Assembly: GCA_936450465.1 (NCBI GenBank)
Contig: OW388302.1
Location: 17,995,569 to 18,059,568 of the forward strand
Direction of reading: 5' to 3'
Source: Gibbula magus
Taxonomy: Eukaryota; Mollusca; Gastropoda; Trochida; Trochidae
Length of the DNA: 64,000 bases
Part shown: positions 1-64,000 of the stretch, piece after piece
Layout: each line of letters starts with the position of its first letter
Numbering within the stretch: the stretch's first letter is position 1
Translations under genes and position numbers: made by a program
The notes under the pieces: generated by a model
Told to the model about the DNA's origin: nothing
Seen by the model: the letters and a program-made list of their open reading frames with translations, nothing else
Databases searched by the model: none

Positions 1-1729
1 TGTAGTGAATAGGTTTGACTCTTATTCTCAAGTGAAGATGGCGTTTGTATGAACAGTTCTGTGCAATCTAATATGACCCTGGTATCTTTAAAATTGCTTA
101 TGCCCTCTGGTATTTTCTGCTGCATTATCTCAAGTTTTGGAAGAAATACTAAGCGTTCTAAACATTTGTGCATGAATCCTATCCAGACAGTAAATATTCT
201 GGATACCCTGCTTGAAGATATTTTGAATCTATATTCTAAATCCTGTAATAAAAGTCCAAGTCTGAGTCTCATTAGTACTAAGAGGAATACATCTACTTAG
301 CTTTCGGACTGTTTGCTTCTTGGCCATTTCACTGCCCTCGATATTTATTCTATAGATATATCTGGCCGAATTGTTGAAAGGTGGGAATCTCTTGTTTCCA
401 CACACATTGTCTGAGATGCTGTTCCTATAGCCTCTTCCTTGCTGTCCGACTTGTCTGGAACCTCCGCGTACCTGCAAACGTTAAATTCATATCAAACCCT
501 CATCTGTCATATATAATTCAGTTACATTTATATTATTTGAGAATGACATAATAGTAAGATAATATATTGTCGAATATCTTGCTCTTATGCATTTTTACCA
601 GTAAATGAAGTTTTCCTTTAAATAAACATTTACTGATTACATTTTTCTAATTTAAGGTTTTGAATTGAGAAAGTGAAAACATACGAATGGCATTCCATGT
701 TGTCCAAGTTAAATGGCTCAGTGGAATTGTCGATAGGGGCAACAACAGTTCTTGGCAATCCAATGCTGCTGTTTAATGAGGTCCTTACTTTAGAAGTCTT
801 CTCTCTTTTCTGTGGCAAGAATAAAGTGGGGATATCACTTTTCCAAGATCTGCAATCTCCATCGACAAAGTGGTCGGAACAAACCTTTTTGTCAAAGCAA
901 AATATCTTAAACAAATAACTATTTTACAAACAAACGTGATGAATCATAAAATATCTAAACATTTTTATATGGGGCTATGAAAGCCAGTGGTCAAAAGTAT
1001 GTTCGCAGTGACGTAATTTCCACAGACTTACATGTTAATTAGCTATTGCAATAATAATGTTTTAAACAATTTATCAGTCTAGTAATTAGTTAATTTGAAA
1101 TATGTTGGTAAAGATTTCCGAATCAATTAACAAACATTATGAACATAATTCTCGAAATTGCTATTTAACATCTAAGTCTATGGTTACTTTTGACCACTGA
1201 GTGTACTGTAGTGAAAATGCAGCAAACGGGCACCATCATCACGTTCGTGTTTTGTTTAAAATAGGTTTAAAAGTGTATTCATTGTTTTAATTTACATTTT
1301 AATTACAATTAATATAGATAACTCAGGGCTTCAGATAGTTACAGTAGTGACTAGCCAATGCTAGTGAAACCAAATTTAAAAAGACTTATCATTTTGCTAG
1401 CGAATATTCAAAGCTTTTATTAGCAAAATTACTCAGTACCAACAAAATTAAGAAATATGGCTATTGAATTGAAAATTTTAATAATCGATAACTAAGTCTG
1501 AATGTGAAAAAGTGAACTTTTAGCCCTGCTGTTTAACTGACAATGACACAAGAATCAATACCTGCGTGTATTTTGATGGCGTGAACTGCTTACGGCTGAT
1601 CGCACGTATCCATGCGGATCTCAAACTCCTGTCTTTTGGTAAATGATGAAGTTTCACCTTCTTACCGAACCTTCCGATCATCCCAGCCGAGTTGCTACAG
1701 TATTTTATGGCACAATAATCACGACTCAT
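1..1729 (-). pseudogene. THAP-domain DDE_4 transposase remnant (ISL2EU / PIF-Harbinger-like), 5' part
   Basis: Three exons are visible on the minus strand. Exon 1 (1729-1562) starts at ATG and encodes the N-terminal THAP zinc-finger half (C-x4-C spacing, then a W and an FTPSKYT stretch). It ends at a CAG/gtattg donor in phase 0. Exon 2 (884-685) opens with VCSDHF, the conserved second half of a THAP finger, with PTLF further on, and ends at a gtatgt donor in phase 2. Exon 3 (471 to below 1) follows a ttgcag acceptor. It carries LMRLRLGLL, a helix-turn-helix of the HTH_Tnp_4 type, then VILDCTELFIQTPSS, the first catalytic-aspartate block of DDE_Tnp_4 nucleases. The reading frame of exon 3 has two stops (near 345 and 302), so this copy is dead or an intron is missed. 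The rest of the DDE domain lies left of the window. THAP plus DDE_4 is known from ISL2EU-type DNA transposons. The assignment to a transposon rather than a domesticated host gene is inference. Confidence 0.72.
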
Positions 1730-2979
1730 GACGGTAACCTCTTCAAGCAGGAAGTGTGCATACCTGTTCCCAAGGGCGGATAATTCTAGTCAAGAACGGT
1801 AACTCTAGATTCCGCAAGTACCGAATACGTACATATTTTCCAAATAGCTAATATAATACATTACCTGAGGGTAGGTCGCTTGTATTATCGAGAGATCTGC
1901 ATTATCCGTGCATTATTCATATTTTAAAACAATTGGCGTGACATAGTGCCTTTAAATATCCAACTAGTCGTTCCCTTTGTCTATGACGACAGGACACTGA
2001 TTTACTGGAGCATTTAAATTTTGTTTCGTTGGAGGGTCGGTTCGCAGAAGGTGATTTCATATGAGCGTAACTATATTTATGATTTAAATTAACTAAGTCA
2101 TATTGTTTCTTATTTATTATTTTACTTTTATGTAGTGTGGGGATTTATTTTTGTAAAACTATGACGTTGTGCCTGTTTGCAGTGATATGCTGTCACTACA
2201 GTAGGAGTTCATTTGCTTTCTTTGATTCAACTGATGTTCAATAAACATGAAACAATAACATTAATTTCTTTAGATAAAACGTGTTTATTTAATAATCATC
2301 ACATTTTTTGCTCGACAATTAATCCATCTTTCACATAGATCAGATGTCAAATTTATACATATCAGAAAAATATATGATGTCACGTCAATAGAAATCATGC
2401 GATGTTATTACACAAAGTGTAATAACATGGTAGATTATTAAACCGTGATATTTTCAACGGGTGAGTAATAAAAGTTCATACAAAAAATCACTCGAATGAA
2501 ACAGATGCTCCGATCAACTGATCATCGTGCAACTCGATCGATCACCAACATTTAATCGTACAAACCGGATCATCCTTCGAAGTCACCTTCCTGTCAGAGT
2601 TGCACGTTATTCATTCATTCATTGTCAATCATGAATAGACGTCACTTCCGGTACCGACCACTATGGCCTCGTTTTGGTTTTCATTATACGAGTAAAAGTG
2701 GATGACCATGATATGAAACACAATGCATTGAATTTCATTGTACCAATGTTATGGTATATTAGTTTATATTTCTTGTTTTGTTGGTTATACAAGTGCTTCC
2801 AACATAGCTGATTTTGTACTCAGTTCTTGTTCATGTGAACAAATATAATGGGGATATTTTATGAGCGTTTCATTTTATCTTATTACTAACCTGACCATGT
2901 TTTCGACGTACATTTTGAAATTATTATTTTCCCTAGTAAAACATGTTTCTTACGAAGTAAAGAAATAACTGTATTTCAG
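1730..2979. other. Non-coding stretch between the THAP relic and copy 4 exon 6
   Basis: No supported gene. The only structure seen is a perfect 12-bp inverted repeat at 2402-2413 and 2417-2428 with a 3-nt loop. Exon 5 of gene-family copy 4 was looked for here by its conserved residues and not found. Confidence 0.5.
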
Positions 2980-3092
2980 ACGCCTCTACTTTCCCCGAGC
3001 CCTATCAACCGAAGGTATATTCAGCATCAATTATGACGGAGAAGACAGGAGAACCCATCTTAAGAAGAAAATTTACGAGTTCACTGTAACTG
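2980..3092 (+). CDS. Copy 4 exon 6
   Basis: 113-nt exon, 1 nt + 37 codons + 1 nt. It shares RLY at the start, GIFSxNYxGED in the middle and VTG at the end with exon 6 of copies 1-3. Donor gtacgt is intact. Confidence 0.75.
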
Positions 3093-6000
3093 GTACGTAT
3101 GGTACATGGTGTTGTGAAATGTCCATGGATGCGTGTCTGTAGCTCTTAGTCCATACAGTATAACCTGTACCTCAGCATGGTATTATGTGTACAAGTTCAT
3201 AGTCAAGTTTGCGAAACCGTTACTTTAACGCGAGTCAACTTCATGAACATGAATAGAACATTACGTCAATGGAAAGGTTATGTATGTTTAAAAAAAGAAT
3301 TGTTTATTCGAGCAAACTCAAACTCAAGAAATAAGGAGTGAATGCGACCGACATACATAAACATATGACCAATGTTTATGGGAAAGAAACCCCTCAATAT
3401 TCTTTTCATGCAAAAGGGTCAGCTTTGTTCCAAGATGGTCACAGCTTCTTGGACGATGACCCACGGTCAGGAAAACCCGTTGAAGCCATTACAGATGATA
3501 TGTTTGCACGGGAACAGGGCTTAATCATGTCCAATCGTAGAATAACGAGTGTGGCATTTCTCATGGATGTGTTTGCATCATAATTCATGAGCATTTGCAC
3601 ATTTTCAAGGTGCCTGCAAAATGGGTGCCATGAACCTTAAAAGCACAATATTGGCACTAGAGAGTTGAATCCAGTCTTGACCTCTTTGACATTTACAATG
3701 CTGATCCCGATAGCGTTCATGCCCGTCTTGTTACATGCAACGAAAGATGGACTCATCACTGGGATCCCTACACCAAGCAAGAATCCATGCAATGAAAGCA
3801 AATCATTCTCTGTTTACAAGATCATGGCGATCATTTTCTGGGATTCAAGGGGCGTGATACGTGATAGTCTATAAACCACCTAAACTACGAAAACAGGAGC
3901 CTAATATTCTGATCGGCAGAAGAGAAGAAGAAGAGGCACGGCATGTTGACTCCTTGAGCTCCGCTTCTTCAAAGTGCATTGACGGTCTCATAGACATATA
4001 GGCAAGTGCGTAGACGGTCTCATAGACAGATAGGCAAAGTCCATAGACGGTCTCATAGACATATAGGCAAAGTGCATTGACGGTCTCATAGACATATAGG
4101 CAAAGTGCATTGACGGTCTCATAGATATATAGGCAAATTGCATAGATGGTCTCATAAACATAAAGGCAAAGTGAATAGACGATCTCATAGACATATAGGC
4201 AAAGTGCATAGACGGTCTCATAGACATATAGGCAAAGTGTATAGACGGTCTCATAGACATATAGGCAAAGTGCATTGACGGTCTCATAGACATATTGGTA
4301 AAGTGCATAGACGGTCTCATAGACATATAGGCAAAGTACATAGACGGTCTCATAGACATATAGGCAAAGTGCATTGACGGTCTCATAGACATATAGGCAA
4401 AGTGAATAGACGATCTCATAGACATATACGCAAAGTGCATAGATGGTCTCATAAACATATAGGCAAAGTGAATAGACGATCTCATAGACACATAGGCAAA
4501 GTGAATAGACGCTGCTGCTCTTGGTGATTATGGAAGAAATATCGTTTCTGTAACATGTATAATGAAATTACTTACTTATTGGATACTAGTCGACCTCCAA
4601 AGCTAACTTACAGCATGGTACATTGACCAGACAGTGTAAACCGTACATCGTGGGTGTCACACGTTAAGGAGTTGATTTTTAAATATGGCCTCGGTGCACA
4701 TGGATCATGCAAGATTTTGGAAACAAATATTTTTTATATCAGAAATACAATGTAAAGCATTGTATCATCGACGTAGATCTGATGTAACTAGCAACTCTGA
4801 ATTATATTCCTATTCTACTTACAAATGTGTTTTATATGTCAAGCTGTATTTTACTGGAGTCAATTTAGAATATACAGACGAGATCTATCAATATTTAAAT
4901 TCGGCTGCCACAACCTGATGATTGAACTTGGACGAAGAATTAGAATAGATGAATAACTGAGATTGTGTTTCATACTGTTGACGCTATGGAATAGATAAAG
5001 AAGCTAACGAGTCACATTCTGTTTGTTTTCAAAGGCGTTTCCCAACTACAAGAATCATATTTCCAACGTATTTGATATTTCTCCTTCCCAACGGAGCTCA
5101 TTCTCAATAAAAACACAACACTTTTAGAACATTGGAACGGCCGCTCGGCGACACATGGCAGATTTATTTCCGGTGACAAAACATCATCATACAAACACAT
5201 AATTCATCCACAATATAATACATCCCAAAAACGTGACACGATCATCATGATGATAGAACTAGCCCGCCACATAAACCAGAGATAACAACTCATGTATATG
5301 AGAAAAAACTCTGGAACTGTGCCCTTCCAACAAATGCTATGTTCTTACTAGGAAGTTTATAGTACACAATATGACGTCACAACATGAAAACTGCATTGCT
5401 TCAACACAGGACAGCAATGACAACAGTATTCTCAAAGCTCTGCAGCCTATACAAACATTCCAGGTAATGCAACAATCAATATCATGACACTACACACTAT
5501 TCAAAATAAAACGGGTATTATAAAGACTCCACAGCCTGTTGTGAATGACATACTCACATCAAATCAGTATTATAAAGGCTCTACAGCCTGTTGTAAATGA
5601 CATACTCACATCAAATCAGTATTATAAAGGCTTTACAGCCTAACCATACACGGTAGCTCACTATAGAGCAAAACAACAAAATTGATACAGAACTCACACC
5701 TGTCGTCCGAACAATCTAGTACACTCGAAACAGCAAACATTGCTCACTTAGACACCACTGTCTAATCGCACCATCACGGTACATAATCACCACCATCTGA
5801 AACACAAAACAAAACATAAGATATTTTTCATATGAAATGCAAAAATAGTCTGCGGAACTTTCAATAAAATTAAAGTTAACAGTGAAAACTCTGCCGTGTC
5901 TAGAGCGAGAGAGACGACATTCGAAAACACCTCCACTTAAATACCCTACACCACACCACCTAGCGAGCATATTATCTCCCTTGATACACTCGCAAACACC

Positions 6001-9000
6001 CAGGAGAAAATAGTTCCTGTCTAATTCATTACATTCAACCGAAAGAAACAATATTTCTCCTTCCCAACGGAGCTCATTCTCAATAAAAACACAACACTTT
6101 TAGAACATTGGAACGGCCGCTCGGCGACACATGGCGAGATTCAAAGAAAGTCATAGGCCTAGAGAAAGTGAAACATTTAAGCGGTTTCGAAGGTCATCTT
6201 TGATGTATCCATCTTTGGCATTTTCACTCCTCCATCTGCCATGCCTCTTAAACATTCTATCGGGGACACCATTATTGGCTGCAGCCGAAGCCCCTCCACT
6301 TCGTAGACTATGCAAACCACACATCTTGATGTTTGAAACAAATGGTTCGAACGCCTCTATAAAAATCTCTCTCAAGCGGGTGTAAGATAATGGCTGGTCA
6401 ACCTTTCTTAGTCTATAACCCGAAGATGTCTTCGTTAAACTCCTGAAAATAAATTCACCAGACACAGGAGCAATTTCCGCAGCTGCCAGGTACTTCTCCA
6501 AGCACACGACTGGACACAACTTGGAATGAGTCCTACTAATCACCAGCCATGCGCCGTCCCTATAAACATCCGTCTTGGATTGCTCAATGAAAATAATCAT
6601 GTGAGTGTCATAAAATACAATATCTTGTCTCGTAATATGGAGAAGTTCAGACGATCTGAGGAAGCCCGAATATGCTATAAGACACATGCATATGACTCTT
6701 ATAGTACTAAGAGAAGGTGAAGCAAAAACTGAATCATACAATTTCTCCAACAAATCAATAGTTATTGGTTCTTTCTTAGAAACACACCGAGCTAACTTTC
6801 TTTTAGCTGCCTCTAAAACATTCTTTACCAGACTATTCTCCGTTTTGACTAGATAGACCTACTACAACGTGAGCATAACGAATGCTGTAAAACGCAGTTT
6901 GCACCGGGGCAAACGACTCGCTTTTCTGAATTACAGATACAAGATATATCGCACAATGCAAAGGAGACATAGGCAATTTAGTGGACATATTACAAGACTC
7001 AGCCCACCGTTTCCATGCTGCAATACCATAACGGTACTTCCGCGCAGTAGAATCTGCTCGACAGTGAGACAACAGCTCTGGCAAATCATCAGCTAATCTC
7101 CTCACATCACCTGGCAACACCTCCAACTCATCACCATAGGCACTTGACAATAAATCTGTAAACAGAAACATGAAATCAGATAATGCTGAAGTCAACAAAC
7201 AGAGCCAACATATTGAAATCCAAATCGTGCTCTCCAAAAAGGCCCCCTTTAATCCTAGACGCAACATACGCTTGTTTAGATCTGGATAAGTACATCACAT
7301 CCTTCACTTGGGGAATAAACTCACAATTCAGAGTAATAAGGGGCCAAAAACACGCTGAGTGCCACTCTGGCACGATGAGTGTACCCTTGGCACGACACTC
7401 TGCCAGATGCCTGAGACACCTTGGGATCAGACACACAGGAGGAACCAGCCAATTAACTACACCGCCCCAGTTAACGGTGAAACAACCAACAGCATCACAT
7501 CCCGGGTTATAAAACCTGGAATTAAAGCAAGGAAGCTTGGTGTTATAATACGACGCAAATCTGTCAACACGATGGGGTCCCCATTTAGCATCTAATTGCT
7601 TGAAAATATAGTTTGGCATCGACCAATCATCATAGTCAACAATTTTACTCAGCATATCTGCTGTCTCGTTATCTGAACGAGGTATCCACTGCATATGTAA
7701 GGCTACATTGTGAGAGGAACATAACTGGAAGATATCCAACACGACTGCCTGAAGATGAGGTTTCATGCTCCCTTTCTCAACTACTGACGTGACGTTTTTG
7801 TTATCTGTAAGCCACAAAACTCTGTGAGCAGACAAACGAGGGATAAAACTTCTCAACACAAGGTGCACTGCCTGAAGTTCTCTCCATGTAGAACTTGATT
7901 CAGCTTCTTTATCTGACCACTGACCATGCGAAATAGCCTGGCCAAATTGCACACAGTATCCCCCAAACCCAGAACCACTCTCATCACTGTACACAACTCG
8001 TGTTGGAATAGACTGCGCCTTTAAGCCAGTACTCTTGTAAGCATCAATATGTGCCGCCCAAAAACTCAACTGATCAACACTCTGCGGGGAAAGCTTAACT
8101 TTACTGTTCCATGAAAACACAGAGTCTATGTCCATACTGAGTGATCTAGTCATTAGTTGAGCAACTGAACCTATCACCATCTTCATAGATACTATCTGCC
8201 CAACAACTGAAGCCAGTGATCTAACACTGTGGTACTTATGCTTATCTAGAAGCAAACATTGAAGATGAACATTCAATTTGTCAATCTTCCTCTGAGGAAT
8301 AGACATTACCATGGAAACAGTGTTAATGTGGAATCCTAACCACTCTAGAGCCTGGGAGGGCGACCATAACGATTTCTCGACTTTAGGAACAAAGCCAGAC
8401 CGAATCAAATCATGCTTCACTTTTTGACCTGTAGTGACAGCTTCGTCAGAAGAAGGAGCCGATAATAGACCATCATCTAAAAATGTCAGTATTTTCTTGC
8501 TCTCATATCTCCATTTCTTTACGAGCTGACGCATAACTTTCGTGAACAAATAGGGCGCGGATGTTAAACCAAACGGGAGGACCGAAAACTTGAAATAGTG
8601 TATCTGCCCTGTCGAATCTCTCCATGAAAACCCCAAATAGTCTGTATGGCTATGACAGATATCAATATGGTGGTAAGCTGAGTGTATATCTAACTTGATT
8701 AGCCAATCGTTCATGTTGATATATTCAAGTGCCACTTTCCAATCCTCATACTTGACAGACTTTTTTATCACGTAATCATTCACTCTTGATAGGTCTAAAA
8801 TCAAGCGTTTTTTACCAGATGACTGAATGGCAACAGATAATGGATTCACAATGTACGGGGGAGAACCACACTCCGTTATCAATTGTTTATTCTTTAACTC
8901 AGATATGGCTTCTGTCACGAACTCCGGATGCTTAAACGCTGAACTGTTATTGCACAAATGCATACTCGGAGGTCTGGAAATAAACGGAATTTTGTAGCCA

Positions 9001-12000
9001 TTTCGAATAATGTCAATAATATAATCAGAAGTACCGATCTCACACCAAAAGTTTAAGTTAACTTTTAGACGACCTTTGACCATAATCTCTGCCGTACCCT
9101 GTTCATATTCAAAATAGTCGCCAGTATAGAAACAATGTGGCGTATCAGCAATATCATTATCAGAGATATTTGAATCACAAAGCAACTTAACTGACAGATC
9201 TTGATCCGCACTAGGACGTGACTGTAGACGTGGCTCCTGTCCCCGCTCGTGAAGATTGGTGCTGCCCGCTCTGTAAGGACACTCTCGGATATAGTGTGAG
9301 AAGTCACAGCAGGCAAAGCACGACCCCTGTCGCTGACCTCTGACCCCACGAAAGGGCTGAATAGACTGAATTGGTTGAGTGTGCACAGAGCTGCTAATAG
9401 GAAGCACATACTGCACGGGCGACGGTGAAACTTGCGATCTTCGCACATTCTTAGATGAATAGGGACCGCTCTTGTTTTTCTTCTGCTTTAACTTCCTCAG
9501 AGCTTTAAGATCCGCTTTAGCAATCTTCTTATCATCGTCAGAGTCGTCTGCTAACTCATTGGAGACGTAGTTGCGCATGGTCTCCCAACCACCTTCAGAT
9601 GAATCGGCTATTTTTATCAGCTTATTTCTCTGTCGTAGACGATCAACTTCTTCGGTAATACTAGTTGAAGCTAAAGCAAAGTCACCTGACGCTAAAGCTT
9701 GTTTAGCTGTCGTCAAACCATCTAGCACTTCAGAATTGAAAGAGAATTGTATGCGGTTACCCTCCCTAGACCAGGAATATTCTGTCTCAGCTTTCAACTT
9801 CAAATCCTTCGCGCTGTTTACGAACTCTTCCCTCAACTTGGATATCTTGTGGTCAAACGTTGACTCGATCTCTTGTTTATTGCTATCCAACTTAAGTAAG
9901 ATGGCGTCCAATTTTCCCGCCGTTGAAGAGTTATCATCCATAGTAAAAGTTAACAGTGAGAACTCTGCCGTGTCTAGAGCGAGAGAGACGACATTCGAAA
10001 ACCCCTCCACTTAAATACCCTACACCACACCACCTAGCGAGCATATTATCCCCCTTGATACACTCGCAAACACCCAGGAGAAAATAGTTCCTGTCTAATT
10101 CATTACATTCAACCGAAAGAAACAATATAAACATCCTACTGTAAAAATATTTCTTACTTTAATCAAACCCACATATTCTCAAACATTGATGAATTGAAAG
10201 AAATACATATTTTTCGCCTTAACTTTTCTACAAGTAGCTCCATCAATAGGTGTATTATTTTACGTCCATTGCATATTGGTTTACGTCTCTTTATATATCT
10301 TGTATGTGTTCATGTAAAACATAACGTATGTCCTTTAGATTTGTGGCCCTTGACTTGAATAAACAATTCTTTAATTTATATATAAACCATGAGCAGCTGC
10401 TGGATGAATTGACACTGAATTGACACTGCTTCAACGTTTCTCCCAGACATGCCGCTGTACCGGAAGTGGTATTGAATATACAGTCTTGCAGTTATACACA
10501 AATCCCCTGTAAACGTAAAGGCTCGCTGCCACCATAGGCAACGTTTAGGAGGAAATCGAATTTTACAATGTAGTGATAAGGACAATAGATGATGTGGACA
10601 GTTTCATTCTCGTATAATAGGTTATGTCCTTTTGCCATTTTCCATTTGTCTGGAACAACTCATAGTGGGTAGCTTCATTTTGAAGAAACTACCCCACTCC
10701 CAACCGTCCCTTGTAATGTGTGTTATTGTCCATATGTACCCTACCCACTGTCCACATTGTCCCTACCTGTGGGGTAAGTTCGTACAATGTGTAAGTCTTC
10801 AATAAACTGATACATTTATTTTACTACAGAGGATAGCACTTTTGTTCAAGGCATATACAGATATAACATTAAAGTTATTATAGATATACTCATGGTAAAA
10901 ATGGTTGACACCCCTAAACAGAAACTGGATTTTATCAAATGAATTGCGTGGACAAGTAATGCTGTTCGATATTATGGTATTTTCGAAATTAAATGGCACA
11001 AACACATGATGTAAACTATAAAATACTTGTCTTGTATGTATTGTGTACGAATGAGACTCCGTTGACATTTTTTTTTGTATATTTGGGTTAGTAGAATTTT
11101 TTTTTAAATTCAACTTTTCATTATTTATTAGAACCAAAATGAGAACACTCAAACATTGTGACAATATACCAATGCCAAGATCTCAAGACGTAAGGAATGA
11201 ACTTTTGATGGTTTGAAAATGTGGTTGCAGTTGCTTATAGGGACTGAAACCAAATTCAGAAATGAAACGATTTCCACGTGTACATATAATCTACAACCAA
11301 ATTCAAAGTTGCATCATGCTATAATTAATTACTTCAGCTATCATTTCATCAATTTTGAAGAGTTTGGTTGCATTTTGTTGCTATTTGATACATCCGGTCA
11401 GTTGGACCCTTTAATGTATCTAAGGCCACTTGTTTCTTTCAGACCTGTACATATACGTGTGTATGTATAACATGTCCCTTGTTAGATACAACCACAGCGA
11501 CGACCTGGAGACAACCGCTGCAGTAACATACACCAACACATATTGTAATGATGTCTTTTGGTGCCAGGGCCATCTCATATCTAAATATGTGGCGATGGAC
11601 AGGTAACAAATACACATATGCTCTTCATATGATAGTCAAAGTTTTCCAGGGTATAGATGTTCTAGTCAGAAGCACATTTTGTAATATACTAACATTAAGT
11701 GGCAAAGTAGTTGCCTCATATCTGGGAAAACGTTTTAATCGTTCTAATCGTTCTAAACGCTTGATATGTTCCGAAACGTCGCACATTGATAATAAATAAA
11801 TTGTCATCCATATGTTTTCTTCTTAACTGTCACTTCAATTTCTAAACTTCCTCTAAAAGGAACTATATGTTTTTCTCTTTTTTGTGCAGAAAGATTATGA
11901 AAAACGTTTTGACGGAAGGTATGGTCGAAACGGTTCAACTGAAAAACGTTTTGTCACCAAATAAATCCTCTATTTTGCTGGATGATCTGTTCGACACAAC

Positions 12001-12034
12001 TCGTACCTTTGTTTTGCCCAGAAAGATTCTCTAA
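2980..12034 (+). CDS. Secreted-protein family copy 4, exons 6-8 (5' exons not in window)
   Basis: Unrecognised family; see copy 2 at 35271-46428 for the full model. Exons seen on the plus strand: exon 6 2980-3092 (tttcag acceptor, ACTG/gtacgt donor), exon 7 11443-11602 (tttcag acceptor, gtaaca donor) and exon 8 11890-12034 (gtgcag acceptor, ends in TAA). Phases are 2, 1 and 2 at the three acceptors, the same as in copy 2, and all three exons are open. Exon 6 encodes a GIFSINYDGED core, exon 7 LYIYVCM and FWCQGHLIS, and exon 8 ends in TRTFVLPRKIL and a stop, aligned with VLPIK plus stop of copies 1 and 2. Exon 8 is 39 nt longer than in copy 2. Intron 6 is 8.3 kb because a DIRS-type element, a mariner relic and a minisatellite sit in it. 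Exons 1-5 are presumably left of position 1, so I cannot say whether the gene is intact. Orientation is opposite to the other three copies. Confidence 0.72.
3338..3870 (+). pseudogene. Mariner-like transposase relic
   Basis: The first part (3338-3583) encodes IHKHMTNVYG, then DDPRSGKPVEA and RRIT, the N-terminal helix-turn-helix and linker of mariner transposases. After a gap, 3690-3865 reads ARLVTCNERW, HHWDPYTKQESMQ, a stop, then IFWDSRGV, which matches the block around the first catalytic aspartate (normally DETW; here NERW, so the key aspartate is lost). The SMQWK tryptophan is replaced by TGA. The D34D tail was not found. Frameshift, stop and missing catalytic residue make this a dead fossil. 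It lies in intron 6 of copy 4. Terminal repeats were not identified. Confidence 0.8.
3972..4510. repeat. 33-bp minisatellite, about 16 units
   Basis: Tandem units of 33 bp (for example gacggtctcatagacatata followed by ggcaaagtgcatt). The period is a multiple of three, so an open frame of 11-residue repeats runs through it on the minus strand. That frame has no other support and is treated as an artefact. It lies in intron 6 of copy 4. Confidence 0.92.
4511..5074. other. Intronic spacer between minisatellite and DIRS-type element
   Basis: No recognisable gene or repeat. A 77-residue open frame on the plus strand (4685-4918) has no family features. Confidence 0.45.
5075..5159 (-). repeat. Split direct repeat B2 (3' end of DIRS-type element)
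   Basis: 85-bp outer copy of B1; it defines the element's 3' end at 5075. No target-site duplication is expected or seen. Confidence 0.9.
5517..5650. repeat. 52-bp tandem repeat in the A2-B2 spacer
   Basis: About two and a half units of 52 bp (tattataaaggctctacagc and so on) inside the roughly 710-bp spacer between A2 and B2. The spacer has no gene. Confidence 0.8.
5872..6054 (-). repeat. Split direct repeat A2
   Basis: 183-bp copy of A1, lying directly next to B1 with 4 bp of overlap (6051-6054, atat). Confidence 0.92.
6051..6135 (-). repeat. Split direct repeat B1
   Basis: 85 bp, matching 5075-5159 throughout. It begins 15 nt after the recombinase stop codon in element orientation. Confidence 0.92.
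6151..7267 (-). pseudogene. Tyrosine recombinase ORF of the DIRS-type element, broken by one frame change
   Basis: Two open frames together cover a YR integrase. The upstream one (7267-6833) encodes the N-terminal SAM-like core-binding part (TARKYRYGIAAWKRW) and stops at 6833. The downstream one (open from about 6834, ATG at 6753, stop at 6151) encodes the catalytic part, with GFLRSSEL (first Arg, residue 33 from that ATG), HSLR (148-151), HGRW (171-174) and the nucleophile Tyr at 183. All R-H-R-H/W-Y positions are therefore present. The break near 6833 is a shift of one base. It could be a mutation that kills this copy, an assembly error, or a programmed frameshift; I see no obvious slippery heptamer. 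The ORF ends 15 nt before repeat B1. Confidence 0.82.
7176..10010 (-). CDS. Gag-like / reverse transcriptase / RNase H / Dam-like polyprotein of the DIRS-type element
   Basis: Single open frame of 944 codons. Residues 1-230 are charged and helical (Gag-like), followed by a CCHC knuckle at 231-244 (C-x2-C-x4-H-x4-C). Reverse transcriptase spans about 385-565, with KLD at 439-441, VLPFGLTSAP near 477-486 and FLDD at 510-513 in place of the usual YxDD. RNase H is at 670-790 with acidic residues in YSDE, WRE, TDN and the final TAD. Residues 795-900 resemble the Dam-type N6-adenine methyltransferase domain of DIRS/PAT elements (VDRFAS near 815, NWLVPP near 853). The first ATG at 10010 lies inside repeat A1; a second ATG at 9941 begins MDDNSS just inside A1's inner edge and could be the real start. 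The 3' end overlaps the upstream part of the recombinase frame by about 90 nt. No internal stop. Confidence 0.9.
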   Translation of the reverse strand: MEGFSNVVSLALDTAEFSLLTFTMDDNSSTAGKLDAILLKLDSNKQEIESTFDHKISKLREEFVNSAKDLKLKAETEYSWSREGNRIQFSFNSEVLDGLTTAKQALASGDFALASTSITEEVDRLRQRNKLIKIADSSEGGWETMRNYVSNELADDSDDDKKIAKADLKALRKLKQKKNKSGPYSSKNVRRSQVSPSPVQYVLPISSSVHTQPIQSIQPFRGVRGQRQGSCFACCDFSHYIRECPYRAGSTNLHERGQEPRLQSRPSADQDLSVKLLCDSNISDNDIADTPHCFYTGDYFEYEQGTAEIMVKGRLKVNLNFWCEIGTSDYIIDIIRNGYKIPFISRPPSMHLCNNSSAFKHPEFVTEAISELKNKQLITECGSPPYIVNPLSVAIQSSGKKRLILDLSRVNDYVIKKSVKYEDWKVALEYINMNDWLIKLDIHSAYHHIDICHSHTDYLGFSWRDSTGQIHYFKFSVLPFGLTSAPYLFTKVMRQLVKKWRYESKKILTFLDDGLLSAPSSDEAVTTGQKVKHDLIRSGFVPKVEKSLWSPSQALEWLGFHINTVSMVMSIPQRKIDKLNVHLQCLLLDKHKYHSVRSLASVVGQIVSMKMVIGSVAQLMTRSLSMDIDSVFSWNSKVKLSPQSVDQLSFWAAHIDAYKSTGLKAQSIPTRVVYSDESGSGFGGYCVQFGQAISHGQWSDKEAESSSTWRELQAVHLVLRSFIPRLSAHRVLWLTDNKNVTSVVEKGSMKPHLQAVVLDIFQLCSSHNVALHMQWIPRSDNETADMLSKIVDYDDWSMPNYIFKQLDAKWGPHRVDRFASYYNTKLPCFNSRFYNPGCDAVGCFTVNWGGVVNWLVPPVCLIPRCLRHLAECRAKGTLIVPEWHSACFWPLITLNCEFIPQVKDVMYLSRSKQAYVASRIKGGLFGEHDLDFNMLALFVDFSII
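9946..10128 (-). repeat. Split direct repeat A1 (5' end of DIRS-type element)
   Basis: 183 bp, direct copy of 5872-6054 with about three mismatches. It contains the first ATG of the polyprotein frame. Outer end reads aacaatat on the plus strand. Confidence 0.92.
10129..11442. other. Rest of copy 4 intron 6
   Basis: No supported gene or repeat. Open frames at 10376-10585 and 10799-11164 (minus) are AT-rich and lack any family feature. Confidence 0.5.
11443..11602 (+). CDS. Copy 4 exon 7
   Basis: 160 nt, 2 nt + 52 codons + 2 nt. Encodes LYIYVCM, LVRYNHSDDL (sequon NHS), DVFWCQGHLIS. Preceded by tgtttctttcag. Only one acceptor is present here; the 66-bp acceptor duplication of copies 2 and 3 is absent. 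Confidence 0.78.
11890..12034 (+). CDS. Copy 4 exon 8 (terminal coding exon)
   Basis: 145 nt from a ttttttgtgcag acceptor to TAA. The shared C-terminus is VLSPNK, then TRTFVLPRKIL and stop. The first 13 or so codons are extra relative to copies 1 and 2, with a partly repeated AAAAACGTTTTG motif. A 15-bp tandem array begins at the stop codon. Confidence 0.72.
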
Positions 12035-12096
12035 TGGATTCTCTAATGGATTCTCTAATGGATTCTCTAATGGATTCTCTAATGGATTCTCTACTT
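12022..12096 (+). repeat. 15-bp array starting at the copy 4 stop codon
   Basis: About five units of gattctctaatg plus gat. The first unit contains the last two codons and the stop codon of exon 8, so the stop codon itself has been tandemly copied into the 3' UTR. Confidence 0.85.
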
Positions 12097-12152
12097 CTAC
12101 TTCTGCTTCTACTTCTACTTCTACTTCTACGTCTACTACTACTAATACTAAA

Positions 12153-12199
<47 letters not shown>

Positions 12200-12826
12200 C
12201 ACTAGTGCTACTACTAATACTACTACTGCTTCTGCTGCTGCTACTACTACTACTACTACTATTATTATTATTACTACTACTACTAACATTACTATTACTA
12301 CTGCTACTACTACATACCACCACTACTGCCACTACTACTACTACAACTACAACTATGGCTACTATTACTGCTGCTAATACTACTACTACTACTACTGCTA
12401 TTGCTACTACTACTACTACTATTGCTACTACTGCTACTACTACCACTACTAATGCTGCTACTATTACTACTACTACTACTTCTACTACTACTACTACATA
12501 CCACTACTACTGCTACTACTACTGCTGCTACTACGACAACTACTACTACTTCTACTACTGCTGCTGTTACTACTACTTCTGCTACTACTACTACTACATA
12601 CCACTACTACTGCTGCTAATACTACCGCTACTACTACTACTACGACTTCTACTGCTACTACTCTCACTACTACTACTACTGCTACTACTAATACTGCTGC
12701 TACTACAACCGCTACTACTACTAATACTACTGCTACTACCATTACTGCTGCTAGTACATACCACTACTACTGCTGCTACTACTATCACCAGCACCACTAC
12801 TACTACTACTACTACTACTTATTTTA
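12097..12826 (+). repeat. Long imperfect (CTA/CTG/CTT)n trinucleotide array
   Basis: About 730 bp of interrupted TAC/CTA/CTG triplets with four spaced ACATACCAC punctuations. Low-complexity open frames of 64-278 residues in every frame are artefacts. If the AATAAA at 12890 is used, the array lies in the 3' UTR of copy 4. Confidence 0.92.
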
Positions 12827-12889
12827 CCTGTAATTTTGACAATATATCTCTGTCATATGTCTGCTATTGACACAAAACATTTGAGGTGA

Positions 12890-12895
12890 AATAAA
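12890..12895 (+). promoter_or_regulatory. Possible polyadenylation signal for copy 4
   Basis: AATAAA followed within 25 nt by a GT/T-rich tract. It is the first good signal I see after the repeat array downstream of the exon 8 stop. Confidence 0.4.
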
Positions 12896-13040
12896 ACTTG
12901 AATGTGTTTTTTTAGTTGCGATTTGTGTCAAGTTGTTGAATTCGTTGAGTTTGTGTTGTTGTGTTGATAGTTATAATAATGTTGCACAACAGTAAAACAA
13001 TCAAAGAAAGAATATGATTTGATCCGTGTATTGTGACACA

Positions 13041-13389
13041 TTAAAGGGGCAGTAGCACGTTTTTTTTTATGAAATAAGTCGATGAAATGAATTTGAAAAA
13101 TAATGTCACCAAGTAAAACATCCTTCTCCCTTTGGAAAGTTAAGTTAAAAATGAGTGTACATTGTTCCCTAATGCCATGGGAATCGTTTTTGTCATTCGA
13201 AGTAATAAATTGTGTTCACAATAAAATGGCTGTGATGTAATTTTTGCTTTATACGCAACAGCGTTTTTACAAGTACGGTTAATTGATTTGTTTGATACAA
13301 TGTTTTACCCTCTAAGGTAAATATAATGGACATAAAAACTATCATTATAAATGGGAAATTTGCAAAAAACGTGCTACTGCCCCTTTTAG
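13041..13389. mobile_element. TTAA-flanked MITE, family M1 copy 1
   Basis: Ends are near-perfect inverted repeats (aggggcagtagcacg at 13045, complement ending 13385) flanked by TTAA and TTAG. About 341 bp, no coding capacity. Related copies are at 60261-60611 and, truncated, before 55540. TTAA target sites are known for piggyBac and Kolobok superfamilies; which one applies is not decidable here. Confidence 0.82.
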
Positions 13390-14473
13390 ATGGACATGAA
13401 AGCAAATAATGGAATACACCAATGGTGTATTTTGCAATGATCGCACTTCTGACTTTAATGGACTATTTATTCTATTGCTATGACAGAATTCTACTACGAT
13501 CTGGTCAAATGCAGGACAAAGATTCATTTGTGTGTGTCCCCAAGTCTCATTAAAATCAGACCGTAATTAGTTGCACTACGTTACACAATAAAAGTCTGAC
13601 TAAGCCCAATGAAACAGTTTGTCAGATTAACCTTCGACTCGAGTTTGACCTAATCATGTCGAAACGTAATCCAACCAATCAAAATGAGCCTCTCTTACTG
13701 AAACGTGGCTGGGTTTGGATCAGTCAACTGGTATATGTGTTACGTAATGGAACTTAATAACTGTCTGATATTAATGAAATTGATGTGTCCCCCATGGTCG
13801 AGCACATATTATACACATAGTAGGGATGTGGATACCATTTCTCATGTTTCTAAAACATAGAGGCTTTGTGAACCTTGTTTTGTAGTCAGCAGCAATTAAA
13901 CAACACTTTGTTTCAATCAAACTGAAGGAATCATATTGAAACAAAGTTGTCATCATATAAAAACCTCTGACACCACAATGTGTCCTCATTTAGCAACACT
14001 GTTGGGAAATATACCTACAATTGTATGCTTTATATATACAGGAAAATAAACACAGAATATGTACACAATCTAATAAAAGAATCCATAAACATATCTATCA
14101 AATCTGCCAGCAATGATATTGCTGATATGTAAACATAAGTATGTGTAAACAGTGAAGTAAGCAAACAGATACTGTACCTTATAAACTATCTGGAATTGAT
14201 GTCACAGTAACTAACATGATTCTCTATACAGTCGTCACAGGTAGGAGCCAGTGTTGCTATGATGTTATGTTCTACGAATACAATTTATTTTCAGGGGCTA
14301 ACAATGTAGCTGTTTTTATATGTTGTGGAGAGAACACTGAATACAGGTTTCCTGTTTGTGTAATAATATAACTCTCTATCACGAGAAACATGCTTGAAAT
14401 ACACTGTTAAATTGATATATGCGGCATTTTTCATAAAATTGTATATGGCATTGATACGTGTCAAATTACCATA
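13390..14473. other. Intergenic, nothing recognised
   Basis: No gene, repeat array or terminal-repeat pair seen. Confidence 0.45.
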
Positions 14474-14631
14474 CAGTAGAACATGGATATAATGAACTCC
14501 AAGGGATCAAAGAATTATGTTCGTTATATCAGATTTTCGCTTTTCACGTTTGGTATATCATGTAGGGCCTATGACGACACTTATAAATTCGTTCGCTATA
14601 TCCATTTGTTCGCTATATCCGTGTTCTACTG
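14474..14631. mobile_element. Short pogo/Tigger-like MITE
   Basis: 158 bp with inverted ends cagtagaacatggatata and the complement of gttcgctatatccgtgttct, running to ctactg. The CAGTAGAAC start and a TA on the left side are typical of pogo/Tc1-mariner non-autonomous elements. No coding capacity. Confidence 0.65.
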
Positions 14632-15325
14632 TGTTAAATCATTTCCAGATACAAAATACATGACAATAAGTTGTTTTCGATGAAAAGGTCTTGAATAACT
14701 GCAGAAACTGAAACTACTGAAAATACTGTTGCATAAACGCATATATATATGGTAGACTCAGTTACATATGTGTTTTTATAATTAAGCAACGAGTCAACAT
14801 GAAAATCATTTCCTGTTTTATTTAGTCAACTAAAACACTATCGATTAAATGTTTTAAAGCATTTACTTTAAGACAATATAAGTACAGAAATATTTTATTT
14901 TAATTTGAAATATACGACGTTTCGGAGTATAAACATGCTCACTCCTGTGGAATGTAAGAAATTAACAAAATGTGAGACATGCACTTGTGTTGGTTTGGTC
15001 TAAGTCCTCAGTTGATGATACTACTGGGGACTCTCGTAAATAGTTCATTGTATGCTAATCAAGCTAACCACTTGTCACTACCAATCAATAAAAATCTATT
15101 GTAGATTGTTTAAGCTTCCTATATATTCGCCATGTTGAAAATGCTCCGCACTGTTGAAAAGACTTGTAAACAAGTCTAAATGAGACGCATCCAGTCATCA
15201 TTAAAATGATATCTACAGCAAGTGTCGTCTGAAGCATTTTATTTTTATGTATATTTACTTCATGTGAGACCTTCAGTTTTTCATATATATATATATGGTA
15301 TATATATGGTATATATATATATATG

Positions 15326-15357
<32 letters not shown>

Positions 15358-15511
15358 CAGAGTTTAGAGTAAAAGTGATATAGCCGTCTGTCCCTTTAGC
15401 AGTAATATCTTGATTTTTGATCATTTCTGATCAACTAACTGAAATATTTTAACTCTACATGCAAAAGTATTCAAACTCAAGATTCCAACACCGTTTCTGT
15501 GTTGTAGAGAC
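14632..15511. other. Intergenic, with AT-rich microsatellite
   Basis: No gene. A TATATG/TA dinucleotide microsatellite occupies about 15283-15357. Confidence 0.6.
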
Positions 15512-16763
15512 ATGAACTCCTCCCCAAGACGGTTGAGTCCTCTTCCTGCTGCTCGTCCTGCTTCTGTATGTTTGGTTGGCGGCAGAAGCTGATTGGTCAG
15601 TTCATAACTCGAACATTGTCTAGTCTTTGTCAGCTAACTATGTCACATACAGTGATTGTAGAACCACGGAAAGTTCTAAGGTAGAACCAACGTGGATCAT
15701 CTTAAGACAAGAAAGGGTGAATTCAAGCAACAAGTCGAGAAAAATAAGTCCTGAAAGCACAAATGATGTTCACCATGAACAACATTCAGTGTATGCGCAC
15801 ACAAGTCCTCAATCACGTGACACTCATCACGTGACTGATTTTCTCAAACACAATGGATACAATACGCCTTCACAGTCACATGACAAATATCACGTGACCG
15901 GGAATCAGGATACAAAGGTCGGTTTACCTCCCCTTTGTATAGAAGTGAACATCTGCAAGAGACACCACAGTTCAGACGTCTACTACTACAAGAGAAGTGA
16001 GCAGTTTAAGCTCCGCCTCGAGGAGTCCATCCGGTACAGTACCAACATTACACACACAGATGATGTTGTCCCTCGTATAGCCCACTTCGTCCTGTACAGC
16101 TACAGAAACTCCACATTCCTATTCCATTACATGGTGGCAATACTCGCAGCCAACCGCATAGCCAAACCAGATAGGATCTACTTCTGGCACGATAACCTGC
16201 CAGTTGGCGATAACTAGACAGAGACCAAATTAAAGGTCGACACTTTGTTTCTAGTGCACCGAAGGAGACCAACCCAAATCAGGGGGAACACAATCATTAT
16301 TCCTGAACATATCTCCGATGTTGTCCGGCTTGAGGCCTTACTAGAATACGGAGGCATGTATTTCGACAACGACGCCATTGTTGTGAACCCTGTTGACGGT
16401 CTCCTGAAGTATGACGTCACAATTGGTAATGGTTCTGAATTGGTTCTTTGCAACGGGATCCTTTTTTCAAAGCCTTGGTCAGATTTTTTCAAACTATGGC
16501 ACTGAGAGTACAGAGGCTTCAACGATAGAGCATGGGGTGACCACTCGGTTATAGAGCCTTATTATCTCTCAAGGCAGTTTCCTAGTTTGATACACGTGGA
16601 ACTTACGTCACTGTGCGGGCCCTTAGAATGACATAATATCCACGGGCCAGGTGTGTACCTCGACTACAAGACACGTGACTATGTTGTGCATCTCTCGATG
16701 CGACTGTGGTGGAGATCTGTGGATCGCGAAACTGTCAAATATTTGAACACGACACATATTTGA
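15512..16763 (+). pseudogene. Glycosyltransferase 32-like (DXD) type II membrane enzyme, pseudogene
   Basis: A short start (ATG 15512, MNSSPRR) runs, after a frame change near 15534, into a hydrophobic membrane anchor (LFLLLVLLLYVW, 15540-15575). A stem follows, then a catalytic domain beginning PRIAHFVLYSY. The catalytic domain contains RLEALLEYGGMYFDND (DXD-type FDND motif, sugar-nucleotide/metal binding), as in Gly_transf_sug enzymes, which act in the Golgi lumen. In the same frame there are stops at 15621 (TAG), 16215 (TAG), 16503 (TGA) and 16629 (TGA), and the frame ends at 16763. Several stops could come from single C-to-T changes. Four stops and one frameshift mean it is not functional as read. 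Intronless; a retrocopy or decayed tandem paralogue are both possible. Confidence 0.8.
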
Positions 16764-17222
16764 ACACGACGGCGGGTAGTGTCATGAGGTATATATACCT
16801 TAATGATTCAACTCTGTGGAAGGATTCTGCTCCATTTTGATAAAAACGGAGTATTTTAACCATTATTTTTAGGAACTATTTGACTAAGTACAGAGCCGTA
16901 CTTAGAAATATCATTTAATATACATTTGATATCAGAATAGACGAGGGATCTGTTTTTATTTATCATTCAAATTTCTCTTTCAACGGTTATCAACGGCTAT
17001 CAGTAAAAAAGTCAATTTGTACGTCATAAAGCAACCTTAACTAATGTTAACCTTACCCCCTCATTCTTTGACATTGCACTAAGACTACCTTTGTGACTCA
17101 AAATCACCTTGTGTTTTATGAATGAGGTCCAAGGGAAGTTAAATAAATCTAAATACTAAGGTCATAACATTGTGACGTCATTAGCATTATGATGAGAGCT
17201 TCGTCGACGAGGGAATGCCACA
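16764..17222. other. Intergenic, nothing recognised
   Basis: No gene or repeat seen, apart from a duplicated ttgaacacgac motif at the end of the glycosyltransferase pseudogene. Confidence 0.4.
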
Positions 17223-17739
17223 TCAATCATTTATTCCGTTTGTAAATACATGGATGGTTATGGCAATATGATGGAAGATATTTGACTCACAAGTTTGTAT
17301 ATGCTGGAATACAATCATGACATGTTCATCTTCAAGCTGTGCTTTACAATATGAACAAGAAGTGTCTGATTTTTTATAATATCTATAAGCATTTATACTT
17401 AAACCATGTATATTACAGCGTAATTTTGTCAGGCATCTCCGTAATCCTGCATTATTGATGGGTAAGTATTTCTTAGGAAAGTAGTCATGTTTTATCAAAA
17501 GATAAAATTAAAGAGAACTTGATATTGACATTTCATGGTTCCATTCTTAGAAGCATATATATTTACATCGTTGCTTAAAATTTTCAAGGAAATACTTTTT
17601 ATTTACAATAGTCTGATTCGTCTATACATAATTAAAGCCGTATTTGCAAAGCAGTTTCCTTACTTTCAAAACCCAATTCTCATCCCCCAATTCGCAAAAT
17701 CTTGTTTACAATTCATAGCCTTTTTGAGTGTATCTATAT

Positions 17740-19390
17740 CAGGGGCGTAACTAGGAAAAAATCAGTTTCGATTGTTGTACTTAAAATGGTTTTAAAGAAT
17801 CACTGCAAAATGGGTGAAAGAACAGACGAACCAAACCAGCAGGTTGAAACAAACGTTATTGCGAATATAACTAACATTATGAAACCATTTGTAATTTAAC
17901 GTTGAAAAAGGAACAAGAACAAGAACAGTTATAGAATTATTTGAAACAACCAGGAAGCTATCTGATCTGTGCACTCTATGCCATCAACTTTACTTGAAGA
18001 GAAGGGCCATTTTGCAAGTTTTTCCCTCTGCAAAATCATTTACCAACTTCAATGTTGACATTGAAATCCCTGTGAATATGAAGTAGTGAAAGAGCATTAA
18101 GCCGCTCCGTTATCATTGTTGGCCTGAAATACGTTTTAACACGCTCAGCCTTTGCAGAAGACACTGGCATTGTCACAAGTGTTTTGAGGGCAACATGGAT
18201 ATAGATAAGATAAAGATCTTCTTTTGCGAAGTCCAGTGTTGCCAACAAACACGACGGAACATCTTGCCAACGTGATTTCCATCACCTGATTTCTACCGAC
18301 TGTTGCATACTAATGTCCTCGGTCATATTATGGACTGAAGAAGGTAAAAACTCCTGAGCTTCGAATCGGCCATTTAGGCTTCAGGTGTAGACGCAATGGC
18401 ATTGTCGCGCAATGTTTGACGACCGAAACACCTTTGTTTTTTGTTGTTGTATTTACTTGTCATGTTGGACGCCTCACTGAACAGCTCCATCCATACAGAC
18501 TCGTCGCAAACTGCTGATGATAACAGAAGCCTCGCTTGAAGCACTGATCAGATCTATTGTCGCAGATTGCAACATGAGAGAAAGCTGAACTGTGTACTGG
18601 ATGACATGTTAATTCACAACAAGGCCAATGATAAAATCAAAAGATTAAATGGAACATCTGAGGGATCTGCCCTAGAGTCGCAATCCTGTTCAAGAAAGCA
18701 TCAGGATACCGATGTCTAATGATGGCTTGGACACCATTCAAATGGCCACTCATGTTTGAGGCACCGTCATAACCTTGCCCCTCATATCGACTTTCTGTAC
18801 TCCATGTTTGTCTAGTTCTGATAGAAAGGATTGGGCTAGGGAGCCGCCCTTGTGCTTTCAGCCTTGGTGAAACCTAAAAATTATTCTTTGAGAGTAGTTT
18901 GACTCTGATCGTTTACAGAAATGTGTCGAAGAGATAGAATTATTTTCTTTGATTGAGGAATCTGTTGCCTCGTCAGCAATGAGTGAAAAGCATTTCTGCA
19001 AAATTACAGTTATTTACCAACTGTTTTCTCACTTGTGACGCACACATATCAAGAAGCTCATTTTGAATGGCTGGTGATAAGTATTTGTTTCTAATTGTGC
19101 TGTTGTGCAAATGCCTGTTCAATAACTCATCTGTTTTTGCACAATACTGCAAGAGAGCTACAAAATTGCTTTTCTCATCATGATGACCTCTGATTGCACA
19201 CTTCTATAAACATTGCTACACTAGTCATCATCGAATGATTGGTTAAGATTGTGTTCTGCGAAGACTAATGCTATCTGACGAATGTCACCAATAAAAGACA
19301 AAAATAACAAAACCTAAAATTAATTTTTCAAAAACATGCTTGCTTGTGTAAGCACTTGCTTTTTTGTGGTACATGGTAGTTACGCCTCTG
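17740..19390 (-). mobile_element. hAT transposon relic nested in the LINE
   Basis: 1651 bp with short terminal inverted repeats, caggggcgtaact at 17740-17752 and its near complement at 19378-19390. On the minus strand, FSLIADEATD (near 18965-18935) and the C-terminal dimerisation segment at 18248-18036 (LVTMPVSSAKAERVKTYF, then ERLNALSLLHIHRD) identify a hAT transposase of the ZMYM1-like type. Frames are broken throughout. An 8-bp target duplication was looked for; flanks share only a tatat core. LINE coding sequence continues on both sides. Confidence 0.82.
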
Positions 19391-20087
19391 TATATTGTGG
19401 CTGGTGGAGAAGCCATATTCAAAATGCAAGTATTCTGATATTGTCATACGGACATAACAGATATTGCCCGCACTCGGCTAGGATAGCTTTTTTGGGGGAT
19501 CTAGAACCAACTTGAAGAACAGTTTTACAAAAGGTTGTGTGCACCTTTTCAATAGGTTTTCGGGATTCCCAACCCCATAATTCAGCGCCGTGTAACAATA
19601 TAGACTTAATTTTTCCATCAAATAGTCTGAAAGCAGCTTCAATGGGCATATTTTTAAATTCATTTATAAAACCTTTGATTGGAAATAATGCCTGTTCAGC
19701 CTGTTGGGATAAAGACTCACACGCTTTAGTAAACATGTTCCTAATTTAAAAGACAATACCTAAATGTTTATAATTAGAAGTTACTTCTATTTTGTTCACC
19801 TTAATAAACCATTTTTCATATTTCGATAGTGTCCAACCTTTTTTGAAGACAACAACTTTCGTTTTCTTAGAGTTTATTAGAGTTTATTAGTTTATTACTA
19901 AACCTCACTTCTCTCAGTGACTTACTAAAATATATATTTTCTTCTGAAGATTAACAACTGTATCTGCATATATTGCAACATCATCCGCAAATAGCAGCAA
20001 CGATAGTGTTCTTAAAGATTCATCAATGAATATACCACTGGCATCGGATGTTATTATATCATTGACAAGTTCATCAATATACGTATA

Positions 20088-20188
20088 GGTTAATCACCCA
20101 AACAAGGTAGTTATTTAGATTAACTATGCGAGGGCGTTAGCCCGAGCAGAGTTAATCTAAATAACTATCGCAGTTTTGGGTGATTAAA
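20088..20188. repeat. Two-tier inverted repeat (hairpin), about 100 bp
   Basis: Outer arms ttaatcacccaaa (20090-20102) and tttgggtgattaa (20175-20187); inner arms tagttatttagattaac (20108-20124) and its complement (20151-20167). The 26-nt loop has its own gggc/gccc mini-stem. It may be a small MITE inserted in the LINE. Confidence 0.8.
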
Positions 20189-20700
20189 CGGCTTATACCA
20201 CGTGGGAATATTGTTTTTACGTACGTTTAATGAATGAGATGTAAAGAAAATTATCATTACAAGTGAAAAAAAATGTTTTTTTAATTCAAATAATTGCCCT
20301 AGGGCGGTTATCAAGGTTATGTGAAATAACCCCTCTGAGAACAATAGACATAACGGACCCTAGTGGTATAAAATATAATAAGTGCCAGTGACAATATGCA
20401 CCCCTGTCGCACTCCACATGATATGTGAAAAACATTAGTCATTGCCGATTTATTGTACCGTGCCGAAGCTTTTACGTTTTGATACACGTCACTGCAAGTA
20501 TTGTATGTATTGTACCATGTATGTATTCTGTGGACAGAGATTTTTGGAAATCCACAAAGATACAATAACAGTTTTTTTTATGATAAAAGACCCCATGAGG
20601 TTTTTTTTAACAGTTTAATAATAAAGGTTCACAATATTTCAGAATTCCTAAGAGGAATCCAAGGACAAACATCGCTTTGTCAATACTAACTTTCAATTGG

Positions 20701-21378
20701 ATTTTTAAACATCAAGGGTATTGTTATGGCTCAATTTACATCCACAAGTGCATGCTCAAAGCGCTACCAGCATTATTACCCTGGTCTGACCAAAGCTGAC
20801 ATACATATATACATATAAGTTTTGTCAGTCTAGAGAAATAATTATGAAGACGAGTGTCGTTTGTTTCCAAATAACGACAAAAGTATGTTAACTTTAGATC
20901 GATACGGATTGTTATTGCCTGCATGTGGAGAAATGATTGGGTTGGAATATATGTTACATTTTCCGAGATATTCAGCTTTAAATTTCAACTTTAAATGCAA
21001 ACAACTAACGATCTTGAACTGAAAATCAAGGTAATAAAGCTCAATTGGAATCATTTTCTCACTGTCTTGCAAAATAGACAAGAATCCAGTAATTAGTTCT
21101 TTGAGTTATTGCACTTGTTCATCGTAAATTAAATTCCCAGCTTATCGAGGCTGGGAGATGATACAACACAGTATGTAGAAGCAGCCAATAAACAGTATCT
21201 ATTGTTTAGCAGGTTCTAACACTGTGTCTTAATCCGTAGAGACTACACTTAATGTGTTTAGAAACAAAAAAAAATGTTGAATTGAGTCCACTGAAGTTTA
21301 CATTTGACATATTGAGTATCAATTAATCGCTTCATACAAGAGATACATTTCTTCCACGACCGGGAGTGTATCACTTAC
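20701..21378. other. 3' flank of copy 3; exon 8 not found
   Basis: Exon 8 of the gene family should lie here on the minus strand. I searched for the VLPIK-stop motif and its acceptor and did not see them. No other gene. Confidence 0.45.
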
Positions 21379-21508
21379 CCTTTAACCTCCCCATATCGAG
21401 ATATAAGATGACCCTGACACCAGTAGATATCAAAACAGAGAGTGTTGTATGTGACTGCCTTGGTTGTGTTCAGGTCGTCGCTGTGGTTGTATCTCATTAG
21501 GTGGTGGT

Positions 21509-22065
21509 CACCCATACACACGTTTATGAACAGGTCTGAAAGAAACAACGAATAAATCCTTTATCATCACCACCTGGTCACCCAGGGCTTCCAGTTCAAT
21601 TCGTTTAGGCTGCATAAAAAAAGTTAAATCCTTTATCATCACGAGTCACCCATACACACGTATATGTACAGGTTTGAAAGAAACAACGAATTAATTCTTT
21701 ACCATCACGAGTCACCCATACACACGTTTATGTACAGGTCTGAAAGAAACAACAAATAAATCCTTTATCATCATGACTCACCCATACACACGTTTATGTA
21801 CAGGTCTGAAAGAAACAACAAATAATTCCTTTATCATCACGACTCACCCATACACACGTTTATGTACAGGTCTGAAAGAAACAACGAATACATCCTTTAC
21901 CGTCACTAGTCACCCATACACACGTATATGTACAAGTCTGAAAGAAACAACGAATTAATCCTTTATCATGACGGGTCACCCATACACACGTTAATGTACA
22001 GGTTTGAAAGAAACAACAAATAATTCCTTTATCATCACGGGTCACCCAGAGCTTCCTGCTCCAAT
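21509..22065. repeat. 66-bp minisatellite built from the exon 7 splice acceptor (copy 3)
   Basis: Seven to eight units of 66 bp, starting inside copy 3 exon 7. Each unit contains, on the minus strand, the polypyrimidine tract tttctttcag and the first 28 or so nt of exon 7. Outside the genuine exon, the copied exon start runs into a stop within about ten codons. Confidence 0.88.
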
Positions 22066-23109
22066 CCTTAACATTTGATCCGCAGTTGATATCACGGGTG
22101 TGAAATCAAGTTCTATCAATAATACATAACAACTATCAATGCTAAACAGGGAGTTAGTCATTTGCAATTTACAGTTTTCTCAATAGACAGATTTTGATGG
22201 GTTCCGAAATTTGACTGTTGTGAATATTTTGCATTTGGTGATATCAACACTATCAACGTATTTGAAGTGTGCAAAAACCGTAATTCATAAATGTTTGAAT
22301 ATATGATATGTGTTTCAACCTAACCTCTGTCTCCAATATCATAAAATAATGTTGTCATCCAATTGATGACGTCACAATGATATTTCCTCAATGAAATCAA
22401 GTCCAGATGAGATGGCCTCAAGAAACCAAATGTTGTTTTTATTAAATTCTGAGTTACAGCAATAATGATATCCTCAGCAGATGAAGGTTGATCAATGTCT
22501 GATGATGTTGTTTGCTCAACCAGACGACTTTGACAAGAAACTTGAGCAGAGCACATGAACGTCAATGACGTCAATTGTTAAGTGACGTTTTTACATCCCA
22601 GTGTCTTTTTGTCAATTAATTTAATTACGTTTGTTATTCATGAAATCTGTTTACATTCACATTAAACAGAAATGAATACTCTGAGAAATATTAAACATAT
22701 TTTTAAATGCTCATTTTGTTCTTTCGTTTCTTTTCAAATTGGTGGTGTATATACTTTTGGAAGAAACTTTGTTGCCAATTAAGGAGCTTATTCAACACTT
22801 CTGTACCAGGTACTCACTTGTATTGCCTGATGAACAGAGGTATACATTGGATAAATGTACTTGCCCAAGGCAACGTTATAGGTCACTCACCTATCTTAGT
22901 GGGGAAAGCTAATCACCCCTTCAAACTCTCAGATCCGGCTATGAAGCAGCTCATCCATATGGCGAGCCGTGCTCACTGTTGCTGAACTTCACTGATAGTG
23001 GCCATCTGAGCAATGCATAGGACCACGTACCACCAAAATAGTTAACCTGAATTTGTATTAATTTACTATAGCATATAAGGTACATTGAATATGTTTCTAT
23101 CATACGTTC
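22066..23109. other. Copy 3 intron 6
   Basis: No gene or repeat recognised beyond the minisatellite at its left end. Confidence 0.45.
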
Positions 23110-24215
23110 CAGTCACAACGAAATCTTGTATTTCCCGCACAAGGTGGTCCTTCATATCTTCTCCATGGTAATTGACGCTGAATATCCCCGAGGAGTTATC
23201 ATGGGAGTAGTAGAGGCGTCTGAAACATTATACATGTATTTAGTCCGTGGACGGCTGGTTCAACTCTGGAACCTACAAGGTACTGCCGCAACATGTGCCT
23301 TGTAACAAGTGTATAGTCATGCTGGAAATTGTATAAACTGTATTCTCAAATCGTGGCTTCTTTACATAATTATGTCTACGCACAGTAAAGTTTGGTTTCT
23401 TTTTAGATTGAAATTCACAATATCAGCGACATTTGCAGGTTCCATTATTTAAAACACATTGCCAAGATGGCGCTGTAAGCTTTCTCCCTCAATGATGCCA
23501 TCCTTGGTTACCCAGGGTTTTATATATGCTCCGGTTCTTTCCACTATATCACCCATGCGAAACTCCTTGGCCGGTGTGACGAAGTCAGTATTCAAAGAAA
23601 ATACTCAATACGATAAGACGGAAATGGTCAAGGGAGATAACCGGCTAACTAACAGCTTATATATCATCCTGCTTATAGATATGTAGGGACTTCAAACAGA
23701 GTTCTTAAATTTGGTACTTAGGTTGGGGAACTTGAAGGGCATATACATTTATTGATGTCTGCTATCAAATTCATTGAAAAACCTCTGAAGATTAGAGGTA
23801 TAAGTTGCTTTGTGACTTAAGTGTGAAATGTTCAGACATCTCGACCACTATTTAGGGTTAGAGAAATAAAAGTTGAGGATGTTATTCGGAATAGCATGCT
23901 TTCCATATGAAAGGTTGAGAGGTTGGAAATAAACAATTAGTGGGTTTGAAAGAGTGTTCTAAATTACAAGATGCTTGAAGCTTTACCTGTCAGGGAGCTC
24001 AACTCTGTACATGCTGTGGAGATGTACTTTGTCGTCTATTGTTAAGTTTCCTACTTTATCTTGGTTCTTGTTGATAAAGATGTATGTTCTCGAGCCCGGG
24101 TCATACGCGACCCACTGGAGATTCAATGATTGGTTTCTCGTGTCAAGTAACTTCAGTGACGGTCTTTGTAGTCGAACCATTGTGAAGAGCGTGGTATGGT
24201 TATAGTACAAGATCG

Positions 24216-27050
24216 CTGAAAATAATGAAGTGGGCATAACGTATCGTGATTCAAATCAAACGCGAGCCACGGCCGGCAGGCTGACATATTGACCGTCTCT
24301 TACTTGGTTTGTGTCTGTGCAATCGTTTGTCATGCGTAATACTTACCAAGGACTTTTCTAATTTCATTTAATCATAGTGAAAACTTCGTCTTTGATCTCT
24401 CTAAGTTGCATGTAGCATGTTGAGTATATCATTTTTCATCATGAATTCAAAGCTTAGTGCCTGTATTTAAAATTTAAAGGTTAGATGAAATGACATATGG
24501 TCACATCCGGATTCTTTGAAAAGAGGTTTCAATTTGACAATTGCTCGATTTTAAATTTCTGATAACACGATTGATATAGACAACGAACATTATCGGATGA
24601 AAGAATTATGTTACCAGTAGCATTTTAATGCACATCTCGTAAATGAAAACGAAATGGTTTAATAAAAAGTGTCACTTCAGCACACCAACACACAATTCTC
24701 AGTTTAGCGTACCATATAGATGTTTCTTCCAGATCAAAGGGGAGAAGTGTTATTACAGCAAATTAGTTTGCTCAATTAAGAAGCTGAGTATGTGAGAAGA
24801 AGGAGTGTAATTATGTTTGTACAGATAACAAGTTTACTGGACCGATTCAATTATATAACAAATGGCATGTCGGTGACCGGCGTGTCATATTTGTTTATTG
24901 TCAAACGTCCTGTCGTGGTGACACACAATACACTTAACGCGACATTCAGTCTATTTGTTTTTCTATCTTGCCATTTGCGAAAAGACATTTTTGCTGAAAG
25001 AGGGTTAGCATTTGACCATCTTCTGTTTCCAAGTACCGCCATTGATGGATTTATAGGTTTACAATTTCTATCTTATGTGCATTTGGATATTCATATTGTC
25101 CGTTTGGATACGTTTATAAGGTAAGTTTCTTACATTAATTGACACTCTTGCTGATATGTCAATTTAATACGATGTTTATTTGATTTGATTAACCACGCAT
25201 TTTATTGAAAACATTATTTTATTATCTATTAGATTCTAAATGTTTTAATGTGTTAATAAGTGATAACTAAATCGTAAAATGTAACATTGGGATGCAGTGT
25301 TTTCGTAGGTGGATTCGTAGACGTATTATTATCGTTGATAACCAACTTCCTTTGGTGTTTTAAAATATGTGGTGAGTTGCTTTGATTGTTGTACTGTTAG
25401 TAAATTAGGTTCTCGGTAGATTAACAACTTTAAAAAATCAAGATGTTGTGATGTACTTTGATTGTCGATGGCTTATCGTAGGGCCTACATCGCCGGCGTC
25501 TGCTAATCTCACGTTTGTTGTTTTATTTTATACACAAACATTCTCCAACAAAAATAACAACAACACCGAATATCTGATTTTGTTGTCTCAACTTTACTTC
25601 GTTCATATTATCATATCCTGTTTTCATTTTGTCATCGTATATCTCATCCCCTCAGTAGCATGGATTTAACCTATGTCTACGAACGTCTATGAATCCACCA
25701 TCTTTCACTATTCATATCAATTATATTTGATATATATACCGATATTTTGGGACATTTGTAAAGTGAAACTTGATAACTAACATTACTTGAACAGTTTACA
25801 GCAGAACAGCGGTGTGGCATTGTTGCAAAGCGTAGATAATACAGATCAACTGACCGATTCCCCAGTGTTTTCCATTATAAGTAGTAAGCGGATGTTTACA
25901 TCCCGTCCCTTCTCGTACGTCACTTCTGGTTAACCCCAACTCAGTAAGCCCCGCCACATTTTTCGTTTGTCGCTCGCCGTCGAATGCAGACGATGTTTTT
26001 TGCAAAGTTTAGGGCGGTCTAATTTAATAAATCAACAACCTATTACCCATATTTGGGGTCTCGTTTTCACATATTAGTCTGATGAACCAAATGCTGGTTA
26101 GAATTCAATAGAACATATTTCATTTCAGCCTTCCTTTAAAGAAAAAACGTTGATTCAACCTATCTGTTTCCAAAAATAGCACAGCACTTTGCGCTGAACT
26201 AAAAATAGTCGAAGCTCGTCGATTGACCATACCCAGGATCTTTGTATGACGGCCTTCCAGCAGGGTCTGAGTACTGAGGAGTACTGGGGAGTACTGAAGA
26301 GTACTGAGGAGTTCCAAATGTTTGCAAATGTCACATAACGAATGTTGTGAAACACTTAAGCCGACTGGTGACATAGACTTGGTAAATTAGAATTAAATAC
26401 CGAATGGAGAGATTAACATTATTATTTACCGACCACTTGAAATTCAGAATTAATTTATCTTAAGGCGGTGAAGCATGCCGTTACTACTGAAAATAAGTGA
26501 TCTCAAGAAACGGTAAATAAGTTTTATAAATGGCTCAATAATACTCCTGAATCAATAAAAAGAGTTCCAAAACGGAGGTTCATGATAAGCTTAACTTAAT
26601 GGACAGCTTCTCCCACAAGCCCAAAACTGCTATACTCAAGTGATAAACTAATTTCATCTATATTCCGAGTTCCTAATCAGTTCCGTGATTTGAAGAGCGT
26701 AGGACAAACGAAGTGTGTCATGTTACACAATTTCACAGCAGATTTTAGAAGAGTCAAATCGAACCATCGACTCAGACCAGTGATTCGGTCAACTGTACTG
26801 TAATGGAGTTGATCCGAGCTAATTACAAAATGTGACTAACAGATTACTTTACCGGACTTCTATTATCTAAATAATGCATTTCCATAACATTCTTGAAACG
26901 TAAGTGTCGGAAGTTAAACGAACATTGTTTCTGCATTGACAATACTAAAAAAAAGCTTATAATCGTAATTCCATAGCTAATAGTCCAATCAGAATGTTCC
27001 TTACACACTGTCATCTGCTTATAGTCCAATCAGAATTTCCTGGCATACTC
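24216..27050. other. Copy 3 intron 3, left part
   Basis: No supported gene. Open frames at 24792-25124 and 25448-25669 have no recognisable features. A short GAGTACTG-based repeat is at 26275-26318. Sequence at 26470-26600 has a homologue at 55010-55130 in copy 1, which supports common ancestry of the introns. Confidence 0.5.
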
Positions 27051-27420
27051 TCAGTTTTAATAATTTACTCCAATGAGAATGGTCCTTACATAATCCCATC
27101 TGCTAATAGTTCCTTAGAATGTTGCTTACATAATCCCATCTGCTTATAGTTCCATAGAATGTTGTTTACATAATCCCATCTGCTAATAGTTCCTTAGAAT
27201 GTTGCTTACATAATCCCATCTGCTAATAGTTCCTTAGAATGTTGCTTACATAATCCCATCTGCTAATAGTTCCTTAGAATGTTGCGTACATAATCCCATC
27301 TGCTAATAGCTCCTTAGAATGTTGCTTACATAATCCCGTCTGCTAATAGTTCCTTAGAATGTTCCTTACATAACCCCATCTGCTAATAGTCCAATCAGAT
27401 TATTCCATACATACTCCAAT
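27050..27420. repeat. 40-bp minisatellite, about 9 units
   Basis: Units of 40 bp (gttgcttacataatcccatc followed by tgctaatagttccttagaat) in intron 3 of copy 3. Confidence 0.9.
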
Positions 27421-28379
27421 CTGCTAGAAGTCCAATCAAAATGTCCTTTACACCCTCCGATCTGATAATAGTTAATACAATCTACCATTCGGAATTAAAC
27501 ATAAGTGACGCAGCTATCGACGGTTATCTAGAGTAAATGAATAAGTTGAAACATCATTCTATTGAGTCTTGATAAGTTTATAACAACAAGAATCCAAGCT
27601 TAGGGACATAAAAAAGAACAGTCTTACTTATGAGACCATACAGCATGCCACTTAATGTCATAACTACATATTAAAATGTGTGTAAACACCAATACCTATA
27701 AAACATCTACACATAAAAACACCCTCACGCACGTCAAATAGTTGCCTAGTGTTTACTCACTGACTCCTGTAGCAAACTGCTCGTGTATTTGTCCTGTAGT
27801 CGTACACGTCATCTTCTTGTCTACTTGACCCCATTTGTCTCCTACAGGTACGGAATCCTTGTCCTTGAGACAGTATACTTAAATAGACAATACATAGAAC
27901 ATAAAATGAATGTATGTGTCTTTCGATTAGGTATCTAATGAGCGAGTACGACACCGGTTTGTCAAATGACGTACTGAACCTACGTTCTGCGCCTACATTT
28001 ACAAAGCTATTTTAATGCTGAAATGTATGTAAGTGTCATACAATGTACATCAATAGTAGTTGTCCACACAGTCCAGATTATATACTCACCAACAATACAA
28101 GCAGTACCCTTGCGTTTCGTCTGAACTCGTATCTTCGTCTCTTGACATGGGGCACGGATCCGCTGCTTAAGAATATAAAACAAAGTTATAGTATGAATAA
28201 TTAATTAAAATTTTGAAATATATATGTTGTATCTATAAATAACCCCCCATGTAAGAACCACTTGAACATATCAAACATTCTAATGGGCAATAAACTGTTG
28301 GAGAAACAAGTAATTGTCACAAACGTGACCATGTCTTCCGCGGCAACTAAGAAATGAGCTAAAAGGATGAACACACAGC

Positions 28380-29035
28380 TAATGTCAAGGTCACCCAAAT
28401 CGAATGGTGTCTGTGTATTCCCCAAATGAAGACTGGTTCCAAATTTACAGACTCTAGGTACAGTGGTTCATGAGATATCACGCTAACAAGATTTTAAAAA
28501 CTGGTCAAAGTCTCTTAGTGACCTTGAAAATAAGTTTAAGGTTACGTAAATCGACTGCTGTCTGCGTATTCCCCAAATAAAAACTGGTACAATATTCCAG
28601 GTAGTCCAGATGCGGTGGTTCATGAGATATCGTGCTACCAACATTTGACAAACAATCAGACACACAGTCAAAACACCATCGATTTGGGTGACCTTGATTT
28701 TATTTTCAAGGTCATCCAAATCGACTGGTATCTGCGTATTCCCCAAATGATGACTAGTACCAAATCTAAAGACTCTAGGTGCAGTGGTTCATGAGATATC
28801 GCACTAAAAAGATTTTATCCCCAAAAATCACCAAGTCTTGTATTGACCTTGAGAATGACTAGTGTCTGCGTATTCTGGTAATGAAGACTGGTACTAAATT
28901 TGAAAACTCTGGGTGCAGGGGTTGATGAGATATCGCGCTAACAAGAAACGGGACGGACGTACGTACGTACGTACGAACGGACGTACGGAGCTGAATACTA
29001 TATCCTCCGCTCCGCGCTCCGCGGCGGCGGGGGCC
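28380..29035. mobile_element. Tandem-unit dispersed repeat (pearl/Helitron-like), copy P1
   Basis: About four degenerate units of 150-170 bp with shared phrases (tgtctgcgtattccccaaat, ttcatgagatatcgc), ending in an ACGT/ACGG microsatellite and a GC-rich hairpin-like tail (28950-29035). Related units occur at 59370-59660. The design (core tandem repeats, microsatellite, terminal hairpin) resembles pearl/HINE elements of bivalves; the assignment is inference. Located in copy 3 intron 1. Confidence 0.6.
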
Positions 29036-30418
29036 AATAAAACCAACCTCACCACAGTACTTTCCATAGGCAACCTATTGATAACTTAAATCTTCAAGTT
29101 ATAATTCTTGAACGATCTGATGCACCGAGTATTGAGCTTGAAAACAGGGGCACTATTACCAATTTATGTTAAGCAATTTCAGAAACAAATGTCAATCGAT
29201 TTTTTAAATCGGTTTTCTGTGCTAGTCTCAGTTTGCTAAAATGCTAATATCTTAAGCTTTGAAAAATCATATTTTTTTAATACACGATGGAATTTTATGA
29301 CTTATTTTGAATAAAGGTGTATTGGCTTTGATGTGATGTATAATATTGAAGGACGCTATTCTGAAAAATAATTTCAAACGGATAGATGAAGAAATCAAAG
29401 TTTACCTGCCATAAAGGTAGAATCCAACATTTTCCTTACAGTCCTATTTATAGCAAAAAATAGTTCTTGAAAGCCAGATGACATGAAATGGACAAGTTCC
29501 TCACTAAAGGGACTGGATGTTCATATCCATGTGATCATTGCAAGAACGTTGAAAGTTCCATTCGCTCATTTTCAAGAATGGGTAAAAAGACGTTTCTGTT
29601 TTTCGTTCCGTTTATTCCTTGGCTAGTGTTATGATTAGTAAATTCACGAGGGGAACACAAAATGAAACAAACAAGTGAGAACAAACAAGTATGATACCAT
29701 TCAATTGTATATTGAATAAAATACTCAACAAAAAAGTTAACGCTTAAATTCAATCAGGCATTAATGTAGAAACATCCAATAGATAAAACATTCCAGGACC
29801 TTCCTTACAGTTCCAAGAATACTACAAAGTAGCTTTTGAAAGTTAGATGACATGAGATGGACATTGAAAACATCAGACATGTGGCTTCTGGAATGTAGCA
29901 GCTAGTTACAGAGACTGAGTGCATATCCTGCTTTACCTTGCAAACACGTTTGTGATCCCAAACCATCTTAACTTAGTTATTTGATAACAATTAAAGAAAA
30001 AAAAATGCTCATAACACTAGGAATTTAGCACTTACCGACGTTGCATGTTTTCAAAACAGCATATCCATCTTATTATCCCTAGTTTGAAACATTCAGTGAG
30101 ATAAAACCGTATAACATTCAGTCGCAGGTGCCATCACAGAACATGCCTTTGTGAATCGACCACCAGACCACGGAGGATGTGCGAGTATAGACATCTTGAC
30201 AGTACCTAAATATTACCTTAACAATAACATTATGTATTACATCATACTGAATATATTCATTCAAACGGTCCTCTCGATTTGGTATAGAATAGAATCGATT
30301 ATATTATAAGTAATAACTGAAATATTGAAATTGAACTCGTTTCCCCCCAGTACTCTTCTCTTTATGAGTGTGATAAAACTCTTTGTACACTTTCTTGTCC
30401 ACAATTTAATATATTTAC
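29036..30418. other. Copy 3 intron 1, right part
   Basis: No gene. Two related segments at 29400-29520 and 29760-29880 share phrases (ttccttacag, agatgacatgagatggac), an old local duplication. Confidence 0.45.
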
Positions 30419-30620
30419 CTTTGGTTTCATGCTACCTCGGTAATGGAACTTTTCCAAAGTGAAGGGTTGATTGATTATACCTAAAGAAGTTACAAAACCC
30501 GCTCCGTGTACACCTCTGTTTGCAAAGCTTGATTCGAAGACGGTTCGGTAAACGCAAGGAAAGATGAACTTTTAACAGACAGACATAAAACACCCCCAGT
30601 ATTAAATTCGTCAACATCAT

Positions 30621-32710
30621 TGAGACATATGAACACACTAAAGTATTTACAAGAACAAACTTTACAGAACACGTTACTCGACTACCTGACAAAGGATAAA
30701 ATAGATACTTGTTCCTAATAGGGTGATTAACTGAGATGCTAAAATACATGCAATAATCGTCATTAGTTATACTTTTTAACTTCTGTAAAGTAGCTCCAGA
30801 ACGTATAGTTTCACCAGAAAAAATGGGATCCCAGTGGATTACTTCGGAAAACTCCAAATTGAAAAAGTTTCTTTGGTACTAGATTTTTGAAAAACTTTGA
30901 AATATGCCATGAATAATTTTGTTAAAATATGACAGTGAGGATATGCATTTTAAGCTTTCTGTTAACTTGACAACATTACAGGGGCGATGAGTTCGCAAAA
31001 TGGTTTATACCTATCGTTAGAGTGTCTCCCCATAGATTAAACGTGCAATAATCATTTATGATTCAATAATGATAACGTTTGTTTATAACAGAATATTGTT
31101 CTATTGCTCTCTGTTCTCTTTAATGTATATGAAGATGATTTTATCTACATGATCTACGTTAAAGCAACTTATAATTTGTTAAGGATCAACTGTTGGTCCA
31201 AGTTTTCAATCGATAAGTTTCTTAGAACATTTGCAACTGAAAGGATTGTATCACAATGTATTTGGAAAAAACCTGGGAAAAGTGAAAATTCTTACTTTGC
31301 ACAGAACAAGACCAAAATCGGCAAATGGTCTATACAAGAAATTCATGATTACACTTGGCAAAACGTTTGCTGATAACAGTTCTCCTAAATGTACCTTAAG
31401 AGGTCTTCATCTACATGAGCTCCCTTATATAGTTCTGTGAAGGTTTCCAACCAATGTTTTTCTTAGAACGTTTGCATATGAAAGGAATGTAAGACAATGT
31501 ATGTGGAAAAAAATGGTAAAAATAAAATATATTACATTGAACAAGACCAATATCATCAAAGTGTCTCATCAAGAAATACATCATTAAACTAAGTTAAGTA
31601 GTGAGATAGACTGATGAGATTTATATGGCTTCTTCATGCAAATAAAAAAAGTGTTATTGTCAATTAATTGATTATAAAAGATCAAGTTTCACAGAGGTGC
31701 AGTTCCTTAGTTATAAGAAATATAATGTTATCAAGTAAGGTTTTCGTATTGGCTAAGTAAAAGTACAGTTTGAAACCTGATATGTTAAATATCAACATGT
31801 TTTTACATATCAGGTATTTTACTTATCTAAACTTACGAAAACCTGCAGATGATTTATCTAACTGGCTATTGACACGTTCCGATAACCCTCTAATGAAGTT
31901 TAGTTAAAGATTTCATTTGTTTAGTAACTTACTACCAGGGACCATGATACTTACTGAAGGAGTTTGCGGGGACCAAAGAAAAGTGTTTACTCATATGGTT
32001 CTTAGATGAGCGGTCTTTACAAAAGTGGCTTTCATTGTATATATATCGCCAAAGGCCCGCATTCTGGTACTTATGTCCATATTGTGTAATGCTTTCACAT
32101 TGGTCACATTTTACTCGCATTGATCCATCTAGGAATTATACGATTTGGAAACATATAGAAACAACAAGATGTGTATAGATGATAAGCTTCTTCATTTGTA
32201 CAATATAGCAGCATTTCGACATACTTTCATCATTTTCAGGCATGTACGTTTTGGTATACGTGTTTCTATAGATGTCAAATTTAATGATAATCAAAACGTA
32301 AGATGGTATGATTGAAATATGAAGAAAGCATGCATGGTGCCTTTTCTCTGCTGCACGTACCAAAATAGTCGTTTGACAATACAATGATATCATTTTATTT
32401 TTACAATCGATTAATTACTATTGAGGCTATACCAATCGCAATGAATCGATTTTTCGATCTATTGTAACAATTTCTCTTTTTATCAGTTTATCTTCTTTAT
32501 TGTCATTATTGCAGCATTTCAGTACAGACACTTTCACCATGTTCCAGCATGGACAAGTGGCAGTCTGGTATATGATCAAGGATTACGCACAAACCTCACT
32601 GATCTTGGCTCAGGTTGTAATGATATGGACTTGACATAACATGACAATAACAACCCAGTACCCGAAGAGTTATGACATTGGTGTTTATTCAGATAATTAA
32701 GGCACAGTAA
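30621..32710. repeat. 5' flank of copy 3, duplicated at 46429-48420
   Basis: Stretches such as 31182-31370 and 32521-32700 match 47188-47370 and 48240-48420 in the same order. The duplication unit thus includes at least 2 kb upstream of exon 1, where the promoter would be. A third, shorter copy of the 31190 segment is at 31440-31600. No clear TATA box or initiator could be chosen. No protein-coding gene is supported. Confidence 0.6.
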
Positions 32711-34097
32711 CGCGGTCTCCCAAGCTACCCAGTCCTTTTGTTTTTGGTAGATATAACATGGACATCTCAAGTTCGATATCTGTTTTCCAATGGTAGCACT
32801 TGTATGCTGAATAAGTATCTTATTGGTGTAAACTTTTGTACATTGTATAATGAAAATAACAATAAACTCTCATGTAAAGTGTATACACAATTATTAGCAA
32901 TTGATAAAAAAATACTGAATATCAATTTGTTTGGCTACATTATGTAATAACAATTTTGAATGATTGTGGTCTGTCATATATTTGGAATGATCAGAATTGT
33001 GTTAACAGAATTTGGCTTCTTTGCAAAGTTGAACAAATTCTAACAGATCAATTTTTCAATGGCAATACGAAAAATCTTTATCATCTAAAGGGAAAACATA
33101 TGATTGTATAAAACCAATGTTTGGTGTTGAAGATTATATTTTTTACCAGCGAAAGTTTCACAGCCTCTGGTGAAATTTAGAACTAGTAATACTCCCAGTT
33201 GAAGTAGGCCGTTGGCATCATATTCCTTATCGATAGAAAATGTTTCATGTGATTTTGGTGACGAATACCAGTATATTTTTTAATGTAACTGTTTGTTAGA
33301 AAAAAAGAAGTAGGTTATTACCATAGTATTGTTGTACAAGACCGAACTATTTTAAACTCAATAGTCTCTTTACGGAAAGAAATTGTACAGTTATTGATAA
33401 GCTCAGTAAATACATCAAATGTATCTTTGAACAAGTTTCAAAACACTTATGATTTTGCCTCGTTGTAATATTGTATTATTACACATGTAAAATATACGAT
33501 GTAGCATTGTGAGAGGGTCAAATCTTGTGTTCACTTACCTTATAACACATGTAAATTGTACTATGTACCACTGTGAGTGGTTTAAGAGAATAAAGACCTT
33601 AACTTGACAGTGAATTCTTGTGTTGACTTACCTTGACCAGCATTTTATATTAGTTTATGTCTGACCTTGCACTGACGCGAGTCGTTCCTTCTTACACGGC
33701 GAATATTTCAATAATGTTCGAGTTCATGCCTGATCCTCTCCAGGGAATTTGTATTGTGAGCCGTCAAGCAACTGCATCCAACAAGAACATGTCCATTGTC
33801 CCTATGTCCATTACATAGCCTTGAGCGAAATAAAGTTCTGTTCTGTCAGACTAGATCACAGTAGCTTCATCAAACAAATATTTGCGCTTGACCCTAGATA
33901 CACATATACATATATCTGCCTACGTTTATAATATATAAAGAAGGTGAGACACTGTACGCCATAAGATGGAAATGGAAACTTTGATCAGTCTACGAATATT
34001 ACAAAGCGTATTTGAGCCAGCAAACAATTCCCGGTCCTATGGCAGGATCCAAGATGGCAGACAGTTTCTCGCCTTCTTCATATGTTATATAGGTAGG

Positions 34098-34152
<55 letters not shown>

Positions 34153-35093
34153 TTAGGTTCTGACTCCTGTGATCAAACTCTCTGAAAAGATAATTCTAAA
34201 CCTTTTCTTTCAGATATTCCTTTAAAGGTCGCACACTTTGATCATTTGCCTTGACCGTACTTTTAATGGGTTTTTTATCCGTTTTTCATCAATTTCACTA
34301 CAAACCGACATGCATCATCACTATCATCATTTATTTCCTAAAACGCCAACAACGGTAGTACAAGATACAAATAAATATAATTTACATAAATAAATGTAAT
34401 GTATAGCAAATGACAAGGATGTACGCATAAATATAGGCATATAATTAATAACAGACATACATGAATATCATTAATGCAAATTGTTTGAATTGACAAAACG
34501 CATTATATCATTGTAGCGAGCTTTTTTAATTTTTTTTAAAAACTTTTTTGCTAATTTCCTGAATATATTGGTTCGATTTGACAGAAGGTTCGCCATCTTT
34601 ACAGTAATTCGCCATTGTAGAAAAGGATTTTATTATTCTTTTGGAAATAAAGGCATTGAAAATCATAATAGAACTCAGTTTGCAACTGATATAGAGATGC
34701 AGAGAACGCTAGGTAATCGTCTCGTGGTAATCTATCGGTTTTCTAAATAGAACTTGCATTTTGATTGGTTGACTGCACTTCTTAATGCTAATTTACGGAT
34801 TAATTAAATCTCCTATTATGGCTAAATCACAAACGCATACACAAAAGCTTACTTATTTCAAATATAACTTAAACAAGTTTAGTTTAGTTAATATAAACAC
34901 TAGATCGATTACAGTTTATGCAACATAAAAAGAAAGGAAAATTATGTGAAAATTATTGCTAATGTTAGACTAAAGATTAGATTTTTAAAGAAATATTTGC
35001 CTGGCATAAATAAACATTTGCATTACCAACATAACACAGTCACTTTAATTACTTTACACAAAGAAGTACAAGAAGTAACCAAGGAGGATCAAC
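32711..35093. other. Spacer between copies 3 and 2
   Basis: No gene recognised. A (TA)n microsatellite is at 34100-34149. A duplicated phrase (acacatgtaaa, ccttataacacatg) lies at 33480-33600. Confidence 0.5.
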
Positions 35094-35099
35094 TTTATT
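35094..35099 (-). promoter_or_regulatory. Possible polyadenylation signal for copy 2
   Basis: AATAAA on the minus strand, about 170 nt after the copy 2 stop codon and just beyond the (ATC)n microsatellite. First match downstream of the gene. Confidence 0.4.
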
Positions 35100-35112
35100 A
35101 AACGTCGATATA

Positions 35113-35114
35113 TT

Positions 35115-35155
<41 letters not shown>

Positions 35156-35182
35156 GGTCATCATCATCATCATCATCATCAT
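35113..35182. repeat. (ATC)n microsatellite
   Basis: About 23 triplets with one interruption, in the presumed 3' UTR of copy 2. Confidence 0.9.
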
Positions 35183-35270
35183 ATAATCTACCAAACGACT
35201 AATTTAACTATAATAAGTTTTCTTTATCGAAGGTAAAGTATGACAAAGGACTCTCCCGGTTACAACTTGA

Positions 35271-35376
35271 TTAGAGAAACTTTATAGGCAGAACTGAGGT
35301 ACGCGAATTTCCTTTTGGAACAGTTAGCAACAGGAGGGATTGATCTGGTGACAAGACATTTTCCAGCACTGCCGTT
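35271..35376 (-). CDS. Copy 2 exon 8 (terminal coding exon)
   Basis: 106 nt, tttgttacag acceptor to TAA. Encodes VLSPDQSLLLLTVPKGNSR then TSVLPIKFL and stop. The stop position is shared by copies 1, 2 and 4. Confidence 0.8.
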
Positions 35377-38300
35377 CTGTAACAAACAAAAAACACAAGT
35401 GATAGTTGATCAAACAGAGATACGATTCAAAACTGTTCTTTCATTTGATACAACATTAATACTTTGTTACCAGAATCATTGGTTACACGACAAATGCTTT
35501 GTTACCACAGTCCTTGGTTACAAGACAAATGCTTTGTTACCAGAATCATTGGTTACAACACAAATGTTTTTTTTACCAGAATCATTGGTTACACAACAAA
35601 TGCTTTGTTACCACAGTCCTTGGTTACAAGACAAATGCTTTGTTACCAGATTCATTGGTTACAACACAAATGATTTGATACCAGAATGGTTGGTCACAAC
35701 ACAAATGGTTTTACCATTGGTTACAACGCAAGGTTTCATGATCAGATTAAACAAATAATTTCAAATTTGAATTTAGCCTAATGAAGTCTTTAAACCCCCA
35801 AGAAGAGTAGGTCCATCATACAAGAGCTACCATTATTTAAGGACAATGGGTGTATATTACTTACCTGTAATTCTTCCGATATCGAGATATAAGGTGGCCC
35901 TGGCACCAGAAGATATCATCACATTTAACGTTGTATGTGACTGCAGTGGTTTTCTTCAGGTCGTCGCTGTGGTTGTATCTCACTAGGTGGTGGTCACCCA
36001 TACACACGTATATGTACAAGTCTGAAAGAAACAACGAATAAATCCTTTATCATCACGAGTCACCCATACACACGTATATGTACAGGTCTGAAAGAAACAA
36101 CGAATTAATCTGTTATCATCACGAGTCACCCATACACACGTATATGTACAGGTCTGAAAGAAACAACGAATTAATCCTTTATCATCACGAGTCACCCATA
36201 CACACGTATATGTACAGGTCTGAAATAAACAAACCACTTAATTCTTTATCATCACCACCGGTCAACCAGGGCTTCCAGTTCAAATCTTTTAGGCTGCAAA
36301 CAAAGTTAAATTTTCTCGAGCACATTTTTTAAAAAAATGACGAGGGCGGTAGGATTTTCTCTTTATTTTTTGTTGAAAAATGATGAGTACATATTTTCCA
36401 TCAACAGTAGCCTGGAAGTGTTAGAAGAATAATAACATCCGTTCCCGCAGACCAATATATTTGGTGGACAAATAAATTTGAGGGGTTAGTAAAAATAATA
36501 TGGCAAATTCATAATTCCTTTTTTCGAATAACTATAAAACGATGTCACGTGCACCAACATTGGTGATTTGCCGATGCCCGAGGAACATTTCAATTTTGTT
36601 TAACATTACACTTTATTATTCACATCAGATAATACGGGTGTGAAATCAAGTGATACCCACAGTAATATATCAGCCCTCCAAGGAGGCATTGGTTGTTAAT
36701 TTGGGTGGGTCCCGCCAAGATTCATTATTGTCCATTGCGTGGTATAATCAACTTGTTTCAAGTCTTTGAAAGCCATTGTTCATAAACTTTGGAATGTGAC
36801 ATGACATATATAGTTTATAATGAAACACATTTACCAATGTTATCCCCTCAAAAGGTTGCTAATGTCATCTGTTGTCATCGTAATGTTGTCAACTAATGAT
36901 GACGTCATAATGATATATATGACCTCAATGAGATCAATGAGATCAATGAGATCAATGAGATAGGCTCATGAAGCCGATTGCTGTTTCTTTCAAATAAATT
37001 TTAATCTCATGTAAGATACAAGGAATTAACAAAATATCATAGTTTATAATCATGTTTGTCTAAGGAGTATGAACGCATGATTTCAGCTTTCTAGGGCTTT
37101 TTCAATGTTTTGACATCATATTCTGTGAAATATGAAAATTATGTTGATACAAAATGTTGTCGATATAATGACCCCTTCTTGAACTCTTCTTCGTTGATGC
37201 ATCGTTACTGCATGACGTCATAAAAAAAAGCCAAAACAGGACATACTTCATTCTCCTATCTCTGTTGGTTAAGAAAATTCCTAAACGAGGATTTCTGAAT
37301 TTGGCAAAATACTCTGTATGTCCCTTTAAAGATTGATCAAGAGTATCAACTGGGGGAGGACATTCTGCATGAAGGTATTCTGTTTTCAGTCTAGACCGAC
37401 ATGCCAAAAAGACATGAGGGTACTTGTGCGTACAATACATCACTCTACACACTCAACAAAGAGAAAAGTTCAGAACAATACACCACACTCCACAAAGAGA
37501 AAAGTTCAGTACAATACACCACACTTCACAAAGAGAAATGTTCAGTACAATACATCTCATTCTACAAAGAGAAATGTTCAGTACAATACATCTCATTCTA
37601 CAAAGAGAAATGTTCAGTACAATACACCACACTCCACAAAGAGAAACGTTCAGTACAATACACCACACTTCACAAAGAGAAATGTTCAGTAAATACATCA
37701 CACTACACACTCCACAAAGAGAAACGTTCAGTACAATACACCACACTTCACAAAGAGAAATGTTCAGTACAATACATCACACTCCACACTCAACAAAGAG
37801 AAACGTTCAGTACAATACACCACACTTCACAAAGAGAAATGTTCAGTACAATACACCACACCTCACAAAGAGAAATGTTCAGTACAATACATCTCATTCT
37901 ACAAAGAGAAATGTTCAGTACAATACATCTCATTCTACAAAGAGAAATGTTCAGTACAATATACCACACTCCACAAAGAGAAACGTTCAGTACAATACAC
38001 CACACTTCACAAAGAGAAATGTTCAGTAAATACATCACACTACACACTCCACAAAGAGAAACGTTCAGTACAATACACCACACTTCACAAAGAGAAATGT
38101 TCAGTACAATACACCACACTTCACAAAGAGAAATGTTCAGTACAATACATCACACTCCACACTCCACAAAGAGAAACGTTCAGTACAATACACCACACTT
38201 CACAAAGAGAAATGTTCAGTACAATACACCACACCTCACAAAGAGAAATGTTCAGTCGATACATCTCATTCCACAAAGAGAAATGTTCAGTACAATACAT

Positions 38301-41300
38301 CTCACTCCACAAATAGAAATGTTCAGTACAATACAACAAACTTCACAAAGAGAAATGTTCACTGCAATACACCACACTTTACAAAGAGAAATGTTCAGTA
38401 CAATACTATACACTCCACAAAGAGAAATGTTCAGTACAATACATCTCATTCCACAAAGAGAAATGTTCAGTACCATACATCTCATTCCACGAGGAGAAAT
38501 GTCCAGTACAATACTCCACACTCCACAAAGAGAAATGCCCAGTACAATCCTCCACTCTCCACAAAGAGAAATGTCCAGTACAATACTCCACCAGCCACGA
38601 TGAGAAATGTCCAGTACAATACTCCACACTCCACAAAGAGAAATGTCCAGTACAATACTCCACTCTCCACAATGAGAAATGTCCAGTACAATACATCTCA
38701 CTCCACGAGGAGAAATGTCCAGTACAATACTCCACACTCCACAAAGAGAAATGTCCAGTACAATACACCATACTCCACAGAGAGAAATGTCCAGTACAAT
38801 ACTCCACACTCCACGCGGAGAAATGTCCAGTACAATAGTCCACACTCCACAAAGAGAAATGTTCAGAACAATACTCCACACTTCACAAAGAGAAATGTTC
38901 AGTACAATACATCACACTCCACACTCCACAAAGAGAAACGTTCAGTACAATACACCACACTTCACAAAGAGAAATGTTCAGTACAATACACCACACCTCA
39001 CAAAGAGAAATGTTCAGTCGATACATCTCATTCCACAAAGAGAAATGTTCAGTACAATACACCACACTTCACAAAGAGAAATGTTCAGTACAATACATCA
39101 CACTTCACAAAGAGAAATGTTCAGTACAATACATCACACTCCACAAAGAGAAATGTTCAGTACAATACATCACACTCCACACTCCACAAAGAGAAACGTT
39201 CAGTACAATACACCACACTTCACAAAGAGAAATGTTCAGTACAATACACCACACCTCACAAAGAGAAATGTTCAGTCGATACATCTCATTCCACAAAGAG
39301 AAATGTTCAGTACAATACATCTCACTCCACAAATAGAAATGTTCAGTACAATACAACAAACTTCACAAAGAGAAATGTTCACTGCAATACACCACACTTT
39401 ACAAAGAGAAATGTTCAGTACAATACTATACACTCCACAAAGAGAAATGTTCAGTACAATACATCTCATTCCACAAAGAGAAATGTTCAGTACCATACAT
39501 CTCATTCCACGAGGAGAAATGTCCAGTACAATACTCCACACTCCACAAAGAGAAATGTCCAGTACAATACTCCACACTCCACAAAGAGAAATGCCCAGTA
39601 CAATCCTCCACTCTCCACAAAGAGAAATGTCCAGTACAATACTCCACCAGCCACGATGAGAAATGTCCAGTACAATACTCCACACTCCACAAAGAGAAAT
39701 GTCCAGTACAATACTCCACTCTCCACAATGAGAAATGTCCAGTACAATACATCTCACTCCACGAGGAGAAATGTCCAGTACAATACTCCACACTCCACAA
39801 AGAGAAATGTCCAGTACAATACACCATACTCCACAGAGAGAAATGTCCAGTACAATACTCCACACTCCACGCGGAGAAATGTCCAGTACAATAGTCCACA
39901 CTCCACAAAGAGAAATGTTCAGAACAATACTCCACACTCCACAAAGAGAAATGTTCAGTACAATACTCCACACTCCACGAGGAGAAATATTCAAAGTGCG
40001 CACATGCATCATTACTGTTGTGTAAGGACCAACATTGTTCCTTTTTCATTCTCAACTCACTGGGGGTAGCAGGTACCCAATTGTACTGCGCAGTGATCAG
40101 AGGCACACCTCGAATTAGGTCACATTGCCCAAGATAACAGAGCTTGCATAAGTTTCACAACTCTTGTCTCTGTGTAAGAGACAGCTAGTTAAACCTTCAA
40201 GCTCTCAGAATATCAAGATATGAAGCAGTTAGATATGACACCGAAATACTCTTACCTACATTAAGAAGTGTTTGAACAGGTTTATTACTAATTGTATCAA
40301 ATCGTATGGAGTACGTACCAGTAACAACAAAATCTGCAATGTCCTTCACAAGATGTTGCGTCGTGTCTTCTCCGTGGTAATTGATGCTGAAGATCCCTCT
40401 GTAGCCACCGGAGAAGTAGAGGCGTCTGAAACATTATTTCAGTCCTTGATATATTCCTTCTTCAGTTCTGAAACTTACATGTAATTGGTTCACAAGGTGC
40501 CTTGTGACAATTTTATAGTCATGCTGATCATAACACACAGTGTAACGCTGAAATAATCTCAAACTTCAAATCGTGTCTAGGTAACTTTATCTGCTGATCT
40601 ATATCTACGCATAGCAAGATTTGGTTGCATTCTATATTGAAATTCATAATGTCCAAGGCGTCTTGCAGGTTCCACTAAAAAGCATGACCATGATGCTGTT
40701 GGAAGCAAAAATGCAATCCTTGGTGATATTAATTAACTTTTGAAAGCGGCGTAAAATAAAAAATAACCTCACCTTACCCCAAATAAAACCCCAGTTTATA
40801 TAGCATGTTGCTAATATACTCACCTGCAAAAGAAACGCTCCCAGGTATTTTAATCTAGATTGAAGAATAAATAAAGAAGTCAGGTTTGAAAAAACTTAAT
40901 GTTTATTCAAAAAGAACATGTGCCTATATCATATTCATAAAAATGCAACCAATCAGCTTCCGGTATCAACATCACAGTCTCCGATATTCGTCCGGGGGTC
41001 AAAAAGTCCAAGTTCACGGTTATGAGTGATCCCGGATCAGGGAAATCCAGGCTCAATGTAACAAAAACAGTTCACACTAATAATGTGTATGGCCTCCCCT
41101 TGCCATGATAACCGCAGTGACCCTCCGACGCATGGAGAAAATCAAACGTCATTATGTGGACTGCGCTGGCATTCTTCTTGGAGAGCTTGGACAAGTTGAA
41201 AGCAGTTATGTGGAGGTGGTCGTCGTTCGCGAATACGACGATCCATATCGTCCCAAAGATGTTCGATCGGTGACATGTCAGGCGAGCATGCTGGCCACGG

Positions 41301-44300
41301 CAAAACGTCGATGTTGTGAAAGTTGAAGAAAGTGTTGAGTCACTCGAGCTGTGTGCGGTCTGGCATTGTCTTGTTGAAAGATCACACCTTGTTCCTGTTC
41401 CTGGGACAGACGACGGGACGGAGAATGTCATCGATGTAACGTTGAGCCTTTAGATTTCCATTCACTATAACCAGCTGCGTCTTCTCCTCCCCAAACCATG
41501 ACACTTCCTCCCCCGTAGGGCACCACTTCCTTGAACGCAACATGCAGCTGTTCTCTCTCCCTGACGGCGATAAACACGTACTCTTCAATCTGCTTTGAAG
41601 GGACAGAACCGACTTTCATCAGAGAAAAGCACCCTCTGCCACTGACGTCGCTGCCAACGTAACACCGTCCTTGCCCATCTCAGTCTTCGTTGGGGATGTT
41701 CGGCTGTCAACCGCTGTCCCCATAACGGTCTGTATGCCCTGATGCCATGGGATCTTAGACGTCTGGACACTGTGCGTCTGCTTACCTGGTTGTCCAGAGC
41801 ATTTGTCACCAATGACGTCACAGCAAAAAGCGGTTCCTGAGGTGTAACGTGTGCAGGTATCGGTCCTCCTGGTGGGTTGTGACTTTTGGTCGGCCTGATC
41901 TTGGCTTGTCTGAGGTCTGTCCGGAATGACGATAATGCTGCATTAGTCTTGTGACAGTTGTGCGGTGACAGCCAAACGTTCTTGCAAAATGGGTGTGGGT
42001 GGCTCCCATTTCAATCATCCGGATTGCTTGCTAACGTTCTTGTAAAGTTAATCTTGCCATTCTTCAAATGTTTTTTTAAAAAGTGGGTGTCTAACAACCA
42101 ATTCGCATTGGTTTTATACGCATCGGTCATTGGTCTTGTTTGCTTTGCATGAAAAAACACAATTTGTGAAAATTAGGGGAAATCATGCGTTTGATACCAC
42201 AGTTCAATATGAAACAATCATTTTTGTGTTTGGGCGATGTGTTTTCATGTGGATGGGTTTGAATCTGAGTGTTATCTTTTTTCGTTATTTCAAATCTAAA
42301 GTGGTAGCTTTTCTTTTATCTGAGAACCTCAGACAGATTGCTGAAATTTGTTCCTAAGGTTGAAGTCCTTCAAGCGAATTTAAAGTGTCATATGGCCTGG
42401 TATTAAATTAAGTATGACATTTTTGAAGATCAGAGTTACAAGTTCCTTTGGTGACCTAAGTGGCAAATGTTATGGCTTCTTCAACACTATTCACGTTAAG
42501 GAAAATAACGTTCACGATGTTGCCTGGAAAATCATGCTTTTTCATAGGTTTAGGAGGTTGAAACATAAACGCCATACTAGATACTGACGTTTGAACTCAT
42601 GATTAAGAAGATCCTAAGTTCTGTTATTGTGAATTTGATGTCTATAGCTTTGGGTCACTAAAGAAGGTTGTCTCTAATGTAGTAACCTCTGAAACGTCCA
42701 TATAATCCTCTTCAGCGCATCAAAAGTGAAGCGAACATGAAATGAACCAAATGTGGTGCAATTTATCTACTCACTTGGCACTGCGATGAAGACACATGTC
42801 ACCCTTTGCCTTGAATTTCTTTAGCTTGGTAGGGGGGAAATGTGTTCTGTATATATTCGAGGATGTTGACTTAATAAAAATGAAGCCAGCATGGAGGTCC
42901 AGTTGGACAGCATTCAGTCGTTTATTGCTGGAAAATAGAGTTTGATATAAAAACTAAGCCTTTCAGTGCGATTTTAAAAAGTGGCAACTTATATTTGAGG
43001 AAGCACATTATTAGAAAACAATTCAATAACACTCTCTTCCAACTGAATTAATAGTTGTTAACATAACTTAATACCAACTTTATGCTCATCTTGCTCCTCA
43101 AGGACATTGTCCTGTTCCCTTCAATCCCCAGACTGTCCCAAATTTTTCCCGTTTTACTGAAATATAGTACATTCTTCTTACATACAGCATGTGTTGTGTT
43201 AACTAGTAATTGTCGTGATTTGAAAGTTGAGCTCGAGGTCGCCCACCAGTCTCGCACAGCCAATGGTGCTCGATAAATGTCATTTTATTGGCCAGTTATT
43301 TATGTCAATATTCAAAGCAAATCTAAAAAGACCACCCTGGGATTGAAGGAGACTTACAACTACATTGATGAAGCAGGATGCTTGAATCTGTACCTGTCAG
43401 GGAGCTTTACTGGGTATACGTTGTGGAGATGTACTTTCTCGTCTATTGTTAAGTTTCCTACTTTATCTTGATCCTCGTTGATATAGATGTATGTTCCCGA
43501 GCCCGGGTCATACCCGACCCAGTGGAGACTTACTGATTGTTTTTTCGTGGTCAGATACTTCAGTGATGGTTCTTGGAGTCGAATCATTGTGAGTCCTGAG
43601 GGAGAGTTATAACCGCTATAGAACAAGACCACTGAAATTAAATGAAGTGGTATTGAAATATCAGATTACAATTGTCACATCGATGTATGTGGTGTTGTGA
43701 CACATTCGAGGCAACAGATGACAGAGACCTCGATAAACTGTTATTATTTTTTTTCATTTAACCGACCTCATCAGAATCAACTTACTCAACCTACTCAACG
43801 TCTCATCAATCCACAAACTTGAATAAAAAGTTGTAGATTTTTGTTTTGCTTTTAAAAAAACGGAAGGGAACACTTATTTCGAAGAATTCAAATGTAACTG
43901 AAAGGTTTTAGACATATAAATGGTTGAACTTTCGTAAACAATTCTAAAACGATTTTTGGGATTGGAATAACGTTGTCAAGATACATTATTTCAATTGATT
44001 GAAACATATTTATTCAGTCAAGAAAAGGATTGGGCACAACTTAAAAAAGCCCTTTCCTGGTAATTACATCTTTGATATCCCAATTCACAGCACGAGATGG
44101 ACAAGTGTTAAGGATATGTACAAGAGTAACTTAGACAAAACGTTTTGTTTGGGAGATATAAATATGTACAATTTTGAATACATTCTGATTTTCAAAGATA
44201 GAGAAACCTGCATTGTCATGTAAATTGAGATCAATATCTATTCTTGATCGACAAAGTGAAACAAAATCTAATCTAGATTACACACTGTACTAATGCCATG

Positions 44301-46428
44301 TTGTATAGATCAACACGGTGAACATCTCAACACACAGGCACATATCAAACCAGTTGCCAAGTGTGTACTCACTTAGTCCTGTAGCGAACTGCTTGTGTAT
44401 GTGTCCTTCAGCAGTACACATCAATTTCTTGTCTCCTTGGCCCCATCTGTCTCCTACGTGTATGGTATGATTGTCCTTGGGACAGTATTCTGTAATACAC
44501 AATACATAACAGATAAAACGAACTTGTGGCTTACACAATGATGATTCGAGTTTTCATCCACTGAGCGAACAAGTATAAGGTCACCTTACTTATGTTTCAA
44601 TTTAACTGTAACAATCAAAAGAACAGAAACAATATCTAAAATCGACAGATAAAGATACACTCACCAACAACACAACGAGGACCCTTGAGTTTCGTCTGAA
44701 CTTGTATCTTTGTCGCGGGACATAGGCCACGGATTTGCTGCCAAAGAGATGATCCAACTATGAGATTATCTGTTTACATATAATAAGATAAGATATATAT
44801 TATATGATAATGGCATGCTACTTCATGTAAGAAGCTTGATCTAGGATTTGTCGACATGAACCTGAGCATAACGATATCACAGCTTCTCATAACCAGTGAA
44901 TTGTTCAAGAGAGAAAACCTACCGCGGTAATGATAATTTTAAAGGCAACCTATGGGTAACTCATATTTGATTGTTTTTTTTTAAATCTAAAAGATTGTCA
45001 TATTTTTAGCGTTTAATGACATACACTCGTGACATTTGAGCATCGTTTAATGAGTAACAGTGCTATTTAGAATACGTCAAGGGGAGACAACTCGTTGGTC
45101 TTTTTCAAAATGGTTGGATACCCGTCTGATTACTTGATTACTCTGTCTCATCTTAAAAGCTCGATCTGTTAATAGTACCTCAATAAAAGAACACAACAAG
45201 TACAGCAACAATGGTATGACGTCGCCAGAACTCGCTCAATTGAAACAGTTTCTGACCACAGAAGCATAAAATAAATATAATATTTTGTCTTTTCAGTGTC
45301 TCATCTCGTGCGCCACTTGTGAACATATCGGCTTTACCCCGTCACTCGATGAGAGCTAAGTGATATCTCACTGAAAACACAAAATATCCTTTATACAAGC
45401 CATGTTGCACAGGTATAGACCTATCCTTTCTGCGAGCAAACGTCAAAACAAGTAAAACACGTCCACCCTACAATGGTCAGTGTCATGCTCTTCAGTACAG
45501 ACATCGTCAATTGACAATGGGGCAGACGAGTTCGACATTTACAGAAGTACAGGCACCGTGTAACCTTCACTGACGAGAGTAAGTTTATCTGTACAAAAAT
45601 GAAGACCGGGCACGCATTTATAGAACATTTAGTGCTAAATTTTTTCAGAAAGCGCCCCTTAAGCGAAATGGTGGGGGATATCGATGATGACCTCTTGGAT
45701 AACTGTATAACTGGCACATTGTCTGCAAAAGAATTGCAACGAATCGAGAGCACCATGGACTTGTAACTGGGCCAATACGGAAATACTTAACAAATGAAAA
45801 TTTTCATTCATTAACCCTTTTCATTCTATTTGCATAATAGTAAACATCTCATTCTCATTGAAACCTTAACTATAAACAAAATTGGTGAACAGATATCACG
45901 GGTCAAAGTTGTGAGGTGATAGCATCCTTCTTTTAAGAAATATGTGACTGCGCATGCTCAGACTCGTATTGGCTCAGTTTTCTCTAGTATTGGTCCTTTT
46001 TGTCCTGTATTGGTCCAGTTTTCTCGTATCTGCCCAGTTGTCGAGTCATATGGTCTAGGCCGTAAGTGTCATTACAGTGATAGTTAATTAATAATTGAGT
46101 ACATTTCCTGTAGAATTTAAACCTGTCATAAAAAGCACCCTCTTTTATACACACTTCTCTTAAATTAAACGTTTGATATAACACACTGTATACTTTTGAC
46201 CACAAGTTCAGAAATATTTACCTTTGGTTGCATGCTACCTTGAGACTTGAAGTTTCCCATGCTGCATTGAAGGCTTTGTTGATTGTACTTATAGTAGATA
46301 CAAAACCCACTCCGTATACATCTATGTTTGCAGAGCTCGATCCCAAGACGGTTTGGTAAACGCAGAGAAAGATGTACCTTTATCAGACAGACATAAAACA
46401 CTTCCAGAACCGAATTCGTCCACATCAT
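35271..46428 (-). CDS. Secreted-protein family copy 2: complete 8-exon gene, 358 residues, function unknown
   Basis: Minus-strand exons: 46428-46222, 44737-44665, 44489-44373, 43631-43394, 42846-42775, 40425-40319, 36021-35865, 35376-35271 (TAA). Lengths 207, 73, 117, 238, 72, 107, 157 and 106 nt sum to 1077 nt, 358 codons plus stop. Every junction has GT/AG and matching phase (0, 1, 1, 2, 2, 1, 2), and there is no internal stop. Residues 5-24 are hydrophobic, as in a signal peptide. C33-x3-C37-x5-C43 then YKYN and C55 resemble the core of an apple/PAN domain. Later exons give 8 more cysteines and sequons NHT, NLT and NHS. Exon 4 (WVGYDPGSGTYIYINEDQDK) and exons 6-8 look beta-rich, with no recognised fold. 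ATG choice: all three minus-strand copies keep an ATG here before the same hydrophobic stretch. Start and secretion are inference. Introns contain a Tc1 relic, a 2.5-kb minisatellite and acceptor repeats. Confidence 0.82.
35464..35735. repeat. 35-bp minisatellite in copy 2 intron 7
   Basis: About eight units of 35 bp (gttaccagaatcattggtta and so on) with alternating variants. The period is not a multiple of 3, and the overlapping open frames are artefacts. Confidence 0.88.
35865..36021 (-). CDS. Copy 2 exon 7
   Basis: 157 nt, tttctttcag acceptor, AG/gtaagt donor. Encodes LYIYVCMGDHHLVRYNHSDD, then KCDDIFWCQGHLISRY; three cysteines, sequon NHS. Found in all four copies. The acceptor plus the exon start is repeated three more times upstream (36022-36240). 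Confidence 0.87.
35993..36240. repeat. 66-bp minisatellite built from the exon 7 splice acceptor (copy 2)
   Basis: Four units of 66 bp, same design as 21509-22065: each unit holds the polypyrimidine tract, AG and the exon 7 start. The unit nearest the exon body is the functional acceptor in my model. Confidence 0.88.
36241..37445. other. Copy 2 intron 6, left part
   Basis: No gene. A short gatcaatgag tandem repeat lies at 36927-36962. Confidence 0.5.
37446..39992. repeat. 36-bp minisatellite with 1020-bp higher-order duplication
   Basis: About 70 units of 36 bp (cacaaagagaaatgttcagt followed by acaatacaccacactt), some units 34-48 bp. The block around 38240-38520 recurs exactly 1020 bp later (39260-39540), and after one extra unit the offset becomes 1056. 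Because 36 is a multiple of 3, open frames of 200-489 residues appear on both strands; all repeat TKRNVQYNTPHS-like or complementary words and are not genes. Intron 6 of copy 2. Confidence 0.95.
40319..40425 (-). CDS. Copy 2 exon 6
   Basis: 107 nt, gtttcag acceptor, ACTG/gtacgt donor. Encodes RLYFS, GIFSINYHGED, DFVVTG. Found in all four copies with 0-2 codons of length difference. Confidence 0.85.
40824..42075 (-). mobile_element. Tc1-like transposon relic in copy 2 intron 5
   Basis: Transposase frame starts at ATG 42060 (MARLTLQ) and runs to about 41085 with several frame breaks. Visible: GCHRTTVTRLMQHYR (helix-turn-helix), SGRPKVTT (GRPR-like linker), FSDESRF (first catalytic D), GGGSVMVWGG, FQQDNARPHTA (second D), PDMSPIEHLWD (final E). 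All three catalytic acids remain, but stops and frameshifts make it dead. A ctgcaaaagaaacgc left end near 40824 resembles other ends in the window; the right end was not resolved. Confidence 0.8.
42076..42774. other. Copy 2 intron 5, right part
   Basis: No gene. Phrases here (gaggatgtt, gcatgcttt, ggttgaaa) match 23690-23940 in copy 3 and 54000-54040 in copy 1, confirming intron homology. Confidence 0.5.
42775..42846 (-). CDS. Copy 2 exon 5
   Basis: 72 nt, phase 2 at both ends, so it can be lost without changing frame, as has happened in copy 3. Encodes THFPPTKLKKFKAKGDMCLH; basic; one cysteine. Matches 54296-54225 in copy 1. Confidence 0.8.
43394..43631 (-). CDS. Copy 2 exon 4
   Basis: 238 nt, atttcag acceptor, AG/gtacag donor. 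Encodes MIRLQEPSLKYL, LHWVGYDPGSGTYIYI, DKVGNLTIDEKVHLH; sequon NLT; no cysteine. Strongly matched by copy 3 exon 4 (24215-23987), which is 3 codons shorter. Confidence 0.85.
44373..44489 (-). CDS. Copy 2 exon 3
   Basis: 117 nt, tattacag acceptor, gtgagt donor. Encodes EYCPKDNHTIHVGDRWGQ and LMCTAEG; sequon NHT. The C-x-V-G-D-x-W and C-T pattern faintly recalls von Willebrand factor C modules, but the cysteine spacing is incomplete, so I do not assign it. Confidence 0.8.
44665..44737 (-). CDS. Copy 2 exon 2
   Basis: 73 nt, ttggcag acceptor, gtgagt donor. Encodes QIRGLC, TKIQVQTKLKG and CVV; two cysteines. Same length in copy 3; truncated in copy 1. Confidence 0.75.
46222..46428 (-). CDS. Copy 2 exon 1: signal peptide and apple/PAN-like motif
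   Basis: 207 nt, 69 codons, phase 0 end at CCAAAG/gtaaat. Starts MMWTN; hydrophobic VLEVFYVCLIKV; then ELCKHRC, RSGFC, YYKYN, QCSMGNF. The homologous exons of copies 1 and 3 carry 11-nt and 5-nt deletions at the last cysteine, so only copy 2 is in frame. The frame is open for 23 codons upstream of the ATG, so an internal exon with an acceptor near 46392 is an alternative; that AG is not phase-conserved in copy 3. Confidence 0.68.
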
Positions 46429-48420
46429 AGAGTCATATGAAAAGCAAACTTTCCGGAAAAGATTTTGCAGACAACCTCGACAACTCGAAACCCTCACAAT
46501 GAATAAAATAGATACCCATAAACTTGTTCTTAACTAGGTGATTAGTTAACATGTAAAAAATGCAAAACTGGCCCTTAGTGAGAAGTTCTAACATTAAGTA
46601 GCTAAAGAAGAGTATTATTTTCATCAGATACTTGTGGGTTGCCAAGAGATATCTCGGAAATCTCAAAACGGGGAAACGCTTCTTCAGTTCTTGATATTTG
46701 AGAAAATTCGAAATATGCCATAAATAAGTTTTCCAAGATGAATGTGCTAACTTATCGTCTACTTACAGAGCGGAAATGAATTTGAAATAGCTTTTGGCAA
46801 CCTTTGACCTTTGACAAGCAGGCAAGCTTTCTCTGGTGTGTCAGTTTGTTGTCCAATTTGACAACATTACAATCCCTGGGCCTGTAAATTCTGGTTAATG
46901 ATACTGACAATAGCTCTTTGTATTACTGTCATTAAATTATCTTATATGATGGTATCAAAGAGGGTTAACCCTATAGAGAGAGATTCCTTACCCCTTGGGT
47001 CAGGTTTGAAGTTATGTTAGCCTATCACGAGTATTTATCACTAACAATCGTGATAGTGTTTGTCGATAACAGATCTACATTAAAAAGATTTCCCCTGTGT
47101 CTATTTGTCCTATGTTCTACTTAATGTTAGCTTAAGAAGCCTTTATCTATGTAGCAATTCTTGAATGTACCTTAAACATTATTTAGGATGAACTATTGGT
47201 TAAGTGTCGGCCACGAATCGCTGTATTTCTCAGAACTGCTGCATTTGCAAGGAATGTATGACAATGTAGATGAAAACAGGAAGAAGAAAAACAAGAAAAC
47301 ATTACCCAATTTCGGCAAAGGGTCAATACGAGAAATACATGAAATACTTGGCCAACATAAAACACACTGTGGTAATTTATTTAGCTACTTCATGCAAATA
47401 AGTGTTTTAGTAAATCAATTGATTCTAAATGTAAGTTTGACAGAGGTACAAATCCCGTTAACGTTAGAATACGAATTAGAATGGCATCAAGTAAGCAAGT
47501 ACTCTCAAGAACAAAAGAAATGTACAAAATACAAATTATTCCAATTCAACGGTGACAAGTACTACTTAAAGATAGTTTCAGAAGCCAACTAGAAACATTA
47601 ATTTTGTTTATAGCTTTATCTGTTCATATTTCTGGAAAACAATCACATTAAAGGCCATCACCATTTTGGCATCTCATCTATAGACGATACTTTAAGGGAT
47701 TATTCTAAGACGTCATTTAATAATTATGCTTCAACATTAAAGTCAAAGAAGGTATATTATGTCGACATCATCTTTTTAAAAATGTATTATTTTTACCAAA
47801 AGGCATTTTGAAGAAACGATTTTACCAGCGTAAGTGTATTTGAAAGGTCATCAACGTGTAAATAGCATACTCTGATATTTGAAATTTTGGGTACTAATTT
47901 TTTTTAAATGAGCTTATCAAAGACATTCAACTTCGACTTTCTCCACCAGTAGTATTTTGTTGACTCTGATGAAAATGTGGTGACGTTTCCTTTGCTCTAC
48001 AGTATAAATGCTCCAAGGTCCGCATTCTTTTGCTCTTGTTCGCCGTGTGTTATGCTTTCATACTCGTCAAAGTTTACTTTTCTTGGCCCCATTTTACTCG
48101 TATTGACTCATATGGAAAAATTGAGAAATAGAAACAACGAGATGTTTTAAATAAACTTCTTTATTTCACGATAGCAGCATTTTGGTATAGATCCTTTTAC
48201 CGTTTTTCACCCATGAACAAAAAGCATTTCGGTATAGGTACTTTCAACCTTTGCAAGCATCAACAAGTGGCAGTTTGCAATACGTTAAAGCATTTATGCA
48301 CAAAGCTCACTAATTGTTGTTGTGTAATCATAGGGATAAGACATAAGATTGTATTGATGTGTGCATGCTAATAAACTACCCAGTACCCGGGGACAGTTAC
48401 GACATTCAAGTTGATTAAAA
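46429..48420. repeat. 5' flank of copy 2, homologous to 30621-32710
   Basis: Upstream segment shared with copy 3. An open frame of 134 residues on the plus strand (47188-47592) lies here, but its counterpart in copy 3 is interrupted, so it is not counted as a gene. No promoter motif could be pinned. Confidence 0.55.
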
Positions 48421-48544
48421 TATATGTACGCAGTTATTATGAAGATACTAAAATAACTATGTTTCCAAGTACAACCTTGTAGATTAATAATAATTTCCAT
48501 CACAAAATAGTATTTTACATTAAAAAATTAACAAAATGATAAAC

Positions 48545-49075
48545 ATGCAGCAAGTGACCTCTCAATAAGCAATGAGTGACAATAGCAATATACAGCACCA
48601 TTAAGGCGACAAGATGACAATAGCAATATACAGCACTGTTAAGGCAGCAAGATGACAATAGCAATAAACAGCACCGTTAAGACGGCAAGATGACAATAGC
48701 AATATACAGCACCGTTAAGGCGGCAAGATGACAATAGCAATATACAGCACCGTTAAGGCGGCAAGATGACAATAGCAATATACAGCACCGTTAAGGCGAC
48801 AAGATGACAATAGCAATATACAGCACTGTTAAGGCAGCAAGATGACAATAGCAATATACAGCACCGTTAAGATGGCAAGATGACAATAGCAATATACAGC
48901 ACCGTTAAGGCGGCAAGATGACAAAAGCAATATACAGCACCGTTAAGACGGCAAGATGACAATAGCAATATACAGCACCATTAAGGCGGCAAGATGACAA
49001 TAGCAATATACAGCACTGTTAAGGCGGCAAGATGACAATTGCAATATACAGCAATATACAGCACAAACTGGTAAT
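48545..49075. repeat. 38-bp minisatellite, about 13 units
   Basis: Units of 38 bp (ggcaagatgacaatagcaat followed by atacagcaccgttaaggc). Lies between copy 1 exon 8 and the copy 2 upstream region. Confidence 0.92.
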
Positions 49076-49313
49076 AACAATACACATGCAGTTAAACAAT
49101 AATTAAATATGTAAATCATGTACTTTATCCAGTTTAATATGGTATGTAACATAAATGAATTAAACCCCCATATTCGAAGTATTTGGGGTATACAGTGTAT
49201 AGCGCTCAGCCAGTCTGTCCATCTGTCCGAACATTTCGGCCTATACATCTAACACCTTCTGTCAACATATTTAAGTATACACTCACTAGAGGGCTCCCCG
49301 TGATACAATTTGA

Positions 49314-49419
49314 TTAGAATACCTTTATGGGCAGAACGAATGTTCGCGATTTTCCGTATGAAATTGATAGCAAGCGCCGATCTTCGTTTGGTGACACGAT
49401 ATATCTTAGCATTAACGTT
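49314..49419 (-). CDS. Copy 1 exon 8
   Basis: 106 nt, tttgttacag acceptor, ends RTFVLPIKVF and TAA. Same length and stop position as copy 2 exon 8, though many codons differ, so the exon frame has been kept over a long divergence. Confidence 0.7.
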
Positions 49420-49799
49420 CTGTAACAAACAAAAACACACGTGAAACATTATCATTTAAGAAATCGAGACAGAATTAACCAGAGATACGACTCAAGAGTA
49501 ATTGGTTACAACACAATATTTCATGATTCGAAAATATAATTAGTGTGGTTGAATATAAGAGAAATGATTGAACGAATTAAGTCGATCGATCAAAATAGTG
49601 TCAATTCTTGTAGCTGTGTTCTATAAGGGATATCAACCTCGAAGTTATATTTTCGCATGCAGTGATGAGAATGTTTTTTAAAATGTTTGTCTCTTACCTT
49701 CAGGATATAACAAATGGTGCTTCCGACTATAATCTATACCCTAAATATTATTGACAATTAAACTGAGCAAAAACTGAAAACTTGACAACTTAGTTTTCC

Positions 49800-51023
49800 T
49801 GACACAAAAATTTAAATATTTGTATGTTGTGCAAAGATCAATTAGGTATGTTCAGAAAACATAAACACAAAATCACGTTTGTTTTTAACGTTGATAACGT
49901 CAATGACGTCTGAATACCATCCCAAATGAATTTCCAAGAATGAAGAGAATTGATCTAAGGTGATCAGTAACGATTGTGTCCACCTCTAGCGTCTCGTACA
50001 GCCACACAATGTCTCCTCGTGGATCTTAGAACGTTAGTGAACAATGCCCGACAGGGTGACGTTGAAGACCTTGCAACGTCTGTGGTGGATTAACTTGTTG
50101 AAGAACACGTCGACCCAGTTCGTCTTAGATGTGTTCGATCGGATTGAGGTCGGGGTGTCATGATGGCCAATCCAGGACTTGAACACCAACCTTTGTGAGA
50201 AAATTCTGCATCAGAACTGCGGTATGGGGCCTAGCGTTGCCTTGCTGAAACGTTAGTCCAGGGCCGTGTCTCTGCATGAACGGGAGGAGAACAGGTTGCA
50301 AAATCTAATCCCTGTTACTGGACAGCATTTAAGTTCCCTTGAACAACAACCAGTGGAGAACGACCGTGTGCACAGAATGACTCCTAAACCTTGACGCTGC
50401 CGCCTCCAAATCGGTCAACTTCACGTACGCAAACTTGAGCGTGACGTTCACCTTGTCTGCAGTACACACGGGCCCTGCCGTCAGCAAATCTCAAGGTGAA
50501 TCGAGATTCGTCATTAAAAACAATGAAATGCAACTGTCATTGATTTAACCTTGGGCCTTGTGACCCTAGCAAGACGGTTACAGTGATGAAGTGGTGTTAG
50601 GATAGGTCCTCTTTAGGGTCTCCGTGGCATGCAAGCGATTTCTGACTGTCTGTGGGGTGGGTTATCCTTCCACCAAACATCTCCCTGCTTGAGGAAATTT
50701 CACATGGTTTGTGAGATGATGTCAACGTATTGCTGCATCTTCCCGGAATGACGTCACACGAGACGGTCCTGACTGATGGCGGTCTGCAACTGTTCCCGTA
50801 TGATGTACTCTAATCCAGAGATTTAAAATTGTTTATCGTGAACAGATGAAAGGTCTTGCCACAGTGTCCTCAGACAGACAAGCATGGAGCCTCCCCATAG
50901 CGCGTTGACGTTCTTCATTTGTACGACGCGACATTGCCAAAAGGTCAAAATTAAACTCAGTTCATGCTAACATGCATCGATTGACCTCATGATTTTGTGT
51001 TTGCAAGTTTCCTATTTTTGTGT
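49800..51023 (-). mobile_element. Second Tc1-like transposon relic (copy 1 intron 7)
   Basis: Transposase begins at ATG 50934 (MSRRTNEERQRAMGRL) and is followed, through many frame breaks, by DESRFTLRFADGRARVY (first catalytic D block), FGGGSV and remains of later blocks down to about 49925. Possible end repeats: gacacaaaaat at 49801 and its complement near 51021. Different lineage from the relic at 40824-42075. Dead. Confidence 0.7.
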
Positions 51024-51374
51024 CTACAAAATTAATGATTAGACGTGACTTCACAAATTCCTCACTTTAAAGGAGTCAAAACCTTTACTTTCACTACAAA
51101 CAGTGTTTAGAATATTTCAATGAACAGACAGAAACGATTTCATAAATTTACCTGTGTCAAGTTTTCAATTTAGCTAAGTATATATGAGGACCATGAGTGT
51201 ATTTCTTACTTTGAAGCATGCACATATCGGGATATAAGATGGTTATGACACCAGAAGATATCATCACAGTTAACGTTGTATTTGACTGCCTTTGAATTAT
51301 CCAGGTCATTGCTTGTGTTGCATCTCAATAGGCGGTGATTATCCGTACACACGTATATGTACAGGTCTGAAAGA

Positions 51375-52065
51375 AAGAAAACATCGCCATCACCATCGCC
51401 ATCACCAACACTAACACCAACAGAATCATCATCACATTACCATCACCAACACCGCCACTGCATCAGCACTATAACGAAAACCAACATCAACACAAACCCA
51501 AAGACAAACACAAACACCATCAGCATCAGCATCAGCATCAGCATCAGCATCAGAATCAACATCAACATCAACATCACAAACACTGTCACTGTCACAATCA
51601 CTATAACGAACACCAACGCCATCTCAATCACGAAAATCTACATCATAACCAACACGATCATCGTCACCATCACCTACACGATCTCCAACACCAACACCAA
51701 AACCACCACCAACACTAACACCATCACCATCCCCATCACAAATACCAACATCAATATGATCACCGCCACCGTCACCATTACTACCACCAACAGTCACACA
51801 ACCACCAACACCAACATCAACATCAACCAGTCACCATCATCATCACCAACATCAACATCGTCACCATCACCAACACCATCACGATCACCAACATCAACAA
51901 CATCATCAACACCAGCATGATCACCATCACCGTAACCATCACTAACACCATCACTAACACTATCACTAACACCATCACTATCACCATCACTATCAACATC
52001 ACTATCACCAATCATCAATCACCAATCACCAATCAATCACCAATCACCAATCACCACTAACTGAG
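51375..52065. repeat. CAN/ATC-rich trinucleotide-hexanucleotide array
   Basis: About 690 bp of CAT/CAC/CAA triplets (atcaccatcaccaacac-type words). It abuts the acceptor of copy 1 exon 7, the same place where copies 2 and 3 carry 66-bp arrays. Low-complexity open frames here are artefacts. Confidence 0.9.
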
Positions 52066-52152
52066 TTATGGCATTGTTTGGATATGGTAAATGACCGAAT
52101 TTGTATAATCACAAAAGATAAACGTCAGAACTGGACGACTTGACGAAATATA

Positions 52153-52898
52153 CTGAACAGCAAAAGAAATGTGAGTCCACTGTAACAATGTTGTAATTAG
52201 TGATGACGCTGTTTTAAATTATCAGAGCATTCAAATTTTGTTGACATGATGTTGATAACGTGTTGAACAGCGTGCAGACAAAATGAAAAGTACTAGTGTA
52301 GAACTTCTGCAGAGCTTTATCATGTGTCATAGTCATTCTGTGTGAAAACAACCACATTCCTGTTCAGATGATGATTGGCCCAATGTGCTTTTAAATGCAA
52401 ATGGATTTTGTGCAAACACTCCAATAAAGTTGTCTGATGCAAAACCCCTGTCTTTGCTGATGTTTATTTTACGTTACGGTGTCATTTGATAAAACTTCAT
52501 GGTATTGCATTCTTTTTCGGTACCCAGGTGTTCCACGAGCACAGTTAAAGTCCTTGCAAACGGTTCAGCATGAAATCGGCCATTATCCCAGTTTCCGAAA
52601 TATTCAAGTTGAACATTGAGGCTGGAGTCACAATTTGAGGTCCTGTTCACAGAGCCAAGTCTCGGATTAAAGCACGAGTAATTACATTTTACCAGGCTCA
52701 TGCAGATCATGTTACCATAACCACACGTGACGTGCATTTCCGCGAACTGATACCCTATGACTTTGCAAAGGTAACAATCTGTACTCTACAGTACCAATAG
52801 CTCAAAATGGTCTCTGACATTTACTAATGATATGAAAAACCATGGATATGCAAACGGAAACTATAATCATTAAAAATCGCGTTTCTTTTGCTGTTCAG
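52153..52898. mobile_element. 746-bp element with Tc1-like inverted ends enclosing a cysteine-rich ORF
   Basis: Ends are ctgaacagcaaaagaaa at 52153 and its complement ending 52898, with TA on the left and TT on the right. Similar ends (caaaagaaacg) occur singly at 40824 and 62990. Inside, on the minus strand, is the ORF at 52737-52474 followed by AATAAA at about 52468. No transposase. It lies in copy 1 intron 6. Confidence 0.65.
52474..52737 (-). CDS. Cysteine-rich ORF inside the 746-bp inverted-repeat element, unknown
   Basis: 87 codons from ATG 52737, open further upstream through GYQFAE. Contains HVTCGYGNMIC, KCNYSCF, a SNC and an EKEC cysteine, and an NRT sequon, and ends FYQMTP and stop. 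AATAAA lies a few nt after the stop on the same strand. It resembles the last exon of a secreted protein gene. Not similar by eye to the eight exons of the local family. It could be a captured host exon or chance. Confidence 0.35.
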   Translation of the reverse strand: MHVTCGYGNMICMSLVKCNYSCFNPRLGSVNRTSNCDSSLNVQLEYFGNWDNGRFHAEPFARTLTVLVEHLGTEKECNTMKFYQMTP

Positions 52899-54660
52899 TT
52901 TAGTTGATGAATAAACATTGATTGATTTATTAATTGGTATAGTCAATACTTGTATGTGCATATATGGCAAAAGAATTCCTTATCACTTATGTGTACATTA
53001 TGTGTTCGATGTGTGTATTACCGCTTGACCAAAACTATCACCAGAGGAATCCACTTCTTGTCGCTATGTTTCACAATCTAGATGGGCTTGTATATACGGT
53101 ACAGGTTATACACAGTTTGAACTAAGGACCACAGTCACACATTACAGACAATTGGTCATCCAGTGCACTGTACGTACCAGTAAAAACAAAATCTTTAATG
53201 TCCTTCACAAGGTGGTCCTTTGTGTCTTCGCCGTCATAATTAACGCTGATTATCCCTGATGTGTAATCGTGGGAGTAGTATAGGCGTCTGAAACAGCATA
53301 TATAGTCCTTTGATATATTTCTGATTAAGCCCTGCAGTCTTCACTTGTGTCGTCATGCTAGTTATATGTCTTCTTCAGAGAAGGTTTTTACATGGAGAAA
53401 GGTTTGGTTCAAGCACAGCATATTCTATGTTACATCTCATTACTAAAATGTCAACCGTAATGTACTTAGAAAGAGTAAAAAAAATGTGGAGTGGCTTACA
53501 ATATGAGATTTTTTTCAGAGGTGTATTTTCTTTAGTTCCAAAACTACTGAAGATAAAGTCATGATTGATAGCTCGTTTTAAAGCAGAGGGACTGATTAAG
53601 AAAGAATAATTTAAAGTATCAATCTGCCGAGAGATCGTCTCAAACCCGAAACCTTCATACTGCTGCACACTAAACCTATCGGTACCACATCGGCTGAGCT
53701 GAAGAGGTGGAATATGTTAGTCCTCTTCAAATGAATGAATGATATAAAGGATTTGACGGACGGATAGCCAATAAAAATGAATAGCAGTTAAAAAAAGATA
53801 GCCAATAAAAATGAATAGCTCTGACGAAGAAAAGCTACGACGGAAAGGCCTCGTGACCGGTAATTATCCTTTACGTATAATGCTAAATATTTAGTGATAA
53901 TAAATTTAATTATGGTTGAGTGTCAAAACCCCTCTTAAACTGAGAACAGGAGAACGTATTAAAACTATTTCGCAAGTTGAATGCAAACTCAGTTCATTAA
54001 GGTTGAGGATGTTTTCCAAAACAGTCTAAGAGGTTGAAAACAACACCAGGTTGGAATCACTGGATTGACTCACTTGGTTGTAGATTTATATAATCTGGCT
54101 TTGAAACACTCCTGCGTGATAGTTAAGAATTGTCTGCTTATATTTTAATATTTTCTCCAAGCAATAACTTTTAGAGAAACGATGCACATGAAATATCTCA
54201 AAATGGGACCAATTCTCTACTCACTTGACACTGCGATGAAGACAGAAGTCTCCCTTTGCCTTAAGTTTCTTTAGCTTGGTTGGTAGAAAGGTGGTCCTGT
54301 GTGCACCCCCGAACATCACCATGATAAAAATGAAACCAGCTTTGAGGTCCGATTCGACAAATTCCAGTTTTTTTTAGGAAGCTGGAATATGAAGTTCGTT
54401 CTACATTTTATAGTTATACCTCGAACATTCTACTTAATAACAAGTCTAAACCTCAAAAACATAAATTATTGTCTTCTTACGACTTTGCTAGCGGGTGTTT
54501 ATGACAGGGAGAACACATGATAGTAGAGTAGTAGTGTTTTCTCCAAATCATAAACTGTTAGCTGTCAAAATATAACTTTCCCTCATCAGCGTTATATTTA
54601 TTCAGCGAATACATGACTATAAATATAATTATTTTAGCCTACATTTTCAGTCGAGTCTTG

Positions 54661-54724
54661 TCTGCAGTCTTGTGGTAGAGCTTCCGATTTAAAAAACGAC
54701 GGGTCTCGAGTTCGAATCCAGCTA
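54661..54724 (+). repeat. tRNA-like fragment (SINE head or tRNA pseudogene)
   Basis: Has an A-box-like tgtggtagagct and a B-box gagttcgaatcc 33 nt apart. No proper acceptor stem pairs, and a poly-A-like tract follows. Not a functional tRNA. Confidence 0.5.
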
Positions 54725-55429
54725 TTTAAACTTAGAATTTAAAAAAAAATATTGACAGGTTTACTTTTCATAATAATTTTTGTTTAAAATTGGTTCGTTG
54801 GTTGAAATCGTTCTACAACTCTTTTCCAGTCAGGTTTACTTTAAAAAAAAAACTTCATACATGGCTATTTAGGGAAGAAAAAACAACTTATAAGAAGTTA
54901 TAAAAGAAAATAATTGATCTACAAAACAATAGTCGAAAGCTGACATAAGTTTTATAAGCGCCTTTTCAATACATATTGGACCTGCTCTGACTGTAAGCTG
55001 GATTCTTAGAAGGTATTTCACTGTCATGTTCAGACTGAAATTAAGTGATCTCACAAAAAGGTAAATAACTGTTACAAATCGCAAAATGATACTCCTGAAT
55101 CAATAAAAAGCATTCTAAAACGAATGCACATGGTTCGGTTAAGCCATTGGAGACCATTGTAAGGTGTTCACATTAAAATGACCGTTCAATGGATGTTTAC
55201 GTGATCTGACTGGTGTACCGATACCTAAACTCGCGGAGTAGAGTTTTAAATATGGTACAATGATGGAATGGTCAACCATCTTAATACTGTCTAAAACCTC
55301 AAAATAGCACGAGACCTACAAATCTACCATTGACACTGAAGAGTTCCACAGAATGATTGCTTTATATGTCAAATCATTCTCTTCTTAATAGCGTGATCAT
55401 GTTTCTATGGGTACGGCCTTTCGGGTAAA

Positions 55430-55540
55430 GTAATTAAATGTTTTACCCTCTAACGTAACACTATATTGCACACCGGAATATTTTAAAAATAAATGGCACA
55501 TCTGAGAAGACCAACATGCAAAAGAAATGCTACAGCACCT
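55430..55540. mobile_element. TTAA MITE family M1, truncated copy in exon 4 of copy 1
   Basis: Carries the family phrase ttaccctctaacgta and the right end gctacagcacct followed by TTAT. The left half is missing. It interrupts coding sequence of copy 1 exon 4, homologous to copy 2 up to about 55545. Confidence 0.68.
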
Positions 55541-55573
55541 TTATTAGGGAGAGGGAGAGTGGTAACTCTTTGA

Positions 55574-55800
55574 GTACAAAACCACTGAAATTGAATGAAG
55601 TGGTCATAAAATATCGGAGTACAAAACCACTGAAATTGAATGAAGTGGTCATAAAATATCGGAGTAAAAGACCACTGAGAGTGAATGAAGGGGTCATAAA
55701 ATATCGGAGTAAAAGACCACTGAGAGTGAATGAAGGGGTCATAAAATATCGGAGTAAAAGACCACAGAAATCGAATAAAGTGGTAATAAAATATCAGAAT
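55574..55800. repeat. 51-bp minisatellite built from the exon 4 splice acceptor (copy 1)
   Basis: Four to five units of 51 bp. On the minus strand each has the acceptor atttcag and the exon 4 start TGGTxTT. Same principle as the 66-bp arrays at exon 7 but at another exon of the family. Confidence 0.8.
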
Positions 55801-56284
55801 TAAGGACCGCTGAAGTTGATATCGCAACCATGGACTGAGACAACCAAACAGATAATTTGGTCACTCTGTTAACGGGGACTGCACTGTAAGCCTAATGGAG
55901 CTGGTGTAATGTTAAACTATGACTGACTAATGAGACTGACTGTAAGTATTGATATGACCTGATTATAAAAGTTCCATCTCGTTCATACTGTAAAATACCA
56001 AGTACTGCTATCGTAGAAAGTCGACTTTAGATGCTTACTAGAAAGTGTTTTTACCCGTAAAAACAGATGTCTCCCCCTATCTCAAATGCTCCAAACCTCT
56101 AAACAATACTATCATAAAGCACCATTAATGTTCTCTGTATAATTCAACTTTAATAAATACCTTATCAACTGCACAATTGTAGCAAACAAAATATTCAAAA
56201 TTCTAAATTCTGACAAATCTTTTTATGTTGAGTAAGTAAACAACAAACCAGTGCTTGTATTATGAGAGGTTTATTACTAAAGAC

Positions 56285-56626
56285 AAACAATTAAGACAGT
56301 TTAATATATATGTTGATTATTGGTCAAATAGTTTTAGAGATCTGCTCCGGAAACGACCACTACCCTTGAGAGAGACTAAGTTCAAATTGTTGCATGGAAA
56401 TGAATAAATTTAAAAAACCTCTAACCCCCAAAATGCACATCTACACGATATGGAGAGACAGTATACCAAGTTTGGTGATGATTGGTCACATAGTTTTAGA
56501 GATCTGCTCCGGAAACGAAATGGGAACGCCGACGCCGACGTCGACGCCAACGCCGACGGGAACTCAGCTAAAACCAATATGTCTCCGGACCCTTCGGGGG
56601 GAGACACAAATATAGACACATGGTCT
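56285..56626. mobile_element. Tandem-unit dispersed repeat with terminal hairpin, copy P2
   Basis: Two units 162 bp apart (tggtcacatagttttagaga and gatctgctccggaaacga), then a GCCGAC microsatellite and a hairpin (tgtctcc / ggagaca) at about 56579-56607. This matches the layout of pearl/HINE-type, Helitron-related repeats; inference only. Confidence 0.62.
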
Positions 56627-57719
56627 GTAAAGAGATACTTAAAATTATACATCAAAGAATACTGCTTTTATTTGTGTATCTGTTCAAGTGCACTTGGGGT
56701 GTTAAAATCGCTTTTTAAAAGTGTTTTATTGCGGCAAGAATATTTGTTATTCAACTTAAACATTCAAGAAATGTATAAATTTCATTCATAAAAGATGTTG
56801 TCGACATCAATAACCTTCATAGATGTCAATTTGTTAAAGTGTCTTTAGTGTAAGACTTCATAAAACAATGCAAAAAAGTCCTTTGTGACTCTCCTATCGC
56901 GTCTGGTTAAGGATATTCGAAAACGTGCTTCTAAGAAATATGAACAGATAATGTTTTGAACTTTAGTTTAGTTGGCTTCTGAAGACATGATGTATATCTG
57001 TTTCAGTCGTGTTTATCACTCGTGGATTGAATTATCTTGAAATGTGTATGGTGACGTTTCTTTTTCGTTTGAGCAGAGGTCATAACTCTTAACAATTAAC
57101 GTCACATTTACAAATAAAAAAAAGAGCCATGTTCCCTGTAGCTCATCGGGATTTCATTGATTTATTATCTAAGGTTGAATATCTAAGATATCTCAAGTAA
57201 TACAGTGTTAACAAGCAAATAATACGTTTTTAGATTGTGACTCTTATGACTCACAATTGGGGTCATAGGGTCACCAAATCTAGAATTTAGAATCCTTCTT
57301 GGCCAAGGAGTATGTACCCAAAAGCTTAGCTCTCCAGAGCTTTATGTAATGGAGAAGAAGATGTACATAGGTTTTAAAGGTCGTGACCCCTGTTACCCTA
57401 TTTGGAATCGTGCCGGGGTCACCAAAGTTTAGAATACCCATTAACCAAGGAGTCTGCATGCAAATTTTCAGCTCTCTAGACCTTTTGGAACGGGAAAAGA
57501 AGATGAAAATAGGTTATTAAGGTCGTAACCCCTGTGATCCTGTTTGGGGCCACGGGGTCACGAAATCTACAATTTAGAATCCTCATTGGCCTGGAAGTCT
57601 GTAAACAACTTTTCAGCTATCTAGATCTGTTGGAACTGAAGAAGAAGCTGAAAATATAACATGGTTATATTTGGGATAACACTACCTTCAATAGTACAAA
57701 TTCTTGTACTTTTTCGGGA

Positions 57720-57817
57720 CGAGTCCCATGCGGGATTCGAACCCAAGCCCTCATAGTAAGGCAACTATCGCCAGCATTGTCTGTACCAGCAGCTTACCAC
57801 ACGACCATTTCGCCTCC
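57720..57817 (-). repeat. tRNA-derived SINE head
   Basis: Minus strand has an A-box-like tggtcgtgtggtaagct and, after a long Leu/Ser-like variable region, the B-box gggttcgaatccc. The acceptor stem is incomplete. Flanked by the atatttgggataacactacc segment on the left. Read as SINE, not as an active tRNA gene. Confidence 0.6.
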
Positions 57818-57917
57818 ACAAAAATCGAGGTCCAACAATCGATAGTTAAGCTAAGTTTACATTCAATACTCCTCTGATAGACGTAAATTTGGCACAACTC
57901 CCTAGGCTGAATGCATT

Positions 57918-58106
57918 AGAAATACTTGCCATTTAGATAGTGAAGAAATATAACATGATTATATTTGGGATAACACTACCTTCAATAGTACAAATTCTTG
58001 TACTTTTTCGGGACGAGTCCCATGCGGGATTCGAACTATTGAAGGTAGTGTTACCCCAAATATAACCATGTTATATTTCTTCACTATCTAAATGGCAAGT
58101 ATTTCT
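57918..58106. repeat. Snap-back palindrome with 72-bp arms
   Basis: Arms 57918-57989 and 58035-58106 are near-perfect inverted copies; the 45-nt loop is a copy of the sequence at about 57699-57741 (ttcgggacgagtcccatgcg). A transposed or fold-back copy of the SINE flank. Confidence 0.85.
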
Positions 58107-59369
58107 AAGATGAAAATAGGTGTTCGAGGTCGTGACCCCTTTTGCCTAATTTGGGTCCGGGGGCACGAAATGTACAATTTAAAATCCTCATTGGCCAAGG
58201 AGTCTGTACACAACTTTTCAGCTCTATAGACCTTTTGGAACTGAAGAAGAAGATGAAAATAGGGTTTTAAGGTCGTGACCCCTGTGACCCTATTTTGGGT
58301 CACGGGACCACGAAATCTACAAGTTAGAACACCCATTAACAAAGGAGTCTCCACACAACTTTTCAGCTCTCTAGACCTTTTGGAACTGGAAAAGAAGATG
58401 ACAATATGGTTTTAAGGTCGTGACCCCTGTGACCCTTTTTGGGGTCACGGGGTCACGAAATCTACAATGTAGAACCCCATTGGCCAAGGAGTCTGTACAT
58501 AAAATTTCTGCTCTGTGGAGTCATTGGTTCTGGAGAAAAAAGCGAAAAAGCGAAAAGTTGACGGACGGACGCCGGACGGACGCCGGACGCCATGCCATAA
58601 GCTCATCGATCCTTTCAGCCCAATGCATGTATAGATTAACTCCCTCCCCCCGCCCAACATCGGTTTGTCTACTCACTGACTCCTGCAGCAAACAGCTCGT
58701 GTATTTGTCCTGTAGCCGTACACGTCATCTTCTTGTCTCCTTGGTCCCATGGTCCCATGTGTCATGGTATGGCAGCCTTGTACCTGAGACAGAATGCTGA
58801 AATATATACCATACATACAAACAGATACAAAAAGAGCTTCGGTAAATATAAGTATATTTCACTATAACGTGATCGAGCTTTGTTATCGAACCTCAAATCA
58901 AGGAACGTATAAATAAATATAAATACATAAATAAATAAATAATACTTCTGTATTGAGGCCATTCATATTTAAAAAGTTATGTAAAATATTAGTTGGTACC
59001 CAGTGGGCGAAAACGAATTCTAGACTGATTTGTCCATGACACTAGTGGACCAGTGCCTATATTCTAAAGCTTTTTAATGTTGAAATATATATACGATGTA
59101 TGTTAGACCGAGTTTAAATGATAAACCTGGTGATAATGTGAGACTCAGTAAACTCATTGAATGTTCCGTTTCTCCCTACTCAATATGGATCAATCAAAAT
59201 TGATCAAACAAATTATGCAAACCATCATGACGTCATGCATCAAGCAAATAACATCACCTTGTAATAAAATTAATGTAACATCACAGGATGAAGACAAAAT
59301 CAACAAGTGTTTGCCACTAACATGGCAATGTCCCCCGCCGTTAACATTGAGTTAAGTAAGACACATCAT

Positions 59370-59665
59370 TTGGTCAAAAGTCTTAGTCACCTTGAAAATA
59401 AGGTCAAGGTCACCAAAATCGACTGGTGTCTGCGTCATCCCCCAATGTAGTCTGGCACCAAATTTGAAGACTTTGGGTCCATCCAGTCATGATATATCGG
59501 GTTAACAAGAGTTTAAAAAATGGTCAAAGTGTCGCGGTGACCTTGAAAATAAGGTCAAGGTCACCAAAATCAACTGGTGTCTGCGTCTTCCCACAATGTA
59601 GGCTGACACCAAATTTGAAGACTTTGGATAAAATGCTTCATGAGATATCGCGTTAACAAGAAATG
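59370..59665. repeat. Tandem-unit dispersed repeat, copy P4
   Basis: Two units 150 bp apart (aaggtcaaggtcaccaaaat, tggtgtctgcgtc), related to the units at 28380-28930. Confidence 0.75.
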
Positions 59666-59693
59666 TGACGTGTGGACGTTGCTTAATACATAG

Positions 59694-62110
59694 TCCCCGG
59701 TAAAATGCGGTAAAAACGTAATACAGTTTACTGCGGTAAATTGTAATAGGGGGTGCGGTAAAATGTTTCGATGAAAGGTGCGGTAAATTGTAATACGATG
59801 TGCGGTAAATTGTAATATTTTCTTTTATAGAAGTTGATGTTGATGAAAGTAAAATTCACCAATCAAAATGTCCGTCTGACAATTCGTCCGTCTGATTTTG
59901 TTTCACTAACAGCTCTGATACTAATTGATGATATGTTTCTAAACTTTACAAATTTAATCACTATGATTTGCAGATGTGCTGTTTCAAAACATGGAACCAA
60001 CTATTAGAGGACGGAGTAAAGACGACATGGGCATACTAAGAATTGTCTATCGTATTTGAAAACTTCTTCATAACAGTTAGCTGTCTCTGTCCCGTTCGAG
60101 GCCGTTTTACAAAATTTTTTGGAAGGAAAAGAACGTAGTAGGAACTTCTTTTGTGTGACGGAGGCATATGCTTTCGCTAACCAAATGCTAACTACTGCAA
60201 TAAAATCGATTTATCAGAAAAGAGACTACGTGATATCTACATGCTATTTCCACAGTTTAAAGGGTAGCACGTGTTTTTCTCTGAAATAAATCAATATCAT
60301 GAACTTGACAAATAATGTCGCCATTCGAAAACCACCATTTTTCTTCGCAATATTAAAGTTAAAAAACATGTGCACATCTTTTTTAAAGCTATGGGAATCA
60401 TTTTGTACTTGGCGGCCAGTCAAAGGTGTTCACCTTGAAAAGTCCGCCAGTGGTTTTTATTATGACCACTACACAAATTTCTGCGACTACGGATAGATGG
60501 TTCATGTAATGAGAACTATTACCCTCTAAAGTAATTATAAATTGCAGAAATTTGTAATATAAATGGTAAAAAGGAAAGAATAAAATTGGCAAAAAACATG
60601 CTACAGCTCCTTTAAGCAAAATATTGACCAAATATTGTGCCAATAACAGTTTTACACAATAACCTCAAGAAAAATAGAAAATATTTGAATGACGGCGCTA
60701 GTTTTCTAAATGAATTAACATTTGAATTCAACACCGACACAGGCACACACGCACACATGTAAACGTCTCCCAATTGACGCATTTCCACCCTGGGATGTTG
60801 TGCAATGATACTAGCCATCATGACATAAGTGAACTCATTTTGAAAATGACATTAAACCCTAATAATAACACACATACGCACGCACAAACACGCACACACA
60901 CACACATACACAAATAATTATTTATGTTTTAAAATGTCTATCGAGAGTTTGGCTTGCCAGAATAGAGCAAAGGTACTAGCAGAAAATAATTTCAACTTCA
61001 AAAGTTTCCGCTATCAATTAGGTATGGAATTAAATTATTTTAAGCGTTGCATGTAACATCATTTTTTTCTCATATCAACTGTAAAGTCATATACCCTAGG
61101 CTCATTTTGTTTGAATGGTAACACTTCATGACACCGGAAGTTACGAACATGTTACATGGAACCTTATACTTTAACAGTTCAAGACAATATGATTACCGTT
61201 ACATAAAAATTCAAAAACTTGCAAAATGTAAATCTGTGGGTATGAATATGAATACAGTTTAATGAAGTGAAACATATGATAGTTTCAGCGATTCTGCAAA
61301 ACAATGGAATATATATTCTTCCATTATACACATAAAGTCACTGTTTCGTTTCCATAGAAACTCAAACAAACACAAGAGTCATCAGAAGATAAAATATCCA
61401 AACGGTCCCCTATTAACTCAGAGTGCTTTATTAGCATGTATAATCGATCTTTGATATAAATGATGATAGACTTTTTAATTATGTTAGTGGATAATACACG
61501 ACATGAATAGGTTTCAGAAAGATATGATGAATGGTTATCAATCTCTTCTCAGGAAACAACCTATCTATCTGTAAACGTGAACAGAGTCAAATTCTCGTTT
61601 TTCATGAAAACAAACAAAAATAATAAAATTTTCAGAAATCAGAAAATATCAAGAAGCACCACTCCAGTAAATTTGAAATACATATGTAAAGTTTCAGACA
61701 AATTGACAGAATAAACCCTGTATACTCCCATGTAAGGCGGAGGTTTAATCAAAACAGTTCGTCTGTAAATTTTGGAGAACTTATGATTTTAATATGCAAT
61801 AATACTTATAATAATACTCTCATTAAAAAAATACATATGTATATGTTCAATGAATGACCCAAATTCGGCATTCATGGCAGCTAAAAATTAGATGTATGGT
61901 TATTACATTTTACCGCATTATGTATTACATTTTACCGCACTTTTTAGTAACATTTTACCGCACCCCCTTATTACAATTTACCGCAGTAAACTTTATTACA
62001 TTTTACTGCGTTTTTATTACAATTTACCGCAGTATTACATCTTACCGCGTTTTTATTACAATTTACCGCAGTTATTACATCTTACTGCGTTTATTACAAC
62101 TTACGTCGTA
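59694..62110. mobile_element. 2.4-kb non-autonomous DNA element with long composite TTACCGC inverted ends
   Basis: The left end (59697-59822) repeats gcggtaaattgtaata-type words about six times; the right end (61895-62108) holds the complementary tattacaatttaccgc about eleven times. The two ends align, including the shared tttactgcggtaaattg and gggggtgcggtaaaatg order, so they form long inverted repeats. The interior has no recognisable gene and contains a nested TTAA MITE (60261-60611) and a CA microsatellite near 60870-60912. The right end falls inside copy 1 exon 2. Superfamily unknown. Confidence 0.75.
60261..60611. mobile_element. TTAA-flanked MITE, family M1 copy 2
   Basis: 351 bp, agggtagcacg left end and complementary gctacagctcct right end, with TTAA on both sides. 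Shares the internal gggaatc, ttaccctctaa phrases with 13045-13385. Confidence 0.85.
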
Positions 62111-62250
62111 ACACCCCTGCCTTTCGTCTGAATACGTGTCTTATTCCGATGACACCGGTCACGGATCCGCTGGCGAAGAAGGAAATACATACATGTTTAT
62201 GGTCTTACTGTAGAATTAATGAATATGATCGATATTAATCAGAATATAAC

Positions 62251-62818
62251 TTTTGTCCTTACTGTTACCTTGGAATTTTAGAACTTTCTTAAAGTTATTT
62301 TGATCAAATATTCTTTGTTAAAATGTCTTTGTATGTATTTATTCATATTGACTGGGAACAACAAACTAGTATTTTGCTCTTCTTTAAGTTTACATTTGAA
62401 TAAATGACATAAGTTTACTCCCTGTCCATACTGTTACCATTGTCATCCTTACTGTTACCATCAATATCCTTGAATATAAACCTGAGAAATCTCTAATATT
62501 TTGAAAACTTGTATGAAATAGTTTCTATAATAGGTTTTTCTCTATACCTACATATCACTTAAAGATTTTCAGATTTGAAGGAGCTTGGAAAATATGTTTT
62601 ATTTTGAAAAAATAGTAACTTTGCTGGTTGCTCGCCATTATTTTCTGTGAATTTTATTTTTTCAAAATTTGAATTTCAAAAGTTTCTTTTCAGTCCAATT
62701 CTTTTTCATTGAACAGAATATATAAAGACTTTCTAATTTTTTTGCAACAGTATATTTCTGAAAATTAAATAGAACTTCTTTTTCCCAATTTTTGTTAGTG
62801 CTAACAGTAAGGACAATT
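62251..62818. mobile_element. Short inverted-repeat element (MITE), about 570 bp
   Basis: Ends ttttgtccttactgtta (62251-62267) and taacagtaaggacaatta (62802 on) are inverted. An internal cttactgttacc motif recurs twice. AT-rich, no coding capacity. It lies in copy 1 intron 1. Confidence 0.65.
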
Positions 62819-63048
62819 ATGACGTAATATTGTTTTAATACCTTCTATTAATTTTTTTATTGTTAAAGGTTAAGTATGCATTTTTTAAATTCATTACCCT
62901 GAGTTAATGTATATTCACAATCAATAATAAATTCATCATTACTATTTCTGATTTTCTGTTTTTCATCTTTCTACATTTACACTCAACCACAAAAGAAACG
63001 TCTCTTTACAAAATAGAAGATATTACAGGTGATAACGACTGAAAACTG

Positions 63049-63108
63049 TAAGGCCATTTCTTCTTCTTGTCTTTAGAAGCGAGTAAAGCTTCTGAAGAAA
63101 TGGCCTTA
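63049..63108. repeat. Perfect 15-bp-arm hairpin
   Basis: taaggccatttcttc (63049-63063) and gaagaaatggcctta (63094-63108) pair across a 30-nt loop that itself contains agaagc/gcttct. About 60-nt stem-loop; origin unknown. Confidence 0.8.
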
Positions 63109-63612
63109 GAGTGCACTTGCGGGCAGACGGAGCGCTATATATGCTCAGTTCTAAGCTGTCACGACTGTACGATTGTACTATGGCATCAAAAACCTGATGA
63201 CATCACAAAACCATGCCGTCTTAAAAGTGACGACATCATAATGTTATGACATCACAATAATGTTGGTCTATGAGTAGAGATGAACATTGTTACCAGAAAT
63301 AAGATTAGAATATTTATTGTCGCAAAAGGGATTTTTTTATATAATTACAATTCTCCAGCATACAAACCGTAAATCGGAAAGTAATGAATTTTGAAGGATT
63401 TTGACTGATAAATTGAAAAGAACCCTTGTGTAATATTAAATCAAATATATCAACGCTCGGACATGTGTAACTTGTATAAATTCATGTTGATATATCTGAT
63501 ATATGAGAAGACACGAGGCTGAGATTCTCCATATTTTACCAATTTCACGGTTCCTATGGTAAAGAATATTTCTTGGGTGCATTGCAGGGTTGTCACATTG
63601 ATAAATATTTAC

Positions 63613-63804
63613 TTTGGTTGCATGCTACCTTGAGACTTGAAGTTTCCCACGGCTTTGTTTATTATATTTATAGTAGATACAAAACCCACTCCGTATACAT
63701 CTCTGTTTGCAGAGCTCGATTCCAAGACGGTTCGGTAAACGCAGAGAAAGATGTACTTTTATAAGACAGACATAAAACACTCCCAGTATCAAATTCGTCG
63801 ACAT
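63613..63804 (-). pseudogene. Copy 1 exon 1 (frameshifted)
   Basis: Begins MSTNLILGVFYVCLIKV, the clearest signal-peptide-like start of the three copies, then ELCKQRC, RSGFC, YYKYN. An 11-nt deletion removes the last cysteine, and the donor has lost one G. The end of the window (63805-64000) holds its upstream flank, with nothing further recognised. Confidence 0.7.
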
Positions 63805-64000
63805 TTTGGAGTAGTATAAAGAACACGTTGCACTAATGGGTTTACAGGAAACCACGTCGGAACAAGTTACTCGAATCCCTTACGATGGATGCAAGATATA
63901 GCCGCAAACTATTTTTATGCTGAGTGTTTGAAAACCATTAAAAATAAAAGCAAATGTCATAATTAAAAAAAAAAAAAATTCTAAAGTTGTATCATTCTTA

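What the first reader, a model, noticed from the sequence alone, without database searches (positions are those of the whole stretch)
35271..46428. Complete gene of an unrecognised secreted cysteine-containing protein family
Eight exons found by comparing copies have GT/AG borders, matching phases at all seven junctions and a sum of exactly 359 codons with one terminal stop. The product has a signal-like start, an apple/PAN-like C-x3-C-x5-C...C motif, three sequons and 12 mature cysteines. I do not recognise the exon 4 or exon 6-8 domains in any family. Four copies in one window suggest a lineage-specific expanded secreted family (immunity, mucus, shell or reproductive roles are all possible guesses).
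Basis: partly seen in the sequence, partly recalled or inferred. Interest (0 to 1): 0.88.

Follow-up and report, generated by a model that had tools for sequence, protein, structure and literature searches.

The report
Fast-evolving secreted-protein gene, probable beta-propeller
The window holds one intact eight-exon gene for a probably secreted, cysteine-containing protein, with three damaged or cut-off copies beside it; its supposedly unrecognisable second half is most likely a very diverged form of a known binding domain (a beta-propeller), though this is not yet proven.

Summary
The gene is real. Eight minus-strand exons (46428 down to 35271) have GT/AG borders, compatible phases and exactly 359 codons with one terminal stop; 0 of 20,000 random same-length splices from this window were stop-free. 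Cysteines and sequons are as claimed. "Four copies" needs correction: only copy A is complete. B (exon 1 frameshift, lost exon 6 donor, no exon 5 or 8) and C (frameshift, stop, exon 4 lost) are damaged; D shows exons 6-8 only. Exons 4-8 keep frame in every copy but evolve fast (omega 0.42-0.82). "No family" is too strong. Exon 1 gives weak PAN hits in three of three copies. Exons 6-8 give sub-threshold hits to DUF5050, a propeller family, in 3 of 8 queries that contain exon 6 (E 0.0016-0.024). Profile comparison with DUF5050 and LDL-receptor propellers beat 150 of 150 permutations for three of four profiles. Best reading: secreted PAN-like plus six-bladed-propeller binding protein. No transcript, full-length fold or relative outside the window was obtained; taxon and function are unproven.

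The parts
46222..46428 (-). Copy A exon 1: start codon(s), weak hydrophobic leader, PAN-like C-x3-C-x5-C-x11-C
   Evidence: PAN_1 E=0.058 at residues 30-63
44665..44737 (-). Copy A exon 2, phase 0 in and 1 out
44373..44489 (-). Copy A exon 3, symmetric phase 1-1; reads YCPKDNHTIHVGDRWG...CTAEG (fibronectin-1/VWC-like by eye only; no Pfam hit for the A or B version)
43394..43631 (-). Copy A exon 4: first proposed propeller blade and start of the second
42775..42846 (-). Copy A exon 5, symmetric phase 2-2 (not found in copy B; its absence would not break the frame)
40319..40425 (-). Copy A exon 6: best-matching propeller blade (RLYFSGGYRGIFSINYHGED...)
35865..36021 (-). Copy A exon 7: further proposed blades (LYIYV..HLVRYN..DDIFWC..HLISRY)
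35271..35376 (-). Copy A exon 8: C-terminus, single stop codon
35993..36255 (-). 66-bp tandem array, 4 units: each repeats the exon 7 acceptor and about the first 29 nt of exon 7; the three upstream units run into stops after ...CMGDS
21379..30620 (-). Copy B: exon 1 (frameshift), 2, 3, 4, 6 (GA donor), 7; no exon 5 or 8 found; damaged
49314..63804 (-). Copy C: exon 1 (frameshift), 2, 3 (stop), 5-8 open; exon 4 lost except about 50 nt; damaged
2980..12034 (+). Copy D: exons 6 (2980-3092), 7 (11443-11602), 8 (11890-12034), open and in phase; exons 1-5 not found in 1-2980

Best explanation
Copy A is an intact protein-coding gene of a locally duplicated, fast-evolving family. Its product would be a secreted glycoprotein of about 357 residues. 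A short leader is followed by a partial PAN/apple-like disulphide module (exon 1), a small cysteine-containing linker or module (exons 2-3), and a diverged six-bladed YWTD/DUF5050-type beta-propeller (exons 4-8). It most likely works as an extracellular binding or adhesion protein: the PAN-type module and the propeller face give contact surfaces for protein or sugar ligands, and loose constraint with repeated duplication lets those surfaces diversify. Shown: the gene structure, its non-randomness, frame conservation of exons 4-8, and the duplication. Supported but sub-threshold: PAN and the propeller. Inferred: secretion, six blades, binding role.
For: Gene model; control 0 of 20,000 stop-free. 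Frame conservation: in all 10 comparisons of exons 4-8 of B, C and D with A the length differs by zero or a multiple of three (a few borders in C and D were chosen by me among possible ones), and there are 0 stops in 424 aligned codons, against 5.7 expected and P 0.0023 in a neutral simulation over the three copies together (0.12-0.15 for each copy alone). Omega is 0.42-0.82 over six copy pairs, clearly below 1 for C-D (2dlnL 10.05) and A-C (5.30). PAN. Propeller: DUF5050 E=0.0016 (D exons 6-8), 0.019 (A exons 6-8), 0.024 (hand-made consensus of exons 6-8). hhalign of the four-copy profile scored above 150 of 150 permuted profiles for DUF5050 proteins, DUF5050 units and whole LDLR-type propellers, with the same blade register for the last two. 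LDLR-unit HMM: 0-3 of 1000 shuffles reached the observed whole-sequence score, per query. Single-exon models of exons 4 and 7 are mainly strands.
Against: No domain hit passes a curated cut-off. Of 8 Pfam queries that contain exon 6, 5 gave no DUF5050 hit: full A, B exons 4-7 and C exons 5-8, the whole exon 4-8 consensus and B exons 6-7. hhalign probabilities are low (1.3-16.2%), and the LDLR-unit profile was matched by 6 of 150 permutations. The DUF5050-unit HMM was not significant for full A (421 of 1000 shuffles) and weak for C (46 of 1000); in a pooled test two shuffled sequences outranked C and many outranked A and B. No propeller was among the PDB sequence hits. The exon 4 model is low-confidence (pLDDT 57.9), and its fold search had no match at E <= 0.001. 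Raw codon-position counts show no clear third-position excess. Omega for A-B is 0.82, not different from 1. The leader of A is poorer than in B and C, and the exon 7 acceptor is preceded by three decoy copies, so A may splice badly or be decaying.
Confidence: 0.55

Rival explanations
1. The gene is real, but exons 4-8 form an unrelated, truly new beta-rich fold; the propeller resemblance is a convergence of Tyr-rich strands.
For: All hits are sub-threshold and only 3 of 8 queries with exon 6 hit DUF5050; no homologue at E <= 10 in a database that includes animals; fold search of the low-confidence exon 4 model without a significant match.
Against: DUF5050 ranked first among 24,736 families for three (overlapping) queries of exons 6-8. 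Two separately gathered propeller sets align in the same register, and three of four profile comparisons beat all permutations.
Confidence: 0.25
2. Copy A is itself a recently decayed pseudogene, or is under strongly relaxed constraint: its reading frame is still open but makes no working protein.
For: B and C are damaged; omega A-B 0.82, not different from 1; no clear third-position excess in raw counts; weaker leader than B and C, and duplicated acceptors at exon 7.
Against: All 14 splice borders and 358 codons are intact; exons 4-8 keep frame in every copy with P 0.0023 under neutrality.
Confidence: 0.17
3. The exons belong to a transposon-encoded protein.
For: Several copies in one window; transposon-like ORFs are present nearby.
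Against: Copies keep a spliced multi-exon layout. The transposase-like and reverse-transcriptase ORFs are separate and lie within introns (Tc1-like in intron 5 of A; reverse transcriptase plus tyrosine recombinase in intron 6 of D). No queried exon piece matched a transposon family in Pfam.
Confidence: 0.03

Closest known systems
Pfam DUF5050 (PF16472), largely bacterial propellers; one member is named after an LDL-receptor-related protein by its source (P0051); the InterPro name LRP1-like beta-propeller is recalled
   Same: Repeat pattern ..nv.gdwIYY....i.ri..DG.., aligned with exons 6-7 and, more weakly, exon 4
   Different: Below the gathering score (best 18.2 against 27 bits); repeats much diverged; three cysteines in exon 7
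LDL-receptor class B (YWTD) six-bladed propellers of animals
   Same: Whole-propeller profile aligns to the end of exon 5, exon 6 and the start of exon 7 above 150 of 150 permutations; by eye, six Tyr-rich repeats
   Different: No Pfam Ldl_recept_b hit; YWTD motif degenerate (LYFS, LYIY, IFWC); the single-unit profile did not beat all permutations
PAN/apple domain proteins
   Same: C-x3-C-x5-C-x11-C in exon 1; PAN_1 or PAN_2 as the only Pfam families hit by exon 1 of A, B and C
   Different: Scores below cut-off; only the middle to end of the domain is matched, and the leader seems to run straight into it

Membership tests
PAN/apple domain | Score above Pfam gathering cut-off | tested here: not met
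   PAN_1 13.7 (A) and 16.2 (B) bits against 21.4; PAN_2 13.4 (C) against 21.1
PAN/apple domain | Core of four to six cysteines (from the start of the abstract of PMC9249922, seen in the listing) | tested here: inconclusive
   Four cysteines at 33, 37, 43, 55 in A; disulphides unknown; B and C, frameshifted in exon 1, keep three before their stops
DUF5050 / LDLR-type beta-propeller | Score above Pfam gathering cut-off | tested here: not met
   Best 18.2 bits against 27
DUF5050 / LDLR-type beta-propeller | Repeated blade units in consistent register | tested here: inconclusive
   One clear unit in exons 6-7, second-best alignment in exon 4 in the same register; other blades by eye only
DUF5050 / LDLR-type beta-propeller | Closed six-bladed four-stranded fold | not testable with these tools
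Transposon protein | Match to transposase, reverse transcriptase or integrase domains | tested here: not met
   No such family for the exon pieces queried; the window's transposon-like ORFs are elsewhere

The most novel reading that the evidence does not exclude
A lineage-restricted secreted family in which a PAN-like module was fused to a propeller that has diverged beyond recognition, and in which tandem duplication across 3' splice sites (66-bp arrays at exon 7 in A and B, a 45-bp array at the lost exon 4 of C) creates decoy acceptors that truncate or remove propeller blades, so that splice-site arrays drive isoform and copy turnover.
Probability: 0.12. Interest if true: 0.65.

Novelty: new variant of a known kind. 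Interest (0 to 1): 0.4.

Why it matters
If right, an 'orphan' secreted family becomes a member of a well-studied fold class with a known kind of binding surface, which makes its ligands testable. It also shows how quickly extracellular recognition genes can diverge past profile detection. The repeated acceptor arrays are a concrete, testable case of splice-site duplication accompanying exon loss.

Tried and rejected
Rejected: ependymin-related protein (considered from a paper title; the cysteine and motif pattern recalled for that family does not fit); other minor Pfam hits (Baculo_VP39, DUF3238, DUF6849, DNA_pol_viral_N), at E 0.035 or worse and with no shared logic; enoyl-CoA isomerase and antibody PDB hits (E 0.068 or worse). 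Strong diversifying selection was considered after the raw codon-position counts but not supported once codons were aligned. An alternative frame of exon 2 looked better conserved between A and B by eye, but in A it gives a stop at the junction with exon 3.

Led nowhere: viral contigs with exons 4-8 (15 pattern matches, none a relative); genome contigs with exon 7 (6 pattern matches, none a relative); Rfam and tRNA (none); PDB by sequence; Foldseek of the exon 4 model (306 matches at E <= 10, none at E <= 0.001). Paper searches: the gene's motifs 0 papers; PAN/propeller/mollusc term sets 0 papers, and 7, 20 of 43, 13 and 12 of 1,233 papers listed. Among the titles and abstract starts listed I saw no description of such a family; no paper was opened, and the unlisted ones were not seen.

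Full report
Observation. Random eight-piece splices of the same lengths from this window carry 21.3 stops on average and none of 20,000 was open. The product has 13 cysteines, of which the first lies in the leader, and three sequons; an AATAAA lies 172 nt past the stop. The start is a double ATG: copy C aligns only with the second Met of A, so that Met is the more likely start (inference).

Copies. Comparison within the window shows one complete copy and three incomplete ones. B carries a 5-nt deletion in exon 1, a GA in place of the exon 6 GT donor, and no exon 5 or 8 in the stretches searched. C carries an 11-nt deletion in exon 1, a stop in exon 3, and only about 50 nt of exon 4. D shows open, in-phase exons 6-8 on the other strand, its exons 1-5 not being found in the 2980 bases before it. 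Exon 5 is a phase 2-2 exon, so its absence in B does not break the frame.

Selection. In exons 4-8, the 10 exon comparisons of B, C and D with A differ by a multiple of three bases or not at all (splice borders that differ from A, such as those of C exon 7 and D exon 8, were chosen by me), and no stop occurs in 424 aligned codons. A neutral simulation with half of the differences placed on the copy's own branch expects 5.7 stops, P(0) 0.0023 for the three copies together and 0.12-0.15 for each alone. Pairwise omega is 0.82 (A-B), 0.56 (A-C), 0.62 (A-D), 0.54 (B-C), 0.58 (B-D) and 0.42 (C-D); only A-C and C-D differ clearly from 1. Raw counts by codon position, made before codon alignment and over all exons, show no clear third-position excess (B 47/59/57, C 51/48/65, D 34/24/31). 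Twenty 60-nt intron flanks of B and C are 67% identical to A against 61% for shuffled controls, while exons are 67-92% identical. Together: coding and constrained, but loosely. Synonymous divergence between A and B is lower in exons 4 and 7 (0.21, 0.19) than in exon 6 (0.64), which may reflect gene conversion.

Domains. Exon 1 gives PAN_1 at E 0.058 (A) and 0.0094 (B) and PAN_2 at 0.086 (C), the only families hit by exon 1. Exons 6-8 give DUF5050 at E 0.0016 (D), 0.019 (A) and 0.024 (hand-made consensus). DUF5050 is, from recall, an LRP1-like beta-propeller family; one member is named after an LDL-receptor protein by its source. Five other queries that contain exon 6 gave no DUF5050 hit: full A, B exons 4-7 and C exons 5-8, B exons 6-7 and the whole exon 4-8 consensus. 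Read as blades, exons 4-8 give LFYSGYNSPSGLTMIRL, TYIYINEDQDKVGNLTID, RLYFSGGYRGIFSINYHGED, DLYIYVCMGDHHLVRYN, DIFWCQGHLISRY and LLLLTVPKGNSRTSVLPI: six units, as expected for this class of propeller (by eye).

Tests of the propeller. The profiles were built from the best 120 listed proteins of each kind. LDLR-unit HMM scores were reached by 1, 0, 1, 3 and 1 of 1000 shuffles (A, A exons 4-8, B, C, D); DUF5050-unit by 421, 14, 9, 46 and 0; DUF5050 full-length profile by 1, 2, 19, 1 and 1. In an earlier pooled run with 2000 shuffles of each, D ranked first, two shuffles stood above C, and A exons 4-8 ranked about twentieth. hhalign of the four-copy profile: DUF5050 21.2 (null maximum 18.0), LDLR-type whole 26.2 (20.1), DUF5050 unit 20.3 (17.9), each 0 of 150 permutations; LDLR unit 14.5 (16.3), 6 of 150. 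The best alignments share one register, and exon 4 aligns second-best to the DUF5050 unit in that register. hhalign probabilities stay low (1.3-16.2%); the family profile holds only four close sequences. No control with other beta-rich families was run beyond the ranking within Pfam. Models of exon 4 (pLDDT 57.9) and exon 7 (65.5) are mainly strands, with one helix each; confidence is too low for fold search, and the one run had no match at E <= 0.001.

Relatives. The full product has no hit at E <= 10 among 5.8 billion proteins; the same database returned animal LDLR-type proteins including one from the snail Bulinus truncatus, so animals are not absent, but the method needs shared five-residue words and similar length. 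Viral and prokaryote contigs gave none. The source genome could not be searched: the request did not complete. The taxon was therefore not checked.

Mechanism. Most likely the product is secreted, folds into a PAN-like module, a short cysteine-containing linker and a propeller, and binds a protein or sugar ligand outside the cell. Secretion rests on a hydrophobic start that is weaker in A than in B and C. The ligand and biological role are unknown; immunity, adhesion, mucus and reproduction all remain possible.

Side observation. Just upstream of the exon 7 acceptor, A has three and B several near-copies of a 66-bp unit made of the acceptor and about the first 29 nt of exon 7; in A each runs into stops after ...CMGDS. 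In C, a 45-bp array (55572-55819) carries the exon 4 acceptor, and the rest of exon 4 is missing. These would be decoy splice sites; whether they are used is unknown.

Noticed in passing
35993-36255 and 21507-22048: 66-bp tandem arrays that repeat the exon 7 acceptor plus about the first 29 nt of exon 7 (A 4.0 units, B 8.1 units); the three upstream units in A lead to early stops.
   Followed up: partly
55572-55819: 45-bp tandem array in copy C that carries the exon 4 acceptor and first bases, where the rest of exon 4 has been lost.
   Followed up: partly
6151-10010 (-): Reverse transcriptase/RNase H ORF with a Dam-like match and a tyrosine-recombinase ORF behind it, DIRS/Ngaro-like layout (label recalled), sitting in intron 6 of copy D.
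   Followed up: partly
41072-42010 (-): Tc1/mariner-like transposase remnant in intron 5 of copy A (HTH_Tnp_Tc3_2 E 1.1e-12 in ORF 41585-42010; ORF 41072-41449 has no Pfam hit).
   Followed up: partly
15624-16505 (+): Two adjoining open stretches; the second (16218-16505) matches a DXD-motif glycosyltransferase region (Gly_transf_sug E 2.8e-08); the first (15624-16217) has no Pfam hit.
   Followed up: no
37448-39993: Large 36-bp satellite of about 70 units in intron 6 of copy A, in a stretch with strong strand asymmetry (GC skew -0.27 over 36001-40000).
   Followed up: no
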